From: Allobosea sp. Root381
GTDB lineage: Bacteria > Pseudomonadota > Alphaproteobacteria > Rhizobiales > Beijerinckiaceae
NCBI RefSeq assembly: GCF_001429395.1
Contig: NZ_LMJT01000023.1
Location: 79,631 to 143,630 of the forward strand
DNA length: 64,000 bases
Reading direction: 5' to 3'
The translations under genes and the position numbers were made by a program. Each line of letters begins with the position of its first letter. Position 1 is the first letter of the stretch. The notes beneath the pieces are model-generated. The model was given only the letters and a program-made list of their open reading frames with translations, was not told the origin of the DNA and ran no database searches. Below are positions 1-64,000 of this stretch, piece by piece.

Positions 1-943
1 GATCGGCCTCGCGGAGCAGTTCGTCGAAATAGGCGATCGTGCGCGAGAGACCATCCGTCAGATCGACGCGCGGCTGCCAGCGAAGGAGCGTCGTCGCGCG
101 CTCGATGTCCGGGCAGCGCTGGCGCGGATCGTCCTGCGGCAGCGGGTGGTAGACGATCGCCGAGCGCGAGCCCGTCAGATCGATGATCGTTTCGGCGAGC
201 TGGCGAACGCTGATTTCATTCGGATTGCCGAGGTTGACCGCGCCGGCGACCGTGCCCGGCACGTTCATGAACTTGACGACGCCTTCGACGAGGTCGTCGA
301 CATAGCAGAAGGAGCGCGTCTGGCTGCCATTGCCATAGAGGGTGATCGGCTCGTTGCGCAGCGCCTGGACGATGAAGTTGGAGACCACCCGCCCATCCTC
401 AGGGTGCATGCGCGGGCCGTATGTGTTGAAGATGCGCACGACGCGGATGTCGATGCCGTGCTGACGCTGGTAGTCGTAGAACAGGGTTTCGGCGCAGCGC
501 TTGCCCTCGTCATAGCAGGCGCGCGGGCCGTTGATGTTGACCATGCCGCGATAGTCTTCACGTTGCGGATGAACCTCGGGATCTCCGTAGACCTCGCTGG
601 TCGATGCCTGGAGGATGCGCGCGCGCAGGCGCTTGGCCAGTCCGAGCATGTTGATGGCGCCGATGACGCTGGTCTTCGTGGTCTGGACCGGATCGTGCTG
701 GTAGTGCACCGGCGATGCGGGGCAGGCGAGGTTGTAGATCTCGTCCACCTCGACATAGAGCGGAAACGTGATGTCGTGCCTGACGACTTCGAAGCGTGGG
801 TTCGCCAGCAAATGTGCGATGTTGGCGCGCGATCCCGTGAAATAGTTATCGAGGCAGAGAACCTCGTCGCCGCCGTCGAGTAATTTCTTGCAAAGGTGAG
901 ATCCAACAAAGCCTGCGCCCCCAGTCACCAGAACTCTTTTCAT
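1..943 (-). CDS. UDP-glucuronate decarboxylase (UDP-xylose synthase), 3' end outside window
   Basis: This extended-SDR nucleotide-sugar enzyme would convert UDP-glucuronate to UDP-xylose for polysaccharide synthesis. The N-terminus [18 protein letters not shown] carries the GxxGxxG NAD-binding motif. [25 protein letters not shown], a YDEGKR active site (the YxxxK motif) and [16 protein letters not shown] are typical of the UXS subfamily. At least 314 codons are present; the usual length is about 315-350, so only the extreme C-terminus should be missing. The ATG at 943 follows a GGGAG motif. It is divergent from the export gene across an AT-rich spacer. The family call is firm; substrate specificity is inferred from the motifs. 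Confidence 0.9.
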
Positions 944-1472
944 GTTCTCGCGCTCCCAGCGATCTGTCATTTTATTTAGAAGCTATTTTTTTATTAGTTT
1001 TAAAATCTTTTTGAGATTTGACTCTTATTAAATATTGATTCTCTTTTTAGAAGGCCGCCTTCTTTGAGGTCTCGCCCCTTTCTGTTAACTCATCGTTTAC
1101 TTGAAGGCGCTTGCTGGCAATTGGCGCTTTCGAGGCACCGCTCCAATCTGAGGCCGCTTTTGGGGGTACTCCGTCGCAACGTGGCGGTGAGCGCCGTCTC
1201 GCGCTCCGGACGGCCGGCTCAGCCAAAGCCTCGCCGGGCCCTCCCGCAGGTCCTCGATCCACCGGAATGCGGCCCTGGCGGCAGCCGGTGCCGGCCCTGC
1301 GCCCGCCGCCATGCGGCCGGACCGCGGGGGGGCGGCTCTCGGGAGTAGCCCCATCGCGCTCGCAACCTGCCCCTAAGAGCGCACGGCAAGGCGACGGCCT
1401 GCTCTAGGCTCTCGGCATGTCCTCTCGCCACGTCCATGCCGGGTGGGAGGTCCTGTTTTCGGGGAGACCTCG
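944..1472. other. Divergent intergenic region with AT-rich core
   Basis: About 530 bases separate two divergent polysaccharide genes. Positions about 965-1055 are strikingly AT-rich against the GC-rich surroundings, with long T and A runs, and probably hold one or both promoters. I could not place a convincing -35/-10 pair. The part from about 1060 to 1470 is GC-rich; the open frames there look like chance. Confidence 0.5.
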
Positions 1473-2804
1473 ATGAGACGAAGCGTTGTGTCGGCCGGCA
1501 TCAGCATCATTCGCGCCGACGTTCCCGTCCGGGCCGAAGGAGGGCTCCCGCGTACGGTCGTGCGGCTGATGCGCCTGGTAGTCCTTGCGGCCCTGGCGGC
1601 CGTTCTCCTGATCCCCGCCTTCAAGGTGGCCGCCAACGATCCGCCGGCTTATCGAGTCGCGCCCGGCGATCGCCTCGGAATCGTCGTCTTCGGCCAGACC
1701 GAGCTGTCGGGCGAGTGGATCGTCGACGGTACGCACAGCGTGACCATGCCGCTGATCGGCGCGGTCCCGGTCCGCGGCCTCGGCATCCGGGAGATCGAGC
1801 AGAGTATCGCCCAGCGCCTCGCCCAGGGCTTCGTGCAGAAGCCCATCGTCTCGGTGCGGCTCGCCGAGGCCCGGCCGATCTATGTCGTCGGGGACGTCAA
1901 GACGCCGGGCAGCCATCCCTATCGCTATGGGATCTCTGTGATGGCCGCCGTCGCGCTGTCGGGGGGATTCACCCTGACCGAAGAGCGCGCCCAGGCGGTG
2001 CTTCGGGCGGAATACCTGCAGGCCGACGAGCGCGTGCGGACCCTCGAGGGCACGCGCAATGCGATACTCGCCCGGCGGATCCGGCTGGAGGCGCAACGCG
2101 ACAACCGGTCCTCGCTCGATTTCGCCGGCCTGCCGGCCCCCACTACGGCCGGCGGCGCGCTGGCCGACATCATCAAGGGCGAGGCGGAGATGCATGCCTT
2201 CCAGAACGCGGCCCTGGCGGAACAGGTCGCCCTGGTCGAGCAGCAGCGGCCGAAGCTGGAGGCCGGAAAGCGCTATGTGAGCGAGCAGCTCGCTTCCGAG
2301 AAGCGCCAGCTCGAGCTGATCCAGCAGCATTTGGTCGACTACAACGCCCTGCTGAGCTCGGGCCTGGCGCGCCGCTATACGGGGATCGAGCTGCAGCGCG
2401 AAGAGGCACGAAACCGCGGCAACATCGCCCGTTTCAACGGCGAGATGTCCAACATCGAGGTCAGTCTGGGCGAGCTGGCCATCCGTGTCCGCGATATCCG
2501 CGACATCTATCAGCGTCGGGTCAAGACGGAGCTCCAGGAGACGCTGATGCGTCTGGGCGAAATCGAGGCGGCGCTTCCCGCCGCCCGGGGCACGCGCGAG
2601 CTCAGGCTCCGGCAGGTGGGCTTCGTCGAGGAAGCCGGCGGCGCCCCGCGCCGCGCGCTCTTCGTGAGCCGCGCTGCCGGCGACAAGAGCGAAACCTTCG
2701 CCGTCACAGACACCACGCTCCTGGAGCCCGGCGACATCCTGCGGGTCGAACGCCTGCCCGAGCCGCCCCTGTCCGCCGAGCCTGTTGCGGTCAACTGGCG
2801 TTGA
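1473..2804 (+). CDS. ExoF-like polysaccharide export protein
   Basis: This periplasmic/outer-membrane polysaccharide export protein belongs to the Wza/ExoF family. A hydrophobic segment (about residues 30-50) acts as signal or anchor. It is followed by the polysaccharide-export domain (YRVAPGDRLGIVVFGQ, about 60-145) with an SLBB-like part (IYVVGDVKTPGSHPYRYG). A long charged helical region (about 170-370) is probably coiled coil, as in Sinorhizobium ExoF rather than in the shorter Wza. I chose ATG 1473 over the GTG-type start 30 bases upstream because GGGGAGA lies 5 bases before it, giving 443 residues. It heads the rightward polysaccharide operon and should work with the chain-length protein downstream. 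Confidence 0.85.
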   Translation: MRRSVVSAGISIIRADVPVRAEGGLPRTVVRLMRLVVLAALAAVLLIPAFKVAANDPPAYRVAPGDRLGIVVFGQTELSGEWIVDGTHSVTMPLIGAVPVRGLGIREIEQSIAQRLAQGFVQKPIVSVRLAEARPIYVVGDVKTPGSHPYRYGISVMAAVALSGGFTLTEERAQAVLRAEYLQADERVRTLEGTRNAILARRIRLEAQRDNRSSLDFAGLPAPTTAGGALADIIKGEAEMHAFQNAALAEQVALVEQQRPKLEAGKRYVSEQLASEKRQLELIQQHLVDYNALLSSGLARRYTGIELQREEARNRGNIARFNGEMSNIEVSLGELAIRVRDIRDIYQRRVKTELQETLMRLGEIEAALPAARGTRELRLRQVGFVEEAGGAPRRALFVSRAAGDKSETFAVTDTTLLEPGDILRVERLPEPPLSAEPVAVNWR

Positions 2805-2845
2805 GCTGTGGTGCCTGTCCGACAGTTGCTGAAACGGAGACACGC

Positions 2846-4243
2846 ATGACCATTCCTGTCCGGCCGCTGATCCTGTGCGGGGGAGCCGGCACGCGGCTCT
2901 GGCCCATGTCGCGCGATTCCTTTCCCAAGCAGTTTGCCCTGCGGGTCGGCGACCGCTCGATCTTCCAGCAGACGATCCTGCGGGTGACCGGGCCGGGCTT
3001 CGGCCGCCCGCTGATCATCAGCAACCAGGCCTACCGCTTCATCGTCGAGAAGCAGCTCGCCGAGATCGATGTCGAGGCGGACCTCGTGCTCGAGCCGATG
3101 CGGCGCGACACCGGGCCGGCGATCGTTGCCGCCGCGGCCGTGGCCGGGCGACTCGACCTCGACTGCCCGCTGCTCGTCGTGGCGTCCGACCATGTGGTGC
3201 GGGACACCGAGGCGTTTCGCGCCGCGGTGCTGGCGGGCCTGCCGGCGGTGCTGGCGGGGCGCCTCGTGACCTTCGGCATCATGCCGACGCATCCGGCGAC
3301 GGAGTACGGCTACATCCAGCCGGCGGAAGACCTCGAGGGCGAGGCCCGCGCGGTCGCCAAATTCGTCGAGAAGCCGGATGTCGAGCGCGCGATGCGCTAC
3401 GTGCTCGAGGGTTTCCTGTGGAATTCCGGGAACTTCATGGCGACGGCGCGCACGCTGGTCGAAGAATACGCGACCTTCGTTCCCGACAGCGTCAAGGCCG
3501 TGCTGCTGGCGGCCGATCTCGCCGGGAACGCGTCGGGCGCCTTCGTGCTCGACGCCGAGCACTATGGCAGGGCCGAGCAGCAATCGATCGACTACGCGGT
3601 GATGGAGCGAACCTCGCGCGCCGCTGTCGTGTCGCTCTCCTGCGGCTGGTCCGACGTCGGCAACTGGGACCTGCTCTGGTCCGTGAGCGAGCAGGACAAG
3701 GAGGGCAATGTCAGTCAGGGCCAGGTCATCCTCTCGGATGCGCATCGCTGCTTCGTCTCGACGGACGGGCCGCTGACATCCGTGCTCGGGGTCGACGATC
3801 TCGTGGTGATCGTGAACCGGGACGCCATCCTGGTCGCTGACCGGGCGCGCAGCCGCGAGGTCAAGCAGATCGTCGAGGGGCTACGCCGTGATGGGCGCCA
3901 GGAAGCTGACACGCATCCGCGTGTCTACGGGCCGTGGGGCTGGCAGCAGGTGATGGACCAGGGCGACGACTTTCAGGTCAAGCGTATCGTCGTCAATGCC
4001 AAGGGCCAGCTCGCGCTGCAGAGCCACGGTCGTGCCGAGCATTGGGTCGTGGTCAGCGGGACGGCCCGGGTCACGGTCGGCAAGAAGGTCCGGCTGCTGA
4101 CACCGAACCAGCACGCGCACATCCCCGTCGGTGCGCTCCACAGGCTCGAGAACCCCGGCACCATCCCGGTCGAGCTCGTCGCCGTGCAGCATGGCAGGGC
4201 AGATGGCGCGGTGCGTGCCGAGGACGCCTACCGGCGCATCTGA
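2846..4243 (+). CDS. manC: Mannose-1-phosphate guanylyltransferase / mannose-6-phosphate isomerase
   Basis: This type-II bifunctional enzyme makes GDP-mannose, a sugar donor for the polysaccharide. The N-terminus shows the nucleotidyltransferase signature LCGGAGTRLWPMSRDSFPKQ. FVEKPD and LWNSGNFM follow in the catalytic domain. The C-terminal cupin (about residues 355-465) carries the isomerase signature with LQSHGRAEHWVVVSG and HRLENPG. At 465 residues it has the normal length for ManC/XanB/AlgA. The ATG at 2846 is preceded by GGAGA. It lies 41 bases after the export gene, so co-transcription is likely. Confidence 0.95.
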   Translation: MTIPVRPLILCGGAGTRLWPMSRDSFPKQFALRVGDRSIFQQTILRVTGPGFGRPLIISNQAYRFIVEKQLAEIDVEADLVLEPMRRDTGPAIVAAAAVAGRLDLDCPLLVVASDHVVRDTEAFRAAVLAGLPAVLAGRLVTFGIMPTHPATEYGYIQPAEDLEGEARAVAKFVEKPDVERAMRYVLEGFLWNSGNFMATARTLVEEYATFVPDSVKAVLLAADLAGNASGAFVLDAEHYGRAEQQSIDYAVMERTSRAAVVSLSCGWSDVGNWDLLWSVSEQDKEGNVSQGQVILSDAHRCFVSTDGPLTSVLGVDDLVVIVNRDAILVADRARSREVKQIVEGLRRDGRQEADTHPRVYGPWGWQQVMDQGDDFQVKRIVVNAKGQLALQSHGRAEHWVVVSGTARVTVGKKVRLLTPNQHAHIPVGALHRLENPGTIPVELVAVQHGRADGAVRAEDAYRRI

Positions 4244-4510
4244 CGGGCGTCGCGATGCGGAGCCTTCTCCCCCTGCCGCGCTTGCGGCGGGTTTCCGGTC
4301 CGTGGCGGCGCGGTGCCGGGCGACGCCGAGACGGCTTCCGCAGTGCTCCAACAGGGGGCAATGGGACTACTCCCAGAGCCCCCCTTCCAAGCGCCCGCGC
4401 GAGACCGTCCAATCAACCAAAGCCTGCCCTCGACGGTGGGCCACGAGGCCAAGCCAGGGGGCTGCGGCCGAGCCTCGCCGACCATCATGCCTCTGGACGT
4501 ACGTGCAGCG

Positions 4511-6682
4511 ATGAACCTGGCCTTTCAGAGTCCGATACGGTTGGAAGGTGCCGTCCGGCGGCATGCGGAGAGCGTCGGCTTCGCTGCCATGCTCACCCTG
4601 TGGCGGCACAAGCGTATGATCGTCGCGCTCGTCGTCCTGGCCGCCGCCGCCGCCGTTGCCTTCCTGCTGACGGCCGAAAGGCGCTACACCTCGGCAGCCC
4701 TGGTCCAGGTTGATTTCAGCCGGGACGACCAGGGTGGTGGCGCGAGCCGGCAGCAGCCGCTCGCCTCGCTCGACGTCGGCGCCCTGATCGAGACCGAAGC
4801 CCGCCTTGTCCGCTCGCGAGCCATCGTGAGACAGGTCGCCCAGCGGCTGGCAAGCGAGCACCCGAAAAGTGCGGATGGCCGGGCCGGCACGGCGAGCGAG
4901 CCCGACGAGCGCAGCATCCTGGCGCTGATGCGTGACGTCACGGTCCGCAACGACAGCCGTTCCTATCTGATCGAGATCGGATTCACCGCGAATGATCCGC
5001 AGCGGGCGGCGCGTATCGCCAATCTCTTCGTCGAGGTCTATCTGAAGAACCGTAGCGAGGCGAGCTTCACCGCCTCCCGGCGCGCCAGCGAATGGTACGC
5101 CGCCCAGATCAACGAGACGCGGACCGCGCTGGAAACGGCCGAGACCGCTGCCTCGGAGTACCGTTCGACCCACAACATCGTCGACACCTCCTCCGAAGGC
5201 GGAGTGCTCCTGCAGCAGCAGATGCGCGAGGTCTCGAGCCAGATCATCGCTGCCGGCCTGGCGCGGCTGAACGAGGAGGCGCGGCTGGAGCGGGCGACGC
5301 GCGCTGCCGCGCAGGGCCTTGTCCCGCCCGACGTCGCGGCATTGCCGCAGATCCAGCGGCTGGCGGAAAGCCGCGAGGTGGCGCGCAGGCAGGCAGCCGA
5401 ACTCTCGGCGTCGGTCGGTGAGCGCCATCCCCAGGCCGAGCGCGCCCGCCTGCTGGTGGAGGAGACCGAGCAGCGGCTGCGGGACGAGGTCGCGAAGGCC
5501 GTCGCCGCGATCGCAGTGGATGTGAGCAATGCCCGCAGGGTCGAGGGCGAACTCGACGCAGCCGTTCGCAAGGCGAGGCTCGCCCTGATCGAGGCGAAGG
5601 CGCGCGAGGCCGAACTTCGCACGCTGCAAGGCAAGGCCGAATCCCTGCGCAACCGCCTGAGAACGCTGACCGAGAACCAGGTCCAGGCGCAGGCGCTGGC
5701 CGATCTCAAGCCGGTCGCCGCGCAGGTCATGGTCCCGGCCGAGCCGATCATGACGCCGTCCGGCCCAAAGAAGTCGCTCGTCCTCGGCTTCGCCATCATC
5801 GCAGCCGCGGCGCTCGGTGCCGGCATCGCCTTCCTGCTGGAGCGCCGCGACACCGGCTTCCGCACGGAGGACGAGGTGCTGCGCGAAATCGATTGCCCCT
5901 GCGTCGGCCTCGTGCCGGCCTCCTCGGGCACCTTCGACAGTTTCGATATCGTCGCGCGGCGGGAGGCGATGCGCGCGATCGCGGCGTCGACCGGGCTGAC
6001 CTCGTCCCAGGCCGGCGCGAAGACCGTGCTGGTGACCTCGGCCCTGCCGGGAGAGGGCAAGTCCATGCTGGTGGACTCGCTGGCGTTGAGCCTGATGGAG
6101 ATGGGCCGCAGCGTCCTGATTATCGATGCCTCGCCATGCCGCGAGCTGGACTGCGAGGTCAGGCCGGCGCTGGAGGACATGGTCGTCGATCCGGTGACAC
6201 GCCACCGCTTCCTGGAGAAGGGGGCGGGCGAACCGATACCGGTCCTGCAGCGCCGTAATGCCGACCTGAGCAACAGCCTGCCGATGACGAAGGGCGAGTG
6301 GATCGCGCCGCTCTCCGTCATCCAGCGCCGGACCGGACTCTCGGAAGGCGGCGCGATCTTCGCGCGGGCGGCATTCGGTGACTTCGTCAGGGAGGCCTGC
6401 GGGACCTATGACGTCGTGATCATCGAGGCGCCGCCGGTGACGCTGGTGGCCGATGCGCTGATCCTTGCCCCGTTTGCGGACATCGTCCTGCAGGCGGTGC
6501 GCTGGAACGCGACCCCGAAGGCTTTGGTGGCCGAGACCCTGAAGCGGCTTCGCGATGCATCGGTGCGGGTGCAGGGAATCGTTCTGACCGGCGTCGATTT
6601 CGACAAGTACCAGTCCTATCAGGGCTTTTTCAGAGCCCTCCCGGCGAAGAAGAGCCGCCAGTATTACGCGACGTTCGACTGA
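4511..6682 (+). CDS. ExoP/GumC-like polysaccharide co-polymerase with degenerate tyrosine-kinase domain
   Basis: This inner-membrane Wzz/Wzc-type protein should set chain length and couple synthesis to export. TM1 is about residues 36-54, followed by a periplasmic helical domain with coiled coil (about 230-410), TM2 about 422-445, and a cytoplasmic P-loop domain. Walker A GEGKS is at 514-518. The second motif reads IIDAS (D539) where BY-kinases have DxD, and Walker B reads VIIEAPP (E639) instead of the usual IID-PP. The last 25 residues hold only four tyrosines. Kinase activity is therefore doubtful. ATG 4511 gives 723 residues; ATG 4487 is possible. The 267-base gap after manC is GC-rich and shows no clear gene. 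Confidence 0.85.
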   Translation: MNLAFQSPIRLEGAVRRHAESVGFAAMLTLWRHKRMIVALVVLAAAAAVAFLLTAERRYTSAALVQVDFSRDDQGGGASRQQPLASLDVGALIETEARLVRSRAIVRQVAQRLASEHPKSADGRAGTASEPDERSILALMRDVTVRNDSRSYLIEIGFTANDPQRAARIANLFVEVYLKNRSEASFTASRRASEWYAAQINETRTALETAETAASEYRSTHNIVDTSSEGGVLLQQQMREVSSQIIAAGLARLNEEARLERATRAAAQGLVPPDVAALPQIQRLAESREVARRQAAELSASVGERHPQAERARLLVEETEQRLRDEVAKAVAAIAVDVSNARRVEGELDAAVRKARLALIEAKAREAELRTLQGKAESLRNRLRTLTENQVQAQALADLKPVAAQVMVPAEPIMTPSGPKKSLVLGFAIIAAAALGAGIAFLLERRDTGFRTEDEVLREIDCPCVGLVPASSGTFDSFDIVARREAMRAIAASTGLTSSQAGAKTVLVTSALPGEGKSMLVDSLALSLMEMGRSVLIIDASPCRELDCEVRPALEDMVVDPVTRHRFLEKGAGEPIPVLQRRNADLSNSLPMTKGEWIAPLSVIQRRTGLSEGGAIFARAAFGDFVREACGTYDVVIIEAPPVTLVADALILAPFADIVLQAVRWNATPKALVAETLKRLRDASVRVQGIVLTGVDFDKYQSYQGFFRALPAKKSRQYYATFD

Positions 6683-6690
6683 AATCCGGC

Positions 6691-6703
6691 GGAGGTGATC
6701 TTG
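6691..6703 (+). promoter_or_regulatory. Ribosome-binding site deciding a TTG start
   Basis: GGAGG (6691-6695) stands 5 bases before TTG 6701. The GTG at 6695 overlaps the Shine-Dalgarno itself and cannot use it, and ATG 6722 would remove the strand before the NAD motif. TTG is therefore the best start for the epimerase. Confidence 0.6.
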
Positions 6704-7666
6704 TACAATCAAAAACGGATCATGATCACCGGCGGCAACGGCTATGTCGGCCGCCAGGTTACGCGACGTCTCTATGACCGGCATGAGGTCTGCGTCGTCG
6801 ACAATATCCGCTACGGGCAGGTCCGCTTTGCGGAGGATGAACTCGCGAAGTTTCGCCTGAAGCGGACCGACATCAACGACCAGGCCGCGATCGCCGATGT
6901 CGTCGCGGATTTCTGCCCCGACGTGATCGTCCATCTGGCGGCGATCCACTACATCCCCGAATGCGAGCAGCTGCCGGCGATGGCGACACAGACCAATGTG
7001 CTGGGGGTGATGAACCTGCTCCTGGCTGCGCCCGCCGGATCGCGCTTCGTCTATGCGAGCAGCGGCGCGGTCTACAAGCCGGACACGCAGCCCCATTGCG
7101 AGGGCTCGGCGCTGCTCGAGCCGAGCGACATCTACGGCATGAACAAGCTGCATGGCGAACATTACGTCCGCTATCTCGCCGCGCAGCGCTCGCTGGCGGC
7201 GGTGGCGGTGCGGCTCTTCAACGTCGTCGGCCCCGGCGAAACCAACCCGCATCTGCTGCCGGAGATCGTCGCCCAGCTCAAGGCGGGGCGGACCACGATC
7301 CGGCTCGGCAACCGCTGGCCGAAGCGGGACTACATCCATGTCGAGGATGCCGCGCGCGGCTTCGCCACCATCGCCACGGACGACACGCTGGTCGAGGGCG
7401 CGACCGTGACGGTCAATCTCGGCACGTCGCATCCCTATTCGGTCGACGAGATCCTGCTCAAGCTGCGCGATATCGCCCAGATCGGCTTCACGCTTGAGCA
7501 GGACAGCGCGCGGGTGCGCGCCGTAGACCGGCCCTTCCTCGCCGCCGACACGACGCAAATCCGCCGGCGTTTCGGCTGGGAGCCGGCCTTCACCATCGAC
7601 GATGCCCTGCAGGATCTCTGGCGCGAGCCGGACCTCTCGGCATCCCTGACCGCGAAGTATCTGTGA
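6701..7666 (+). CDS. NAD-dependent epimerase/dehydratase (extended SDR, GalE-like)
   Basis: This nucleotide-sugar epimerase or dehydratase has 321 residues. IMITGGNGYVGRQV is the GxxGxxG NAD-binding motif. YASSGAVYKPD supplies the catalytic serine region, and YGMNK is the YxxxK pair. RLFNVVGPGE and RDYIHVEDAARG are typical GalE-family segments. The exact sugar cannot be read from sequence. It follows the co-polymerase by 18 bases and overlaps the next gene by one base, so it belongs to the polysaccharide operon. Confidence 0.85.
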   Translation: MYNQKRIMITGGNGYVGRQVTRRLYDRHEVCVVDNIRYGQVRFAEDELAKFRLKRTDINDQAAIADVVADFCPDVIVHLAAIHYIPECEQLPAMATQTNVLGVMNLLLAAPAGSRFVYASSGAVYKPDTQPHCEGSALLEPSDIYGMNKLHGEHYVRYLAAQRSLAAVAVRLFNVVGPGETNPHLLPEIVAQLKAGRTTIRLGNRWPKRDYIHVEDAARGFATIATDDTLVEGATVTVNLGTSHPYSVDEILLKLRDIAQIGFTLEQDSARVRAVDRPFLAADTTQIRRRFGWEPAFTIDDALQDLWREPDLSASLTAKYL

Positions 7667-8928
7667 TGAGGGTCCTCGCCGCCATCGTGGCGCCGCCACA
7701 CATGTCGGTCAGCGGTGCCGGACGCGCCGCCGAGCAGCTCAGCGTCGCGCTTGCCGAGTACTGCGACATGACCATCGCCAGCATGATGGGTCCGCAGGCG
7801 GGCGGTGCGGAGGAGGGCAGGGTGCGCCGGCTGCCGGTGAAGGCGACGCTGCCGCCGCTGCTGCCCTGGCAGCGCCTGTCGAACCGCTACCGGACGCTGT
7901 TCTACCGATCCGATATCCCGCAGCTGATCGCCAAGGGCGGCTTCGACCTTGTGCACATTCACAATCCGATGCCGGCGCTGGAAATGGCGCGCATCGCCCG
8001 CGCCTGCCGGAGGGCAGGCATTCCCTATGTCGTCTCCACGCATGGCTTCAACGAGATCCACAACGGCGCGCGAATCTACGGCTTCGGGCCGCTGAAGCGC
8101 CTGGTCTGGCAGGAACTGGTGACGAGGCCGGTGCATCAGGCCGTCCGCCATGCCGCCGCCGTCTTCACGCTGTCGCCGGCCGATGACGAGATCGTCCGGC
8201 AGATGGGCTTTGCCGGCGATGCGCTGGTGAACGTGCCTAATGGCGTGCCCGTGCCGCGCCCTGCCGATCCGGCCGGGGATGTGGCGGCCTGGCAGCGCCT
8301 CGGCATCGGCGAGCGCCGCCCGGGCCAGCTCACCTGCATGTTCCTGGCGAACCATACGCCGAACAAGGGGCTGCCGGTGCTGCTGTCGGCCTTTGCGCGC
8401 TTGACCTGCCCGTTCCAGCTGATCGTCGGTGGCGAGACGCGCACGGAGATCGACTATGGGCTGGCCTCCCTTCTCAAGGGGCCCGACCAGCGCATCGTGA
8501 TCACCGGGCGGCTCTCCGACGAGGATGTCGCGGCGCTGTACCGACGGGCCGATCTCTTCGTCTTCCCGACGCTCGCCGACACGTTCCCGCTGGCGATCCT
8601 GGAGGCGATGTCCCACGGCGTTCCGGTCCTCGCCTCGGCGGTGGGTGGCATCCCGCATCAGGTCGGCAAGGACTACGGCAGGCTGGTCAAGCCCGGGCAG
8701 GTCGAGGAACTCGCCGCCGCGCTCGACGATCTCGCGCAAGATCCCGACAGACTCGCCGAAATGGGGCGCCTGGCGCGGGCCCATGTCGCGGCGAATTACA
8801 CCTGGGAGAGCGCTGCGCGGCGCGCCTTCACCGAATACGAGCGCCTGTTACGGCCTGCGCCGGCCGTACGATCTCCGGCGCGGCCGGTTGCACCCACCCT
8901 TCGCCAGCAGAGAGGACGGCCCGCATGA
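7666..8928 (+). CDS. GT4-family glycosyltransferase
   Basis: This cytoplasmic glycosyltransferase has a GT-B fold and should add a sugar to the lipid-linked repeat unit. The N-terminus (VLAAIVAPPHMSVSGAGRAA) resembles the acceptor-binding loop of GT4 enzymes. STHGFNEIHNGARIYG lies in the first domain. NHTPNKGLPVLLSAFARL and FPTLADTFPLAILEAMSHG give the donor-binding E-x7-E region near residues 300-315. Its ATG overlaps the stop of the preceding epimerase (TGATG), so translation is probably coupled. Donor and acceptor are unknown; GDP-mannose is plausible given manC nearby. Confidence 0.85.
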   Translation: MRVLAAIVAPPHMSVSGAGRAAEQLSVALAEYCDMTIASMMGPQAGGAEEGRVRRLPVKATLPPLLPWQRLSNRYRTLFYRSDIPQLIAKGGFDLVHIHNPMPALEMARIARACRRAGIPYVVSTHGFNEIHNGARIYGFGPLKRLVWQELVTRPVHQAVRHAAAVFTLSPADDEIVRQMGFAGDALVNVPNGVPVPRPADPAGDVAAWQRLGIGERRPGQLTCMFLANHTPNKGLPVLLSAFARLTCPFQLIVGGETRTEIDYGLASLLKGPDQRIVITGRLSDEDVAALYRRADLFVFPTLADTFPLAILEAMSHGVPVLASAVGGIPHQVGKDYGRLVKPGQVEELAAALDDLAQDPDRLAEMGRLARAHVAANYTWESAARRAFTEYERLLRPAPAVRSPARPVAPTLRQQRGRPA

Positions 8929-11168
8929 CCCTGCCCGCCGGAGAACGGCTCGCCATCATAGGCTGCGGCGCCGTCGTTGATCATCATCTAGCCCCTTCGC
9001 TGCGGCGCCTCGGCTGGACGCCTTCCGTCCTGATCGACCGCTCGCCCGAGCGTGCGACGCTCGTCGCGGGCAAGTTCGGCGGCCAGGGGCGTTCCATCGT
9101 GACGGCGCAGGACTGGCATGAGGTTGCCGACCGCTTCGACGCCGCGATCGTGGCCGTGCCGCATGTCCTGCACGGGCCGATCGGGCTCGAACTTCTGCAG
9201 GCCGGCAAGCACCTCTTCATGGAGAAGCCCCTCGCGGCGACCTCGGCGCAATGCGAGGCCATGGTCGCGGCGGCTGAAGAGCGCGGGGTTTCGCTTCGCG
9301 TCGGCCTGCTGCGCCGCTATCTGCACGGCACGCGCTGGCTCAAGGCGCTGCTCGATGCCGGCGTGCTCGGCAGGATCACGCGCTTCGACATCCGCGAGGG
9401 CTTCGTCTTCAACTGGGCGACGAGTTCCGACGCCTTGCTGAAGCGCGAGCTGGCGGCCGGTGGCGTGCTGATGGACACCGGCGCCCATACGCTCGACCTG
9501 TTGCTCTGGTGGCTGGGCGACGTCGCCTCGCTGAGCTATCGCGACGATGCCGACCACGGTGTCGAGGCCGACTGCGTGGTGGAATGCCGGATGGCGTCGG
9601 GCGCCGTCGGCAGCGTCGAGCTGAGCCGCACGCGCGACCTGCGCGGCACGATCGTCATCGAGGGCACGGAAGGCTTCGTCGAGGTCCATCTCGCCAAGAG
9701 TCGCATCCTAGCAGGCTCGCCGAACGCGCTGGCCTTCCGGCATGACGGGCGCGCCGCCGCCGACATGCCGCTCCAGCTCTTCCCCGAGCTCTTCGATTCC
9801 GAGCTCCGCGATTTCCGCGGCAGCGTCGCCGGCGATAAGGAAAAGGGGATCTCCGGCAAGGAAGGCATCCGCTCGGTGGCGCTTATCGAACGCTGCTATG
9901 CCGCCCGCGAGCCGCTTGCGATGCCCTGGCCCTCGGCAACGCCGGCCAGCGCCGACGACGCCCAGCCGCGCCTGCCGGCCGGCAGCACCGCGCTGATTAC
10001 CGGGGCGACCGGCTTCATCGGAGGGCGCCTGGCCGAGCGCCTCGTCGAGCAGGGGGTGAAGGTGCGCTGCCTGATCCGCAGCTACGGGCAGGCGACTCGG
10101 CTGGCAAGGCTGCCGGTCGAGATCATCAAGGGCAGGCTCGACGATGCGGTGGCGATCGCGCGCGGGCTGGAGGGGGCCGACTACGTCTTCCACTGCGCCT
10201 ATGACACGCGCTCGCGGAAGCTCAATCTCGACGCGCTGGATGGCTTGATCGCGGAAGCGCTGCGCCAGAAGGTCAAGGGGTTCGTCTATGTCAGCAGCTT
10301 CTCGGTGTATGAGCCGTTTCCGGACGGGGCGCTCACCGAGGAGACGCGCGACGGTGACCGCACCTGGATTTATGCGCGCAACAAGCTCGACCTCGAGGCG
10401 CGTACGTTGCGGGCCGTGCGCGAACAGGGCCTCAAGGCCAGCATCGTCCAGCCGGCAATCGTCTACGGGCCCTTCGCGAAATCCTGGACCAACGACATCG
10501 CCGAGCGACTGCTGACCGGCGAGGTGATCCTGCCCGATCGCGGCGAGGGCCTGTGCAATGCCGTCTATGTCGATGACCTCGTCGACGGTTTCGTCCTGGC
10601 GGCTCAGCGGCCGGAGGCGGTGGGCCAGCGCTTCATCCTGTCCGGACCCGAGCCCGTGAGCTGGGCCAGGTTCTACGAGAGCATGGCAGAGGCCATCGAC
10701 GCCGAAAAGCCGCGCTACTGGCCGGCCGAGGCGGTTGCGAGTGCCAATCACGGCTTCATCCGCGATCTGAAGATGGTGCTCGCAAACCCCAAGCGGCTCA
10801 TCCAGATCATCGTGCGCTGGCCGCCGGCGCGGCAGGCGCTGCAGGCGGGTTACGATGCGCTGCCGGGGCCGCTGCACGAGTTCGTGACGCGGGTCTATTT
10901 CGGCGGAGGCGGCCGCCAGTTCGGCATGCGTTATCTGCCCGATCGGCAGGCGCTCGCGCTCTACCGCTCGCAGGCCCCCAGTAGCAACGAGAAGGCCGCC
11001 CGCTTGCTCGGCTATGCGCCGCGCTACGGCTTCACCGAGGGCATGCGCGAGACCTCGGCCTATCTCGCCTGGGCCTATGGCGACCTGCGCCGGGAGAGCG
11101 CGGCGCTCGCAGGTCCGCGGCCGGAGGCGGCAGAGGACGCGTCCACGAGGCTGGTCGATGCGGGTTGA
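8925..11168 (+). CDS. Fused Gfo/Idh/MocA oxidoreductase and SDR epimerase
   Basis: This single 747-residue protein holds two nucleotide-sugar enzymes. Residues 1-340 form a Gfo/Idh/MocA oxidoreductase: IIGCGAVVDHHLAPSL is the Rossmann motif, MEKP (99-102) contains the catalytic lysine motif, and MDTGAHTLDLLLWWLGD is the typical C-terminal helix with the conserved histidine. Residues about 353-747 form an extended SDR: ALITGATGFIGGRLAERL, YVSSFSVYEP and YARNK (YxxxK). The order suggests oxidation or reduction of a sugar followed by epimerisation or dehydration. It overlaps the preceding gene by 4 bases (ATGA). The domain calls are strong; the reaction is inferred. Confidence 0.85.
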   Translation: MTLPAGERLAIIGCGAVVDHHLAPSLRRLGWTPSVLIDRSPERATLVAGKFGGQGRSIVTAQDWHEVADRFDAAIVAVPHVLHGPIGLELLQAGKHLFMEKPLAATSAQCEAMVAAAEERGVSLRVGLLRRYLHGTRWLKALLDAGVLGRITRFDIREGFVFNWATSSDALLKRELAAGGVLMDTGAHTLDLLLWWLGDVASLSYRDDADHGVEADCVVECRMASGAVGSVELSRTRDLRGTIVIEGTEGFVEVHLAKSRILAGSPNALAFRHDGRAAADMPLQLFPELFDSELRDFRGSVAGDKEKGISGKEGIRSVALIERCYAAREPLAMPWPSATPASADDAQPRLPAGSTALITGATGFIGGRLAERLVEQGVKVRCLIRSYGQATRLARLPVEIIKGRLDDAVAIARGLEGADYVFHCAYDTRSRKLNLDALDGLIAEALRQKVKGFVYVSSFSVYEPFPDGALTEETRDGDRTWIYARNKLDLEARTLRAVREQGLKASIVQPAIVYGPFAKSWTNDIAERLLTGEVILPDRGEGLCNAVYVDDLVDGFVLAAQRPEAVGQRFILSGPEPVSWARFYESMAEAIDAEKPRYWPAEAVASANHGFIRDLKMVLANPKRLIQIIVRWPPARQALQAGYDALPGPLHEFVTRVYFGGGGRQFGMRYLPDRQALALYRSQAPSSNEKAARLLGYAPRYGFTEGMRETSAYLAWAYGDLRRESAALAGPRPEAAEDASTRLVDAG

Positions 11169-12399
11169 GGCGCATTGGTCCCGCTCCTCCTGGACGATCC
11201 TCGACCAGGGCGTGGTCAGCCTCGGCGCCTTCCTGCTCAACATCGTCCTGGCGCGGAATCTGCCGCCGGCGGAATACGGTATGTTCGCGCTGATCATCGG
11301 CAGCCTGCTGCTGGTGCAACTCACCGCGGGTTCGCTGATCTTCTATCCGATGTCGATCCGCAGCACGGTGCTGCCCGATGAGGAGCGGCGAAAGCTCATC
11401 GGGCGCGGCATCGTGCTGCTCGGCCTGCTCGGCCTGCCGCTGATCCTGCTCATCGGCGTGGTCCTGATCGTCATGGGCCGGACCGATCTGGTGCTGCCCC
11501 TGCTGACCTTGTTCGTCGTGGGCCAGACGCAGGAGGCGCTCCGGCGCGGGCTCTTCGCCGAATTTCGCCACCGCGACGCGCTGATCGGCGATGTGATCGG
11601 CTATCTCGGCCAAGTCGCCCTGGTGCTGGTGCTACTGCAGCGAGGCCCCGCCACGCTGGCGGATGTCTTCAATGCGATGGCGCTCGCCATGGCCGCGGCG
11701 CTGATCGTGAGCTACCGGCTGGTCGGGCCCGATTTCCGCGCGCCTGGCTCACTGCGGGTGACGATCGCCGATTTCTGGTCGCTCGGCAGCTGGTCTCTCG
11801 CCAACAATCTCACGGGCGCGATGCGCCTGCAGATCTTTTTCTGGGGGCTGGCGGCGCTGCATGGAGCCGCGGCGACCGCCTCCTTCCAGGCCGCGCTCAA
11901 CATCACCAACCTGGCGAACCCCATCCTGATCGGACTGTGCAATGTCATCCCGCAAACCGCGGCCCGGAAGTTTCAGGACGGGTACGGCGTCGCCTGGCAG
12001 GCCGCGCGGCCCTACGCCGTCGCCGGGGCGCTGCCGGTCCTGCTGTGCTACGGTGTCCTCCTGGTCGTGCCCGAATTCGTCCTGGGCGCGATCTACGGGC
12101 CGGACTCGGCCTATGCGGATCTCGCCCTCCCGATCCGCGTCCTCGCCGTGGCCGCCCTGCTCGCCTACTCGGCCGACATGGTCTGCTCCTACATGCACGG
12201 GGTCGATGCGGCCCGGCTGGCTCTGCTCATCAACCTGCTGGGCACGATCGCCGCAGCCGCCCTGTTCCTGCCTCTCGCCGTCGACCACGCGGTGGTCGGC
12301 TGCTGCATCGCGCTCGCCGTGGCGAGCCTCGTTCGACTCCTGGCTTCCCAATGGTTCCTGTCGAGGATGATCGCCGATGGCCGAAAACCGGCTGCTTGA
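11158..12399 (+). CDS. Wzx-like polysaccharide flippase
   Basis: This multi-spanning inner-membrane protein of the MATE/Wzx superfamily would flip lipid-linked repeat units to the periplasm. The N-terminus (WTILDQGVVSLGAFLLNIVL, then ARNLPPAEYGMFAL) is the classic start of this family. Roughly 10-12 hydrophobic segments run through the 413 residues. I set the start at ATG 11158, which overlaps the end of the fused oxidoreductase gene by 11 bases; codons further upstream read as out-of-frame translation of that gene. No Wzy polymerase was found in the window, so the pathway is incomplete here. Confidence 0.82.
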   Translation: MRVEAHWSRSSWTILDQGVVSLGAFLLNIVLARNLPPAEYGMFALIIGSLLLVQLTAGSLIFYPMSIRSTVLPDEERRKLIGRGIVLLGLLGLPLILLIGVVLIVMGRTDLVLPLLTLFVVGQTQEALRRGLFAEFRHRDALIGDVIGYLGQVALVLVLLQRGPATLADVFNAMALAMAAALIVSYRLVGPDFRAPGSLRVTIADFWSLGSWSLANNLTGAMRLQIFFWGLAALHGAAATASFQAALNITNLANPILIGLCNVIPQTAARKFQDGYGVAWQAARPYAVAGALPVLLCYGVLLVVPEFVLGAIYGPDSAYADLALPIRVLAVAALLAYSADMVCSYMHGVDAARLALLINLLGTIAAAALFLPLAVDHAVVGCCIALAVASLVRLLASQWFLSRMIADGRKPAA

Positions 12400-13609
12400 T
12401 GCCGGCCGCCCGGCCGCCTCGCATATCCGCATTGCCGCGCGAGCGAGCCTCGACATCCGCCATGTCGTGATCGACGACGTCACCCCGCATCCTTCCGCGG
12501 CGAACGGCATCCACCACGTGGTCCGCAGGATCGCGCGGGAGCAGATCGCCGCCGGCGACGACCCCAGGATCATCATCCTGCGGCGCCCGGATGTGGCGGG
12601 CGAGCCCGAGCCGATCGAGCTCCCCACGCTGATCCTGCCACTCGACGGCCCGATGCTGATGGGGCATATCGTCGGCATCGTGCCGCAGATCATGGCCGCG
12701 CTGACCGCTGGCGCGGGCCCCGAGACGATCTTCCACATCCACACGGCCCGGCAGCCGGTGCTGCCCTTGCTGGTGCGCGAACTCGGGCGCCGCGGCCTTG
12801 CCTACGGCATTACCGTCCATGGACGGTATTCGCATGTCATCGACAAGGCCGGCCGGACCGCGAACTGGAAATCGGCGCTCTATGTACGGCTCGTCGAGCA
12901 GCGTGCGCTCGGGAAGGCGCGCTTCGTCCAGGCCGTCTCGGCGGCAGAGGCGCAGGTGATCCGGCGCCTTGCCCCGCGCGCCCGGATCCGGGTGATCCCG
13001 AACGCGGCCTATTCGAGCGCTCTCGACGGCATGCCGCCGGCGCCTCGCCGCAGGACCTCCTTCGCCGAATTTCCGACCTTCGGCTTCTGCGGTCGCTACG
13101 CGATCGTGCACAAGGGGCTCGACCTGCTGATCGAGGGCTTCGCCGCCTATCGGCACGGAGGCGGGCAGGGCAGGCTCGTGCTGATCGGCACCGGCCCGGC
13201 ACGGGACGTGATCTCGGCGATGGCGAACACCTTCGGTCTCGGCGACGCCGTCGAGATCAACGGTTCCTGCTTCGGTGAGGAGAAGCGGCGGCGGATGGCG
13301 CGGTGGGACTACTTCGTCCAGCCGTCGCGTTTCGACGGGGTACCGATCGCGGCGCTCGAGGCGGCACTGTCGGGGCTGCCGCTCGTGGTCTCCACGGAAA
13401 CCGGCCTGGATGCTGCGGTCGATGCCACCGGGGCCGGATTCGTCCTCTCGGCCCTGACGCCGCAGGCGATCGCGTCCTCCTTCAGCCAGGCTTCCGCCTT
13501 GTCGCCGGAGGCCTGGGACACGATGGCGCTGGCAGCCTATGGCATGGCCGTCGAAATCGGCGACTGGACGCCGATCGCCGCGACCCTGCGCGGCCTCTAT
13601 CTGGCCTGA
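12377..13609 (+). CDS. GT4-family glycosyltransferase
   Basis: This second GT-B glycosyltransferase of the locus has 410 residues. GIHHVVRRIAREQ and FHIHTARQPVLPLLVRELGR lie in the N-terminal domain. GFCGRYAIVHKGLDLLIEGF and PSRFDGVPIAALEAALSGLP mark the donor-binding domain, where the usual first glutamate of E-x7-E reads D in FDGVP. The start overlaps the flippase gene by 23 bases. It is the last gene of the rightward run before a repeat-rich gap, so the operon probably ends here. Donor and acceptor are unknown. Confidence 0.82.
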   Translation: MAENRLLDAGRPAASHIRIAARASLDIRHVVIDDVTPHPSAANGIHHVVRRIAREQIAAGDDPRIIILRRPDVAGEPEPIELPTLILPLDGPMLMGHIVGIVPQIMAALTAGAGPETIFHIHTARQPVLPLLVRELGRRGLAYGITVHGRYSHVIDKAGRTANWKSALYVRLVEQRALGKARFVQAVSAAEAQVIRRLAPRARIRVIPNAAYSSALDGMPPAPRRRTSFAEFPTFGFCGRYAIVHKGLDLLIEGFAAYRHGGGQGRLVLIGTGPARDVISAMANTFGLGDAVEINGSCFGEEKRRRMARWDYFVQPSRFDGVPIAALEAALSGLPLVVSTETGLDAAVDATGAGFVLSALTPQAIASSFSQASALSPEAWDTMALAAYGMAVEIGDWTPIAATLRGLYLA

Positions 13610-13635
13610 CAGCCTCTTGGAAAATCCCACTTGCG

Positions 13636-13673
13636 CTCATCCTTCGAGACGCCGCTGACGCGGTTCCTCAAAG
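13636..13673. repeat. Family A intergenic repeat, degenerate copy
   Basis: The left half (CTCATCCTTCGAGACGCCGC) matches the family A copies at 36187 and 51570. The right half is diverged and lacks the closing AGGATGAGGGCT. Confidence 0.7.
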
Positions 13674-13697
13674 GCTCGCCCCTGTCATCCTCCGGTC

Positions 13698-13735
13698 GTC
13701 ATTCCCGGCGCAGCGAAGCGGATGCCCGGAATGAC
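13698..13735. repeat. Family C palindromic repeat
   Basis: GTCATTCCCGG and CCCGGAATGAC form an inverted repeat around a short centre, giving a 38-base hairpin-forming element. A diverged relative lies at 36345-36436. Confidence 0.65.
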
Positions 13736-14030
13736 GGTGGGGATGAATTGCCAAACGAACTCCGACAGGGCGCCCGGATTAGTGAGGCGGGATGGTAAGG
13801 TGGATGCCGGCATGCGCTCGCGGACGCTTCGTCGCATGCAGCGGAGGGCATGGAACGGCACCGTCATCCCGGATCGGCGCTGCTCCGACGCTTGTTGGAG
13901 GCGACGCCTCGCGCCGCCAGAAATCAGCGCGCTCTCGATCGTTCTCAGATCGGGCTAAGTCGTACCTGTGCCGACGTCGCGAGCACGGGCTCCGCGCGGC
14001 AATTCGGGAGGGCGTAACGCCGCCACCCCT

Positions 14031-14064
14031 GGACTGCTTCGTCGCTACGGCTTCTCGCAATGAC
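14031..14064. repeat. Family B repeat, right half only
   Basis: GACTGCTTCGTCGCTACGGC followed by TTCTCGCAATGACGGG resembles the right arm of the complete family B elements at 39532 and 42518. No left arm is present. Confidence 0.6.
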
Positions 14065-14239
14065 GGGAACTGCCCGAGGCGAACCCGGTGTCCATCGCCG
14101 CGCCCATGCAGGCCGCGTCCATGCAGAAAGAGGCGCGGCGCAGTGCTCCGCAGCCCTTCCTGCCAGCAGTCATGGTCTCGGGGCTCATTGCTTTCACGAG
14201 CCCCGCAAATGAGATACCTCGCTTGAGCGAGACATCCTC

Positions 14240-14971
14240 TTACGGCGCGGCGCGCGCGCGGCCGACTTCGATCAACGTGCCGTTGGTGTGGGGAATCTGG
14301 CGGATCGATTCCAGCCCTTTCATCGCCCATATAGCCGCCTGGACACGGTTCTGGACGCGGATCTTGCGCAGGATCGCCTTGATATGCGCCTTGACGGTCG
14401 CTTCCACGATGTCGAGGTTGCGGGCGATCATCTTGTTGGACTGCCCACGGACCAGGCATTGCAGGATCTGCACTTCACGAGCCGAGAGTGCACGAGATGC
14501 CGGAGCGACTTCCTCGACGACCTCGTCCTCGTCATCCTCGTCGGCCTCGACCCCGACGTCATGCTCATCCACCACCCGCGTCAGCAACGCCGACGGAATG
14601 ATGCTCTCTCCGAGCATGACCAACTCGAGCGACTTGATCAGCGTCGAAGAGCTGATGGTCTTGATCAGATAGCCGCGCGCCGACAGCGCGAAGGCAAGAT
14701 GGACCTGCTCGACCGTGTACTGATCGGAGAGCACGACGCACCGGACCCGCGGGAACCGCGCCTTCAATATTCGTAAGTTGCTTTCCAGGCTCCTGTCGGA
14801 ATTCGTCGTTCCAACAATAACGATCTCCGGTTCCGGATAAGTCTCGGATTTCAGTTCCTCTGCGCTGGAGACCGTTGCTATGATGTTAAAGCTGGTCTTC
14901 TGCAAAAGTTTAGCGAGGCCCTCTCGAAACAAGGTGCTTGTTTCGATAATTACGGTTGAGACGCCACTCAT
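14240..14971 (-). CDS. LuxR-type regulator with atypical (phospho-acceptor-less) receiver domain
   Basis: This DNA-binding regulator probably controls the neighbouring polysaccharide locus. Residues 1-120 have receiver-domain shape (STLFREGLAKLLQ, YLIKTISSSTLIKSLE with the conserved lysine K104). The acidic pocket near residue 10 reads ET, and the phospho-acceptor position in EIVIVGTT is G54. Phosphorylation is therefore unlikely. A very acidic linker (about 135-154) precedes the LuxR helix-turn-helix (LSAREVQILQCLVRGQSNKM and on, about 162-220). ATG 14971 was preferred to TTG 14986 because GGGGG lies suitably upstream. The gene converges on the polysaccharide operon. Confidence 0.85.
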   Translation of the reverse strand: MSGVSTVIIETSTLFREGLAKLLQKTSFNIIATVSSAEELKSETYPEPEIVIVGTTNSDRSLESNLRILKARFPRVRCVVLSDQYTVEQVHLAFALSARGYLIKTISSSTLIKSLELVMLGESIIPSALLTRVVDEHDVGVEADEDDEDEVVEEVAPASRALSAREVQILQCLVRGQSNKMIARNLDIVEATVKAHIKAILRKIRVQNRVQAAIWAMKGLESIRQIPHTNGTLIEVGRARAAP

Positions 14972-15649
14972 CGTCTTCGCCCCCAAGCAGGATCGCGATT
15001 GATTTCCCCTGTTGGCTACATTTTTTGATCGATAGCCAAGATTATATTATGCATAAGAACGGCAACATTCCTAGCAAATTTTGCACATAATCCGGCCGGT
15101 TGTTTCAGAGTTGCGCCCTTCGGATACAGTTTAGTTGGAGTTTTTTATAGTTATATTTGGTACGATGTTCGCCTTGATTGCGTTATTCGATGATGTTTTT
15201 TGCGTCGATCGGATTATTGCTCGCGGATTGTGTACTACTTTTGCCTTTTTTTTCGCTTTCGTCCCCTTTCTCGCGAGGTATGATTCGTCGAGTTCTTGTC
15301 AATTATTTCAAATGTCTAAATATCAGGACCTGCGGAGGGCAATAATCGCTTGGGTCACATTCTTGTGTCTTGAGGAGGCGCCGGTCGCTGGAAATGAGAT
15401 CGCGTCGATGCCGGGCGGTCGCTGGCGGGTTCCTGGCTATGCCGGCCTTTCGCGAAATCTCGCTCTTTCGTTCCCGCGGTTGTCCGGCGGCCGCTCGGTA
15501 ACCTTCGGCGGGTGCCCCGCATCGCTTCGGTCCGATGCCCAGTTTTGCGCTCAGAGCGGTCCCGATCCGGATCCCTGCGCGCCTCGTCGTGAGCCTGTAT
15601 CCGCCGGCCCGCAGGGGCCCGGCAAAGGACGCAGCGCAAGGCGCGACGA
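14972..15649. other. Long AT-rich region upstream of the LuxR-type gene
   Basis: Positions about 15000-15350 are far more AT-rich than the surrounding DNA and probably carry the regulator's promoter. A TTG-started frame at 15135-15830 begins with a hydrophobic stretch but ends as antisense of the ATP-grasp gene; I do not support it as a gene. From about 15360 to 15649 I see nothing recognisable. Confidence 0.5.
15041..15046 (-). promoter_or_regulatory. Candidate -10 element for the LuxR-type gene
   Basis: On the minus strand this reads TATAAT, about 70 bases before the ATG at 14971 and inside AT-rich DNA. No good -35 lies at standard spacing, so the site is tentative. Confidence 0.3.
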
Positions 15650-16732
15650 TCAGAGCTGGCGGCCGTTCGCTGCCTGGCGCATGCGCCCCAGCCGGCCGGC
15701 AAGCGTGATGGCCGCCGGCACGGGGTCGGACAGGATGAAGCGCATGCTGGCCCGGTCGCTGGCCGTCAGCTTCCAGGGCTGCAGGGCGCGCTGCAGGACC
15801 GCCGCCGCGCCGGAGAGACGCCCCGGATGAACAGGGAAGAGTCCCCGCGACCTGGATCGCTCGGGCCAGAAGCCGAACTCGACGAAGTTGGCACCGGCAA
15901 GCATGGCCATTTCCATCCGGTACCAGAAGCACGGATTGCATTCGATCAAGTGGAGGCGGCCCGCCGGGTCGACGCGGATGTCGAAGACCATGACGCCGTC
16001 ATAGCCGAGGCTGGCCGCGATCTTCGCCGCCAGCGACGTCGCCTCCGCCTGGTCGAAGAAGCCGATATCCTGCTCCTCGCGGCGACAATGCACCACCTTT
16101 TCGAGATCGCCGCCCCGGGCCAGCGCGATGGTGGTAAACTCCGTGCCGGGGATGTAGTCCTGCAGCAGGATCGGGGCGTAGCCCAGGGATTTCAGCAGCG
16201 GTTCGGCGGTGGCGTGGGAAATCCTGGCGACGCCGAGGCTGCCCCAGAGCCCGATCGGCTTGACCACGAAGTCGCGGCCGGGCCCTGCCGCCTTCAACGC
16301 GGCCCTGATTTCTCCGATGTCCTGGCAGAGCATGGTCGTCGGGTGCGGCAGGTCGAGACGGGCGCAGAAGCGGGCGAAGCGCGATTTGTCGTTCAGGCTG
16401 TCGAAGGCTTCAGGCGTGGGGACGGGATAGCAGGTCGCGGGGAGGCTGCCGCGATGCTCGGCCAGGAAACGCGTGGTGTCGGCATCGCTCGGCAAGATGT
16501 AGTCGATCCCTTCTTCGGAGAGGATGCGGCCGATGGCCTCGACATCGGCCGGGGTTGCGAAGGGTTCGTCGGTGGATCGTCGGGCATGGAAGCGGCGGCA
16601 GAAAGCCGATTGCGAGAGCGACTTGGCATCGGCCGTGCCGTAGACGTGTACGGCGTCGAACAGGGGAGCAGCGCAGCGCAACGCGCGATATTGCAGCCGG
16701 AATCCGTTGGCGAGTATCAAGGCCTTCGACAT
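15650..16732 (-). CDS. ATP-grasp domain protein
   Basis: This cytoplasmic ATP-dependent carboxylate ligase-like protein has 360 residues. The N-terminal part (KALILANGFRLQYRALRC) is a pre-ATP-grasp fold. The ATP-grasp core shows DFVVKPIGLWGSLGVARI (ATP-binding lysine), LLQDYIPGTEFTT and HLIECNPCFWYR, with the E-x-N metal ligands. Such proteins ligate a carboxylate to an amine or other nucleophile; the substrate is unknown. Position beside the polysaccharide locus suggests modification of a sugar or carrier, but nothing else shows this. Its own promoter would lie near 16733-16861. Confidence 0.8.
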   Translation of the reverse strand: MSKALILANGFRLQYRALRCAAPLFDAVHVYGTADAKSLSQSAFCRRFHARRSTDEPFATPADVEAIGRILSEEGIDYILPSDADTTRFLAEHRGSLPATCYPVPTPEAFDSLNDKSRFARFCARLDLPHPTTMLCQDIGEIRAALKAAGPGRDFVVKPIGLWGSLGVARISHATAEPLLKSLGYAPILLQDYIPGTEFTTIALARGGDLEKVVHCRREEQDIGFFDQAEATSLAAKIAASLGYDGVMVFDIRVDPAGRLHLIECNPCFWYRMEMAMLAGANFVEFGFWPERSRSRGLFPVHPGRLSGAAAVLQRALQPWKLTASDRASMRFILSDPVPAAITLAGRLGRMRQAANGRQL

Positions 16733-16861
16733 CCCGCCCCCCGTCCTTGCTGCGCATTTCGCACGCAGTCATGACGACCCGCTTCGATCAAACGCCAACG
16801 CGGCGCGGGAAGTCGACAGGGCATCGGGATTACCTCCTTGGGAACGCCCGGCGCCGCGGTT

Positions 16862-17527
16862 TCAGCCGAAGAAAATCTCGCGCGCGATGATGATCGGCAG
16901 GTGGCCGTCGGGCAGGAAGTTGGGCTCGTCGGCGCGTGTCGCGATATATTCGGGCGTCAGCGTGCCGGCCTTCATCTCGGCGGTGGAATTGAACCAGGTG
17001 ATCGCCAGCCCGTCATAGGGCGGCTCGCCGGCTTCGTATTGCGACAGGGCGAGGTGGTTCTGCTCATAGCGCCGCAGTACGGGGATCGTGGCGGCGAGGG
17101 GGCCGTGGACGCCGCGCCAATACGCGCGGAAGGGTATCAGCGGCATGCCCGGCCGGCGGTTGACGAATTCGATATTCTTGACCGCCGGCTCAGGCACCGG
17201 GCCGTCCTTGACGACATAGACATCGACGGCCATTCGCACCAGCCGCGCCGGATCGACCAGAGTGAGCAGGTCGGCCTCGATCCGGAGGGCGGTCTCGCTG
17301 GTGCCATAGGCGGCATAAGCGGCGTCATCGTCGAACCAGCTCTCGCTGATGCCGTCGAACAGCAGCTCGCCCTTGGCATAGCCCTTTTCCAGCGCATGCG
17401 ACTGCACATAGCGGCGCAGGCCGGGCGCGGCCGCCGCGAGCGGGCCATGGTCCTGCGCCCAGCGCCTCTGGAAATCCTGCACCGTGAGGCCGGGGCTGCG
17501 CTTCACGAGCGTCACGATCTTGCGCAT
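16862..17527 (-). CDS. Tandem EthD-domain protein
   Basis: This small cytoplasmic protein has 221 residues and two EthD/dimeric alpha-beta-barrel domains. Domain 1 (about 1-105) has LVKRSPGLTVQDFQRRWAQ followed by DHGPLAAAAPGLRRYVQSH. Domain 2 (about 110-221) has RPGMPLIPFRAYWRGVHGPL and LRRYEQNHLALSQYE. EthD proteins are small accessory or catalytic proteins of degradative pathways, often acting as fused or paired dimers. It is the last gene of the leftward catabolic unit, 46 bases after the acyl-CoA dehydrogenase. Its reaction is unknown. Confidence 0.82.
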   Translation of the reverse strand: MRKIVTLVKRSPGLTVQDFQRRWAQDHGPLAAAAPGLRRYVQSHALEKGYAKGELLFDGISESWFDDDAAYAAYGTSETALRIEADLLTLVDPARLVRMAVDVYVVKDGPVPEPAVKNIEFVNRRPGMPLIPFRAYWRGVHGPLAATIPVLRRYEQNHLALSQYEAGEPPYDGLAITWFNSTAEMKAGTLTPEYIATRADEPNFLPDGHLPIIIAREIFFG

Positions 17528-17573
17528 GGCTCTGCTTCCCGTTCGGCCCCGGCTTCGATCGTGGCGGCCGGCA

Positions 17574-18746
17574 TCAATAGGAACGTGGCAGGCCGAGATC
17601 GTGCTGCGCGACGTAGTTCAGGATCATCTCCTCGGAGACGGGGGCGACCCTGAACAGGCGGGCGTCCCGCCACAGCCGCTCGACATGGTATTCCTTGGCG
17701 TAGCCCATGCCGCCCAGCGTCTGGATGGCGCGGTCGGTTGCATGGCCGGCGGCGTGGCCGGCCATGTATTTCGCCATGTTGGCCTCGGTGCCGTAGGGCT
17801 TGCCCTGGTCGTAGAAGGTCGCGGCCTTGTGGTTCATCAGCCGCGCGCATTCGAGCTGGATCTGCGCTTCCGCCAGCGGGAACTGGATGCCCTGATAGGA
17901 GCCGATCGGGGCGTTGTTGAAGACCTTGCGCTCGCGGGCGTAGTCGACGGCGAGGCGGATCGCCAGCTCGGCCGTCGCGACCAGACCGGCGGTGGTGACG
18001 ATGCGCTCGGTGTTCAGCACGTCGAGCAACTGGCGGAAGCCGCCGTCGAGCGTACCGACGAGCTCATGCGGCTCGACCCGGACATTCTCCAGGAAGACCG
18101 AGCTGGAGGGCAGGGTGTTGGTGCCGACCTTGTCGATGGCCTGATGGCTTAGCCCCTCGCGCTCGACATCGATCAGGAAGAGGCTGATGCCGTCGGTCTT
18201 GCGGCCGACCTCCTCGAGCTTCCTGGTGCGAGCGACGATGAGGATCTTGGTGGCCTGGGGCACGGCCGTGATCCAGATCTTCTGGCCGCTGATCCGCCAG
18301 CCATCGCCATCGGCCTTCGCGAAGGTCCTGATCGCCAGCGAGTTGGTGCCCGCGTCCGGCTCCGTCAGCGCCATCGCGAACATCGCCTTGCCGGCGACGA
18401 GGGCCGGCAGCAATTCGCGCTTCATCGCCGGTGTGCCGAAATTGCAGATCGTGACCCCGCCGAAGACGGGGTTGCACATGAACATCTGGCTAAGCGTCGA
18501 GCCGCCGCCGGCCGCGCAGAGCGCCTCGATCGCCAGCGCGACCTCGACCATGCCGAGGCCGGCGCCGCCATACTCCTCCGGGATCGCGATGCCGCAGAGG
18601 CCGGCGTCGCAGATCTCCTGCCAGATTGCGGTGGGGAAGGCCTTCTCGGCATCGATCTCTCGCCAGTAGTCGAGGCCGAACTTCTCCCCGACCCGTCGCG
18701 CGGTCTCGATGAGCATGATCTGCTCGTCGCTGCGGTCGAAATTCAT
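17574..18746 (-). CDS. Acyl-CoA dehydrogenase
   Basis: This FAD enzyme introduces a C2-C3 double bond in an acyl-CoA and passes electrons to ETF. At 390 residues it has the normal length. [20 protein letters not shown] opens the alpha-helical domain. [18 protein letters not shown] and [10 protein letters not shown] mark the beta domain. Near the C-terminus [20 protein letters not shown] carries the conserved QTLGG-type FAD contact and the Arg-Asp pair. ATG 18746 with an upstream GGAG was chosen; codons before it are antisense or out-of-frame DNA of the E2 gene. The ATGA overlap with the E2 gene indicates one operon. Confidence 0.93.
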
Positions 18747-19993
18747 GTCTGGCTCCCTTGGGGCGCCGGCTGGCGCAGCAGCGGCAACGGGTGTTCGAGC
18801 GTCTTCACGACGCAGTCGAGGAACTGGGCGGCGCGCACGCCGTCGATGACGCGGTGATCGCAGGACAGGACGAGGCCGAGCTCCTGCCGGAGCGCCGGTT
18901 GGCCCTGCGCATCGGGCCTGAAGACGGGCTTCACCGCCGCCACGCCGAGGATCGCCGACTGTCCCGGATTGATGATCGAGACGAGGTGCGACGCGCCGTA
19001 CATGCCGACATTCGAGACGCTGATCGCGCCGCCCTCGCAATCGGCCGCCGTCAGCCGGCCGTCGCGCGCCTTGCCGACGATGTCGGCACAAGCCCGCGCG
19101 ACCGCATCGAGATGATGCGCGCCGGCATCGCGCAGGACGGGGACCATCAGCCCGCGGGGGCTGTCCACCGCCATTCCGACATCGCTGCCCGCGAGCGTCA
19201 CGATGTCGCCCTCGTCCCAGACCGCGTTGATCTCGGGCTGAGCCAGCAGCGCGCGGCCCACCGCCGCCATGATGAAATGGGTGATGCTGAGGCGCTGTGG
19301 GGTGCCGGCCGCGTTCAGCTCCTCGCGCGCCGCCAGCAGCGCGGTGACGTCGGCCTCCGCCAGCACGTAGAAATGCGGGATCGTCTGTTTGGCCTGCGTG
19401 AGCCGCCGCGCGACGACCTGCTCGATACCTGTTGCGGGGCGGCGCTGGCTCCCGGCGCTGCGGGGTCGCGAGAGCGCGGTCGTGGAGCTTGCCGCGGGCG
19501 CGGCGAGCGCGGCCTCGACATCCTTCAGCTTAATGCGGCCATGCGGACCCGAGCCGGCGACGCGGTCGAGCGCGACGCCGTTCTGCCGCGCGACGCGACG
19601 AGCGAGCGGGGTTGCGACGATGCGCGCGCCGGCAGCAGCGCGCGCGGGCTCGGCCTCATTCGATTGGGTCGCTGCGGGCGCTGGTTTCGGCTGGGCCTCG
19701 GTAGCCAGGGCGGGCGTCGGAACTGCGTCCGTTGCCGGAGTGGCCGCCTCTCCATCCGCCCAGGTCGCGAGCGTGGCGCCGACCGGAACGGTTTCGCCTT
19801 CCGGTACCAGAATGACGCCTATGCGGCCGGGATGCTGGGCCTCGATCTCGGTCGCGATCTTCTCGGTCTCGATGACGAAGAGCACGTCACCCATCGCGAC
19901 CGTGTCGCCCGGTCCGACCCGCCACTCGGCTAGCAGGCCCTCGGTCATGGTCAGACCGAGCTTGGGCATGACGATCGCGGCGGGAGCGCTCAT
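18743..19993 (-). CDS. Lipoyl-dependent dihydrolipoamide acyltransferase (E2) of a 2-oxoacid dehydrogenase complex
   Basis: This 416-residue protein is the core of a pyruvate/2-oxoacid/acetoin-type dehydrogenase complex and transfers the acyl group to CoA. The lipoyl domain (1-78) has IETEKIATE with K45 as lipoyl attachment site. A flexible Ala/Pro-rich linker follows. The peripheral-subunit-binding domain is at about 130-170 (ATPLARRVARQNGVALDRVA). The catalytic domain ends with the CDHRVIDG histidine motif. E1 alpha and beta are encoded upstream in the same direction; no E3 gene is present, so a housekeeping dihydrolipoamide dehydrogenase is presumably shared. Confidence 0.92.
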   Translation of the reverse strand: MSAPAAIVMPKLGLTMTEGLLAEWRVGPGDTVAMGDVLFVIETEKIATEIEAQHPGRIGVILVPEGETVPVGATLATWADGEAATPATDAVPTPALATEAQPKPAPAATQSNEAEPARAAAGARIVATPLARRVARQNGVALDRVAGSGPHGRIKLKDVEAALAAPAASSTTALSRPRSAGSQRRPATGIEQVVARRLTQAKQTIPHFYVLAEADVTALLAAREELNAAGTPQRLSITHFIMAAVGRALLAQPEINAVWDEGDIVTLAGSDVGMAVDSPRGLMVPVLRDAGAHHLDAVARACADIVGKARDGRLTAADCEGGAISVSNVGMYGASHLVSIINPGQSAILGVAAVKPVFRPDAQGQPALRQELGLVLSCDHRVIDGVRAAQFLDCVVKTLEHPLPLLRQPAPQGSQT

Positions 19994-19994
19994 C

Positions 19995-20795
19995 TCAGGC
20001 GCCCTTGAACTGCGCGGGGCGCTTCTGGAGGAAGGCCTGGCAGCCCTCATGCGCATCCTGCGTATCGAGCACGAGGCCGATCATCGCCTGCTCGTGGCGC
20101 AGCGAGGAGGGCAGCGGCATGTCGAGCCCGTCCGACATCGTCCGCTTCAGCAACTTCAGCACGAGCGGCGACTTCGCGGCGATGGTCTCGGCCAGTGCGA
20201 GGGCCTGAGACAGAACTTCAGTATCCGGCACGACTCGGTTGATAAGGCCCAGCTTTTCGGCCTCGATCGCGTCGATGCGCGCGCCGGTGAACATCAGCTC
20301 CTTGGCCTTGCAGAGGGGGATCTGCCGGATCAAGCGCTGCGAGCCGCCGGCACCCGGGAAGAGCCCGAGATTGATCTCGGGCAGGCCGAGCTTGGCTGAA
20401 GCCGTGGCGATGCGGATGTCGATGCAGAGCAGGAGCTCCGTTCCGCCGCCCAGCGCCCAGCCGTTGACGGCGGCGATTGTCGGCTTGTCCAGCGTCTCGA
20501 TCCGCCGGAAGACGCTATGCAGCCGCTCGCCCAGCTCGAGGTAGTGCGGCAGGCCTTGGCGGCTGTCGAGATCGGCGATGTCGCCGCCCGCGACGAAGGC
20601 GCGATCGCCTGCACCCGTGAAGACGATCACCCGTACCGCCGCGTCGGTGGCGGCGCGCGCCACGGCCTCGTCGAGTGCGGCCAGCGTCGCCATGTCGAGG
20701 GCGTTGAGCGTCGCGGGGCGGTTGATCGTGATCAGCGCGACGGCGTCGCGGCGTTCATAGAGGATGCTGTCCGAGATCTCGGGCTTTCCAGACAT
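19995..20795 (-). CDS. Enoyl-CoA hydratase/isomerase family protein
   Basis: This crotonase-fold protein of 266 residues hydrates or isomerises an enoyl-CoA. ITINRPATLNALD is the family start, AFVAGGDIADL the first oxyanion-hole loop, and AVNGWALGGGTELLLCIDI the second. LPEINLGLFPGAGGSQRL holds the glutamate expected at the active site. The gene sits between E1 beta and E2, only a few bases from each. With acyl-CoA dehydrogenase it gives two steps of a beta-oxidation-like sequence upstream or downstream of the 2-oxoacid complex. The exact substrate is unknown. Confidence 0.92.
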   Translation of the reverse strand: MSGKPEISDSILYERRDAVALITINRPATLNALDMATLAALDEAVARAATDAAVRVIVFTGAGDRAFVAGGDIADLDSRQGLPHYLELGERLHSVFRRIETLDKPTIAAVNGWALGGGTELLLCIDIRIATASAKLGLPEINLGLFPGAGGSQRLIRQIPLCKAKELMFTGARIDAIEAEKLGLINRVVPDTEVLSQALALAETIAAKSPLVLKLLKRTMSDGLDMPLPSSLRHEQAMIGLVLDTQDAHEGCQAFLQKRPAQFKGA

Positions 20796-20807
20796 GGCGG
20801 GGTTCCT

Positions 20808-21782
20808 TCAGGCGAGCGTGCGGCGCACGGCAGCAGCGACGCGCTCCGGGGAGGGCAGGTAAGCCGTCTCCAGCCCCTTGGAGAACGGCACCGGCATGAA
20901 CGGCGCTGCGACGCGCAGGATCGGCCCGTCGAGCTCGTCGAAGCCGATATCGGCCATGCGAGCGACGATTTCGGCACCGACGCCGAAGGCCTCGACCGCC
21001 TCATGCACGACGACGAGCCGATGGGTCCGAGAAAGCGAGGCCAGCACGGTCTCCTCGTCCCAGGGTTGGATGCTGCGCAGGTCGACGACCTCTGCCTCGA
21101 TGCCCTCTTCGGCGAGCTGCCCTGCGGCAGCGAGCGCGGTATGGACCGCGGCGCCATAAGCGACGATCGTGGCGTCGCGGCCCTCGCGCAGGATGGCGGC
21201 CCGGCCGAGCGGGAGAAGGGGTGCATCGTCCGGCACCTCGCCCTTCATCGCATAGAGCGCCTTGTGCTCGATGAAGACGACCGGGTCCGGATCGGCGATA
21301 GCGGCGCGCAGCAGCCCATAGGCGCTGGTGGGGTCGGAGGGGCAGACCACCTTCAGCCCCGGTACATGGGCGAACCAGGCCTCTAGGCATTGCGAATGTT
21401 GCGGGCCCGCGCCGAGGCCGCCGCCATGGGGCGTGCGCAGTACCATCGGCACCGAGCGCTGGCCGCCGAACATGAAGCGCGCCTTGGCCGCCTGGTTCAC
21501 CAGCGCGTCCATCACGAGCGTGGTGAAGTCCATGAACATGATCTCGGCGACGGGCCGAAGCCCGCTCAGCGCTGCGCCGACAGCAGCGCCGGCAAGCGCC
21601 GCCTCCGAGATCGGCGTGTCGATCACCCGCTCCGCACCGAAGCGATCGCGCAGGCCGCGGCTGGCGCCGAAGGAGCCGCCGGCCTCGCCGACATCCTCGC
21701 CGAGCAGGATCACGCTCGGATCGGCCGCCATTGCATCGGCCAGCGCCTGGTTGATCGCGCGCAGATAACGCATCTCGGCCAT
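20808..21782 (-). CDS. 2-oxoacid/acetoin-type dehydrogenase E1 beta subunit
   Basis: This TPP-dependent E1 subunit has 324 residues, the normal length. MRYLRAINQALADAMAADPS and LLGEDVGEAGGSFGASRGL are the typical N-terminal segments. DTPISEAALAGAAVGAAL and MFMDFTTLVMDALVNQAAKA follow. The C-terminal transketolase domain has VVHEAVEAFGVGAEIVARM. Its start overlaps the E1 alpha stop by one base. Together with E1 alpha it decarboxylates a 2-oxo compound and acylates the E2 lipoyl group. Acetoin-like and branched-chain 2-oxoacid substrates are both possible. Confidence 0.93.
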   Translation of the reverse strand: MAEMRYLRAINQALADAMAADPSVILLGEDVGEAGGSFGASRGLRDRFGAERVIDTPISEAALAGAAVGAALSGLRPVAEIMFMDFTTLVMDALVNQAAKARFMFGGQRSVPMVLRTPHGGGLGAGPQHSQCLEAWFAHVPGLKVVCPSDPTSAYGLLRAAIADPDPVVFIEHKALYAMKGEVPDDAPLLPLGRAAILREGRDATIVAYGAAVHTALAAAGQLAEEGIEAEVVDLRSIQPWDEETVLASLSRTHRLVVVHEAVEAFGVGAEIVARMADIGFDELDGPILRVAAPFMPVPFSKGLETAYLPSPERVAAAVRRTLA

Positions 21783-22798
21783 CAGGCGTTCTCCCGCGCG
21801 GCGTTGGAGACCGTGTAGACGTCCGCTTGTGCCGCCTCGAAGCTCGGCATCGGCGCGGCGCGCGCCGCTTCAACCGCCGCCTCGATCCGGGCGGCGATCT
21901 CGTCGGCGATGTCGGCAAGAGCGCTCTCGCCGATGCCCAGCGCCTTGAGCTGACCGGCGGTGACGTCGAGCGGGTCGCGCGCGCTCAGGCCGGCAAGTTC
22001 GTCCGGGTCGCGGTACTTTTGCGCGTCGCCCTCGAAATGGCCGCGGACACGCGTCGTCATGCATTCGAGCACGCGCGGGCCGTCGCGGCGCACCTCGGCG
22101 ACGAGGCTTGCGGCATGTTCCGCGACGACGGCGACGTCGTTGCCGTCGATCACGACATGCGGGATGCGATAGGCGGCGGCGAGGTCCTTCAGCGTGAAGG
22201 CGAGCTGCTTCGAGGTCGGCAGGAACTCGCCCCAGCCATTGTTCTCGCAGACGAAGAGCAGCGGCAGCTTCCACAGCGCCGCCATGTTCAGGCATTCATG
22301 CATCAGCCCTTCGGCGAGCGCGCCGTCGCCGAAGAAGGCGACCGCGATCGCGCCGTTCTTCTGCGTCTTGTGCGCGAGCGCGCTGCCGAGCGCGATCGAT
22401 ACACCGGCTCCAACGATGCCGTTGGCGCCGAGCATCCCGACCGACATGTCCGCGACATGCATCGAGCCGCCCCGGCCACGGCAGAGCCCGGTATCGCGGG
22501 CCAGCAATTCGGCGAAGAAGCCATCGAGCGAGATGCCCTTGGCGATGGCATGGCCATGGCCGCGATGGGTCGAGGCGATGGTGTCCTGCGGCGTCAGCGC
22601 CGACATGACGCCGGCCGAGACGGCTTCCTGCCCGATGCTGAGATGGATGAAGCCGGGCACCTCGCCATCGGCGAACATCCGGCTCAGCCGCTCCTCGCTG
22701 CGCCGGATCAGCACGAGCGAGCGGTAGAGCGCGAGCAGTTCCGCTGCTGCGTTATGGCCCGCTCCGGCTTCGCTCCGCATCGCTCCTGGCTGGCTCAT
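21782..22798 (-). CDS. 2-oxoacid/acetoin-type dehydrogenase E1 alpha subunit
   Basis: This TPP-binding E1 subunit has 338 residues. LYRSLVLIRRSEERLSRMF and IHLSIGQEAVSAGVMSAL are family hallmarks. STHRGHGHAIAKG and RGRGGSMHVAD lie at the active-site entrance. The TPP/metal motif reads FFGDGALAEGLMHECLNMAA, that is GDG plus a later N. The sequence is closest in style to acetoin dehydrogenase AcoA and pyruvate E1 alpha. It is the first gene of the leftward unit, and a candidate operator lies 45 bases upstream of the start. Confidence 0.92.
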   Translation of the reverse strand: MSQPGAMRSEAGAGHNAAAELLALYRSLVLIRRSEERLSRMFADGEVPGFIHLSIGQEAVSAGVMSALTPQDTIASTHRGHGHAIAKGISLDGFFAELLARDTGLCRGRGGSMHVADMSVGMLGANGIVGAGVSIALGSALAHKTQKNGAIAVAFFGDGALAEGLMHECLNMAALWKLPLLFVCENNGWGEFLPTSKQLAFTLKDLAAAYRIPHVVIDGNDVAVVAEHAASLVAEVRRDGPRVLECMTTRVRGHFEGDAQKYRDPDELAGLSARDPLDVTAGQLKALGIGESALADIADEIAARIEAAVEAARAAPMPSFEAAQADVYTVSNAARENA

Positions 22799-22842
22799 GG
22801 CGCTCTCGATTCCGATGCAACAGCATTAACATAATATGATTT

Positions 22843-22858
22843 ATGAGTCATGATTCAT
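22843..22858. promoter_or_regulatory. Candidate TetR operator, site 1
   Basis: ATGAGTCATGATTCAT is a 16-base near-palindrome (7 of 8 pairs match) in an AT-rich spacer before the E1 alpha gene. Read on the minus strand with its flanks, AAAATGAATCATGACTCATAAATC, it matches site 2 at 29946 in 20 of 24 positions. The TetR gene at 31557 is the natural candidate binder. The binding is inferred. Confidence 0.55.
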
Positions 22859-22912
22859 TTTATTTCAAAGAAAATGCGACCCTGCTCTTTCGCGCCTGAT
22901 CCGGAGCGGCGG

Positions 22913-24271
22913 TCACGCGGCGGCGCGCTTCGGTTCGATGGCGGAAAACAGCGCGATGAAATCCTCGATCCGGCCGCCGGGCAGCGCATCGGCGGCGCGC
23001 TCGATCCGTTCGAAGAGCTCGGCTGGAAGACCCTGCTCGGCGCCGGTCCGGGTCAGGAGTTCGCGCAGCGTCGCGCGGTCGAAGGCGTAGTCGGCAGGCG
23101 TCATGCGCTGCTCATGGACGAGCGTTTTGCCGTCGGCGGTGTCAGCCTCGATCACGGCGCTGAGGATCGGGACAGCAGGATCGGTGACCAGCGTCGTCCG
23201 CGCGACCAGCCCGTTCACGGCGTCGTCGTCATAGGTCGTCATGTGCCGCATGCTCGGAACGCCCCGGACGAGCGTGGTCGCGATACAGAAGGGGATGCTC
23301 ATCAGCGTGCCGGAAATCGAGCTGAACGGTCCGGCCGCGTCCATGCCGGCATAGCCGGTCTCATAGGGGTTCATCCGCACCCGGACGGCCTTGACCTTCC
23401 GGCCGGCGAGCGTCTCGCGCAGCGCCAGCGCGCCGGTGACGGGCGTCTGGTTGAAGGCGCAGACGGGGTAGGGCTTGAAGGTCACGCGCAGGATCGACCA
23501 GTCGCGGCCGAGCCGGGAGGCGAGATCGTCCGGGATCTCGGCGCCGGCGAAGCAGCGCACGAAACCGGCCCGCCCTTCGAAGGCGTGCGGAGCCGAGATG
23601 GAGCCCGCGGCGGCCAGCTCGGCCGCGATCAACCCGCTGCGGGCGACGACACCGACTTGATAGCGCCATTCGTCGGTAGCGTCGGCGAAGGATTGCAGCA
23701 CGCCACCGGTGAAGGAGACGGCGTTGGCGAGAGCGGCGGCGAGCCGGTCCTCGTCCAGTTCCATCAGCTTGCCGGCGGCGGCCGCTGCCGCGATGCAGCC
23801 ATAAGTAGCAGAGGAGCGAAAGCCGGCCGGCGTGGTGCTGCCGGCGAAGGCGGTCTCGAACAACCCGCCGGTCTCGTAGCCGGCGACGAGGGCAGGGAGG
23901 AGCCGCGACAGCGGGTAGCCGCGCGCCTCCGTCATTGCGAGCAGCATCGGGATCAGGATGGTGCCGAAATGGGCGGCGCCGCAGGTGTCCTCCTGGGCGC
24001 GGCCGTGGAAGAGCGCGCTGTTGGCGAGGCAGGCGGCACCGACCGTGCTGCGCCGGCCGTCGCCGAACAGGGTCGCGCCGTTCTGCACGTCGCCGTCGAG
24101 CGCAATGGCGGCCTTGCGGGCGATTGCGGCGTAGGGCATGTCGAATCCGTTGACGCCCATGCCCAACGCGTTGACGAGGCAGGAGCGCGCCTTGTCGGTG
24201 ACCTCGGCCGGAAGCGTTTCCGCATCGAGCCCGGCGATGAAGCGCGCAATATCCTGGGTCAGTGTCGGCAT
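22913..24271 (-). CDS. MmgE/PrpD family protein
   Basis: This cytoplasmic protein of 452 residues belongs to the family that includes 2-methylcitrate dehydratase and cis-aconitate decarboxylase. LTQDIARFIAGLDAETLPAE opens the helical domain. NSALFHGRAQEDTCGAAHFG and ATYGCIAAAAAAGKLMELDE are typical conserved segments, and FKPYPVCAFNQTP matches the FKPYPxC motif. ATG 24271 fits the family N-terminus better than a start 48 bases upstream. It closes the leftward liv operon, 19 bases after livF. A dehydratase or decarboxylase role on a polycarboxylate is possible but not shown. Confidence 0.88.
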   Translation of the reverse strand: MPTLTQDIARFIAGLDAETLPAEVTDKARSCLVNALGMGVNGFDMPYAAIARKAAIALDGDVQNGATLFGDGRRSTVGAACLANSALFHGRAQEDTCGAAHFGTILIPMLLAMTEARGYPLSRLLPALVAGYETGGLFETAFAGSTTPAGFRSSATYGCIAAAAAAGKLMELDEDRLAAALANAVSFTGGVLQSFADATDEWRYQVGVVARSGLIAAELAAAGSISAPHAFEGRAGFVRCFAGAEIPDDLASRLGRDWSILRVTFKPYPVCAFNQTPVTGALALRETLAGRKVKAVRVRMNPYETGYAGMDAAGPFSSISGTLMSIPFCIATTLVRGVPSMRHMTTYDDDAVNGLVARTTLVTDPAVPILSAVIEADTADGKTLVHEQRMTPADYAFDRATLRELLTRTGAEQGLPAELFERIERAADALPGGRIEDFIALFSAIEPKRAAA

Positions 24272-24290
24272 GGCCGGTCTCCCGTGCGGG

Positions 24291-25007
24291 TCAGAGCGCG
24301 AGATAGCGCTGACGGACATCGTCGCTGGCCTTGAGCTCCGCGATGGTGCCGCGGAAGACGATCTGGCCCTTGTCGATCACGGTCGCGTCGCTGGCGAGGC
24401 CGAGGCAGAAATGCATGTTCTGCTCGGCGATCAGGATGGTGACGCCGGTCTCGCGCAGGGTGCGGACCAGGGCGCCGATGCGCTGGACGATGATCGGGGC
24501 GAGGCCCTCGCTCGGCTCGTCGAGCAGGAGCACCGAGGGGTTGCCCATCAGCATGCGAGCGATCGCCAGCATCTGCTGCTCGCCGCCGGAGAGGCGGCCC
24601 GCCATGCGCTGGCGCAGCGGCGTCAGCAGCGGGAAGATCTCGTAGATCCGCTCCAGGCTCCATTCGTCGCGCCCGTCGGGGCCGGGCTTGCGCGCGATCA
24701 AGAGGTTGTCCTCGACGCTGTGCTCGGGGAAGACCTGCCGGTCCTCGGGCACGAAGCCGAGGCCGGCGCGCGCCATCTCATAGGGCTTCTGCCGCGTGCG
24801 GTCCTGACCGAACAGCCGGACCGTGCCGCGCTTGGGCGGAGCGAGGCCGGCGATCGCCTTCATCGTGGTGCTCTTGCCGGCGCCGTTGCGGCCGAGCAGG
24901 GCCATGGTCTGGCCTTCCCGGATTGTGAAATCGACGCCGAACAGGATCTGGCTCGCGCCGTAGAACACGTCGATGCCGGAGACTTCGATGACGTTGCGCG
25001 TACTCAT
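24291..25007 (-). CDS. livF: Branched-chain-type ABC transporter ATP-binding protein LivF (system 1)
   Basis: This cytoplasmic ABC ATPase has 238 residues. Walker A is GRNGAGKSTT, the signature [16 protein letters not shown], and Walker B VLLLDEPSEGLAP, with IAEQN as the H-loop region variant usual in LivF. FVPEDRQVFPEHSVEDNL is typical of the family. The start overlaps livG by 4 bases. It powers uptake of the substrate bound by the protein encoded at 28556-29815. In this context the substrate is probably an aliphatic or aromatic acid rather than an amino acid. Confidence 0.92.
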   Translation of the reverse strand: MSTRNVIEVSGIDVFYGASQILFGVDFTIREGQTMALLGRNGAGKSTTMKAIAGLAPPKRGTVRLFGQDRTRQKPYEMARAGLGFVPEDRQVFPEHSVEDNLLIARKPGPDGRDEWSLERIYEIFPLLTPLRQRMAGRLSGGEQQMLAIARMLMGNPSVLLLDEPSEGLAPIIVQRIGALVRTLRETGVTILIAEQNMHFCLGLASDATVIDKGQIVFRGTIAELKASDDVRQRYLAL

Positions 25008-25756
25008 GCCGCAGCCTCGTGTTCGGTGCCGAGATAGGCCTCGATGACGGCGGGGTTGGTGCGGATTTCCTGGGGCGTGCCCTCGGCCAGGACGCGGCCA
25101 TAGCTCAGCACCCTGATCGAGGGCGCTATGCGGAAGACGATATCCATATCGTGCTCGATGAAGACGACGGTGATCTTCTGGCGCTCCCAGAGCTCGCGCA
25201 CCTTCTCGATGACGCGCCAGCGCTCCTCGGGGCCCATGCCCGCCGTCGGCTCGTCGAGCAGCAGCACCTTGGGCTCGAGGACGAGGGCGAGCGCGATGTC
25301 GAGCAGCTTCTGGTCGCCATGTGAGAGGTTCGCCGAAAGCGTGTCGCGCTTGCCGGTCAGGCCGACCATCTCGATGCAGTGCGCGGCGTGGTCGCGCGTC
25401 GAGGGCAGCGGGAAGCGGGCTCCCAGCCTGGCCGACTGGCGGTGATGGGCGCTGACCGCTGCCAGCATGGTCTCCTCGACGGTCAGCGACGGGAAGATGC
25501 TCGCGACCTGGAACGCCCGGCCGATGCCGCGTCGCACGATCTCGCCGATGCTCAGGCCGACGATCGACTGGCCGTCGAGCCGGATGTCGCCGCTGTCAGG
25601 GCCGAAGGCGCCCGAGAGCAGGTTGAAGAAGGTGCTCTTGCCGGCGCCGTTCGGGCCGATGATCGCGGTGAGCGAGCCGGTCGCGAAGGTCAGGGTGACA
25701 TCATCCGTGGCGCGCACGCCGCCGAAGGATTTCACGAGGTTCGTGATCTCAAGCAT
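25004..25756 (-). CDS. livG: Branched-chain-type ABC transporter ATP-binding protein LivG (system 1)
   Basis: This second ABC ATPase of the transporter has 250 residues. LVKSFGGVRATDDVTLTF and IIGPNGAGKSTFFNLLSGAF (Walker A) open it. RGIGRAFQVASIFPSLTVEE is the LivG-type Q-loop. LSHGDQKLLDIALAL is the signature, VLLLDEPTAGMGPEE is Walker B, and VVFIEHDMD is the H-loop. ATG 25756 was chosen because the domain starts there; this overlaps the SDR gene stop by 8 bases. It pairs with LivF. Confidence 0.92.
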   Translation of the reverse strand: MLEITNLVKSFGGVRATDDVTLTFATGSLTAIIGPNGAGKSTFFNLLSGAFGPDSGDIRLDGQSIVGLSIGEIVRRGIGRAFQVASIFPSLTVEETMLAAVSAHHRQSARLGARFPLPSTRDHAAHCIEMVGLTGKRDTLSANLSHGDQKLLDIALALVLEPKVLLLDEPTAGMGPEERWRVIEKVRELWERQKITVVFIEHDMDIVFRIAPSIRVLSYGRVLAEGTPQEIRTNPAVIEAYLGTEHEAAA

Positions 25757-26537
25757 GGGGGCCGTTCCCGGGATCGCGGAAGCCGCCATAGGTGTGCCAG
25801 GAGGTGCCGGCCATCCAGCCGCAGTCGACCGGCAGGTCGATGCCTGAAAGTGCGGAAGCCTCGGGCGAGGCGACGAAGGCGACGACGCGGGCGATCTCGT
25901 CGGGCTCGACGAGGCGGCCCATGGGCACGCTGCCGACGAGGTTGGTGACGTCGCGCTCGCCCTTGTCGATGGCCTCCTGCAGCGCGGGCGTGCGGGTGAA
26001 GCCGGGCGAGACCGAGTTGACGCGGATGCCGGCCGGGCCCCACTCGGCCGCGAGGCAGCGCGTGATCGAGATCACCGCAGCCTTGGCGGGGGCATAGGCG
26101 TGCAGGGCCATCGAGCGGGAGCCGGCGATCGAGGCGATGTTGACGATGCTGCCGCTGCGCCTTGCGAGCATCGCCTCGGCGAAGACCACGCAGCCAAGAT
26201 AGGTTCCACGCTGGTCGATATGGACGACATGGTCCCAGAGCGTCATCGGTAGCTCGGTCGGCCGGAGCGGCGGCTGGAGCACGCCGGCACTGTTGACGAC
26301 GATCCCGACCGGGCCGATTTCGGCCTCTATGCGGGCGGCCACGGCCCTGAGGCCGGCTTCGTCGCCGACATCGCCGAAGAGCGCGTGGCCGCCGATTTCC
26401 ACGGCGACGCCCTCCGCGCGGGCCATGTCGCGGTCGAGCACGACGACCTTGTGTCCGCGCTTCGCAAGCTCGCGGCAGCAGGCCGCACCGATGCCGCTCG
26501 CTCCGCCGGTGACGACGGCGATCATCGCCTCGCTCAT
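25749..26537 (-). CDS. SDR-family oxidoreductase
   Basis: This classical short-chain dehydrogenase has 262 residues. VVTGGASGIGAACCRELAKR is the TGxxxGxG cofactor motif, and VVNSAGVLQPP is the NNAG-type motif. The catalytic set appears as NIASIAGSRSMALHAYAPAK (S, YxxxK). VNSVSPGFTRTPAL is the usual C-terminal segment. DRDMARAE after the second strand favours NAD(H) over NADP(H). The gene lies between livM and livG and overlaps both (4 and 8 bases), so the enzyme is expressed with the transporter and probably acts on the imported substrate. Confidence 0.9.
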   Translation of the reverse strand: MSEAMIAVVTGGASGIGAACCRELAKRGHKVVVLDRDMARAEGVAVEIGGHALFGDVGDEAGLRAVAARIEAEIGPVGIVVNSAGVLQPPLRPTELPMTLWDHVVHIDQRGTYLGCVVFAEAMLARRSGSIVNIASIAGSRSMALHAYAPAKAAVISITRCLAAEWGPAGIRVNSVSPGFTRTPALQEAIDKGERDVTNLVGSVPMGRLVEPDEIARVVAFVASPEASALSGIDLPVDCGWMAGTSWHTYGGFRDPGNGPHA

Positions 26538-27553
26538 GTCGCAACCCTTTCCATCTTGTCCGCGGCCGCCATCTTGTCCTTGCCGGCCGAGCCCGCCTGA
26601 GCCCGGGTCCGGCGCGCCTCGCGCCAGTCCATGACGAAGTCGAGCAGGCCTTTTCGCAGGCCGAGCGCGAAGAGCAGGATCACCGCGCCCAGCACGAGCC
26701 CGTGATGCTCCGCGACGCGGGTCACAAAGTCGTTCAGCAGGAGCAGCAGCACCGTGCCGACCATCGGGCCGAGGAAGGCGACCGTGCCGCCGAGCATGAC
26801 GATGAAGACGGCCTCGCCCGACATCGTCCAGAAGGCGAATTCGGGATAGGCGCCCGAGACGAACAGGCTCATCACGACGCCGCCGAGGCTGGCGAACACG
26901 CCGGCGAGCACGAAGGCGGTGAGGCGCGTGCGGTAGACGTCGACGCCGAGGAAGCCGGCGCGCGTCGGGTTGTCTCGCACCATCCGCAGCGTGTAGCCGA
27001 AGGGCGAGGAGACGATGTGGCGCATCGCCAGCAGGCCGAGTACCAGCAGGGCGGCGCTGAAGAGATAGAGCTGCTTTTGGTCGGCGAGATTGATGCCGAG
27101 GAAGGAGGGCCGCGGGATGCCGCCGCGCAGCCCCTGGTCGCCGCCGGTGACCGGCACCCAGGCGATGATCATGCTGTGCACGAGCATCTGGAAGGCGAGG
27201 GTGACGAAGGCGAAATAGATCTCCTTCAGCCGCACGCAGATGGCGCCCACGGCCAGCGCGACCATGGCCGCGACCGCCATCGTCAGCAGGATCGCGAGCG
27301 GGATCGGCATGCCCGTCCGCTGCATGATGATGCCGAAGCTGTAGGCGCCCATGCCGAAGAACAGGCCGTGGCCGAACGAGACCATGCCGCCATAGCCGAC
27401 GAGCAGGTTCAGCGAGGTCGCGAACAGGCCGAGCGCGGCGCAGCGGATGACGAAGTCGATCAGCGCGCTGCTGGTGGTGAGGAGCGGCAAGGCGGCGAGG
27501 ACGAGGAAGGCGACGAGGCCGAAGAGGGCGTCGCGAAGGGCAGGGCTCTTCAT
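26534..27553 (-). CDS. livM: Branched-chain-type ABC transporter permease LivM (system 1)
   Basis: This inner-membrane permease has 339 residues and about ten hydrophobic segments. LLVGYGGMVSFGHGLFFGMG is the conserved LivM segment, and VMLGGTVAFLGPMVGTVLLL follows near the C-terminal half. The cytoplasmic coupling loop is seen in MRHIVSSPFGYTLRMVRDNP. It lies one base from the livH gene and overlaps the SDR gene by 4. It forms the translocation pore with LivH. Confidence 0.92.
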   Translation of the reverse strand: MKSPALRDALFGLVAFLVLAALPLLTTSSALIDFVIRCAALGLFATSLNLLVGYGGMVSFGHGLFFGMGAYSFGIIMQRTGMPIPLAILLTMAVAAMVALAVGAICVRLKEIYFAFVTLAFQMLVHSMIIAWVPVTGGDQGLRGGIPRPSFLGINLADQKQLYLFSAALLVLGLLAMRHIVSSPFGYTLRMVRDNPTRAGFLGVDVYRTRLTAFVLAGVFASLGGVVMSLFVSGAYPEFAFWTMSGEAVFIVMLGGTVAFLGPMVGTVLLLLLNDFVTRVAEHHGLVLGAVILLFALGLRKGLLDFVMDWREARRTRAQAGSAGKDKMAAADKMERVAT

Positions 27554-27554
27554 G

Positions 27555-28457
27555 TCAGGCAGCCTCGCGTCCGAACAGGCCCGACGGCTTGACGATCAGC
27601 ACGACCGCCATGGCGAGATACATCAGCGCCTCGGTGAAGAGCGGGAAGCCGAGCGCGCCGAAGGTACGGATCAGGCCGATCAGCAGGGCGCCCACCAGCG
27701 CGCCGAGGATCGAGCCCATGCCGCCGATGACGGTGACGATGAAGCTCTCGATCAGGATCGAGAAGCCCATGCCGGGCGTCAGCGAGCGCACCGGCGCGGC
27801 AAGCCCGCCGGCGAGCCCGGCCAGCAGGCAACCCAGTGCGAAGACGCCGGTGAAGAGCAGGCCGGTATTGATGCCGAGCACTGAGACCATCGACGGATTA
27901 TGCGCGGCGGCGCGGATCGTCTTGCCGAAGCGCGTGCGGGCGATAGCGAGGCCGACGATGACCGCGATCGAGAGTGCCGCGGCGATCAGGAAGAGATAGA
28001 ACGGCGGCACCACCCCGCCCATGATGAAGAGCGGCGGCACGCGGAAGGCGTCCGGCATGCCCATCGACTTGAATTCGGGCCCCCAGATGATGCGCACGAG
28101 GTCGTCGAGGATCAGGACGAGCGCGTAGCAGACCAGGAGCTGCATCAGGACGTTGCCGCCATAGATGCGCTGCATGAAGAAGCGCTCCACGACGATGCCG
28201 AACAGGCAGGCGCCGACAGCAGCGCCGAGCAGGGCCAGCGTGTAGCTCTCGGTGAGCTGGAACACCGTCATCGCGAGATAGGCGCCGATCATGTAGAAGG
28301 CGCCATGCGTGAAATTGACGATCTTCATCACGCCGAAGATGAGCGTGAGCCCGATCGCGACCAGGAACAGCAGCATTCCGATGATGAAGCCGCTGGTCAC
28401 CTGCGTCACTATGCAGGAGGTCGAGACCAGGCATTCGGTCAGGGCGTTGAGATCCAT
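27555..28457 (-). CDS. livH: Branched-chain-type ABC transporter permease LivH (system 1)
   Basis: This inner-membrane permease has 300 residues. SGFIIGMLLFLVAIGLTLIF and VMKIVNFTHGAFYMIGAYLA are the family N-terminal segments. IRAAAHNPSMVSVLGINTGL is the coupling loop, and VTVIGGMGSILGALVGALLI the conserved C-terminal stretch. ATG 28457 starts just before the first hydrophobic segment; the frame upstream is GC-rich spacer. A 98-base gap separates it from the binding-protein gene. Confidence 0.92.
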   Translation of the reverse strand: MDLNALTECLVSTSCIVTQVTSGFIIGMLLFLVAIGLTLIFGVMKIVNFTHGAFYMIGAYLAMTVFQLTESYTLALLGAAVGACLFGIVVERFFMQRIYGGNVLMQLLVCYALVLILDDLVRIIWGPEFKSMGMPDAFRVPPLFIMGGVVPPFYLFLIAAALSIAVIVGLAIARTRFGKTIRAAAHNPSMVSVLGINTGLLFTGVFALGCLLAGLAGGLAAPVRSLTPGMGFSILIESFIVTVIGGMGSILGALVGALLIGLIRTFGALGFPLFTEALMYLAMAVVLIVKPSGLFGREAA

Positions 28458-28555
28458 CACGCGCTCATCGACAGAGGGGCGTTCAGGCCGCGCGCGAACG
28501 CGGCCTGTCTGATTATGGAGAGGGGGGCGATGACCTTCACCGCCGGAGCCTGGCT

Positions 28556-29815
28556 TCAGGCGAAGCCCTTCGACTTCTTCCACTCGGCCTCGAGCTCGAA
28601 GATGCGCTGCCAGGGCACGCTCTTCATCTCCGGCACATAGGGCTCCTTCGGGATCGTGGTGCCCCAGCCGACGGCGTAACCGACGATCGTCTGGTCCTCG
28701 GCGCGCATCGTCACCGTGCCGTCGGCGCCGAAGGGCGACTTGATGCTCAGGCCGCGCAGTGCCTCGGCGATCTTCTTGCCGTCGGCGGAGCCGGCCTTCT
28801 TCGCGGCCTCGGCCAGGAAGTTGACGGCAAGCGCGTTCTGCCAGGACCAGTTGGTCGGATACTCGCCATACTTGGCTTTGTAGGCGTCGCCCCAGGCGGC
28901 GTTCTCGGGCGTTGCCGGGAAGGTCTTGATGTAGCGGTTGCCGGACTGGATGCCGGCCGGCAGGTTCTTCACCGCGGTCAGGGCGGTGTAGTCGGCCATG
29001 TTGACGGCGTAGAACTGCATCTGCGTGAACAGTGCGTAGATCGCGGCCTGGTCGATGAAGGAGGTCAGGTCTCCGCCCCAGAGGCAGGAATAGAGCGCCT
29101 GCGGCTTGGCCTGCAGGATCTTGGTGATCGACTCGGTATAGTCGGGCTGGAAGATTTTCGGCCAGGCCTCGCTGATCACTTCGACCTTCGGCGCGAACTG
29201 CTTCAGATACATCACGAACTCGGCCGTGGTATCGCGCCCGTAGGCATAGTCCGGCGAGCAGGTGGCCCAGCGCGTCAGGTTCTTCGCATTGGCGATCTCG
29301 GCCGCGTAGGTGCCGCCGACGACCGAGTCGTGGATGCCCTGGCGGGCGCAGCGGAAGGCGTTCGCGAGCTTGAGTTTCGGATCGGCGCTGAGCGAGGAGG
29401 TCTCGGAATTGGTGTGGACGCAGAGGATGCCGAGATCGCGCGCCACCTCATGCACGGCAAAGGCGCCGGTCGAAGCCTCGGCATCGATCAGCAACTCGCA
29501 GCCATCGGAGTTGACCAGTTCGCGGGCGACGCGGGCAGCCTCCTGCGGCTGGCCCTTGGTGTCGCGGATGACGAGCTCGATCGTGCGGCCGGCGAGGCCG
29601 CCGGCGGCATTGACCTTTTCGACTTCCAGCAGCGCCGCATTGCGCGAGGAGGTGCCGAGCTGGGCAACGCGCCCGGACAAGATCGTGGGTAAGCCGACCT
29701 TGATGACCTTGGCCTGCGCGCCGGCCACCCAGGGCATCGAAACGGTGCCTGCTGCGGCTGCTCCGGCGACGAGGAATCCGCGCCGGTTCATCGATCTCAA
29801 CGACGTGCCTGTCAT
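28556..29815 (-). CDS. ABC transporter substrate-binding protein (LivK-like, Tat-type signal, system 1)
   Basis: This periplasmic type-I binding protein has 419 residues. The N-terminus has MNRRGFLVAGAAAAG followed by a VAGAQA cleavage site. The twin arginine and hydrophobic core suggest Tat export, unlike the Sec-type signal of the second binding protein at 58728. KVGLPTILSGRVAQLG opens the mature domain, and LVNSDGCELLIDAEASTG is typical of the Peripla_BP_6 family. ATG 29815 was used; ATG 29791 is an alternative closer to the Tat motif. It is the first gene of the leftward transporter unit. Confidence 0.88.
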   Translation of the reverse strand: MTGTSLRSMNRRGFLVAGAAAAGTVSMPWVAGAQAKVIKVGLPTILSGRVAQLGTSSRNAALLEVEKVNAAGGLAGRTIELVIRDTKGQPQEAARVARELVNSDGCELLIDAEASTGAFAVHEVARDLGILCVHTNSETSSLSADPKLKLANAFRCARQGIHDSVVGGTYAAEIANAKNLTRWATCSPDYAYGRDTTAEFVMYLKQFAPKVEVISEAWPKIFQPDYTESITKILQAKPQALYSCLWGGDLTSFIDQAAIYALFTQMQFYAVNMADYTALTAVKNLPAGIQSGNRYIKTFPATPENAAWGDAYKAKYGEYPTNWSWQNALAVNFLAEAAKKAGSADGKKIAEALRGLSIKSPFGADGTVTMRAEDQTIVGYAVGWGTTIPKEPYVPEMKSVPWQRIFELEAEWKKSKGFA

Positions 29816-29945
29816 GACCTTCTCCCTGGTTCCACCCTGGCCGTTTGCCGCCTTTGCGCGGGGGCCATGCTTTGTTGCCCCCTGTCGTTGCCGGGGTCTT
29901 GTTGCGGCGATAGTCATGACGACGGGTGATGACGTCAAGCAAAAA

Positions 29946-29961
29946 ATGAATTACGAGTCAT
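29946..29961. promoter_or_regulatory. Candidate TetR operator, site 2
   Basis: ATGAATTACGAGTCAT lies in the divergent spacer between the binding-protein gene and the acyl-CoA ligase gene. With flanks it matches site 1 in 20 of 24 positions, although its own dyad is weaker (5 of 8 pairs). One site here could control both divergent promoters, including the unit that encodes the TetR itself. Confidence 0.55.
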
Positions 29962-30036
29962 AAACCAGAAAACGATGCGACCGGCACCTGCGAGGCGCTG
30001 GCGCCAGGGCGGAAACGGCACGGGCGGCGGGCAGGA

Positions 30037-31527
30037 ATGATCAATCTCTCGAGCTTCATCGACTTCCACGCCGGCCGCTCCCCCGAACGCCTCGCGATCG
30101 TCTTCGGGGAGGCGCGCATCGGCTATGGCGAGCTTTCGCGCCGCGTCGCGCTGACGGCCGGCTGGCTTGGCGAGCGTGGCATCGGGGAGGGCGATGTCGT
30201 GGCCGTGCTGATGAAGAACAGCGCCGCCTTCGTCGAGATCGCGATTGCGGTCGGCCATGTCGGCGGCGTCTTCCTGCCGATCAATTTCAGGCTCTCGGCG
30301 GATGAGGTCGGCTACATCGCCGCCAATTCCGGGACGAAGCTGCTGATCGCGGACGAGGAGCTCGCGGCCGGTGCTGCGCTCGCCGGAAACGTTGTACTGG
30401 TCGATGCAGCCGCCCGGGCCGACAGCACGCGGCTCGGAAACGGCGCGGCGCCGGCGCCCCGGGTCGCGCGCAAGCCCGGCGATCTCTTCCGGCTGATGTA
30501 CACCTCCGGCACCACCGACCGGCCCAAGGGGGTGATGCACAGCTACGAGAACTTCTACTGGAAGTGCAGCGACCACATCGTCGCGCTCGAGCTGAACGCC
30601 GGGAACCGCCTGCTCGTCACCGGTCCGCTCTACCATGTCGGCGCCTTCGACCTGCCGGGCATGGCGGTGCTCTGGGTCGGCGGCATGCTCTGCATCCTGC
30701 GCGATTTCTCGGCCGAGGCGGCGCTGGCCGCGATCGCTCGCGAGCGGCTGGACGGCGCGTGGCTCGCCCCGGTGATGACCAGCGCCATGCTGGCCGCGGC
30801 CCCGACGAGCGGCCTCGACCTGACCAGCCTGCGCTGGGTCGTCGGCGGCGGCGAGCGCACGCCGGAGGCGCGGATCCGCAGTTTCGGCGAAAGCTTCCCC
30901 CGCGCCCGCTATGTCGACGCCTACGGGCTGACCGAGACCTGCAGCGGCGACACGCTGATGGAGGCCGGGCGCGAGATCGAGAAGATCGGCTCCGTCGGAC
31001 GTGCGCTGGCGCATGTCGAGATCTCGATCCGCGACGAGGAGGGGCGGGCGCTGCCGGCGGGCGAAGCGGGCGAGATCTGCCTGCGCGGCCCCAAGATCAC
31101 CCGCGGCTACTGGAACGATCCGGCCAAGACGGAGGCTGCCTTCCATGGCGATTGGTTCCGCAGCGGCGACATGGGCTATCTCGACGGCGATGGCTTCCTC
31201 TTCCTCACCGACCGGCTGAAGGACATGATCATCTCGGGCGGCGAGAACATCGCCTCGTCGGAGGTGGAGCGTGTCATCTTCGAACTGCCACAGGTGCGCG
31301 AGGTCGCGGTCATCGGCGCGCCCGACGAACGCTGGGGCGAAAAACCCGTGGCCTTCGTCGTGCTGGAGCCGGGCGCCGAGCTATCGCTCGAGGCGCTGCG
31401 GGATCACTGCCGCGCCAGGCTCGCCGCCTTCAAGGCGCCGCGCGAGATCGTGCTACGTGAGAACCTGCCGCGAAATCCGTCGGGGAAGGTTCTGAAAAGG
31501 CTTCTCCGCGACGAATTCCGGGCTTAA
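30037..31527 (+). CDS. Acyl-CoA ligase (AMP-dependent synthetase)
   Basis: This ANL-superfamily enzyme has 496 residues and activates a carboxylic acid to its CoA thioester. MYTSGTTDRPKGVMHSY is the P-loop-like AMP motif. YGLTETCSGD is the A5 motif, WFRSGDMGYLDGDGFL the A7-A8 region, and LKDMIISGGENIASSEVE the hinge. Near the end NPSGKVLKR holds the catalytic lysine. It is divergent from the transporter operon and 29 bases upstream of the TetR gene. It likely carries out the first cytoplasmic step after uptake. The acid is unknown. Confidence 0.93.
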   Translation: MINLSSFIDFHAGRSPERLAIVFGEARIGYGELSRRVALTAGWLGERGIGEGDVVAVLMKNSAAFVEIAIAVGHVGGVFLPINFRLSADEVGYIAANSGTKLLIADEELAAGAALAGNVVLVDAAARADSTRLGNGAAPAPRVARKPGDLFRLMYTSGTTDRPKGVMHSYENFYWKCSDHIVALELNAGNRLLVTGPLYHVGAFDLPGMAVLWVGGMLCILRDFSAEAALAAIARERLDGAWLAPVMTSAMLAAAPTSGLDLTSLRWVVGGGERTPEARIRSFGESFPRARYVDAYGLTETCSGDTLMEAGREIEKIGSVGRALAHVEISIRDEEGRALPAGEAGEICLRGPKITRGYWNDPAKTEAAFHGDWFRSGDMGYLDGDGFLFLTDRLKDMIISGGENIASSEVERVIFELPQVREVAVIGAPDERWGEKPVAFVVLEPGAELSLEALRDHCRARLAAFKAPREIVLRENLPRNPSGKVLKRLLRDEFRA

Positions 31528-31556
31528 TCCGACGCGACATCCAACAGCGGGCCTGC

Positions 31557-32216
31557 ATGATGGCAATCAGCAAGACCAGGGCGGAAGCGGGCAAGCGGCC
31601 CGTCAAACTGACCCGCAGCGAGAAGAACGACGACGTCAAGCGGCGCCTGTTCGAGGCCGCGGCCAAGATGGTCGGCCGCTACGGCTATGCCGAGGCGTCC
31701 GTCGCGCGGATCACCGAGGCCGCCGGTGTCGCGCAGGGGACCTTCTACAACCATTTCGAGAACCGGCAGGAACTGCTCGATCAGCTACTGCCGGCCATCG
31801 GCCAGCAGATGGTCGCCTTCATTCGCACGCGGATCGACGATGCCAGCTCGGAGGTCGAGAAGGAGTTCACGCGGTTTCGCGCCTTCTTCGATTTCGTGAA
31901 GGAGACGCCGGAGTTCCTCAGGATCCTGAACGAGGCCGAGGTCTTCGCGCCGACCGGCTACCAGCACCATCTGGACAACATCTCGACGGCCTATGTCCGC
32001 TTGCTCAAGCGCGCGCGGGCGCCGGGGCATGTCGGCGACTACAGCGACGAAGAGCTCGAGGTCATCGTCCATGTGCTGATGGGCGCGCGCGGCTATCTCA
32101 GCCGTCGTTATGCCTATGGCGAGGACGGGCCGCAGGCCGTGCCGGAGCATGTCTTCTCGGCCTATGAGAAGCTGATCTCCGGCGGCCTCTTCAAGAAGGC
32201 GAAGCCGCCTGGCTGA
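31557..32216 (+). CDS. TetR-family transcriptional regulator
   Basis: This DNA-binding repressor has 219 residues. The N-terminal helix-turn-helix spans about residues 25-75, with RLFEAAAKMVGRYGYAEASV followed by ARITEAAGVAQGTFYNHFEN. The C-terminal ligand and dimer domain is unassigned. It follows the ligase gene, so autoregulation through the shared spacer is likely. The natural targets are the two matching sites at 22843 and 29946, and the inducer may be an acyl-CoA made by the ligase. Two adjacent ATG codons (31557 and 31560) are both possible starts. Confidence 0.9.
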   Translation: MMAISKTRAEAGKRPVKLTRSEKNDDVKRRLFEAAAKMVGRYGYAEASVARITEAAGVAQGTFYNHFENRQELLDQLLPAIGQQMVAFIRTRIDDASSEVEKEFTRFRAFFDFVKETPEFLRILNEAEVFAPTGYQHHLDNISTAYVRLLKRARAPGHVGDYSDEELEVIVHVLMGARGYLSRRYAYGEDGPQAVPEHVFSAYEKLISGGLFKKAKPPG

Positions 32217-32312
32217 GCCTTGCGTCCAGTTTTCGCCAGGCAATTCTCGTTTCGGACATATTGGGCCGGCATGCCCCGCCGGCCCTGCCTCCTGATGAGA
32301 ACGAGACCACGC

Positions 32313-32909
32313 ATGAACCTCGAGCAGCAGCGCCGCCATATCCTCACCGGCGCGCCCTATGACGACCTGACCGCGGAACTCGTCGAGGCGCGGGCGAAGG
32401 CGGTGCATCTCACCGACCGCTACAACGACAGTTTCGCGCGCCCGCAGGCCGAGCGCGAGGGGCTGCTGCGAGAGCTTTTGCGCAAGGTCGGCGGCGGGGT
32501 CCATTTCGAACCGCGCTTCCGCTGCGAGTTCGGCTTCAACATCAGCATCGGCGAGCGATTCTACGCCAATTTCGACTGCGTCATCCTCGACGGCGCGGAG
32601 GTCATCATCGGCGACAACGTGCTGTTCGGGCCGCGCGTTGGCATCTACACCTCGAACCACGCGATCGATGCCGAGGAGCGCGCGGCCGGAATCTGCTACG
32701 CCAAGCCGGTGAAGATCGGAGACCGTGTGTGGATCGGCGGTGGCGTCAACATCAACCAGGGCGTTACGATCGGCGATGGCAGCGTCGTCGGCTCGGGCAG
32801 CGTGGTGACCCGGGACGTCCCGCCCGGCGTCATCGCTGCCGGAGTGCCTTGCCGCGTCATTCGCGAGATCACCGAAGCGGATCGCCTCGGCTTCAGACCG
32901 GGGTTTTAG
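32313..32909 (+). CDS. Sugar O-acetyltransferase (maltose/nodulation acetyltransferase family)
   Basis: This hexapeptide-repeat acetyltransferase has 198 residues. The N-terminal maltose-acetyltransferase helix region includes RRHILTGAPYDDLTAELVEA. The left-handed beta-helix follows, with FNISIGERFYANFDCVILDG, the catalytic histidine in YTSNHAIDAEERAAG, then WIGGGVNINQGVTIGDGSVV. It transfers acetyl from acetyl-CoA to a sugar hydroxyl. ATG 32313 matches the family start. It is convergent with the DadA-like gene, overlapping by 4 bases. A link to the polysaccharide locus is possible but distant. Confidence 0.9.
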   Translation: MNLEQQRRHILTGAPYDDLTAELVEARAKAVHLTDRYNDSFARPQAEREGLLRELLRKVGGGVHFEPRFRCEFGFNISIGERFYANFDCVILDGAEVIIGDNVLFGPRVGIYTSNHAIDAEERAAGICYAKPVKIGDRVWIGGGVNINQGVTIGDGSVVGSGSVVTRDVPPGVIAAGVPCRVIREITEADRLGFRPGF

Positions 32910-34189
32910 GAGCCGAAACGCGTTGCGGCGAAAGCCGTGGGGTCGCAGAGGGTCGGCTCGCCCAGCATCATCTCGGCCAGGAGCCGCCCGGTGACGGGCC
33001 CCAGGGTGAAGCCGTGATGGGCGTGGCCGAAGGCGAGCCAGAGGCCGCGATGCCGTGGCGCCGGCCCGATGACCGGCAGCATGTCGGGGAAGCAGGGGCG
33101 GGCGCCGCGCCAGGCTTCCGCGTCGAGGCGCGGGCCCAGCGGCATGAGACGCCGCGCGACGCTTTCCGCCCGGTCGAGCTGCCAGGAATCCGAAGGCTCG
33201 TCGCGCCCCGCCAGCTCGATGCCGGTCGTCAGCCGGATCCCACGACGCATCGAGGTCAGGACGAAGCCGGCCTGCGCGTCGCAGAGCGGATGACGCGGCC
33301 CGCCCTCGTCTGCGGCAGCATAATGCATGTGGTAGCCCCGCTTGAATGCCAGCGGAAAGCGATAGCCCAGCCGCTCATAGAGGTCGCCCGACCACGGCCC
33401 CAGCGCCGCGACCACCTCCGGCGCTCGCCACATCGTCTGGCCGATGGGCAGGACCCAGTCCGTGCCTTGCTGGTGCAGCGCGAGCGCGTCGGCTTTCTCC
33501 AGCGTGCCGCCGCGCGCGGCGAACAGCGCGGCATAGGCCCGCGTCACGGCGCCGGGGTCGCTGACGGTTACCGGGTCACGCCAGTGCACCGCGCCCGCGA
33601 CGGTGCCGGGGAGCAATGCGGGCTCGCGCTCGCGCAGCGTGTCGCGATCGAGAACGTCGTAGGCGAGCCCGTAGCTGGCCAGCTCGCAGGCGGCCCGGGC
33701 CGCCTGCTCCAGCCCGCGACGGGTGCGGTAGAGCTCAATCCAGCCCTCGGCGCGCATCAGCGCCTCGGTGCCGGCGGCCTTCGTCCAGCGCCGATGCTCG
33801 TCGATGCAGCGCTCGATCAGCGGCAGGATCGCGCGGCCCAGCCGGTCGAGACGGTCCGGCGCCGAGTTCCACCAGTAGCGCGCCAGCCAGGGCGCCATCT
33901 TCAGCAGCGCTGCCGGCCGATAGCGCACGGCGATCGAGCGGTTGGTCGCGAGGGCGGCGAGCGCGCCGACTTCGCGCGGGAAGGCGTAGGGAACGACGGA
34001 GGCGCGCTCGATCAAGCCGGCGTTGCCGTGGCTGGTCTCGGCCCCAGGCTCGCCGCGGTCGACCAGCAGGACGTTGCGCCCGCGCTCCTGCAGATGCAGG
34101 GCGGCGCCGACCCCGACGATGCCGGCGCCAAGCACGATCACATCGGCCTGTCGTGTCGCAGTCGTCGTCACGCGCAGAACCCTTCCCAT
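32906..34189 (-). CDS. FAD-dependent oxidoreductase (DadA-like, D-amino-acid dehydrogenase family)
   Basis: This flavoprotein has 427 residues. ADVIVLGAGIVGVGAALHLQ is the GxGxxG dinucleotide motif, and LVDRGEPGAETSHGNAGLIE is typical of DadA-type enzymes. PVIGPAPRHRGLWLAFGHAH, followed by HGFTLGPVTGRLLAEM, is the conserved C-terminal FAD contact. ATG 34189 was taken as start; a shorter start a few codons in is possible. It probably oxidises an amine or D-amino acid. No transporter or racemase is adjacent. Confidence 0.87.
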   Translation of the reverse strand: MGRVLRVTTTATRQADVIVLGAGIVGVGAALHLQERGRNVLLVDRGEPGAETSHGNAGLIERASVVPYAFPREVGALAALATNRSIAVRYRPAALLKMAPWLARYWWNSAPDRLDRLGRAILPLIERCIDEHRRWTKAAGTEALMRAEGWIELYRTRRGLEQAARAACELASYGLAYDVLDRDTLREREPALLPGTVAGAVHWRDPVTVSDPGAVTRAYAALFAARGGTLEKADALALHQQGTDWVLPIGQTMWRAPEVVAALGPWSGDLYERLGYRFPLAFKRGYHMHYAAADEGGPRHPLCDAQAGFVLTSMRRGIRLTTGIELAGRDEPSDSWQLDRAESVARRLMPLGPRLDAEAWRGARPCFPDMLPVIGPAPRHRGLWLAFGHAHHGFTLGPVTGRLLAEMMLGEPTLCDPTAFAATRFGS

Positions 34190-34337
34190 CCGAGCCGGCG
34201 TTGCTTGCAGCACGGAACGAACGAGGCGGGCAACAGGAAAACCGCCCTGCCGGCGTTGCCGGATGCCGGCCGTCGCACGGGCCGCCAACGGGAACAAAAT
34301 CAGGCGTTCCGGGCTTCCTCAATGACAGGAGGAAACC

Positions 34338-34625
34338 ATGCAGAAGCCCCGCGAGAACCCGGCGTTGCTCGATGACGAGCGTGAGCCGCTGACCCCCGGC
34401 GAGAGCCCGCTGGAGGCGGACCCCGTGCGGACAGGCCGTCGTGTCAGCGAGCGCACCAACATCCATGACGAGGGCAGCGACGCGAACAACACGCCCGACG
34501 GACTGACGGAATCCGAGGAAGCCGTGAGGCAGGCGGCCGAGGACATTCCGACCGGAGCCCGGCCCGCAGGCCGCACGGAGTCGATCCCGGTTTTCGATCG
34601 CGGTTCGCTGCCGCCCAAGGTCTGA
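34338..34625 (+). CDS. Small acidic hypothetical protein
   Basis: A 95-residue hydrophilic protein rich in Glu, Asp, Pro and Arg, with no cysteine, membrane segment or signal. AGGAGG lies 5-6 bases before the ATG, a strong ribosome-binding site that supports real translation. The composition (for example DEGSDANNTPDGLTESEEA) suggests a disordered protein. I do not recognise a family. Confidence 0.6.
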   Translation: MQKPRENPALLDDEREPLTPGESPLEADPVRTGRRVSERTNIHDEGSDANNTPDGLTESEEAVRQAAEDIPTGARPAGRTESIPVFDRGSLPPKV

Positions 34626-34746
34626 TGTTCGACGCCAGGGAAACGCCTGCGGCGACCGGCATTCGGCGGCCGGCGGCGAGGTCGCAAGAGAGGGGCTTCC
34701 GAAAGCGCCTTCGTGGAAGCATGCTCTTCCGAGTCGGGGGGACGTC

Positions 34747-34806
34747 ATGAGCAGGCATGCGCCGGTATTGTCACGGCCGAAGGCCGGCAGGTGTGAGCCC
34801 CTGTGA
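34747..34806 (+). CDS. Possible 19-residue leader peptide coupled to pqqB
   Basis: ATG 34747 follows a run of six G, 5 bases upstream, and opens 19 codons (MSRHAPVLSRPKAGRCEPL). The TGA stop overlaps the GTG start of pqqB (GTGA). The arrangement suggests translational coupling. The peptide lacks the Glu-x3-Tyr pair of PqqA, so it is not the PQQ precursor. It may also be chance. Confidence 0.35.
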   Translation: MSRHAPVLSRPKAGRCEPL

Positions 34807-35684
34807 AGGTCGTCGTGCTCGGCTCCGGCGCGGGCGGCGGCTTCCCGCAGTGGAACTGTCGCTGCCCGAATTGCGCGCTGGCCTGGGCCGGCGATCCGCG
34901 CGCGCCTTGGCGCACGCAGTCTTCCATCGCGCTCGTCGATGACGACGAAGCCGTGCTCGTCGATGCCTCGCCCGATCTGCGCCAGCAGCTTGCTGCGATC
35001 CCGGCCCTGCATCCCACCGCAGCGCGGACCTCGCCGCTCCGCGCCGTCGTCCTGACCAGCGGCGAGATCGACCACATCGCCGGGCTTGCGCATCTGCGTG
35101 AGGCCCGCGAGCTGACCGTCCTCGGGACGGCGCCAGTTCTCGAGGCAATCGCCAGCAACGTCATGTTCCGGCTGCCGGCCATCCGACATGTCGCGGTGAC
35201 GGGCGAACCGATCGCCACGGAAAGATCCTTCCGGATGCGACTGTTCCCGGCCCCGGGAAAGGTGCCCCTTTATCTCGAGGAGGAAAGCGTCGCGACCGCG
35301 ATCGAGAGCGGCGAGACCAGCGGCCTTGCGGTCGAGAGTCGGGGAGGGCTGCTCGTCTATATACCCGGCTGCGCGATGCTGAGCGAGACGGTGCGGCAGG
35401 AGGCCGAGCGCGCCGACATCGTGCTGTTCGACGGCACGCTGTTCACCGATGACGAGATGCTTGCAGCCGGGCTGAGCGCGAAGACCGGGCGGCGGATGGG
35501 GCATATGCCCATGACAGGCCCCGGCGGCTCGCTCGACTGGCTGGCGAGCCTGCCCGCCGCGCGCAAGGTCTATACCCACATCAACAACAGCAACCCCGTC
35601 CTGATTTCGCATTCGCCGGAGCGCCGCCGCGTCGAGAGCGCCGGCATCGAGATCGCGCATGACGGGATGGAGATCGCCTTGTGA
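34803..35684 (+). CDS. pqqB: PqqB-like protein (coenzyme PQQ biosynthesis)
   Basis: This metallo-beta-lactamase-fold protein has 293 residues, the normal PqqB length. VVVLGSGAGGGFPQWNCRCP is the diagnostic N-terminus, followed by WRTQSSIALVDDDE and DASPDLRQQL. SGEIDHIAGLAHLREA is the modified metal-binding loop of PqqB, and THINNSNPVL lies near the C-terminus. PqqB hydroxylates the PqqA-derived intermediate during PQQ maturation. The start is GTG. No pqqA, C, D or E lies beside it, so the copy is either orphan or from a dispersed pathway. A PQQ-type sugar dehydrogenase gene lies 0.8 kb away. Confidence 0.9.
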   Translation: MKVVVLGSGAGGGFPQWNCRCPNCALAWAGDPRAPWRTQSSIALVDDDEAVLVDASPDLRQQLAAIPALHPTAARTSPLRAVVLTSGEIDHIAGLAHLREARELTVLGTAPVLEAIASNVMFRLPAIRHVAVTGEPIATERSFRMRLFPAPGKVPLYLEEESVATAIESGETSGLAVESRGGLLVYIPGCAMLSETVRQEAERADIVLFDGTLFTDDEMLAAGLSAKTGRRMGHMPMTGPGGSLDWLASLPAARKVYTHINNSNPVLISHSPERRRVESAGIEIAHDGMEIAL

Positions 35685-35726
35685 GGCGGCCCTGAGCCAG
35701 ATGTTTCCCGAGATAGGAGAGAGACC

Positions 35727-36167
35727 ATGCACAGCCAGCTGCTGGCCGACAATGACGGCAAGCGCGTCTTCGCCCTCGTGCTGGAGACGGGCGAGGAAGC
35801 CTTCGCCGCGATCGGTCGCTTCGCGCAGGAGCAGGGTCTGTCGGCGGCTTCGATCACCGCGATCGGCGCCTTCGAGCGGGCGACCGTCGGCTTCTTCGAT
35901 TTCGAGACCAAGAGCTACGAGGACATCCCGGTCGACGAGCAGACCGAGGTTTTGAGCCTGATCGGCGACATCGCCGAGGGCGACGACGGCAAGGCGAGCG
36001 TCCATGTCCATGTCGTGCTCGGCCTGCGCTCCGGCGCGACCAGGGGCGGCCATCTTCTCAAGGGGACGGTGAGGCCGACGCTGGAGGTGATCGTCACGGA
36101 GACGCCGGGCCATCTCCGCCGGCGCAAGGTGCCCGAACTCGGCATCGCCCTGCTGAAGCCGCGCTGA
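35727..36167 (+). CDS. PPC/DUF296 domain protein
   Basis: This protein of 146 residues carries one PPC (plants and prokaryotes conserved) DUF296 domain. VFALVLETGEEAFAAIGRFA and SAASITAIGAFERATVGFFD form the first half. VHVHVVLGLRSGATRGGHLL contains the conserved histidines and the GGH-L motif. Bacterial members are often described as DNA-binding, but the function is not settled. AGGAGAG lies before the ATG. The gap to pqqB is 42 bases, so co-transcription is possible. Confidence 0.88.
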   Translation: MHSQLLADNDGKRVFALVLETGEEAFAAIGRFAQEQGLSAASITAIGAFERATVGFFDFETKSYEDIPVDEQTEVLSLIGDIAEGDDGKASVHVHVVLGLRSGATRGGHLLKGTVRPTLEVIVTETPGHLRRRKVPELGIALLKPR

Positions 36168-36186
36168 GCGTCTAGAAAACCTCTTC

Positions 36187-36235
36187 AGCCCTCATCCTTC
36201 GAGACGCCGCTTCGCGGCTCCTCAGGATGAGGGCT
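36187..36235. repeat. Family A nested-hairpin repeat, complete copy
   Basis: AGCCCTCATCCT (36187-36198) and AGGATGAGGGCT (36224-36235) form a perfect 12-base inverted repeat. A second hairpin, GCCGC-TTC-GCGGC (36206-36218), sits inside it. Confidence 0.8.
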
Positions 36236-36344
36236 GGAGTGATGAGGCCGCTGAGGAAAGTACGGCCGGTCGGCCGTCGGGCCAATCATCCATCTTGTGC
36301 GACAATCTATTGAGCGCGCTGATTCTACACGGAAAAGCCACCGC

Positions 36345-36436
36345 CATTCCGGACTTGCCCCGGGATCCATCGCAGGGCTCCGAGCTTCAGGATGGATCCC
36401 GGAGCTGCGCTGCTTTCGCGGCTTGTCCGGGATGAC
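36345..36436. repeat. Family C repeat, diverged long copy
   Basis: The left arm CATTCCGGAC and right arm GTCCGGGATGAC are imperfect inverted repeats. Between them GGGATCCATC and GGATGGATCCC form a second inverted pair. Confidence 0.6.
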
Positions 36437-36457
36437 GGCGTGGTTCCGAGAAACGCT

Positions 36458-37783
36458 TCAGCTCGTCGGCATCGTGACGCGCCACACCGCGTTGCCGACA
36501 TCGTCCGCGACCAGCAGGCCGTTGCGCTGGTCGACGAGCACGCCCACCGGCCGGCCGCGCGCCTCGCCCTTCTCGTTGAGGAAGCCGGTCAGGATCTCGC
36601 GCGGCATGCCGGAGGGCTTGCCGTCGGCGAAGGCGATGAAGATCACCCGGTAGCCGACCGGCTTGCTGCGGTTCCAGGAGCCGTGCTGTCCGACGAAGGC
36701 GCCGCCCTGATAGGCTTGCCCAAGTCGCCCTTCGGGCACGAAGGTGAGGCCCAGCGACGCTGAATGCGAGCCCAAAGCGTAATCCGGCTTGATCGCCTTG
36801 GCGACGAGGTCCGGCCGCGGCGGCTCGACCCGCGTGTCGACGACCTGGCCGTAATAGCTGTAGGGCCAGCCATAGAAGCCGCCGCGCTTCACCGAGGTCA
36901 TGTAGTCCGGCACGAGATCGTCGCCGATCTCGTCGCGCTCGTTCACCGCGGTCCAGAGCTCCTTGGTCACCGGGTTCCAGCCGATGCCGACCGGGTTGCG
37001 CAGGCCGCTGGCGAAGATTTCCGTCGCGCCCGTCGTGGCGTCGATCTCGAGGATCGCGGCGCGGCGCTCCTCCTCCGCCATGCCGTTCTCGGCGACGTTG
37101 GAGTTCGAACCGACGCCGACATAGAGCTTCGTGCCGTCGGGGCTGGCGACCAGGCTCTTGGTCCAGTGATGGTTCCGCCCGGCCGGCAGGTCCGCGACCT
37201 TGACCGGCGCGGCAGTGCTCTTCGTCTCGCCCTCCTTGTAGGCGACCCGGACGACCGCGTCGGCATTGGCGATGTAGAGCTGGTCGCCGACCAGCGCCAT
37301 GCCGAAGGGCGAGGTCAGGTTCTCCAGGAAGACGCTCTTCGTCTCGGCGACGCCGTCGCCATCCTGGTCGCGCAGCAGGGTGATCCGGTTGGCGCTGGGC
37401 GTTTGCGAGCCGGCCTTCTTCATGAACAGGCCCTGCACCCAGCCGCGGATGCCGCTGCTCTTGTCGTCGGGCTTCGGCGGCGCATCGCTCTCCGCCACCA
37501 GCACGTCGCCATTCGGCAGTTCGTAGAGCCAGCGCGGATGCTGCAGGCCCGTCGCGAAGGCGCTGACCTGGCCGCCGCCAGCGGCGCGGGGCTTCTCGCC
37601 CTCCTTCCAGCCGACCGCATCGGCGATCTTGATGACCGGCAGCCAGGAGGTCTGCGGCTGCGGCAGCGTCGGATTGGCGCCGTAGCCCGCCTCCTCGGGC
37701 AGGCCGGGGCGGTCGCAGGCCGCCAAGGCCAGCGCCGATGCCGAGACCCCGGCGATGAGGGCTATCCGATGCGCGATCCTCAT
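36458..37783 (-). CDS. PQQ-type sugar dehydrogenase (L-sorbosone dehydrogenase-like) lipoprotein
   Basis: This exported beta-propeller protein has 441 residues. The N-terminus MRIAHRIALIAGVSASALA ends in the lipobox LAAC, so it is a predicted lipoprotein. ATGLQHPRWLYELPNGDVLV and GRNHHWTKSLVASPDGTKLY match the sorbosone/glucose dehydrogenase (GDH-B) family. ASGLRNPVGIGWNPVTKELW and FVGQHGSWNRSKPVGYRV continue it. A GGAG lies before ATG 37783; the open frame upstream is not part of the protein. It would oxidise a sugar or aldehyde in the periplasm using PQQ, which fits the nearby pqqB. Confidence 0.85.
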   Translation of the reverse strand: MRIAHRIALIAGVSASALALAACDRPGLPEEAGYGANPTLPQPQTSWLPVIKIADAVGWKEGEKPRAAGGGQVSAFATGLQHPRWLYELPNGDVLVAESDAPPKPDDKSSGIRGWVQGLFMKKAGSQTPSANRITLLRDQDGDGVAETKSVFLENLTSPFGMALVGDQLYIANADAVVRVAYKEGETKSTAAPVKVADLPAGRNHHWTKSLVASPDGTKLYVGVGSNSNVAENGMAEEERRAAILEIDATTGATEIFASGLRNPVGIGWNPVTKELWTAVNERDEIGDDLVPDYMTSVKRGGFYGWPYSYYGQVVDTRVEPPRPDLVAKAIKPDYALGSHSASLGLTFVPEGRLGQAYQGGAFVGQHGSWNRSKPVGYRVIFIAFADGKPSGMPREILTGFLNEKGEARGRPVGVLVDQRNGLLVADDVGNAVWRVTMPTS

Positions 37784-37890
37784 GGGCAAATCTCCTGCCT
37801 GCAAACGTAACCCCCCGCCACGATGATGGGAGGGGAACGTCAGGCACGGCGATTTGTTCGGATCGGCTCGTGACGCTGCTGCCTTCGCCG

Positions 37891-39498
37891 TCAGCCGGCC
37901 GTGGCGTCGATCACCGCATCGACATCGGTCACCACCGCGACGTTCTGCAGCGCGTAGTTCACCGATGCCGTGTGCCATTCGGCGTTCATGGTCGAGCAGG
38001 CGTCCTCCGGCACGATCATGAAGTAGCCCTTGTCGGCGCCGGTGCGGGCGGTGTGCTCGATCGACATGTTGGTCCACGCTCCGGTGACGATGACGATGTC
38101 GCGGCCGAGCGCCTTCAGCACGGTCTCCAGCCGCGTGCCCTCCCAGGCGCTCATGCGGCTCTTCTCGACGATGTGATCGCCGGCCAGCGCCTCCAGCCCT
38201 GGCACGGCGGCCGCGCCCCATGTCCCGCGCACCAGCGCGTTGGCGTCGGCGAGGCCCTCGAAGAGCGGGGCGTTCATGGTGACGCCGGGCGCGCCCTTCT
38301 CGACCACGAACCAGACATGGATCACCGGGATGCCGCGAGAGCGGGCCGCCTGCGCCAGCCGTGCCGCATTGCCGATGGCGTTCTGTTCCTTGCAATGCGC
38401 CGGCGAGCCGGACGAGGCGAAGGCGCCGCCCTCCATCACCACGTCGTTCTGCATGTCCTGGATCAGCATGGCGCAGCGCGAAGCCTCCAGCCGGTAGCCG
38501 GAAGCGGCCTTGTTCGCGCCGTTGCGGGAGACGGCAGCGGCGGGGGCAGGGGTCTCGGCCGGCCTGCTCGCCGCGGCCTGGCCGCCACGCGCCTTCATAT
38601 AGGGCTCGGGGCGCGGGCCGACCTTGGTGTCGACGGCATAGAGCGAATGCGTCGCGGTCAAGAACAGGGTCCGCCAGTCGGGCCCGCCCCAAGTCAGGTT
38701 CCCGACCAGTTCCGGCACCCGCAGCTTGCCGATCAGTTCGCCGCCGATCGAGTAGACCCAGACGCCGCCCGGTCCGGTGACCCAGAGATTGCCCTGCGCG
38801 TCGCATTTCATCCCGTCCGGCACGCCGGGCTCGCTGGCCGAGACGATGCCGGAGGCGAAGAGGCGCGGCGGCCCGAGCCGCCCGTCCGGCAGGATCTTGA
38901 AGACGCGGATATTGTGCTGGACCGTGTCGTTGACGAAGAGCCGATCCTCGGTCGGGCAGAAACAGAGCCCGTTCGGCTGGTCGAAGAGATAGCGGTCGAC
39001 GAGGAGTTGCGGCTCGCCGCCCCCAGGGGGAATGCGGTAGACGCCCTGAAAACCCAGCTGTCGCGGCCGCTCGACGCCGAAAACCGGCATGCGCCCGTAC
39101 CAGGGGTCGGAGAAGTAGATCGCGCCGTCCGACTTCACGACGACGTCGTTGGGGCTGTTGAGCTCCATCCCCTCGAAATGCGAGGCCAGCACCTCGCGGC
39201 GCCCGTCCGGGCGCTCGCGGATCAGGCTGGATGTCGCATGCTCGCAGACGATCAGGTCGAGTTCGACATCATAGGTCATGCCGTTGCACTTGTTCGCCGG
39301 GCGCCGGACCTCCTGCACGCCGCCACGATCCCAGCGCCGGCGCACGTCTCCCGGCATGTCCGAGAACAGCAGATGCTGCTCCCTCGGGTGCCAGACCGGG
39401 CCTTCGCAGAATTCGAAGCCGGAGCCGAGCTGGCGCACCGGCGCCCAGAGGTCGACGAGATCGGCGAATTGCGGGTGGATGGCGGTGTGGGTTGTCAT
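37891..39498 (-). CDS. Fused SMP-30/gluconolactonase and isochorismatase-like hydrolase
   Basis: One 535-residue protein joins two hydrolase domains. Residues 10-295 form an SMP-30/gluconolactonase propeller: FCEGPVWHPREQ (E32), MELNSPNDVVVKSDGAIYFS (N117) and VPDGMKCDAQGNLWVTG (D228) supply the metal ligands. An Ala/Pro-rich linker (about 303-335) leads to an isochorismatase-like domain. Its D348 (MLIQDMQND) and K446 (VEKSRMSAWEG) match the cysteine-hydrolase triad, but the cysteine position reads serine (S479 in TGAWTNMSIEHTA). The likely job is lactone hydrolysis coupled to amide or other hydrolysis. It is the last gene of the leftward molybdenum-hydroxylase supercluster. Confidence 0.87.
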   Translation of the reverse strand: MTTHTAIHPQFADLVDLWAPVRQLGSGFEFCEGPVWHPREQHLLFSDMPGDVRRRWDRGGVQEVRRPANKCNGMTYDVELDLIVCEHATSSLIRERPDGRREVLASHFEGMELNSPNDVVVKSDGAIYFSDPWYGRMPVFGVERPRQLGFQGVYRIPPGGGEPQLLVDRYLFDQPNGLCFCPTEDRLFVNDTVQHNIRVFKILPDGRLGPPRLFASGIVSASEPGVPDGMKCDAQGNLWVTGPGGVWVYSIGGELIGKLRVPELVGNLTWGGPDWRTLFLTATHSLYAVDTKVGPRPEPYMKARGGQAAASRPAETPAPAAAVSRNGANKAASGYRLEASRCAMLIQDMQNDVVMEGGAFASSGSPAHCKEQNAIGNAARLAQAARSRGIPVIHVWFVVEKGAPGVTMNAPLFEGLADANALVRGTWGAAAVPGLEALAGDHIVEKSRMSAWEGTRLETVLKALGRDIVIVTGAWTNMSIEHTARTGADKGYFMIVPEDACSTMNAEWHTASVNYALQNVAVVTDVDAVIDATAG

Positions 39499-39531
39499 GA
39501 GGACACCGTGGCGATGGCTGTGCGCCGGCCC

Positions 39532-39619
39532 GTCATTGCGAGGAGCGTCAGCGACGAAGCAGCCCAGGGGCGGCAGCGCTCGACGTCCCCCTGGGTTGCT
39601 TCGCTTCGCTCGCAATGAC
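39532..39619. repeat. Family B palindromic repeat
   Basis: GTCATTGCGAGGAGCG on the left and CGCTCGCAATGAC on the right form an inverted repeat about 88 bases long. A second complete copy is at 42518-42605. Confidence 0.8.
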
Positions 39620-39649
39620 GAGGGCGCCTGGTGGCAAGGGCGGGCCTTA

Positions 39650-40498
39650 TCACGCCGCGAACCAGTTGCGCGCGGGCAGGGACTGCACCACCGGGCCCGG
39701 CACGGCCATGTCCATGCGGCCGACGACCTGGCCATGGGCGATCTTGGCCGGCTTGTCGTGCACGGGCAGCAGGAAGGCGCCGGTCGCCAGCAGCTTCTTG
39801 ATCGCCGCCTTCTCCTCGCGCTTGGAGACGCCGTGATTGCCGGTGGTGCGGGGCTCGTTGGCGTGCAGCTCGTGGAAGGGCGAGACGATCTGGTCGTTGA
39901 AATCGTAGATCACGTCGCCGCAGATGATCGCGCGGCCCTCGGCCGTGTCGACATGCACGTTCATCGAGCCCTCGGTATGGGCGCCGGCGGCTTCCAGATA
40001 ACAGCCCGGGAAGAGCTCGATCATCCCGGAGAGCTCGAGATCCTCGAAGCGCAGCGCGTCGCGGGTGTGCAGCCGGTCGATCAGGTGCTTGATGTCGGGC
40101 GCCGGATATTGCGGGTGCATCAGCCCCGAGACCGAGTATTCGAGCTCGCGGCGGTTCACCAGCACGGTGGTGTTCATCGGGAAGAGCTCGTCCTTCCCGG
40201 CATGGTCGATATGGAGATGGGTGTGCATGACGTAGCGCACATCGCCCATCCGCACGCCGTGGCGGGCGAGCTGGTTCTCGATCATGTTCTCGTGGAACTG
40301 GAGGCCGCGCATGCCGAGGCTCTCCATGATCTGGTTGTGGCGATAGCCGGTATCGACCACCACGGGCCAGGGGCCGCCCAGGATCAGGAAGCCATAGGTC
40401 GGCACGCGGCGCGTCCGGCCGCAATCGCGCCCGAGGACGAGGAAGCTCGCCTCCAGCTCGATGTCGCCATAGTCGAGGATCTTGATTTCGAGCGCCAT
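39650..40498 (-). CDS. N-acyl-homoserine-lactonase-like metallo-hydrolase
   Basis: This metallo-beta-lactamase-superfamily protein has 282 residues. MHTHLHIDHAGKDELFP gives the HxHxDH dinuclear zinc motif (H94, H96, D98, H99). GAHTEGSMNVHV and CGDVIYDF supply the further histidine and aspartate ligands. The length and the PTYGFLILGGPWPVVVDTGY start match the AHL lactonase (AiiA-like) family. In this cluster a catabolic lactonase is at least as likely as quorum quenching. It follows the amidohydrolase gene by 11 bases. Confidence 0.85.
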   Translation of the reverse strand: MALEIKILDYGDIELEASFLVLGRDCGRTRRVPTYGFLILGGPWPVVVDTGYRHNQIMESLGMRGLQFHENMIENQLARHGVRMGDVRYVMHTHLHIDHAGKDELFPMNTTVLVNRRELEYSVSGLMHPQYPAPDIKHLIDRLHTRDALRFEDLELSGMIELFPGCYLEAAGAHTEGSMNVHVDTAEGRAIICGDVIYDFNDQIVSPFHELHANEPRTTGNHGVSKREEKAAIKKLLATGAFLLPVHDKPAKIAHGQVVGRMDMAVPGPVVQSLPARNWFAA

Positions 40499-40509
40499 GC
40501 GGGCCTCCC

Positions 40510-41394
40510 TCAGTTCTGTCCGAGGCGGTAGACCCGCCTTGCCGTCTCGTTGAACACGGCCTGATGCGCGGCTTCCGGCACGGCCGCGAGATGCGCCGCC
40601 ATCAGTTCCGCATAGGATGTCCAGAGCTTCTCGATCGGGAAATTGGAGCCGAACAGGCAGCGCTCGGCCCCGAACAAGGCGAGCGTCTGCGCGGCGACGA
40701 AGCGGATATGCTCGGGGTCGTTGCGGCGCAGGAAAGTGCCGAGCCCCGACAGCTTGCTGACGATGTTGGGCTGGCTCGCCAGCAGGCTCATGCCGTCGCG
40801 CCAGGTGGCGACGCCGCCGGGGGAAAGGTCCTCGAGCATGCCGGCATGCTGGAGGACGAAAGTCACGCCCGGGCAGGCGGCGGCGAGGTCGGCGGCTCCT
40901 GCCATCTGGCCGGCGAAGACCTGCAGGTCGAAGCTGTATCCGTAATCGGCGAGGCGGCCGACATTGGCGACGAGGCGCGCGTCGCGGGCGAGGTCCGGCG
41001 CGGCCGCGAAGCGGTAGAGCGCGTTCTCGTGCCAGTGCAGCTGCATCCGGACGCCGCGCACCCGCGGATTGCGGGCCAGCGCGTCGAGCTGCGGGCGGGC
41101 ATCCTCGGCCAGCATGTCGGCATAGGCGACGATCGCGATCGGGAAGCGGCTGCCTTCCGCGGCGCGCGAGACATAGGCGACCTCGTCGAGCGCCCGGTCA
41201 GGCGCCCAGTTGGCCTGGACATAGACCGCCTCGACCACGCCCTCGGGCCGGCAATCGCCGAGATATTCGGTCACGGGGTAGTCACGCCGGATCGGCTCGT
41301 AGGGGCCGAAGATGCGCGGCTGCATCGGACCGACGAGCCAGGGCAGTTCGGCCTGCCGCCAGATGTGGAAATGGGAGTCGACATAACCGGTCAT
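40510..41394 (-). CDS. Amidohydrolase-family TIM-barrel hydrolase (fuconolactonase/2-pyrone lactonase type)
   Basis: This amidohydrolase-2 protein has 294 residues. VDSHFHIWRQAELPWLVGPM is the diagnostic start with the HxH-type motif. VRGVRMQLHW, FVLQHAGMLEDLSPGG and KLSGLGTF follow along the barrel. CLFGSNFPIEKLW near the C-terminus carries the conserved catalytic-aspartate region, but reads SNFP rather than SDWP. Such enzymes open lactones or decarboxylate. It overlaps the CoxE-like gene by 4 bases and is followed by another lactonase. Confidence 0.85.
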   Translation of the reverse strand: MTGYVDSHFHIWRQAELPWLVGPMQPRIFGPYEPIRRDYPVTEYLGDCRPEGVVEAVYVQANWAPDRALDEVAYVSRAAEGSRFPIAIVAYADMLAEDARPQLDALARNPRVRGVRMQLHWHENALYRFAAAPDLARDARLVANVGRLADYGYSFDLQVFAGQMAGAADLAAACPGVTFVLQHAGMLEDLSPGGVATWRDGMSLLASQPNIVSKLSGLGTFLRRNDPEHIRFVAAQTLALFGAERCLFGSNFPIEKLWTSYAELMAAHLAAVPEAAHQAVFNETARRVYRLGQN

Positions 41395-42503
41395 GCCGCT
41401 GCTGAGCCTCCGAGCGAGAGAATGTGCCGGCAGATGCGGGCGGTGCTGGCGCCGTTTCCGAGGCTGGCGAGCTGCGGCGCGACCAGCCGCAGCGCCTCGG
41501 TTTCGGGCCGGTAGGCGGGGTCCGCCGCGAGCGGGGTGAGCCAGTCGATCCGGTGGGCGCGCTGCCCGAGCCGTTCGACCGCCGAGACCAGCGCCGACGG
41601 GTCGCCGCGCTCCAGCCCGTCCGACAGCACGACGACGACGGCGCCCCGAGCATAGGAAGCGAAGCGCGGCACGGCGAGGAAGGCCTGCAGCGCGTCGCCG
41701 ATGCGGGTGCCGCCATCCCAGTCGGCGACGAGGCCGGCGGCCTCGATCAGCGCCTGCTCGCGGCGCCTGCGCCGCAGCGCCCGGGTCACGCGCGTCAGCC
41801 TCGTTCCGAAGGTGAAGACCTCGACGTAAGGCGCTGACTGGACGATGGTATGGGCAAGGGCGAGATTGGCGTCGCTGCGCTGCTTCATCGAGCCCGAGAC
41901 GTCGATCAGCAGCAGGATCGGGCGCGGCCGCGTTACCCGCCGCAACCTCTTCAGGCTCATCACCTCGCCGTCATGGCGAATGGCGTCGCGCAAGGAGCGG
42001 GCGAGATCGACGGTCGGACCACGGCGCGCGCCGCGATGGCGATAGCCGCGCCGGCGCGGCAGGGCTTCCGGCAGCGCCCGCCCGAAGCGACGCAGCGTCT
42101 CGTCGTCGTCGAGCGGCTTCAGCATGCGTACCGACAGCGCTTCCGCCCCGGTCGCAGCCTGGCCGGTCTCGTTGATCTCCTCGCCGAGCAGGACTTCGCG
42201 TGCGCCCGTGTCCTCCTGCACCGACATCTCGTCGTCGGGCGCGAAATCCTCGTCGCCGGGTTCGGCGATCGCGCCGAGGAAATGGGCGTCGAACAACGCC
42301 TCGAAACGCTCGCGCTGCTGGGGATGGGGGCTAAGCGTCGCAACCGCCGCCTTGCGGACATGCTCCAGGCTGCGCGGACCCAACAACTCGATGGCGGCGA
42401 GGAAGGAGACGGTCTGTTCCGGCGCGACACTGAGCCCGTGCTCGCGCAGCAGCGTCGGGAAGGAGACGAAGAGGCGGGCGGCGGGCGGGACGGGCGTGGT
42501 CAT
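41391..42503 (-). CDS. CoxE-like VWA-domain protein
   Basis: This VWA-containing protein of 370 residues belongs to the CoxE family, which in carboxydotrophs helps mature the Mo enzyme. The helical N-terminal part (about 1-180) precedes the VWA domain. The metal-dependent adhesion site is complete: LLIDVSGSMKQRSD (DxSxS), a threonine in DWDGGTRIGDAL, and an aspartate in VVLSDGLERGDP. It sits next to a MoxR-type ATPase gene, its expected partner. A family B repeat lies in the 112-base gap between them. Confidence 0.88.
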   Translation of the reverse strand: MTTPVPPAARLFVSFPTLLREHGLSVAPEQTVSFLAAIELLGPRSLEHVRKAAVATLSPHPQQRERFEALFDAHFLGAIAEPGDEDFAPDDEMSVQEDTGAREVLLGEEINETGQAATGAEALSVRMLKPLDDDETLRRFGRALPEALPRRRGYRHRGARRGPTVDLARSLRDAIRHDGEVMSLKRLRRVTRPRPILLLIDVSGSMKQRSDANLALAHTIVQSAPYVEVFTFGTRLTRVTRALRRRRREQALIEAAGLVADWDGGTRIGDALQAFLAVPRFASYARGAVVVVLSDGLERGDPSALVSAVERLGQRAHRIDWLTPLAADPAYRPETEALRLVAPQLASLGNGASTARICRHILSLGGSAAA

Positions 42504-42517
42504 GGCCGCCTCTGCCC

Positions 42518-42605
42518 GTCATTGCGAGGAGAGCGAGCGACGAAGCAATCCAGGGGGCTGCAGAGCACTGCCGCTTCTGGATTGCTTCGCTGCGCTCGCA
42601 ATGAC
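42518..42605. repeat. Family B palindromic repeat inside the Mo-hydroxylase operon
   Basis: GTCATTGCGAGGAGAGCGAG and GCTGCGCTCGCAATGAC form the arms. It lies between the MoxR-like and CoxE-like genes, so the mRNA would carry a strong hairpin at this point. Confidence 0.8.
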
Positions 42606-42615
42606 GATTGATCCC

Positions 42616-43500
42616 TCATGCCGCCAGCCCCGGGATGAACAGCGGCAGGCGCGGGCGCAAGTGGGCGAGGTCCTCCTCGTCCTTGATCGCGGTGCCGAGC
42701 GAGCGGCGGAAGGCCTCGGGCCAGGGTGCGCCGGTCTGGGCCAGCGCGGTGGCGGCCTCGGCCCAGTCGACCGCCTCGGCCACGCCCGGCGGTTTCGCCA
42801 GCGGCTCCTGTCGCAGGAGCCCGACCGCATGGACGACGGCGCGCGCCGTGCCCTCCGCCACGGCCGAGGAGCGCAGCATGATGATCTGCGCCTCGCGCTC
42901 GGCCTCCGGATAGGCGATGTAGTGATAGACGCAGCGGCGGCGCAGCGCCTCGTGCAGCTCGCGGGTGCGGTTCGAGGTCAGCACCACGACCGGCCGCTCG
43001 GGCGCCCGCAACGTGCCGCGCTCGGGGATCGAGATCGAGAAATCGGAGAGGAACTCGAGCAGGAAGGCCTCGAATTCATGGTCCGAGCGGTCAATCTCGT
43101 CGATCAGCAGCACGGTCGATTCCGGCCGCCGCAGCGCCGTCAGCATCGGCCGCTCGATCAGGAAGTCGTCGCGGTAGATGTCGAGCGCCTCGCCCTCGCG
43201 CGCCTGCCGGATCGCCAGCATCTGGCGAGGATAGTTCCACTCGTAGAGCGCTGCCGAGGCGTCGATGCCCTCGAAGCATTGCAGGCGGATGAGCTGGCGG
43301 CCGAGGATGCCGGCGATGGCCTTGGCGGCCTCGGTCTTGCCGACGCCGGGCGCGCCCTCCAGCAGCAGCGGCTTGCCGAGTGCGAGCGAGAGGTAGCCGG
43401 CGGTGGCGATGCCGTCATCGGCGAGATACATCGCCCCCGTCAGGGCCTGGGCCAGGTCCTCGGGGCTCGATATGCCGGCGACGGTGGTGCGGAGCGCCAT
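42616..43500 (-). CDS. CoxD-like MoxR-family AAA+ ATPase
   Basis: This AAA+ ATPase has 294 residues. Walker A is LLEGAPGVGKTEAAKAIAGI and Walker B VLLIDEIDRSDHEFEAFLLE. VVLTSNRTRELHEALRRRCV holds sensor 1 and the arginine finger. YHYIAYPEAEREAQII is typical of the CoxD/MoxR type. ATG 43500 matches the family N-terminus; codons before it overlap the upstream spacer and gene end. MoxR ATPases work with VWA proteins as a chaperone pair. Here they should help insert or modify the Mo cofactor of the hydroxylase encoded just upstream. Confidence 0.9.
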   Translation of the reverse strand: MALRTTVAGISSPEDLAQALTGAMYLADDGIATAGYLSLALGKPLLLEGAPGVGKTEAAKAIAGILGRQLIRLQCFEGIDASAALYEWNYPRQMLAIRQAREGEALDIYRDDFLIERPMLTALRRPESTVLLIDEIDRSDHEFEAFLLEFLSDFSISIPERGTLRAPERPVVVLTSNRTRELHEALRRRCVYHYIAYPEAEREAQIIMLRSSAVAEGTARAVVHAVGLLRQEPLAKPPGVAEAVDWAEAATALAQTGAPWPEAFRRSLGTAIKDEEDLAHLRPRLPLFIPGLAA

Positions 43501-43504
43501 CGCG

Positions 43505-44548
43505 TCAGCGCCAGTTGACCGGGCCGCCGCGGCGCGGGCCGGGCTTGACGCCGCCATTGGCGCGGATCGCCCGGAGGATCTTTTCCGGCGTGATCGGCAA
43601 TTCGTCCACCCGCACGCCGACGGCGTTGTAGACCGCGTTGGCGACGGCCGGCAGCACCGGGTTGGCGCACATCTCGCCCGGCCCCTTGCCGCCGAAGGGG
43701 CCGTCGGGCGCCGGCCGCTCCAGCACCGTGACGTGATAGGGCGCGATCTCGCCCGGCCCGGGCATCAGGTACTCGTTGAAGTCGCGCGGGCCGTGCTCGA
43801 TGCTCGGGTAGTACGGCTCCGGTGTTTCGTACAATGCGTGGCTGATGCCCATCCAGGCGCCACCGACGAGCTGCTGCTCGACCATGCGCGGATTGATGAC
43901 GCGGCCGAGCTCATAGGCGCTGGTCATGCGCAGAACCTCGACCTCGCCGGTCTCGTCGTCGACGGAGACATCGGCGACGAGGCAGGCATGGGCGAAGGCG
44001 GTGTTGGGGTTCATCTCGCCGGTCTCGGCATCGACGGCCGAAAGCGGGATCAGGAAGATGCCGCGCCCGGCGATGGTCTTGCCCTGCTTGAACTGGGCGG
44101 CCTGCGCCGTCGCCTTCACGGTGATCGTCTTGGACGGCGCGCCACGGACATGGATGTTGCCGCGCCCGTCGGTGACGAGGTCGGCGGCATTGACCTCGAG
44201 CTCCTCGGCCGCTGCCTCCAGCAGCACGCCGCGGGCCTCGCGCGCGGCGACGATGATGGCGTTGCCCATGCGGTGCGTGCCGCGCGAGGCGAAGGAGCCC
44301 ATGTCGTGCGGGCCGGTGTCGCTGTCGGCGGTGTCGACGAAGACGTCTTCGACCGGGACGCCGAGCGTCTCGGCCGCGATCTGCCGCGAGACCTGCTTCA
44401 TGCCCTGGCCGAGATCGATCGCCGAGAGCGCGACCGTGAACTTGCCCTCGGGGTTGGAATGGATCAGCGCCTGGCTCGGGTCGCCGCCGAGATTCATGCC
44501 GATCGGATAATTGACCGAGGCCATGCCGCGGCCTTCGTGACGGGCCAT
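43505..44548 (-). CDS. Molybdopterin-binding hydroxylase subunit, C-terminal half
   Basis: This 347-residue protein is the C-terminal half of a xanthine-dehydrogenase/CoxL-type large subunit. GMASVNYPIGMNLGGDPSQA joins where the other half stops. AIDLGQGMKQVSRQIAAETL and ADSDTGPHDMGSFASRGTHR bind the cofactor. GGKGPGEMCANPVLPAVANA carries the conserved active-site glutamate. It starts two bases beyond the stop of the N-terminal half, in another frame (TGACATG). The two halves should assemble into one active site, as in hydroxylases with separate large and medium Mo subunits. Confidence 0.85.
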   Translation of the reverse strand: MARHEGRGMASVNYPIGMNLGGDPSQALIHSNPEGKFTVALSAIDLGQGMKQVSRQIAAETLGVPVEDVFVDTADSDTGPHDMGSFASRGTHRMGNAIIVAAREARGVLLEAAAEELEVNAADLVTDGRGNIHVRGAPSKTITVKATAQAAQFKQGKTIAGRGIFLIPLSAVDAETGEMNPNTAFAHACLVADVSVDDETGEVEVLRMTSAYELGRVINPRMVEQQLVGGAWMGISHALYETPEPYYPSIEHGPRDFNEYLMPGPGEIAPYHVTVLERPAPDGPFGGKGPGEMCANPVLPAVANAVYNAVGVRVDELPITPEKILRAIRANGGVKPGPRRGGPVNWR

Positions 44549-44549
44549 G

Positions 44550-46319
44550 TCAGCGCCTCCTCGTGCCGAAAACAGACGAGAACCGGACCGCGCCATGCTG
44601 AGTCTGCGTGGGTGCGGCGGGGGCCGGCGGTGGGACGGGGGCCGGCATCGGCGGTCCCGGCGGCAGCTGCGATGCGGGCGGGCTCGTCGTCGATTGATAC
44701 GGCGAGGACGTATAGGGTGGTGGCGCAGGCGGCGTGATAGCTGGCGAGACCTGCTCATAGCGCGGCACCTGTGTCGGCGCGGCGCGCCCGTCGCGCGAAC
44801 CGTCCATCACCGGCTGCTTGCTGAGCGGGATGCGCATCGTGCCGGCCGGCAGCGTCTGGGTGGCGGTGCCGGCTCGCGTGTCCGGCCGGCCGATTTGGCC
44901 CTTGGTGTCGATGACAGTCGCCGGGACCTGGCCCCGCTCGCCGGCGCCGCCCGTATGGGAGGTCTGCCGCCTGGCCTGCTCGGAGAGCGGCCAGTTCGCC
45001 GTTTCCGCCGCGACCTGCACGCATTCGATCAGCGCCGTGTTCTTGGCGGCACGGCGATGCGGCTTCATGTCCCCGTCGCGATAGGCGTTGAGGATGCGGA
45101 ACTCCATCGGGTCCATGTTCGCCGCCTCGGCGAGCCGGTCCATCTGGACCTCGAGCGCGAAATCGACCGCCGTGACGCCGAAGCCGCGCATCGCGGTCGA
45201 GGGGCAGCGATTGGTGTAGGCGACGTGGATGTCGGAGGCGACGTTCGGGATCCAGTAGGGCCCGGGCACATGCGCCGTGCACTTGATCGCCGCATAGCTC
45301 GACAGCCGCGTATAGGCGCCGGCGTCGAAATAGCTGCGGATGTAGCGGGCGACGATGCGCCCGTCCCGCATCAGCCCGTCCTTGACGTAGATGCGCTCGG
45401 CGCCGCGCGGCGAGCCGTAGAGCATCTCCTCCTCGCGATCGAGCACGAAGCGCACCGGCTTACCTGTCATCATCGCACCGAGCACGGCCAGCGGCTCGGT
45501 CAGCGAGTCGACCTTGCCGCCGAAGCCGCCGCCGACCGTGCCGCCGACGAAATGCAGCATATTCGAGGGCAGGCCGACGATCTTGGCCGTGGTGTCGAGC
45601 GAGAAGAAGAGGCCCTGCGCGCAGGAATGGACGAGATAGCGCCCGTTCTGGTCCGGCGCGGCGATGGTGCCGTTGGTCTCCGTCGGCGCATGCTCGATCG
45701 GAGACATCTGGTAGCGGTGCTCCATGACGATGTCGGCCGAGGCGAAGCCGCGCTCGACATCGCCGAAGCGCAGCTTCTGGTGGTCGAAGCGCTCGTGATA
45801 TTCGAAGTAGTTGCCGGGATAGGTTTCGTTGACCGTCGGAGCACCCGGCGCCAGCGCCTCCTCGACGTCGAACACGGTCGGCAGCGGGTCGTAGTCGATG
45901 CGCACCAGTTTGCGCGCGGCCAGCGCCTGCGCCTCGCTCTCGGCGATGATCGCGACGACGGGCTCGCCCTTGTAGCGGACCTTGTCGACGGCGAGCGATG
46001 GCTCGTCGTCCTTGCCGAAATTGATCAGGCTCAGCAGCGTGTTCTTGTTCACTGGCACGTCGGCGCCGCGCAGCACGCGCTTGACGCCAGGTGCGCGCTC
46101 GGCGGCCGAGACGTCGATCGAGCGGATGCGGGCATGGGCATGCGGGCTGCGCACGATCTTGAGATGCAGCAGCCCCTCGAATCCGTGATCGTCGAAATAG
46201 CGCGTCCGCCCGGTGACATGGCCGGGCATGTCCTGCCGCTGCAGGCCCTTGCCGACGACGTTGAGATTGTCGTCCCGTTCGTCGGCAAAGAGGTCCTTGC
46301 GCATCTCCATCGTGGCCAT
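44550..46319 (-). CDS. Molybdopterin-binding hydroxylase subunit, N-terminal half with Pro-rich tail
   Basis: This 589-residue protein has the N-terminal half of the Mo subunit followed by an unusual tail. VGKGLQRQDMPGHVTGRTRY opens it, GGTVGGGFGGKVDSLTEPLA (GGGFGGK at 263-269) is the cofactor loop, and STAMRGFGV the substrate-pocket arginine segment. CO dehydrogenases carry VAYRCSFR at that place, so this is not a CODH. The core ends near residue 450. Residues about 455-589 are Pro/Thr/Ser-rich with no relation to the family, ending in polyproline runs. It lies between the 2Fe-2S gene and the C-terminal half. Confidence 0.85.
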   Translation of the reverse strand: MATMEMRKDLFADERDDNLNVVGKGLQRQDMPGHVTGRTRYFDDHGFEGLLHLKIVRSPHAHARIRSIDVSAAERAPGVKRVLRGADVPVNKNTLLSLINFGKDDEPSLAVDKVRYKGEPVVAIIAESEAQALAARKLVRIDYDPLPTVFDVEEALAPGAPTVNETYPGNYFEYHERFDHQKLRFGDVERGFASADIVMEHRYQMSPIEHAPTETNGTIAAPDQNGRYLVHSCAQGLFFSLDTTAKIVGLPSNMLHFVGGTVGGGFGGKVDSLTEPLAVLGAMMTGKPVRFVLDREEEMLYGSPRGAERIYVKDGLMRDGRIVARYIRSYFDAGAYTRLSSYAAIKCTAHVPGPYWIPNVASDIHVAYTNRCPSTAMRGFGVTAVDFALEVQMDRLAEAANMDPMEFRILNAYRDGDMKPHRRAAKNTALIECVQVAAETANWPLSEQARRQTSHTGGAGERGQVPATVIDTKGQIGRPDTRAGTATQTLPAGTMRIPLSKQPVMDGSRDGRAAPTQVPRYEQVSPAITPPAPPPYTSSPYQSTTSPPASQLPPGPPMPAPVPPPAPAAPTQTQHGAVRFSSVFGTRRR

Positions 46320-46329
46320 GGCGTCCTCC

Positions 46330-46812
46330 TCAGGCTCGGCGCGCGCCGGGCGCGTTCGCCGCGGCCAGGATCGCGGTGACGATCGGCTCGTAGCCGGTGC
46401 AGCGGCAGATGTTTCCGCTGATCGCCTCGATGACCTCGTCGCGGGTCGGGCTCAGGTTCTTCGCCAGCAGCGCCCGTGCCGCAGTCAGCATGCCCGGCGT
46501 GCAGAAGCCGCATTGCGCCGCGAAATGGTCCATGAAGGCGGCCTGCAGCGGGTGCAGCTCCGGCCCGTCGGCAAGGCCAGAGGCGGTCTCGACATGGCGA
46601 CCCTCGCAGGCGACAGAGAGCGTCAGGCAGGAGAGCACCGGTTCGCCGTCGACCAGCACGGTGCAGACGCCGCAGGTGCCCTGGCCGCAGCCATATTTCG
46701 GCGCGAATTCGCCGAGGCCCCGCCGGAGCGTGTTGAGCAGGGTCTCGGGCGCGTCGACGAAGGCGGCGCGGTCGGAGCCGTTGAGCCGGAACTGGACCGG
46801 GGTCTTGGCCAT
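46330..46812 (-). CDS. 2Fe-2S subunit of molybdenum hydroxylase (CoxS type)
   Basis: This 160-residue protein carries two 2Fe-2S clusters. The plant-type cluster is in YGCGQGTCGVCTVLVDGEPV followed by LSCL. The second is in QCGFCTPGMLTAA and GNICRCTGYEPI. It relays electrons from the Mo site to the FAD subunit. ATG 46812 gives the standard N-terminus and normal length. It lies between the FAD gene and the N-terminal Mo half. Confidence 0.95.
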   Translation of the reverse strand: MAKTPVQFRLNGSDRAAFVDAPETLLNTLRRGLGEFAPKYGCGQGTCGVCTVLVDGEPVLSCLTLSVACEGRHVETASGLADGPELHPLQAAFMDHFAAQCGFCTPGMLTAARALLAKNLSPTRDEVIEAISGNICRCTGYEPIVTAILAAANAPGARRA

Positions 46813-46823
46813 GGCGCGGCTCC

Positions 46824-47648
46824 TCAGCGGGCTTCGCCGGCGAGCAGCCGGCCGAGATGGACGGGCAGCACCTCGCGACGATACCACTCGCTCGCGATCG
46901 CATCGGTGGCCGGGCGGCAACCTTCGAGCGCCGCCTGTTGCGCCGCCTGGATCGCGGCCGCATCAAGCGTCTTGCCCTCGAGCGCCCGCTCGACGCCACG
47001 CGCCCGGACCGGCACCGGTGCCATCGCGCCATAGGCGACGCGGGCCTGCATGATGCGCCCGCCCTGCGCCGGCAGATGCGCCGCGATCGACATCACCGCG
47101 ATGCCCTTGGGCTTGACCCGGCTGATCTTGCGGAAGCGGAAATCGGCCGGGTTGGCCGGCCGCGAAACCTGCACGCCGGTGATCAGCCCGGGCAGGGTGC
47201 CGCGCTCGCGCCCGGCCAGGAACTCCTCCAGCGGCACGCCGCGGCCGGTGCCGTAGCCGGCCTGGACCACGACCTGCGCGTCGAGCGCCAGCAGCGCGAC
47301 GGTGAAGTCCCCATAGGGCGTCTCGGCGAAGAGATTGCCGCCGATCGTCGCCATGTTGCGCACCGCCGGTCCGCCGATGGCGCGCGCGGCCGGATGCAGG
47401 AAGGCGAGGTCGCGGCTCGCCAGCACCTGCGCCATCGTCACCCCGGCACCGAGCTCGATCCGGCCCCCGCTGGCGTTCAGCTGGCGGAACGCGGGGTCGG
47501 TGACGCGCAGCAACGTGCCTTCGGTCAGCCGCCCCTCGTTGACGTCCCGCATCACCAGCGTGCCGCCCCCGACGAGCACGGCCTGCCGGTCTCCGGAGAG
47601 GATGCCGGCGGCCTCGGCAAGCGTCGCGCAGCTTCTCAGGCCCAGCAT
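46824..47648 (-). CDS. FAD-binding subunit of molybdenum hydroxylase (CoxM type)
   Basis: This 274-residue FAD subunit has the PCMH/VAO-type fold. AVLVGGGTLVMRD is the first FAD-binding motif; the family usually has AGGT. IGGPAVRNMATIGGNLFAET is the second, TIGGN, motif. KISRVKPKGIAVMSIAAHLP marks the start of the C-terminal domain. It receives electrons from the 2Fe-2S subunit. It lies one base from an SRPBCC gene upstream and 11 bases from the 2Fe-2S gene, in the usual M-S-L order. Confidence 0.92.
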   Translation of the reverse strand: MLGLRSCATLAEAAGILSGDRQAVLVGGGTLVMRDVNEGRLTEGTLLRVTDPAFRQLNASGGRIELGAGVTMAQVLASRDLAFLHPAARAIGGPAVRNMATIGGNLFAETPYGDFTVALLALDAQVVVQAGYGTGRGVPLEEFLAGRERGTLPGLITGVQVSRPANPADFRFRKISRVKPKGIAVMSIAAHLPAQGGRIMQARVAYGAMAPVPVRARGVERALEGKTLDAAAIQAAQQAALEGCRPATDAIASEWYRREVLPVHLGRLLAGEAR

Positions 47649-47649
47649 G

Positions 47650-48102
47650 TCAGGCGCCCTCCGGGCTGAGTTCGGGCAGGCGGCGGACCGCCTCGATGCC
47701 GTTGGTGTAGACCTCGTCTCCGACGATGCGGGCGAGTTCCGCCTCGCGCCCGGGCGGCGTGGTGAACCGGCTCTCCCAGTGCCAGAAGGCCCGGTTGCCG
47801 TCCGTCACCGGCAGCAGCCGGACATGGGCGACGTAGTTGAACAGCGGGATCGGCGTGTCGAGCAGGCAGTAGCTGAAGGTCATTTCGAGGTCCGAGAGGG
47901 TGAGCAGCTGCTCGCGCAGCTCGCTGCCGTCCTGCAGGGAGAAACGGCGCACGCAGCCGATCCTGTCGGACGGGTAACCGCGCTCGATCTCGCTCCGCGC
48001 CACGATCGGATGCCAGCGATCATGGCCGTTGAAATCGCGCAGGATCGACCATAGCCGGTCGACCGGCGCGTCGATGATGGTGCTGCGGACGACGTGAGGC
48101 AT
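47650..48102 (-). CDS. SRPBCC-family (START-like) protein 1
   Basis: A 150-residue protein with a hydrophobic-pocket START/Bet v1-like fold. APVDRLWSILRDFNGHDRWH is the family start, EQLLTLSDLEMTFSYCLLDT and PLFNYVAHVRLLPV the central strands, and WHWESRFTTPPGREAELARI the end. It shares its layout with the next upstream gene, so the two are probably ancient duplicates. In CO dehydrogenase clusters the SRPBCC protein CoxG links the Mo enzyme to the membrane; a similar job here is inferred only. Confidence 0.85.
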   Translation of the reverse strand: MPHVVRSTIIDAPVDRLWSILRDFNGHDRWHPIVARSEIERGYPSDRIGCVRRFSLQDGSELREQLLTLSDLEMTFSYCLLDTPIPLFNYVAHVRLLPVTDGNRAFWHWESRFTTPPGREAELARIVGDEVYTNGIEAVRRLPELSPEGA

Positions 48103-48106
48103 GGCC

Positions 48107-48544
48107 TCATCCCCCGAATGCGCGCTTGAGCGCGTCGAATCCGCCCTGGAAGACATTCGTGCCGATGCCCTGGATGAGCTCCGCCGCGCGCTCCGGCGCG
48201 CAGTCGAAATCGGCCGACCATTCGATGAAGGTCCGCTCCTGGTCCGTGATCGGGGTCAGCCGCATCGTCGCGACGTAGTTCGTCAGCGGCATCGGCGAAT
48301 CCAGGATCGCGTAGGTGCAGAACATGTCGTAGTCCGACAGGCCAAGCAGCTGCTCGCGCAGCCTGTCGCCGCTGCGGAGCGTGAAGGCGCGGATGCAGCC
48401 GACCTTGTCGGCCGGCTCGCCGTTCTCGATGCGGCTTTCCGCGATCCGCGGATGCCAGTTCGGCAGGCCGTTGAAGTCACGCACGCGAGCCCAGACCTTG
48501 GCGGCGGGTGCGGCGATGACGCTGGAGACATAGACACGAGCCAT
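48107..48544 (-). CDS. SRPBCC-family (START-like) protein 2
   Basis: A 145-residue START-like protein. SVIAAPAAKVWARVRDFNGL and PNWHPRIAESRIENGEPADK open it, and FIEWSADFDCAPERAAELIQ ends it. The SDYDMFCTYAILDSPMPLTN stretch matches the equivalent part of SRPBCC protein 1. It lies 4 bases upstream of that gene and 12 bases after the flotillin gene. It probably binds a hydrophobic ligand; which one is unknown. Confidence 0.85.
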   Translation of the reverse strand: MARVYVSSVIAAPAAKVWARVRDFNGLPNWHPRIAESRIENGEPADKVGCIRAFTLRSGDRLREQLLGLSDYDMFCTYAILDSPMPLTNYVATMRLTPITDQERTFIEWSADFDCAPERAAELIQGIGTNVFQGGFDALKRAFGG

Positions 48545-48556
48545 GATGCTTCGTCC

Positions 48557-51451
48557 TCAACCCTTCGCCTCGGGCGCGCCTGCGGCGCCGTCGCCGCCGC
48601 CCTTGTCTCCTGCGCCCTTCGGCTTGGCCGGCTGGGTCTCCTTGGCGACGCGCTGCATGTCGGAGGCCTCGCGCATCAGCCCGCCCATCTTGGCGAGGTT
48701 GCCCCCCTCGATGCCGATTTCCTTCAGCACCTGGTCGATCATCGGCGCCTGGACGCGGTAGCGCAGGGCGGATTCGATCACCTCGTCGGTGGGCGAGCGC
48801 GCCGCCCCGCCCGCTCCGCCGGCGCTGCCGCCGCCACCCGCCAGCCCATCGACATGGAGGATGCGGATGCCCTCGATCTTCTCCATCGGCTTGACGCTCT
48901 CGCGCACGATGCCCTCGATCTTGTCGAGCAGGCGGCGCCGGAACAGCCCGTAGCGGGCGCCGTCCGAAAGCACGTTCTCGGCCTCGTAGAGCAGCTTCTG
49001 CGCCTCGGCATCGACGGCCTTGCGGATCTTGTCGGCCTCGGAGGCGATGCGCGATTCCTCCGCGGCCTTCTCGGCGAGCAGCACCTCGACGGTCTTGCGC
49101 CGCCGCGCGCCCTCGCTCTCGCGGATGGTCTTGACCTTCTCCTCGGCCTCGACCGCCTTGCCGCGGGCGATCTCGGCATTGGCCTGGGCCGCGCTTTCCT
49201 CCAGCGACTTGGCGTAGAGCGCGATGGCCTTGTCCATCGCGGCGCTCTCGACCTCGCGCTCGCGCTCGATCTCGAGCTTGCGCAATTCGCGCTGGCGGCC
49301 GACGCGGGCCTCGTCGAGGCCGCGATCGGAGGAGATGCGGGCGCGCTCGACCTCTTCGTTCGAGGCGATCTGCGCCTCCTGCAGCGCCTGCGTCCGGGCG
49401 ATGTCGAGTTGCTCCACCGCGCGGCGCCGCTCGATCCGCGCCGCTTCCAGCGCCTGCTCGCGGACGATGTCGACCGTCTCGACCTGCTGGCGCGCGGTGA
49501 TCTCGGCCTGCCGCAGCGTCTTGTCGGCGTCCGCCCGCTCGACCCGCTTGGCGGCGATCGCGATGGCGCGATCCTCCTCCGCGACCTCGACCGCCTTCTT
49601 CTGGGCGATCTGCATCATCTCGCGGGTCTTGGAGGAGTCGATGCGCTCCTTTTCCAGGCCGAGCTCGGTCACGATGCGCTGGCGCTCCACCGTGTCGCGC
49701 CGCTTCAGCTCGGCGCTGTCGAGATCGGCGTTGCGCTTGATCTCGAGTTCCTTGGTCGCGAGCTCTGCCGCGATGCGCTCTGCCGACACCGCCTTTTCCT
49801 GGGCGATGCGGGCGGCTTCGGTGGCCTCGCGCGCCGAGATCTCCGCGGTCTCGATGGCCTGGCCGCGGAGGATTTCCAGGTTGCGGATCTCCTCGTCGCG
49901 GCGGATGCGCTCGCCGGAGACGCTGCGCTCCTGGGCGATGCGGGCTTTCTCGACGCTCTCGCGCGCCGAAATCTCGGCCGCCTCGACGGCCTCGGTGCGG
50001 CCGATCTCCAGCAGGCTCTTGCGCTGGTCGAGCGCAATCCGGTCGGCCGTGATCGCATCCTCCTGGGCGATGCGCGCCTTCTCGATCGCCTCGCGGGCGG
50101 CGATCTCGGCCTCGTCGAGCGCCCGGTTGCGGGCGATGCCGAGGGCACGGACGCGCTCCTCCTGGCCGATCCGGGCGGTCTCGACGGCCTCGCGCGCCGC
50201 GATGTCCTCCTGGTCGAGCGTGCGGGTGCGCTCGATCTCACGGTTGCGCACCTCCTGCTCGCGAGCGATGCGCTCGGCATTGACCGCCGTCTCCTGCAGG
50301 ATCCGGGCCCTCTCGGTGGTCTCGCGCGCCGCGATCTCGGCGGCCTCGATCACCTGGGCGCGTTCGATCTCCTGCTGGCGGATGTCGCGTTCGGAGGCGA
50401 TCCGGGCCGTATTGATCGCCTGCTCATTGGCGATGCGCGCCTTCTCGACCAGTTCGCGCGAGGCGATCTCGGCCTCCTCGACGGCCTGGGTGCGGGCGAT
50501 CTCCTGCTGGCGGATGTCGCGCTCCGAGGCGATGCGGGCCTCGCTGATCGCGCGCTCGTTGGCGATGCGGGATTTCTCGATCTCCTCGCGGGAGAGGATC
50601 AGCGCCTGCTCGGCCTCGGTGTCGCGGGCGGCGCGCTCGCGGGCCACCTCGGCGCGCTGGACCGCGCGCCTGATCTCGATCTCGCGCTGCTGCTCGAGCC
50701 TCGCCGACTCGCTGTCGCGCTCGATGTCGAGCGCCTGGCGCTCGGCCTCGAGATTGCGGGTGCGGATGCGGATCATCGAGTCCTGCTCGATGTCGTTGCG
50801 CAGCTTCCGCTTGTCCTCGATCTCCTCGATGATCCGGGTCAGGCCGGCGGCGTCGAAGCGGTTCGACGGGTTGAAATATTGCAGGTCGGTCTGGTCGAGA
50901 TCGGTCAGCGCGACGGATTCGAGCACGAGCCCGTTCTGGTCGAGCGCCTCGGCGGCGGCGTCCTTGACGCGCTGGACGTAAGTTCCCCGCTGCTCGTGCA
51001 TCTCCTCCATCGTCATCTCGGAGGCGACGGTGCGCAGCGCCGAGATGAACTTGCCGGAGAGCAGGGCATTGAGCTGGTCGGGCTGCAGCGTCCGGCGGCC
51101 GAGGGTCGCGGCGGCGACGGAGACCGCCTCGCGCTGCGGCCGGACGCGGACATAGAACTCGGCGTCGATATCGACGCGCATCCGGTCCCGGGTGATCAGC
51201 GCGTCGTTGCTGGCGCGCGTCACCGCGAGTTGCAGCACGTTCATGTTGACCGGCGTGACGTCGTGGATGATCGGCAGCACGAAGGCGCCGCCGTTGATCA
51301 CCACCTTTTCGCCGAAGAGCCCGGTGCGGACGAAGGAGACCTCCTTCGAGGAGCGGCGATAGAGCCAGTTCACCAGATAGACGACGATGGCGATGACGAT
51401 CACCGCCACGATCAGCCACAGGATGAGCGATCCGATCAGCTGTCCCGTCAT
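48557..51451 (-). CDS. Giant flotillin-like SPFH protein with hendecad repeats
   Basis: This 964-residue membrane protein is much longer than typical bacterial flotillins (about 500-700). One TM segment (about 5-28) is followed by the SPFH/band-7 domain (about 35-200; SFVRTGLFGEKVVINGGAFV, RDRMRVDIDAEFYVRVRP). A very long charged helix spans about 205-830. Residues 290-586 are seven tandem repeats, six of 44 residues and one of 33, each built of 11-residue units such as AINTARIASER and DIRQQEIERAQ. The C-terminus has a Gly-rich hinge and a short helical domain. The gene heads the Mo-hydroxylase operon, 12 bases before the SRPBCC genes, which is unusual for flotillins. Confidence 0.88.
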   Translation of the reverse strand: MTGQLIGSLILWLIVAVIVIAIVVYLVNWLYRRSSKEVSFVRTGLFGEKVVINGGAFVLPIIHDVTPVNMNVLQLAVTRASNDALITRDRMRVDIDAEFYVRVRPQREAVSVAAATLGRRTLQPDQLNALLSGKFISALRTVASEMTMEEMHEQRGTYVQRVKDAAAEALDQNGLVLESVALTDLDQTDLQYFNPSNRFDAAGLTRIIEEIEDKRKLRNDIEQDSMIRIRTRNLEAERQALDIERDSESARLEQQREIEIRRAVQRAEVARERAARDTEAEQALILSREEIEKSRIANERAISEARIASERDIRQQEIARTQAVEEAEIASRELVEKARIANEQAINTARIASERDIRQQEIERAQVIEAAEIAARETTERARILQETAVNAERIAREQEVRNREIERTRTLDQEDIAAREAVETARIGQEERVRALGIARNRALDEAEIAAREAIEKARIAQEDAITADRIALDQRKSLLEIGRTEAVEAAEISARESVEKARIAQERSVSGERIRRDEEIRNLEILRGQAIETAEISAREATEAARIAQEKAVSAERIAAELATKELEIKRNADLDSAELKRRDTVERQRIVTELGLEKERIDSSKTREMMQIAQKKAVEVAEEDRAIAIAAKRVERADADKTLRQAEITARQQVETVDIVREQALEAARIERRRAVEQLDIARTQALQEAQIASNEEVERARISSDRGLDEARVGRQRELRKLEIEREREVESAAMDKAIALYAKSLEESAAQANAEIARGKAVEAEEKVKTIRESEGARRRKTVEVLLAEKAAEESRIASEADKIRKAVDAEAQKLLYEAENVLSDGARYGLFRRRLLDKIEGIVRESVKPMEKIEGIRILHVDGLAGGGGSAGGAGGAARSPTDEVIESALRYRVQAPMIDQVLKEIGIEGGNLAKMGGLMREASDMQRVAKETQPAKPKGAGDKGGGDGAAGAPEAKG
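49694..50584 (-). repeat. Coding tandem repeat (hendecad coiled coil) in the flotillin gene
   Basis: This segment codes for residues 290-586: units of 44, 44, 44, 33, 44, 44 and 44 residues, all ending in a form of AEIAARE. The 33-residue unit has lost exactly one 11-residue block. The spacing is a multiple of 11 throughout. Confidence 0.85.
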
Positions 51452-51498
51452 GTCCTCATCCTCCCGTCATGCCGTCCGCCGCCAGCCTCTCCCCGTTC

Positions 51499-51541
51499 AG
51501 CCCTCATCCCGAGGAGCGCCGCAGGCGCGTCTCGAAGGATG
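51499..51541. repeat. Family A repeat, inverted copy
   Basis: AGCCCTCATCCCGAGGAGCG to CGTCTCGAAGGATG is the reverse complement of the family A consensus with some changes. It forms a pair with the copy at 51570. Confidence 0.75.
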
Positions 51542-51569
51542 CTCCAGGAGGTGCCGGAAACGTCTGGAC

Positions 51570-51612
51570 CATCCTTCGAGACGCCGCTTCGCGGCTCCTC
51601 AGGATGAGGGCT
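51570..51612. repeat. Family A repeat, direct copy
   Basis: CATCCTTCGAGACGCCGCTT to AGGATGAGGGCT is nearly identical to the 36187 copy. With the inverted copy 28 bases away it can fold into a large hairpin between the PEP-hydrolase gene and the flotillin gene. Confidence 0.8.
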
Positions 51613-51629
51613 GTGGGGCAGGGCGGCTC

Positions 51630-52526
51630 TCACGATTTACGTTCCTTGCCGGCCTTGCGCGCCGGCTTTGCTGTCTTGGCCTTGGCGGGGTCGGTTCCGC
51701 GCCCGATCCGCTTGAAGGCGCGCGTCTGGTCGCGGATCGCGACCTCGACCGGCAGACGCTCCATCGAGGAGGCGCCGTAGAAGCCGTGGCAATGCCTGGT
51801 GTTCTTCATGATGAAGTCGGCATCGGCCGGCTCGGCGACCGGCCCGCCATGGACGAGGATGATCGCGTCCTTCTTCACCTTCAGCGCCGCGGCCGCCCAG
51901 GCATCGACCAGCGCCGGGCAGTCGGCGAGCTTGAGCGCCGTCTCGGCGCCGATCGAGCCGCCAGTGGTCAGGCCGAGATGGCAGACGATGATGTCGGCGC
52001 CGGCCTTCGCCATGGCGCGGGCGTCGTCCTCGCAGAAGACGTAAGGCGTGGTCAGCAGGCCCTTGGCATTGGCGAGCGCGACCATCTCGACCTCGAGGCC
52101 GTAGCCCATGCCGGTCTCCTCGAGGTTCTTGCGGAAGGTGCCGTCGATCAGGCCGACCGTCGGGAAATTCTGGATGCCCGCGAAGCCGATGCGCTTCACC
52201 TCGTCGAGGAAGACGTCCATGCTCCGGAACGGATCGGTGCCGCAGATGCCAGCGACGACGGGCGTCTTCCTGACGACCGGCAGCACCTCGGCCGCCATTT
52301 CCATGACGATGGCGTTGGCGTCGCCATAGGGCATCAGCCCCGAGAGCGAGCCGCGGCCGGCCATGCGGTAGCGCCCGGAATTGTAGATCACGATCAGGTC
52401 GATCCCGCCGGCCTCCTCGCATTTGGCCGAGAGGCCGGTGCCGGCGCCGCCGCCGACGATGGGCTCGCCGGCCGCGATCATGGCGCGGAAGCGCTTGAGC
52501 AGGGGCTTCTTGTCGAATGCGGTCAT
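51630..52526 (-). CDS. Phosphoenolpyruvate-hydrolase-family TIM-barrel protein
   Basis: This 298-residue TIM-barrel protein belongs to the PEP hydrolase/'TIM-barrel signal transduction' family. [20 protein letters not shown] and [20 protein letters not shown] are diagnostic. [20 protein letters not shown] and [20 protein letters not shown] follow, then [21 protein letters not shown] basic tail (about 280-298) is extra. It overlaps the fused ATPase/Tm-1-like gene by 4 bases. In plants this barrel is the C-terminal half of Tm-1, and the Tm-1 N-terminal domain is in the neighbouring protein here. Confidence 0.88.
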
Positions 52527-54772
52527 GACCTGCCTCCGCCCGCCCGCTCGCGGCGGCGGCCGGCGTGCAGCGACTGGAACTGCTGCACCAGCGCCGCGGC
52601 GAAGGCGGGGTCGTTGATGTGGTGCGGCAGGCGGATGAGCTGCCGGTTCAGGCCGGTCCGCACCGTCTGCTCCAGCGCCTGGAACAGGGCGGCATCGGCG
52701 GCGGGATCATGGAAGGGCTGGCCGGGGGCATCGAGCGCCGAGACGCCGAGCTCGGGGATGAGGAAGCGCACCGGGCCTTCCATCAGGTTCAGCCGCTCGC
52801 CGATCCAGCGGCCCATGCGGGCGTTCTCGTCCGGCGTCGTGCGCATCAGCGTGATCTGCGGGTTGTGCGGATGGAGCTTCCGGGCGCGATAGCGCTCCGG
52901 CACCGTCTCGGGCGCGAAGAAATTGACCATGTCGAGCGCCCCGACCGAGCCAACATAGGGAATGCGCGTGCGGATGATGGCGCCGAGGCGATCCTCGGTG
53001 GCGGGCAGCAGGCCGCCCATCATCATGTCGGCGATCTCGGTGGCGGTGACGTCAATCACCGCCCCGACCAGCCCGGACTCGACCAGCTTCTCCAGCGATT
53101 GCCCGCCGGTGCCGGTGGCGTGGAAGACGAGCGGCTCCCAGTCCTTCTCCAGCAGCTTCGCGACCTGCTGGACGCAAGGGGTGGTGACGCCGAACATGGT
53201 GAGGCCGACCAGCGGCTTCTCGGGCTCGGCTCGGCGCAGCGCGCTCTCCCGGCGCAGATCGGCGAGCCGCGCCTTCGCCATCGCCGCGACCGCGCGCGCC
53301 CCGTTGCCGAGCACCAGCCGCGAGACGCGGTTCAGGCCCTGCACGTCGGTGACGGCATGCATCATCGCGATGTCGGTGGCGCCGACATAGGCGCGGACAT
53401 CGCCGGAGGCCATGGTCGAGATCATCAGCTTGGGCAGGCCGACGGGCAGGGCCTGCATCGCCGGCGTCACCATCGCCGTCGCCCCCGAGCCGCCGGCCGA
53501 GACGATGCCGAGCACGCCCTCCTGCCGCGGCAGCCAGGCCTTGAACGCCTCCGTCATCGCGGCGACCGCGGTGCCGCGGTCGCCCGAGGCGATGCCGGCC
53601 GAGCCGCGCGGGGAGGCGAGCGCGACCTGCTGCGGGGTGACGTCGCCGCCGGCGCTGCGGCCCGAGGTCGAGAGATCGACGAGCAGCGTGCGCAAGCCCT
53701 CGGCGCGGATCAGGTCGCGGATGTAGCGGAGTTCTTCGCCCTTGGTATCGAGCGTGCCGGCGACGACGACATAGGGATCGCCGGTCGCGGCTGCCGCGAG
53801 TGGGCGGATGGCGCCGACCGGCTGGCCGTCGCGCGTCGCCAGGACGGGCCGCGAGATGGTGCGCGCCTGGGCCTCGATCCGGGCGGCGGGCACGGGCTGC
53901 GACCAGCGCGTCGGGATGACCGGGTTGGCGTTGTAGACCCGCGTCGGCCCGGTCGGGGCGGCCGGAGCGGCGCGGGCGGCGGTCGCTCCCTCGGTCGCGG
54001 GCTCGGGCGCGCCGTCTGTCTCGTCATGGCCGTGGCGGCCGACCCCGAGCAGGCGCTGCTGCAGGTCGCGGTCGCCGGCGAGCGTCGCGGAAGCGATGAC
54101 GCGGTTGACCCGGCCGTTGACCATGATCGCGACGGGGTCGGACATCTCCGTCGCGACGCCGATGTTTTGCTCGATCACCAGGATGGCAACGTCGCCCTGA
54201 TCGGCGAGCCGGACCAGCATCTCCTCGACATGGGCGACGATGACCGGAGCCAGGCCCTCGGTCGGCTCGTCCATCACCAGCAGGCGCGGATTGAGCAGCA
54301 GGGCGCGCCCGATGGCCAGCATCTGCTGCTCGCCGCCGGAGAGCTGGGCGCCGCCATTGTTGCGCCGCTCGGCCAGACGCGGAAAGGCCTCGTAGATGCG
54401 CTCAGTGGTCCAGGCGCCACGCTTGCCGCGCTGCATCAGGCGCAGATGCTCGTCGACGGTCAGCGAGCGCCAGAGCCTGCGGCCTTGCGGCACGTAGCCG
54501 ATGCCCAGCCTGGCGATCTCGGCCGGGGAGCGGCCGGCGATCTCCTCGCCGAACAGGCGGATCGAGCCGGAGCTGATCGGCACCAGCCCCATGATCGCCT
54601 TGCACATGGTCGTCTTGCCCATGCCGTTGCGGCCGACGACCGAGAGCACGCCGCTCTGCAGCGCGAGGTCGACGCCCTGCAGCGCATGAGAGCGCCCGTA
54701 GAAGACGTTCAGCCCCGCGATCTGCAGGACCGGGATGCCGGGGCCGGGGGGAGCCTTGAGGCGCTCAGCCAT
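52523..54772 (-). CDS. Fused LivF ATPase and Tm-1-like (UPF0261) protein
   Basis: This 749-residue protein joins two usually separate proteins. Residues 1-245 are a LivF-type ABC ATPase: Walker [10 protein letters not shown] (47-55), signature LSGGEQQ (144-150), Walker B LLVMDEP (164-170). A Pro/Ala-rich linker (about 250-330) leads to a Tm-1-like ATP-binding domain of the UPF0261 family (about 333-735), with [60 protein letters not shown] and [20 protein letters not shown]. It is the only LivF of the second transporter, so the fusion should be functional. It overlaps livG by 8 bases. Confidence 0.9.
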
Positions 54773-55583
54773 GGCCGCCTCCGAGGTAGAGTTCCTGTAC
54801 CTCGGGATCGGATTCGATCTCGGCGGGGGCGCCTTCCTTGAAGATGCGGCCGTTGTGCATCATCGTCACGCTCTCGACGACGCGCAAAGCGACATCCATG
54901 TCGTGCTCGATGATGATGAAGCCGATATGGGCGGGCAGCGAGGTCAGGATATGGACGAGGTCGCGCCGCTCCGTCGGCGAAAGGCCCGCCGCCGGCTCGT
55001 CGAACAGGATGAAGCGCGGCGCGCCCGACAGGGCCAGCGCGATCTCGAGCTGGCGCTGCTGGCCATAGGCGAGCTCGCCGACGAGGCGGTCCTTGACCGG
55101 CGCCAGATGCACCGCCTCGACGAGGTTCTCGGCAGCATGGACCAGCGTGTCGTCGCGACGCGGGCGCATCAGCGAGAAGCGGTTCCGCGAGACGCCGCGG
55201 CAGGCGAGATAGACGTTGTCGAGCACCGACAGCCCCGCGAAGAGCGAGGAGATCTGGTAGGTGCGGCGCAGGCCGCGGCGAATGCGCTCCTGCGGCGGGA
55301 AGGCGGTCACGTCCTCGCCGAAGAAGCGGATGATGCCGGAGGAGGGCGCGAAATCGCCGGTGATGCAGTTGAACAGCGTGGTCTTGCCGGCGCCGTTCGA
55401 GCCGAGCACGCCGCGCCGCTCGCCCGGCCGCACCGAGAGCGTGACGTCGGACAGCGCGGCGAGTGCCCCGAACAGCCGCGAGACGCCGCGCAGCTCCAGC
55501 GCATTGGCCGAACCGGCGGAGGCGAGGGCATCACGACCGGGCACGGAGCTCACGGAGCCGGCGGTGGCGGCGATGGCGCTCAT
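54765..55583 (-). CDS. livG: Branched-chain-type ABC transporter ATP-binding protein LivG (system 2)
   Basis: This ABC ATPase has 272 residues. A 25-residue Ala/Ser-rich N-terminal extension precedes LELRGVSRLFGALAALSDVT. Walker A is LGSNGAGKTTLFNCITGDF, the Q-loop RRGLRRTYQISSLFAGLSVL, the signature LAYGQQRQLEIALAL, Walker B FILFDEPAAGLSPTE and the H-loop IIIEHDMD. The signature reads AYGQQ rather than SGGQ, as in many LivG proteins. It overlaps the livM gene by 4 bases. Confidence 0.9.
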   Translation of the reverse strand: MSAIAATAGSVSSVPGRDALASAGSANALELRGVSRLFGALAALSDVTLSVRPGERRGVLGSNGAGKTTLFNCITGDFAPSSGIIRFFGEDVTAFPPQERIRRGLRRTYQISSLFAGLSVLDNVYLACRGVSRNRFSLMRPRRDDTLVHAAENLVEAVHLAPVKDRLVGELAYGQQRQLEIALALSGAPRFILFDEPAAGLSPTERRDLVHILTSLPAHIGFIIIEHDMDVALRVVESVTMMHNGRIFKEGAPAEIESDPEVQELYLGGGHG

Positions 55584-56668
55584 GGCTCGCCTCCGCCGAT
55601 CCGCATCTGCGTGACGCGGCCGTCCTGGCTCCGGCGATAGCGTTCGCGCAGGCGTTGCCAGATGCCGACGAGCCCGTCCGGCGAGAACAGCACGATGATC
55701 AGGAAGCCGAGCCCGATCACCAGCTGGTAGCGGCGGCCGTCGAGCCCCAGCCCTTCCAGCATGTCGAGCGAGAAGGTCCGCAGCACGACATAGACCAGCG
55801 CGCCTACGAAGGGGCCGATCGGGCGGGTCAGCCCGCCGACCACGGCGATGATCAGGATGTCGACCACCGGGCCAACGCCGGCTGTGCCGGGCGAGACCTG
55901 GCGCTGGTACCAGACCAGCAGCACGCCCGCGGTCGCGGCGATCGCCGAGGCGAAGGTATAGGCGGCGACGCGATGCGCCATCACATCGAAGCCGAGCGCG
56001 GCCATGCGGCGCGGATTGTCGCGCGTGCCCTGCAGTGCCAGCCCGAAGGGCGCGCGCGAGACATAGAGCACGACCGCATAGGCGAGGGCGGCGAGCACCA
56101 GCGTCAGATAGTAGAACGGGATCGTGTCGCCCCATTCGACGCCGAGGAAGACCGGCGGCATGACGCCGTTGAAGCCGCTGAAACCGTTGAAGATCGTGTA
56201 GTTCTGCAGGGTCAGGTAATAGAAGGCCGAGCCGATCGCGAGCGTGATCATGATCGTGTAGATGCCCTCGGTGCGGACCGAGAGCGCCCCGCTCAGCGTG
56301 CCGAACAGGGTCGCGACCAGGATCGCGACCGGCGCCGCCATCCACCACGGCCATTTCAGGCTGATCTGCGTGATCGCGCTGTCGCCGAGGATGGCGACGA
56401 GATATGCGGCAAAGCCCGCGACCGTCATCTGCACTAGGCTGACGATGCCGCCATAGCCGGCGAGGAACATCAGGCTCAGCGCCACCATGCCGAGGATCAG
56501 CGCATAGGCGAGGATCTGGACCAGCCAGAACGGGCTGGCGAGCACCGGCATCACCAGCAGCAGCACCGACACTACCCAGAAGGCCGCGCCGCGGCGCGCC
56601 ACCCAGGCCGAGAGGCCCTCGGTGGCGGGCGGGCGATAGCCGGTGGTGCGGGTGTCGATCACGGCCAT
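55580..56668 (-). CDS. livM: Branched-chain-type ABC transporter permease LivM (system 2)
   Basis: This inner-membrane permease has 362 residues and about ten hydrophobic segments. MFLAGYGGIVSLVQMTVAGF is the LivM hallmark. FGLALQGTRDNPRRMAALGF is the coupling loop, and IIAVVGGLTRPIGPFVGALV the conserved segment near the end. ATG 56668 fits the family; two codons further upstream another ATG exists. It lies two bases from livH. Confidence 0.9.
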   Translation of the reverse strand: MAVIDTRTTGYRPPATEGLSAWVARRGAAFWVVSVLLLVMPVLASPFWLVQILAYALILGMVALSLMFLAGYGGIVSLVQMTVAGFAAYLVAILGDSAITQISLKWPWWMAAPVAILVATLFGTLSGALSVRTEGIYTIMITLAIGSAFYYLTLQNYTIFNGFSGFNGVMPPVFLGVEWGDTIPFYYLTLVLAALAYAVVLYVSRAPFGLALQGTRDNPRRMAALGFDVMAHRVAAYTFASAIAATAGVLLVWYQRQVSPGTAGVGPVVDILIIAVVGGLTRPIGPFVGALVYVVLRTFSLDMLEGLGLDGRRYQLVIGLGFLIIVLFSPDGLVGIWQRLRERYRRSQDGRVTQMRIGGGEP

Positions 56669-56670
56669 GA

Positions 56671-57684
56671 TCAGCGCCTCGCTGCCGCGAGGCCCTGCGG
56701 GCGGACCGCGAGCACCGCGACCATGATGACGAAGGTCAGCATCACCGCATAGGTCGGCATGTAGACCGAGCCGAACTGCTCGGCGAGGCCGACGATGAGC
56801 GCGCCCACCGCCGCGCCCGGGATCGAGCCCATGCCGCCGACGATGACGACGACCAGCGAGGAGAGCAGGATCTTGGTGTCCTCGCCCGGCTGCAGCGACT
56901 GGAAGGTGCCGCCGACGACGCCGGCAAGGCCCGCGAGCCCCGCCCCGAAGGCGAAGACCATGACGAAGACGAGCTGGACGCGCACGCCAGTGGCCGAGAG
57001 CATGTCGCGGTCGTCGACCCCGGCGCGCACCAGCATGCCAACGCGGGTGCGGTTGAGCGCCAGCCACATCGCGACGCCGAGCACGATCGCGCCGATCAGG
57101 ATGGCGATGCGGACGAAGGGATAGGTCATCATCACCGCGTCGCCATTGCCGCGCAGCGCCACGACGAAGGGAAGCTGCACCGGGCCGGAGAGCCAGTCCG
57201 GCGTGGTGACCTGGAAGGTGTCGCCGCCATAGTTCCAGAGCAGCAGGTCGGCGAAGACGATCGAGAGGCCTATGGTGACGAGCGTCTGGCGCAGATCCTG
57301 CCCCTCCATCCAGCGGAAGAGCAGCACCTGCATCAGCACGCCGACGATGGCGACGATGACGAAGGCGGCCACGAGCGCGACGAGCCAGGAGCCGGTCAGC
57401 GTGCCGATGCTGTAGCCGACATAGCCGCCGAACAGGTAGAGCGAGCCATGGGCGAGGTTGACGTTGCGCATCAGGCCGAAGATCAGCGTGAAGCCGCTCG
57501 CCACGAGGAAATACAGCGCGCCCAGCGTGATGCCGTTGAACAGAGCGCTGAGGAAGACGCGCTTGCGGCCCATCATGGCCTCCATGCCCGGCGTCCAGAC
57601 CGAGAAGACCAGCCAGGCGAGGATGCCGATCGCGATGATGATCACGAGCGACCAGACCGGGCGGCGGGCGATGAAATCAGACAT
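56671..57684 (-). CDS. livH: Branched-chain-type ABC transporter permease LivH (system 2)
   Basis: This inner-membrane permease has 337 residues. An N-terminal extra TM (about 10-30) precedes the standard core, which starts at FLSALFNGITLGALYFLVAS. LMRNVNLAHGSLYLFGGYVG is the conserved second segment, MLVRAGVDDRDMLSATGVRV the coupling loop, and VIVGGMGSIPGAAVGALIVG the C-terminal hallmark. ATG 57684 overlaps the AraC gene stop by 8 bases, so regulator and transporter share one transcript. Confidence 0.9.
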   Translation of the reverse strand: MSDFIARRPVWSLVIIIAIGILAWLVFSVWTPGMEAMMGRKRVFLSALFNGITLGALYFLVASGFTLIFGLMRNVNLAHGSLYLFGGYVGYSIGTLTGSWLVALVAAFVIVAIVGVLMQVLLFRWMEGQDLRQTLVTIGLSIVFADLLLWNYGGDTFQVTTPDWLSGPVQLPFVVALRGNGDAVMMTYPFVRIAILIGAIVLGVAMWLALNRTRVGMLVRAGVDDRDMLSATGVRVQLVFVMVFAFGAGLAGLAGVVGGTFQSLQPGEDTKILLSSLVVVIVGGMGSIPGAAVGALIVGLAEQFGSVYMPTYAVMLTFVIMVAVLAVRPQGLAAARR

Positions 57685-58567
57685 TGGCCGCCCGCATGGA
57701 AGGGGCGGCCCGCAGGGGCCGGGCCGCCGGCAGGGGTGAGGGGTCAACCGTGCGCAGCACGCGCCGATAGTCCCGCGGCGCCATGCCCATATGGGCCGTG
57801 AAGAAGCGGGTGAAGACGCTCTGGCCGGAGAATCCGAGGCCGTCGCCGATCTGCGTCACCGGATCGCGCGAGAACACCAGCCGGTCGAGTGCGGCGTCGA
57901 GGCGCACCGTGTTGGAGAAGACGGTGGGGGTGACGCCGACCTGCTGCCGGAAGAGCTTGAAGAAATGGGCGCGCGACAGCCCCGCCTCGCGAGCGACGCG
58001 TTCGAGAGCGCCCTCATAGCTCGGATGATCCTCGAGCAGGCGGCAGGCGCGCAGCACGCGGCGATCGATCGCGCCTTCGGGAGCGAGATGGGCGAAGGAG
58101 GACGCGAGCTCCGGCTCGATCGGTTCGCTCGACGCCTGGGCCAGCGCCATCAGCACCGGGCCGGGATCGAGCTCGCGGCGCGAGCACAGCAGCATCTCGA
58201 CGATCTTGTCGCGCCAGGCGGCGAGCTCGCGGGTGACGACCAGCTCCGAGGAGGGGAAGACGATGCCGCCGGGCGGGCTCATCGCCTGGGCCGCAAGCCA
58301 TTCCGGCCGGAGATAGACGACGAGGAAGAGGCCGAAGCTGCCGGGGCTCTCCGGCTGGAAATTATGCGGCTCCCACGGATTGATGGCGATGCCCATGAAG
58401 GGGTCGACGCGGGTGGTCCGACCGCCGATGGTGACGAGGCCCCGCGAGCCCTCCAGGAAGAAGATCAGGTGGGCCTCGCGATGGGCGTGCAGCACCAGCG
58501 GGCGGTCGAGATCGTAGATCGAAACCCGGCCGAAGGGGCCGTGGCAGACCGCGACTGCGCGACTCAT
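57677..58567 (-). CDS. AraC-family transcriptional regulator
   Basis: This regulator has 296 residues. The N-terminal cupin-like sensor domain (about 1-150) has LVLHAHREAHLIFFLEGSRG and FMGIAINPWEPHNFQPESPG. The C-terminal AraC domain holds two helix-turn-helix units: LERVAREAGLSRAHFFKLFR, with QQVGVTPTVF after it, and QIGDGLGFSGQSVFTRFFTA, with HMGMAPRDYRR after it. ATG 58567 is the sensible start. It lies between the binding-protein gene and livH, so it probably controls this operon in response to the transported compound. Confidence 0.9.
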   Translation of the reverse strand: MSRAVAVCHGPFGRVSIYDLDRPLVLHAHREAHLIFFLEGSRGLVTIGGRTTRVDPFMGIAINPWEPHNFQPESPGSFGLFLVVYLRPEWLAAQAMSPPGGIVFPSSELVVTRELAAWRDKIVEMLLCSRRELDPGPVLMALAQASSEPIEPELASSFAHLAPEGAIDRRVLRACRLLEDHPSYEGALERVAREAGLSRAHFFKLFRQQVGVTPTVFSNTVRLDAALDRLVFSRDPVTQIGDGLGFSGQSVFTRFFTAHMGMAPRDYRRVLRTVDPSPLPAARPLRAAPSMRAANV

Positions 58568-58727
58568 GGGTCCTCTCGCAAGCAGCTCCGGTGGGGCGGC
58601 ACGAGCCTCATCAGGCAAGCCGCTCCCGCTGCGCCCCAAGCTGCGACTCGGGGCGCCTTCGACCGGGACGTGACGGGATGGAGGGGGAGCGCATGTCGCC
58701 CGGTTCCCCTCCAGCAGGCCTAGGCGC

Positions 58728-59978
58728 CTATTTCTTGCATTCCGGGTTGGTGCGCGAAGGCAGGCCCACAGCCTTGAAGGCTTCCGGGCTCAGCCCCATC
58801 GTCTTGTTGACGTCGGGGACGGTGCGCACGAACTTGTTGGTCAGCTCGCCATTCGGCAGTTCCGCGACCTCGGTGATGAAGGTCGTGGCGATCGCCTGCC
58901 GATCGTCGTCGAGCTTGATCTTGCCGTTGGGCGCGTCGAGCTCGACCTTGGCGAGTTCCGCCCGCAGCTTGGTGCCGCCGTCGGAAAGGTCGGCATTCAC
59001 CTTGTTGAGCGCGGTCGCGAGCGCTGTGAAGGCGTTGTAGTAGTTCGTCGCGAAGAGCGACGGGCTGGCGAAGCGCTTGTCGGCCGGGAAGGCGTCCTGA
59101 TAAGCCTTGACCCAGGCCTTCCAGCGCGGATCGTCCCAGGCGTCCGCGACGCCGCCCGAGGAGGGCGTGCCGACCAGGAGCTTCTTGGCGGCGCCCTTGG
59201 ACGAGAGCACGGTCTGGTCGACCATGATCGAGCCGCCGACGAACTTCGCGTTGCCGCCAGTCTGGCTGTACTGGTTCAGGAAGTTGACCGCGTCGCCGCC
59301 GCCGAGGCCGAGGAACACCGCATCGACGTCATCGGGGATGTTGGCGATGACCGAGCCGAAATCCTTGGTGCCGAGCGGCACCCATTGGCGCTGGGTGATT
59401 TCGCCGCCGGCCTTGCAATAGCCGAGCGCGAAGCCGAAGACCTGGGTGTAGGGGAAGGAGTAGTCCTCCGCGATCACGGCGACCTTCTTGTAGCCCTTGT
59501 CCTTGAAGACGTAGTCGCCGAGGCCGGCCATCCACATCGCGCCGTTGCTGTTGAAGCGGAAATAGTTCGGCGACGGGTTGACGTAGGTGGTCTCGAGCGC
59601 TCCCGAGGAGCCATCGACGACCGTCACGTTCGGGACGGTCTTGGAATAGTCGCGGATCGCGATGCCCTCGGAGCCCGAGAGCGGGCCGACGATGACCTGG
59701 ACCTTGTCCTGCTCGACGAGCTTGCGCGCCGCCCTGAGGGCGGAGTCGGGGCTGGCGTCGGTGGTCGCGATGATCAGCTCGACCTCGCGGCCGGCGATCT
59801 TGTTGCCGAGCTGCTTCAGCGCGACCTGCACGCCGCGCACGCCATCCTCGCCGCCGGACGTCAGTGCGCCCGACAACGTTGCCATCATCCCGATCTTGAG
59901 CTTTTCCTGGGCACCGGCGACCGATGACGCAGCAATGAGACTGCAGGCCGCGACGGCGGCCATAAGCACCTTCCGCAT
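58728..59978 (-). CDS. ABC transporter substrate-binding protein LivK-like (system 2)
   Basis: This periplasmic type-I binding protein has 416 residues. A Sec signal (MRKVLMAAVAACSLIAASSV, cleaved after AGA) precedes KLKIGMMATLSGALTSGGED. VIVGPLSGSEGIAIRDYSKT and VDGSSGALETTYVNPSPNYF are typical. Two cysteines are present near residues 190 and 414. GGGAGGAAA lies before the ATG, a strong ribosome-binding site. It heads the leftward operon that ends with the PEP-hydrolase-family gene. A 160-base spacer separates it from araC. Confidence 0.92.
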   Translation of the reverse strand: MRKVLMAAVAACSLIAASSVAGAQEKLKIGMMATLSGALTSGGEDGVRGVQVALKQLGNKIAGREVELIIATTDASPDSALRAARKLVEQDKVQVIVGPLSGSEGIAIRDYSKTVPNVTVVDGSSGALETTYVNPSPNYFRFNSNGAMWMAGLGDYVFKDKGYKKVAVIAEDYSFPYTQVFGFALGYCKAGGEITQRQWVPLGTKDFGSVIANIPDDVDAVFLGLGGGDAVNFLNQYSQTGGNAKFVGGSIMVDQTVLSSKGAAKKLLVGTPSSGGVADAWDDPRWKAWVKAYQDAFPADKRFASPSLFATNYYNAFTALATALNKVNADLSDGGTKLRAELAKVELDAPNGKIKLDDDRQAIATTFITEVAELPNGELTNKFVRTVPDVNKTMGLSPEAFKAVGLPSRTNPECKK

Positions 59979-59996
59979 CGTATTTCCTCCCTATGT

Positions 59997-60008
59997 GTGT
60001 GGCCACAC
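59997..60008. promoter_or_regulatory. Perfect 12-base palindrome before the second binding-protein gene
   Basis: GTGTGGCCACAC lies 18 bases upstream of the ATG at 59978, just before the GGGAGG ribosome-binding site. A binding site in the 5' untranslated region is possible. AraC proteins usually use direct repeats, so another regulator may be involved. Confidence 0.35.
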
Positions 60009-60304
60009 CGAAGGTTTCGACGGCGAGGCCGAGGCGGTTTCTTCGAGCCGCTCTAAAGGCAAGGTAGCACACGCGTTGATGCTGCCAAGATCACGGACAT
60101 TGCGCAGGGTCTGCTTTTTGGGCCGTGGCTGGCGTCTATCCTCGTGATCACTGGCGGCGGCGCAGGCCATGCCGGTCGGCCGCTGCCGAGGAACGGCAGA
60201 TCCGGGGAACGCCGAGCGACCACACCGCCTTTCCGGGGCTCTTCGCTGCCGAGCGCCGGAAAGACGGTGTGCTTCAGCCAAAGCCCGGTCCGCTCTCGGA
60301 CAAC

Positions 60305-60340
60305 AAAAAAGGCGGCGGGCTTTCGCCCGCCGCCTTTTTC
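60305..60340 (-). terminator. Rho-independent terminator of the RND operon
   Basis: On the minus strand GGCGGCGGGC-GAAA-GCCCGCCGCC forms a perfect 10-base stem with a GNRA-type loop, followed by six T. It begins about 20 bases after the RND stop. The A/T runs on both sides make it potentially bidirectional. Confidence 0.9.
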
Positions 60341-60356
60341 TCATTTAGTCTTTTGG

Positions 60357-63300
60357 TCAGCCGTGAGCGCCGGTGGCCTGGCGAGCGGCCTCGGCCGCCT
60401 TGCGGCGCCTTCCGCCGAGATCGGCGAGCCAGCGCACCATCACGTAGAAGACCGGCGTGAAGATCAGGCCGAAGATGGTCACGCCGAGCATGCCGGCGAA
60501 GACCGCGATGCCCATCGCCTGCCGCATCTCGGCGCCGGCGCCGACCGAGATGGTCAGCGGCAGCACGCCGAGGATGAAGGCGAGCGAGGTCATCAGGATC
60601 GGCCGCAGACGGGTGCGGGCGGCGGCGACCGCGGCATCGCGCCGGTTCATGCCCTCGTCTTCCGCCTGCTTGGCGAACTCGACGATCAGGATCGCGTTCT
60701 TCGCCGCCAGGCCGACGAGCACGACGAGCCCGATATCGACGAGGATGTTCCGATCCAGCCCGGCATAGTTCACCCCGAACATCGCCGCCAGGATACACAT
60801 CGGCACGATCAGGATGACCGAGAGCGGCAGGAGCCAACTCTCGTAGAGCGCCGCCAGCAGCAGGAAGACGAACACCACGGCGAGGCCGAAGGCGATGATC
60901 GCCGTGTTGCCGGCAAGCTTCTCCTGCAGCGCGATCTCGGTCCATTCGAAGCCGAAGCCGGGCGGCAGCTGCTCCGCCGCGATCTTCTCGACCGCGGCGA
61001 TGCCCTGGCCCGTCGAATAGCCATGGGCCATCGAGAGCTGCACCTCGGCTGCCGGATAGAGGTTGTAGCGCGGCACGCGATAGGCGCCGGTCGTGTCGGA
61101 GAACGACGCGACCGAGCCGATCGGCACCATCTCGCCATCCGCGTTACGGGTCTTGAGATTGGCGACGTCGCGCGTGGTCAGGCGGAACGGATTATCCGCC
61201 TGCGCAGTCACGCGGTAAGTCCGGCCCAGGAGGTTGAAGTCGTTGATATAGGCCGAGCCCATATAGACCGACAACGTCTCGAAGATGCGCGTGATCGGCA
61301 CGCCGAGCATCTCCGCCTTGGTGCGGTCGATATCGGCATAGATCTGCGGCGTCTTGGTCGAGAACAGCGTGAAGGGCTGCTGGATGCCAGGCACCTGCCC
61401 GGCCGAGCCGGCCACGGCCCAGGCCGCGCCTTCCAGTGCCGCGAGCCCGCGGCCGCTGCGATCCTGCACATAGCCCTTCAGGCCGCCGCCGGTGCCGATG
61501 CCCGGGATCGCCGGCGGCTCGATGACGAGGGTGAAGGCCTCGGTGATCGAGAACATCTGCTGGCGCAGGTCGTTCAGGATGCCGGCCGTGGTCAGTCCTT
61601 CCTTCTCGCGGTCCTTGAACGGAGAGAGCGTGACGAAGGCGACGCCGGTGTTCGGCGCGATGGTGAATGTCGCACCGTCGAGGCCGGCGAAGGCGACCGT
61701 ATGGGCGACGCCCGGCCGCGACAGCAGCAGTTCGTTGGCCTTGCGCAGCACGGCATCGGTCCGCTGGAGCGAGGCTCCCGGCGGCAACTGCATCGCGACG
61801 ATGAAGTAGCCGCGGTCGAGCTGTGGCACGAGGCCCGTCGGGGTCGCGGTCAGCCGCTGGGCGGTCAGCGCGATCAGGCCGGCATAGGCGATCAGCAGGA
61901 TCACCGCGATGCGGATCAGCCTGGAGGTGACGCGGCCATAGGTCCGCGACAGCCAGTCGAAGCCGGCATTGAAGTAGTGGAAGAAGCCGCGGACCGGCGC
62001 GCCCAGCTTGTAGAAGAAGCCGTGCTTCTCGTTCGGGTCATGCTTCTTGTGCGGCTTGAGCAGCACCGCCGACATCGCCGGCGACAGCGTCAGCGAGACG
62101 AAGCAGGAGATCGCCGTCGAGGCCGCGATCGTGACCGCGAACTGCTGGTAGAAGGTGCCCTGCAGGCCGCTGATGAAGGCGGTCGGGATGAACACCGCGC
62201 AGAGCACGAGCGCGATCGCCAGCAGTGCGCCGCCGACTTCGTCCATCGTCTTGTGCGCGGCCTCCGACGGCGACAGGCCCTGCGCCAGATAGCGCTCGAC
62301 GTTCTCCACCACCACGATCGCGTCGTCGACGACGATGCCGATCGCCAGAACGAGCGCGAGCAGCGAGATCGTGTTGAACGAGATGCCGACGGCGCTCATC
62401 ACCAGGAAGGTGCCGACCAGCGAGACCGGGATCGCGACGATCGGGATGATCGCGGCGCGCCAGGTCTGCAGGAACAGGATCACCACGACCACGACGAGCA
62501 GCACCGCCTCGAGCAGCGTGCGCACGACGGCGTCCACCGACTCGCCGATGAACTCGGTCGGATTGTAGATGATGCGGTGCTCGAGGCCGACCGGGAACTG
62601 CTCCGACATCCGCTTCATCGTCGAGATCAGCGCATCCGAAGTCGCAAGCGCATTCGAGCCCGGCCGCTGGAAGACGCCGATGGCGACGGTGTTCTCGTTA
62701 TCGAGATAGGCGTTGCTGGTGTAGTCCTGCGAGCCGAGTTCGACGCGGGCGATGTCGCGGACGCGGATGGTGCCGCCATCGGCGTCCGAACGGACGACGA
62801 TGTTCTCGAACTCGGAGACGTCGGTCAGGCGGCCGAGCGTGTTGACCGAGAGCTGGAAGGCTTCGTCCGACTTTGCCGGCGGCTGGTTCAGTGCGCCCGC
62901 CGCAACCTGGACGTTCGCCGCCCTGAGGGCCGCGACCACATCGCCTGCCGTCAGGTTGCGTGCCGCGACCTTGGCGGGGTCGAGCCAGATCCGCATCGAG
63001 AAGTCGCGCGCGCCGAAGACCTGCACGTCGCCGACGCCATCGACGCGGGTGAGCACGTCCTTCACGTAGAGCGAGGCGTAGTTGGAGATGTATTGCGCGT
63101 CGCGCGAGCCGTCCGGCGAGATCATGTTGATGACCATCAGGAAGTCGGGCGAGGCCTTGCGCGTCTGCAGGCCGAGCTGGCGCACCTCCTGCGGCAGGCG
63201 CGGCTCGGCTGCCGAGACGCGGTTCTGCACCAGCACCTGCGCCTGGTCGATGTCGACGCCGGCCTTGAACACCACGTTGATCGTCACCCGACCGTCACCG

Positions 63301-63557
63301 GTCGATTGCGAGGTGATGTAGAGCATGTCGTCGACGCCGTTGACCTCCTGCTCGATCGGCGTCGCCACCGTGGCGGCGACGACCTCGGCCGAGGCGCCGG
63401 GATAGGTCGCGGTGATCGAGACGGTCGGCGGCGCGATCTCGGGGTATTCCGAGATCGGCAGCGAACGCTGGGCGATGGCGCCGGCGATCGTCAGCAGCAC
63501 CGAAAGCACGGTGGCGAAGATCGGCCGGTCGATGAAGAAATGGGCGAAGCGGAACAT
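60357..63557 (-). CDS. RND efflux transporter, HAE1/AcrB type
   Basis: This inner-membrane proton-driven multidrug efflux protein has 1066 residues, the normal size. FIDRPIFATVLSVLLTIAGA is the diagnostic start. Two blocks of TM segments flank two large periplasmic loops. The proton-relay residues are present: GIVVDDAIVVVENVERYLAQ (the DD pair), GLAAKNAILIVEFAKQAEDE (lysine) and ARTRLRPILMTSLAFILGVL (arginine). It works with the periplasmic adaptor encoded just upstream and an outer-membrane channel not seen in the window. A strong terminator follows. Confidence 0.95.
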   Translation of the reverse strand: MFRFAHFFIDRPIFATVLSVLLTIAGAIAQRSLPISEYPEIAPPTVSITATYPGASAEVVAATVATPIEQEVNGVDDMLYITSQSTGDGRVTINVVFKAGVDIDQAQVLVQNRVSAAEPRLPQEVRQLGLQTRKASPDFLMVINMISPDGSRDAQYISNYASLYVKDVLTRVDGVGDVQVFGARDFSMRIWLDPAKVAARNLTAGDVVAALRAANVQVAAGALNQPPAKSDEAFQLSVNTLGRLTDVSEFENIVVRSDADGGTIRVRDIARVELGSQDYTSNAYLDNENTVAIGVFQRPGSNALATSDALISTMKRMSEQFPVGLEHRIIYNPTEFIGESVDAVVRTLLEAVLLVVVVVILFLQTWRAAIIPIVAIPVSLVGTFLVMSAVGISFNTISLLALVLAIGIVVDDAIVVVENVERYLAQGLSPSEAAHKTMDEVGGALLAIALVLCAVFIPTAFISGLQGTFYQQFAVTIAASTAISCFVSLTLSPAMSAVLLKPHKKHDPNEKHGFFYKLGAPVRGFFHYFNAGFDWLSRTYGRVTSRLIRIAVILLIAYAGLIALTAQRLTATPTGLVPQLDRGYFIVAMQLPPGASLQRTDAVLRKANELLLSRPGVAHTVAFAGLDGATFTIAPNTGVAFVTLSPFKDREKEGLTTAGILNDLRQQMFSITEAFTLVIEPPAIPGIGTGGGLKGYVQDRSGRGLAALEGAAWAVAGSAGQVPGIQQPFTLFSTKTPQIYADIDRTKAEMLGVPITRIFETLSVYMGSAYINDFNLLGRTYRVTAQADNPFRLTTRDVANLKTRNADGEMVPIGSVASFSDTTGAYRVPRYNLYPAAEVQLSMAHGYSTGQGIAAVEKIAAEQLPPGFGFEWTEIALQEKLAGNTAIIAFGLAVVFVFLLLAALYESWLLPLSVILIVPMCILAAMFGVNYAGLDRNILVDIGLVVLVGLAAKNAILIVEFAKQAEDEGMNRRDAAVAAARTRLRPILMTSLAFILGVLPLTISVGAGAEMRQAMGIAVFAGMLGVTIFGLIFTPVFYVMVRWLADLGGRRRKAAEAARQATGAHG

Positions 63558-63641
63558 GGAAATGTCCTGTCCGGGGAAATAGCGGGCGGGCGCCTAAGCG
63601 CGCGTGATCGGAAAATCAGGCCTCGCACGGCCCGGGAGCGG

Positions 63642-63667
63642 GCACCGGCCTCAGGCGAGGCCGGTGC
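63642..63667 (-). repeat. Intercistronic hairpin between adaptor and RND genes
   Basis: GCACCGGCCTC and GAGGCCGGTGC form a perfect 11-base inverted repeat with a 4-base loop (AGGC), 9 bases after the adaptor stop. No T-run follows, so it is more likely an mRNA-stability or attenuation element than a terminator. Confidence 0.7.
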
Positions 63668-63676
63668 GGAATTCGT

Positions 63677-64000
63677 TCATTTCGAGGTCGCGACCTTGAT
63701 CTCGCCCGGCTGGGGCGTGACCGCGACGCCGGGGCGGACCATCGGATTGGCGCTGCCGCCGACGATTACCTTGTCCTCGACGGTCAGGCCGGAGCGGATC
63801 ACCCGCAGGCCCTCGCTGATCGGCCCGAGCACGACGGGCTTCGGCACGACCTTGTTCTCGGCGCCGACCGTCAGCACGATCTTGCTGGCCTGGTCCGAGA
63901 CGATGACGGTGTCAGGCACGAGCAGCGCGTCCGCTTCACCGGCGAAGAAGCGCAGGCGGCCGAACACGCCGGGTGTCAGCAGCTGGTTCTTGTTCTCGAA
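63677..64000 (-). CDS. RND periplasmic adaptor (MexA/AcrA type), 5' end outside window
   Basis: Only the last 107 residues are in the window. FENKNQLLTPGVFGRLRFFA is the conserved NPDGxLxPGMFxRV-type segment of the membrane-fusion protein family. DTVIVSDQASKIVLTVGAEN and LRVIRSGLTVEDKVIVGG complete the membrane-proximal domain. The adaptor should link the RND transporter to an outer-membrane factor. It precedes the transporter gene by 119 bases. Confidence 0.88.
   Translation of the reverse strand, partial: FENKNQLLTPGVFGRLRFFAGEADALLVPDTVIVSDQASKIVLTVGAENKVVPKPVVLGPISEGLRVIRSGLTVEDKVIVGGSANPMVRPGVAVTPQPGEIKVATSK

Follow-up and report, generated by a model that had tools for sequence, protein, structure and literature searches.

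Why should one half of the plant protein Tm-1 be joined, in a bacterium, to the ATPase of a solute importer? What Tm-1 and the two bacterial families behind it do in metabolism has been an open question. To our knowledge, the antiviral binding of tobamovirus replication proteins is a property of plant Tm-1 only. Yang et al. (2016, PMC5028733), whose text contains no occurrence of 'ABC transporter', report that in bacteria the two halves are mostly encoded by separate genes that co-evolve, and state that full-length Tm-1 seems to serve a function other than virus resistance. Here we analyze a window of 64,000 nucleotides from Allobosea sp. Root381 and hold, with moderate confidence, that it contains a catabolic import operon whose LivF ATPase has a UPF0261 kinase covalently joined to it.

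Anatomy of the fusion and its operon

A single open reading frame of 749 amino acids (52523–54772, minus strand, as for all genes given below) encodes a LivF-type ATPase, a linker of about 90 residues and both UPF0261 domains. The LivF part (amino acids 1–240; 54053–54772) matches the Pfam family ABC_tran at residues 32–171 (2.3e-25), with Walker A, signature and Walker B motifs that show conservation throughout a set of 82 fused proteins. The linker (amino acids 241–330; 53783–54052) carries a conserved NP..PTRWSxPVP..IE..ART motif, the pattern [PT].RW being found in 79 of the 82. The remainder (amino acids 331–749; 52523–53782), a probable ATP-dependent small-molecule kinase as argued below, contains the UPF0261 N domain at residues 334–502 (Pfam, 8.8e-58) and UPF0261_C at residues 519–735 (1e-88). 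Both profiles (PF06792 and PF23189) are covered in full at 195.6 and 296.7 bits against a curated cut-off of 27, and the fusion scores 587 bits on NCBIfam NF002673 (cut-off 520). A genome search found this to be the sole UPF0261 match in its own genome. Directly 3' of the fusion, with a 4-bp overlap (ATGA), lies the gene for a PEP_hydrolase/Tm-1-type TIM barrel (51630–52526), in which PF09370 spans residues 10–274 (Pfam, 3.6e-129), giving an adjacent Tm-1-like pair of UPF0261 and PF09370.

A first-pass annotation made from the sequence alone had described this fusion and overlap at the same coordinates and on the same strand, and had taken the two proteins to be the two halves of Tm-1; both points are borne out. 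The UPF0261 part aligns with tomato Tm-1 chains 3wry and 3wrw at E about 1e-93, its AF2 model (pLDDT 89) matches Tm-1 with Z 44.8 in structure comparison, and the TIM barrel matches 2p10 (the Mll9387 protein) at 2.3e-118.

The fusion is attached to one of two ATPase subunits of an importer, the second being LivG (54765–55580; ABC_tran 9.3e-27 and BCA_ABC_TP_C). With the permeases LivM (55580–56668; BPD_transp_2 2.4e-33) and LivH (56671–57684; BPD_transp_2 1.5e-34), both with starts read from the reading frame, and a Liv-type (HAAT) periplasmic solute-binding protein (58728–59978; Pfam Peripla_BP_6 6.4e-59), the locus has the complete set of the branched-chain amino acid-type Liv/HAAT importers, that is, a binding protein, two BPD_transp_2 permeases and two ATPases, with the catalytic motifs of LivF present. 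Unlike in those importers, LivF here continues at its C terminus for about 500 further residues that include UPF0261, and catabolic genes are part of the operon. An AraC-type regulator with a cupin/AraC_binding domain (57677–58567; Pfam, start chosen at the ATG at 58567) holds the same place in type-1 loci.

Downstream of the TIM barrel are genes for a long flotillin/SPFH protein (48557–51451; Flot 1.3e-33, Band_7 3.7e-18) and two SRPBCC proteins (48107–48544, Polyketide_cyc2 4.9e-28, CoxG-like by place; and 47650–48102, Polyketide_cyc2 4.6e-19, start inferred). A molybdenum hydroxylase follows, with an FAD subunit (46824–47648; FAD_binding_5, CO_deh_flav_C), a 2Fe-2S subunit (46330–46812; Fer2_2 2.4e-29, start inferred) and a large subunit divided into an N half (44550–46319; MoCoBD_1 3.1e-66 and a hammerhead domain) and a C half in a separate reading frame (43505–44758; MoCoBD_2 1.4e-58 from amino acid 73, the true start probably lying further in). 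Next come a MoxR-type AAA ATPase (42616–43557; Pfam; CoxD-like maturation by place), a VWA CoxE-like protein (41391–42503; VWA_CoxE 9.2e-49), an amidohydrolase-2 protein distantly like L-fuconolactonase by profile matches (40510–41394), a metallo-beta-lactamase-fold hydrolase (39650–40498; Pfam), which has the same position in Yoonia, and an SGL lactonase fused to an isochorismatase-type hydrolase (37891–39735; Pfam), the last gene seen in common with Yoonia.

The CoxM/S/L-like, MoxR, VWA-CoxE and SRPBCC genes are shared with molybdenum CO dehydrogenase (cox) clusters; unlike in those clusters, the large subunit is split into two genes. The halves reach 170.8 and 114.3 bits on the CoxL model (TIGR02416), whose curated cut-off of 991, as that of any full-length model, is out of reach for each short half. 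Higher scores, all likewise below cut-off, are obtained with the xanthine dehydrogenase and 4-hydroxybenzoyl-CoA reductase (4-HBCR) models (pucD, 275.9 for the N half; 4-HBCR alpha, 202.7 for the C half), and we rejected CO oxidation on this ground. A role in defence was likewise rejected because PADLOC matches to the fusion are confined to its ATPase part; PADLOC gave no match to the TIM barrel, flotillin or CoxE, and the MoxR-type ATPase weakly matched AAA-bearing models.

Recurrence of the fusion across genomes

The loci surveyed come from Pseudomonadota and Thermomicrobium roseum. Of 80 loci taken from other genomes, in a sample that leans toward the fused clade, 78 have the fusion in one reading frame; it is found in Alpha-, Beta- and Gammaproteobacteria and occurs in many soil and marine bacteria. 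Given this recurrence and the motifs conserved in the 82 fused proteins, the fusion is neither a chance event nor an assembly error. Two public records label it 'ABC transporter permease', so that there it is hidden from view. Among the matches listed in literature searches on UPF0261, Tm-1 and the TIM-barrel family, we found no UPF0261-ABC fusion.

The conserved gene order is binding protein, AraC regulator, LivHMG, LivF-UPF0261, TIM barrel, flotillin and SRPBCC, usually with the molybdenum hydroxylase and its split large subunit. Measured at the domain, the TIM barrel follows the fusion directly in 72 of the 73 loci that leave space for it (at least 900 bases downstream); by a stricter test its reading frame lies within 600 bases in 66 of 78, a figure lowered partly by long reading-frame starts. 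Of the 64 loci that extend far enough, 62 hold a flotillin, and the large-subunit halves are separate reading frames in 53 of the 54 loci (out of 84) that hold both.

The first-pass annotation would have been overturned by an assembly error or by a lack of linkage between the pair and Liv transporters elsewhere. Neither applies, since the fusion recurs in other genomes and the linkage holds widely, also where LivF and UPF0261 are neighbouring separate genes (T. roseum and loci L121, L122 and L125). Its claim that the pair is physically tied to uptake of a specific solute stands as far as the join to LivF is concerned; the linkage to Liv transporters is not exclusive, as standalone UPF0261/TIM-barrel pairs also lie near sugar-type (CUT1) importers.

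The unfused neighbours bear on an alternative account, in which the fusion does no more than keep expression equal, the LivF and UPF0261 parts function independently and the linker serves as a passive tether. On a tree that left out 11 repeated short loci and rows more than 82% alike, with all 95 rows labelled, the fusion trait requires four changes and has therefore been gained or lost more than once, which fits this account, as do the adjacent separate genes. In comparisons with seven relatives, the linker also has the highest dN/dS of the three parts (0.21–0.43, against 0.08–0.21 for LivF and 0.17–0.38 for UPF0261). We nevertheless consider this account improbable: the fusion is spread across three proteobacterial classes, and the conserved TRW-centred linker motif would be unexpected in a passive tether.

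UPF0261 as a probable kinase and its TIM-barrel partner

What the attached domain might do is suggested by PDB entry 9mpy, a distant UPF0261 protein (Saro_1862 of Novosphingobium aromaticivorans) solved with acetovanillone. The UPF0261 part is homologous to it over the full length (E 9.6e-58 over 406 residues; Z 31.2 and 33% identity in structure comparison) with a shared core. Acetovanillone catabolism in this organism begins with a single-component kinase, MarK, according to a 2026 paper (PMC13101465). MarK is probably Saro_1862; that locus name was not found in the literature searched, nor was a sequence family for MarK found among the matches listed. The UPF0261 part is a candidate MarK-type kinase, which by analogy would phosphorylate a hydroxyaryl ketone with ATP. 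DUF1537-type acid-sugar kinases, considered as possible fold relatives, were absent from the best 50 of 999 chains aligned to the UPF0261 model, which does not argue against such a relationship.

Unlike the UPF0261 part, 9mpy is a standalone protein of a distant subfamily, which forms a separate branch with locus L190, set apart by an inner branch of about 3 changes per site. The L190 gene, 69% identical to 9mpy, heads an operon and overlaps the beginning of a gene set for biotin carrier, biotin carboxylase and carboxyltransferase, the same gene kinds as HpeCBA behind the HpeHI kinase; it thus stands where the known phenol kinase would be expected. HpeHI and AcvAB, acetovanillone kinases, have the role proposed here, phosphorylating a hydroxyaryl compound with ATP as its catabolism begins; they differ in being two-component dikinases, with an ATP-grasp and a swivel component, of a family other than UPF0261, as described in two papers (PMC9618137, PMC12167813). 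No TIM-barrel match lies within about 9.5 kb of the L190 gene, its three carboxylase parts have no homologue (E 1e-10) in any of the 84 fused-type loci, and the Pfam list of our window holds no biotin-dependent carboxylase beside the kinase. Of the 84 loci, only that of T. roseum places a two-piece protein pair of the PEP-synthase type beside the Tm-1 pair. One of these pieces matches 9goj, a structure that the HpeHI paper mentions, and the ATP-binding piece has PEP synthase 8a8e as its best match, ahead of 9goj. Because T. roseum has this dikinase-like pair of its own, UPF0261 may do another job there.

In an alternative that we regard as quite unlikely, UPF0261 is a regulatory domain of the ATPase: by binding ATP or the solute that has been imported, on the cytoplasmic side, it would brake or accelerate transport. 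Its position agrees with this, C-terminal on one ATPase subunit as in MalK, ModC and MetN, which carry C-terminal regulatory domains, and at locus L095, beside such an operon, the TIM-barrel family is joined to a Fis-type HTH, a probable sensor use. Conservation argues the other way. Tm-1, 9mpy and L190 retain 36 positions that the TIM-partner clade conserves, a count made with L157, L197, L204 and L205 left out, and this core is intact to 99.6% in 98 fused rows versus 99.4% in 59 unfused rows, counted on the alignment on which the core was chosen. Catalytic residues should tend to be lost from a domain that only senses, so the intact core speaks against such a role, as does the TIM barrel kept right behind the fusion. 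Our inference is that UPF0261 acts as an ATP-dependent kinase of small molecules and is tethered here to an importer; the first-pass description of an ATP-binding domain keeps its family and is sharpened, by 9mpy, MarK and L190, to a probable kinase.

After 2p10 (Z 33.6), the nearest structural relatives of the TIM barrel are phosphate-ester enzymes (TIM, IGPS and TrpA, Z about 18), which suggests that it would act on the phosphorylated product of UPF0261. Plant Tm-1 has the same modules and the same conserved core; there the modules are fused to each other, whereas in this operon UPF0261 is joined to LivF and the TIM barrel has a gene of its own. On the tree Tm-1 neighbours the TIM-partner clade, to which the fused proteins belong, on a long branch whose place is unsure.

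Substrate and implications

The first-pass annotation had suggested that the linkage may reveal the substrate. The evidence leans toward an aromatic or N-heteroaromatic compound; the operon alone does not identify it, and lactonase-like neighbours leave a sugar-like one open. The binding protein is 48–84% identical to those of nine other loci, including Variovorax and Thermomicrobium, and its nearest solved chains are 4zpj and the 4ey3/4evq/4evs/4f06 group, the latter presumably solved with lignin-type aromatic acids. Searching the literature for its ligand by six PDB codes gave no relevant title among the matches listed.

We judge it somewhat unlikely that the pair acts instead on a sugar-like or polyol substrate such as a sugar acid or lactone, which would also be compatible with a kinase. 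The SGL lactonase and the amidohydrolase (93 bits on the L-fuconolactonase model, cut-off 400) would fit such a substrate, as would the Fe-ADH genes in 21 and aldehyde dehydrogenase genes in 8 of 84 loci, and MocA, cupin and AKR genes accompany the CUT1 importers near standalone pairs. Against this, 9mpy binds acetovanillone, the relatives of the binding protein are putative aromatic binders, the molybdenum halves score best, below cut-off, on the two models named above, and the isochorismatase, FAH and amidohydrolase genes fit degradation of aromatics or heterocycles.

For the tethered-kinase operon we propose the following mechanism. The compound imported by the binding protein and LivHMGF would be small and hydroxylated, and probably aromatic or N-heteroaromatic; the tethered UPF0261 domain would phosphorylate it with ATP as it enters, trapping it and marking it for catabolism. 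The TIM barrel encoded next, of a kind that binds phosphate esters, may cleave or rearrange the phosphorylated product, and the molybdenum hydroxylase, served by the SRPBCC proteins and membrane flotillin, would complete the pathway with dehydrogenases and hydrolases. Plant Tm-1 would then combine this kinase and this TIM barrel in a single chain.

More broadly, and tentatively, this may be an ABC importer in which the ATPase subunit doubles as a small-molecule kinase, so that one machine both imports and phosphorylates the solute, and the kinase with its phosphate-binding TIM barrel may represent the original metabolic function of plant Tm-1. We know of no ABC importer in which import and phosphorylation are coupled on the ATPase subunit. 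The fusion and its operon offer three directly testable elements: a binding protein open to ligand screening, a hypothesis of kinase activity for which the structure of a relative with its ligand is available, and a TIM barrel whose expected substrate is the phosphorylated product. If import and phosphorylation are so coupled, the system would be an ABC-transporter counterpart of phosphorylating uptake.

The LivF-UPF0261 fusion gene

The first-pass annotation had described a UPF0261 domain forming the C-terminal part of a LivF ATPase, with a TIM barrel encoded by the next gene at a 4-base overlap. Domain searches bear out both points. A single 749-aa ORF (52523-54772, minus strand) carries ABC_tran (aa 32-171), UPF0261 N (aa 334-502) and UPF0261_C (aa 519-735), and the ORF directly after it (51630-52526, minus strand), a PF09370 (PEP_hydrolase) TIM barrel, shares with it the bases ATGA. 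The UPF0261 part is assigned to NCBIfam NF002673 (587 bits, cut-off 520), while the models closest to the ATPase part, UrtE/LivF, score under their cut-offs. On the 5' side, genes for LivG, LivM, LivH, an AraC regulator and a Liv-type binding protein run in the same direction. On the 3' side, the pair is followed by a long flotillin, two SRPBCC, FAD, Fe-S and two molybdopterin ORFs, MoxR and VWA-CoxE, and further on by an amidohydrolase, a metallo-beta-lactamase-fold protein and an SGL-isochorismatase fusion.

A 50-nt inverted repeat (51498-51613; 86% complementary, 16-nt loop) lies between the TIM-barrel and flotillin genes; because the window holds four copies of its core, CATCCTTCGAGACGC, where 0.46 would be expected, it is probably a dispersed palindromic element. 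Elsewhere in the window, a second Liv operon (24294-31146) includes an SDR and a binding protein of its own, with an adjoining 403-aa ORF without a Pfam match.

UPF0261 matches were present in 90 of 249 sampled Hyphomicrobiales genomes. The annotation had proposed a survey of UPF0261 proteins for ABC-ATPase fusions; in 16 of 31 loci (the window's own among the 31) the UPF0261 ORF shows an ABC signature between residues 1 and 280, one of these 16 being truncated by a contig end. GTDB species genomes were then scanned with an alignment in which 12 of 13 rows were fused proteins, and the best 80 of 588 relatives were taken. LivF and UPF0261 form one ORF in 78 of these 80, a figure that, given the make-up of the alignment, describes the clade and not the family; of the two exceptions, one is apparently frameshifted (L074) and one standalone (L105). 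The fusion is thus real and not an assembly error. ATPase motifs are kept in 82 fused proteins, a short linker motif around PTRW is conserved ([PT].RW in 79/82), and in comparisons with seven relatives by the Nei-Gojobori method all three parts of the fusion give ratios below 1.

On a quick IQ-TREE phylogeny of 95 UPF0261 rows, 46 of them fused and every row labelled, the fusion trait requires four changes, so that it is clustered yet was acquired or lost on more than one occasion. Tomato Tm-1 groups next to the clade having the TIM partner (77 rows including Tm-1, SH-aLRT 99), but its branch is long and its place unsure; 9mpy and L190, a UPF0261 gene beside a biotin carboxylase set, form a distant branch. 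Outside Proteobacteria, Thermomicrobium roseum has LivF and UPF0261 as separate adjoining genes, followed by the TIM barrel. A gammaproteobacterial MAG (L084) carries LivG and the fusion, but nothing in its stretch matches the TIM barrel, LivH or LivM.

Operon layouts and linkage to importers

Operon counts among the best 80 of 588 loci include only those with enough sequence and the gene on the same strand. Importer genes are nearly constant (LivG 75/76, LivM 71/73, LivH 70/72, binding protein 42/43), confirming linkage of the pair with Liv transporters in other genomes, as are the TIM barrel (71/72), flotillin (62/64) and SRPBCC (61/63). Among the 73 fused loci long enough to show it, 72 have the TIM-barrel domain beginning no more than 400 bases from the stop codon of the fusion. 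Molybdenum hydroxylase genes are somewhat less frequent (FAD subunit 52/63, each molybdopterin half 51/62) and separate two layouts among the 62 loci having 9.9 kb downstream: type 1, with these genes (51 loci), and type 2, without them (9), two loci being neither. Type 2, to which a Variovorax locus belongs, contains an FAH hydrolase, an alpha/beta hydrolase, an amidohydrolase and, in some, a PF09370-Fis protein. A Yoonia locus (L246) is type 1, agreeing with the window as far as the SGL-isochorismatase fusion, in which an SMP-30/gluconolactonase domain is joined to an isochorismatase-type hydrolase (window 37891-39735; L246:5454-7046, same operon). Among 84 loci, Fe-ADH recurs in 21 and aldehyde dehydrogenase in 8; for nine recurrent unlabelled gene clusters a representative was scanned, clusters 1, 10, 20 and 55 being left out.

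The molybdenum-hydroxylase large subunit occupies two ORFs, MoCoBD_1 and MoCoBD_2, in the window (43505-46319), in L033 and in other type-1 loci. The parts are separate in 53 of 54 loci holding both and form one ORF in T. roseum; this is a conserved split subunit.

We also compared 40 standalone UPF0261 loci, hand-picked among frames <530 aa in the Hyphomicrobiales sample, with a control set of 40 stretches taken arbitrarily from 22 of those genomes. Liv or CUT1 permease genes lie within 5 kb of 19/40 standalone genes versus 3/40 controls (Fisher p 1e-4), a difference not significant within 3 kb (9/40 versus 3/40, p 0.11). ABC ATPase genes are frequent everywhere (UgpC-like within 9.5 kb, 32/40 versus 19/40). 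Within 3 kb, a TIM barrel accompanies 32/40 and SRPBCC 14/40 (within L120-L159), each versus 0/40. From these counts, the pair is linked with importers generally, Liv being one kind (3 of 40 loci), and SRPBCC is a recurrent third partner, possibly a third member of the Tm-1 module. The proposed physical tie to an importer is supported by the joining of UPF0261 to LivF, and the linkage extends beyond Liv to CUT1 importers near standalone pairs. One of the 14 SRPBCC-bearing stretches (L156) has a Cox-like match.

Structural relatives of the UPF0261 domain and the TIM barrel

The predicted model of the window's UPF0261 domain (pLDDT 89) matches Tm-1 (3wrw; Z 44.8, rmsd 3.0, 384 aligned) and 9mpy (Z 31.2, rmsd 7.9, 389 aligned), below which, further Tm-1 entries aside, Z falls to 11. 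By its title, 9mpy is Saro_1862, a UPF0261 domain protein of Novosphingobium aromaticivorans with acetovanillone bound; we infer that MarK, the single-component kinase opening acetovanillone catabolism there (PMC13101465), is Saro_1862. The L190 gene has 69% identity to 9mpy and runs into the beginning of a gene set for a biotin carrier, a biotin carboxylase and a carboxyltransferase; in the Hpe pathway, the same kinds of gene come after the HpeHI kinase (PMC9618137). This setting lends independent support to a kinase reading of UPF0261.

Thirty-six positions are common to the TIM-partner clade, most of the distant paralogues, Tm-1, 9mpy and L190. They are kept at 99.6% in 98 fused and 99.4% in 59 unfused rows; as they were picked on the same alignment and some genes entered twice, this establishes no more than that the fused proteins have not degenerated. 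In two papers (PMC2364660, PMC12613988), the Brucella UPF0261 gene BMEII0128/BAB2_1127 is among genes tied to attenuation or virulence, which would fit a catabolic enzyme required in the host.

The predicted TIM-barrel model (pLDDT 77) best matches 2p10 (Z 33.6), which was deposited as a putative phosphonopyruvate hydrolase, followed by triosephosphate isomerase, indole-glycerol-phosphate synthase and tryptophan synthase alpha (Z about 18). Phosphate-ester enzymes as relatives would fit a kinase partner, a weak hint because TIM barrels resemble one another. Beside type-2 operons, a PF09370 barrel and a Fis-type HTH share one chain (L095:1770-3515, by Pfam; L091:1729-3477, L100:989-2719 and L103:1-2310, assigned to the same cluster); here the barrel has probably been reused as a ligand sensor.

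Substrate and proposed pathway

Both layouts and T. roseum have similar binding proteins, those of nine loci being 48-84% identical to the one in the window, so that they likely bind one kind of ligand. The best solved relatives of their profile are 4zpj, 4ey3, 4evq, 8tg1, 4evs and 4f06, of which we take 4ey3, 4evq, 4evs and 4f06 to be structures with hydroxybenzoates or similar aromatics. We lean towards an aromatic or N-heteroaromatic substrate. Lactonase-like neighbour genes and the linkage of standalone pairs with CUT1 speak against it and for a sugar-like solute, which we consider rather unlikely.

T. roseum also encodes a dikinase-like pair in two pieces, not far from its Tm-1 pair. Its ATP-grasp piece best matches PEP synthase 8a8e and then 9goj, an entry mentioned once in the HpeHI paper, and the other piece matches 5fbs/5hv1. 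Either this strengthens a phenol-phosphate theme or UPF0261 has another role there. Since the dikinase-like pair was found in none of the other 83 loci searched, and the L190-type carboxylase in none of the 84, the window pathway is not the Hpe pathway.

In the proposed mechanism, the importer would bring in the solute, UPF0261, tethered via the linker on LivF at the inner face, would phosphorylate it, and the TIM barrel would then convert the phosphorylated product, leaving the remaining steps to the molybdenum hydroxylase and hydrolases. The SRPBCC proteins and the flotillin may serve electron transfer or a lipid-related function close to the membrane. The earlier observation is confirmed, and its interpretation partly supported and extended. 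In the accessible literature on UPF0261, Tm-1 and related gene clusters we found no description of the LivF-UPF0261 fusion or its operon; the UPF0261 and TIM-barrel families themselves are already known.
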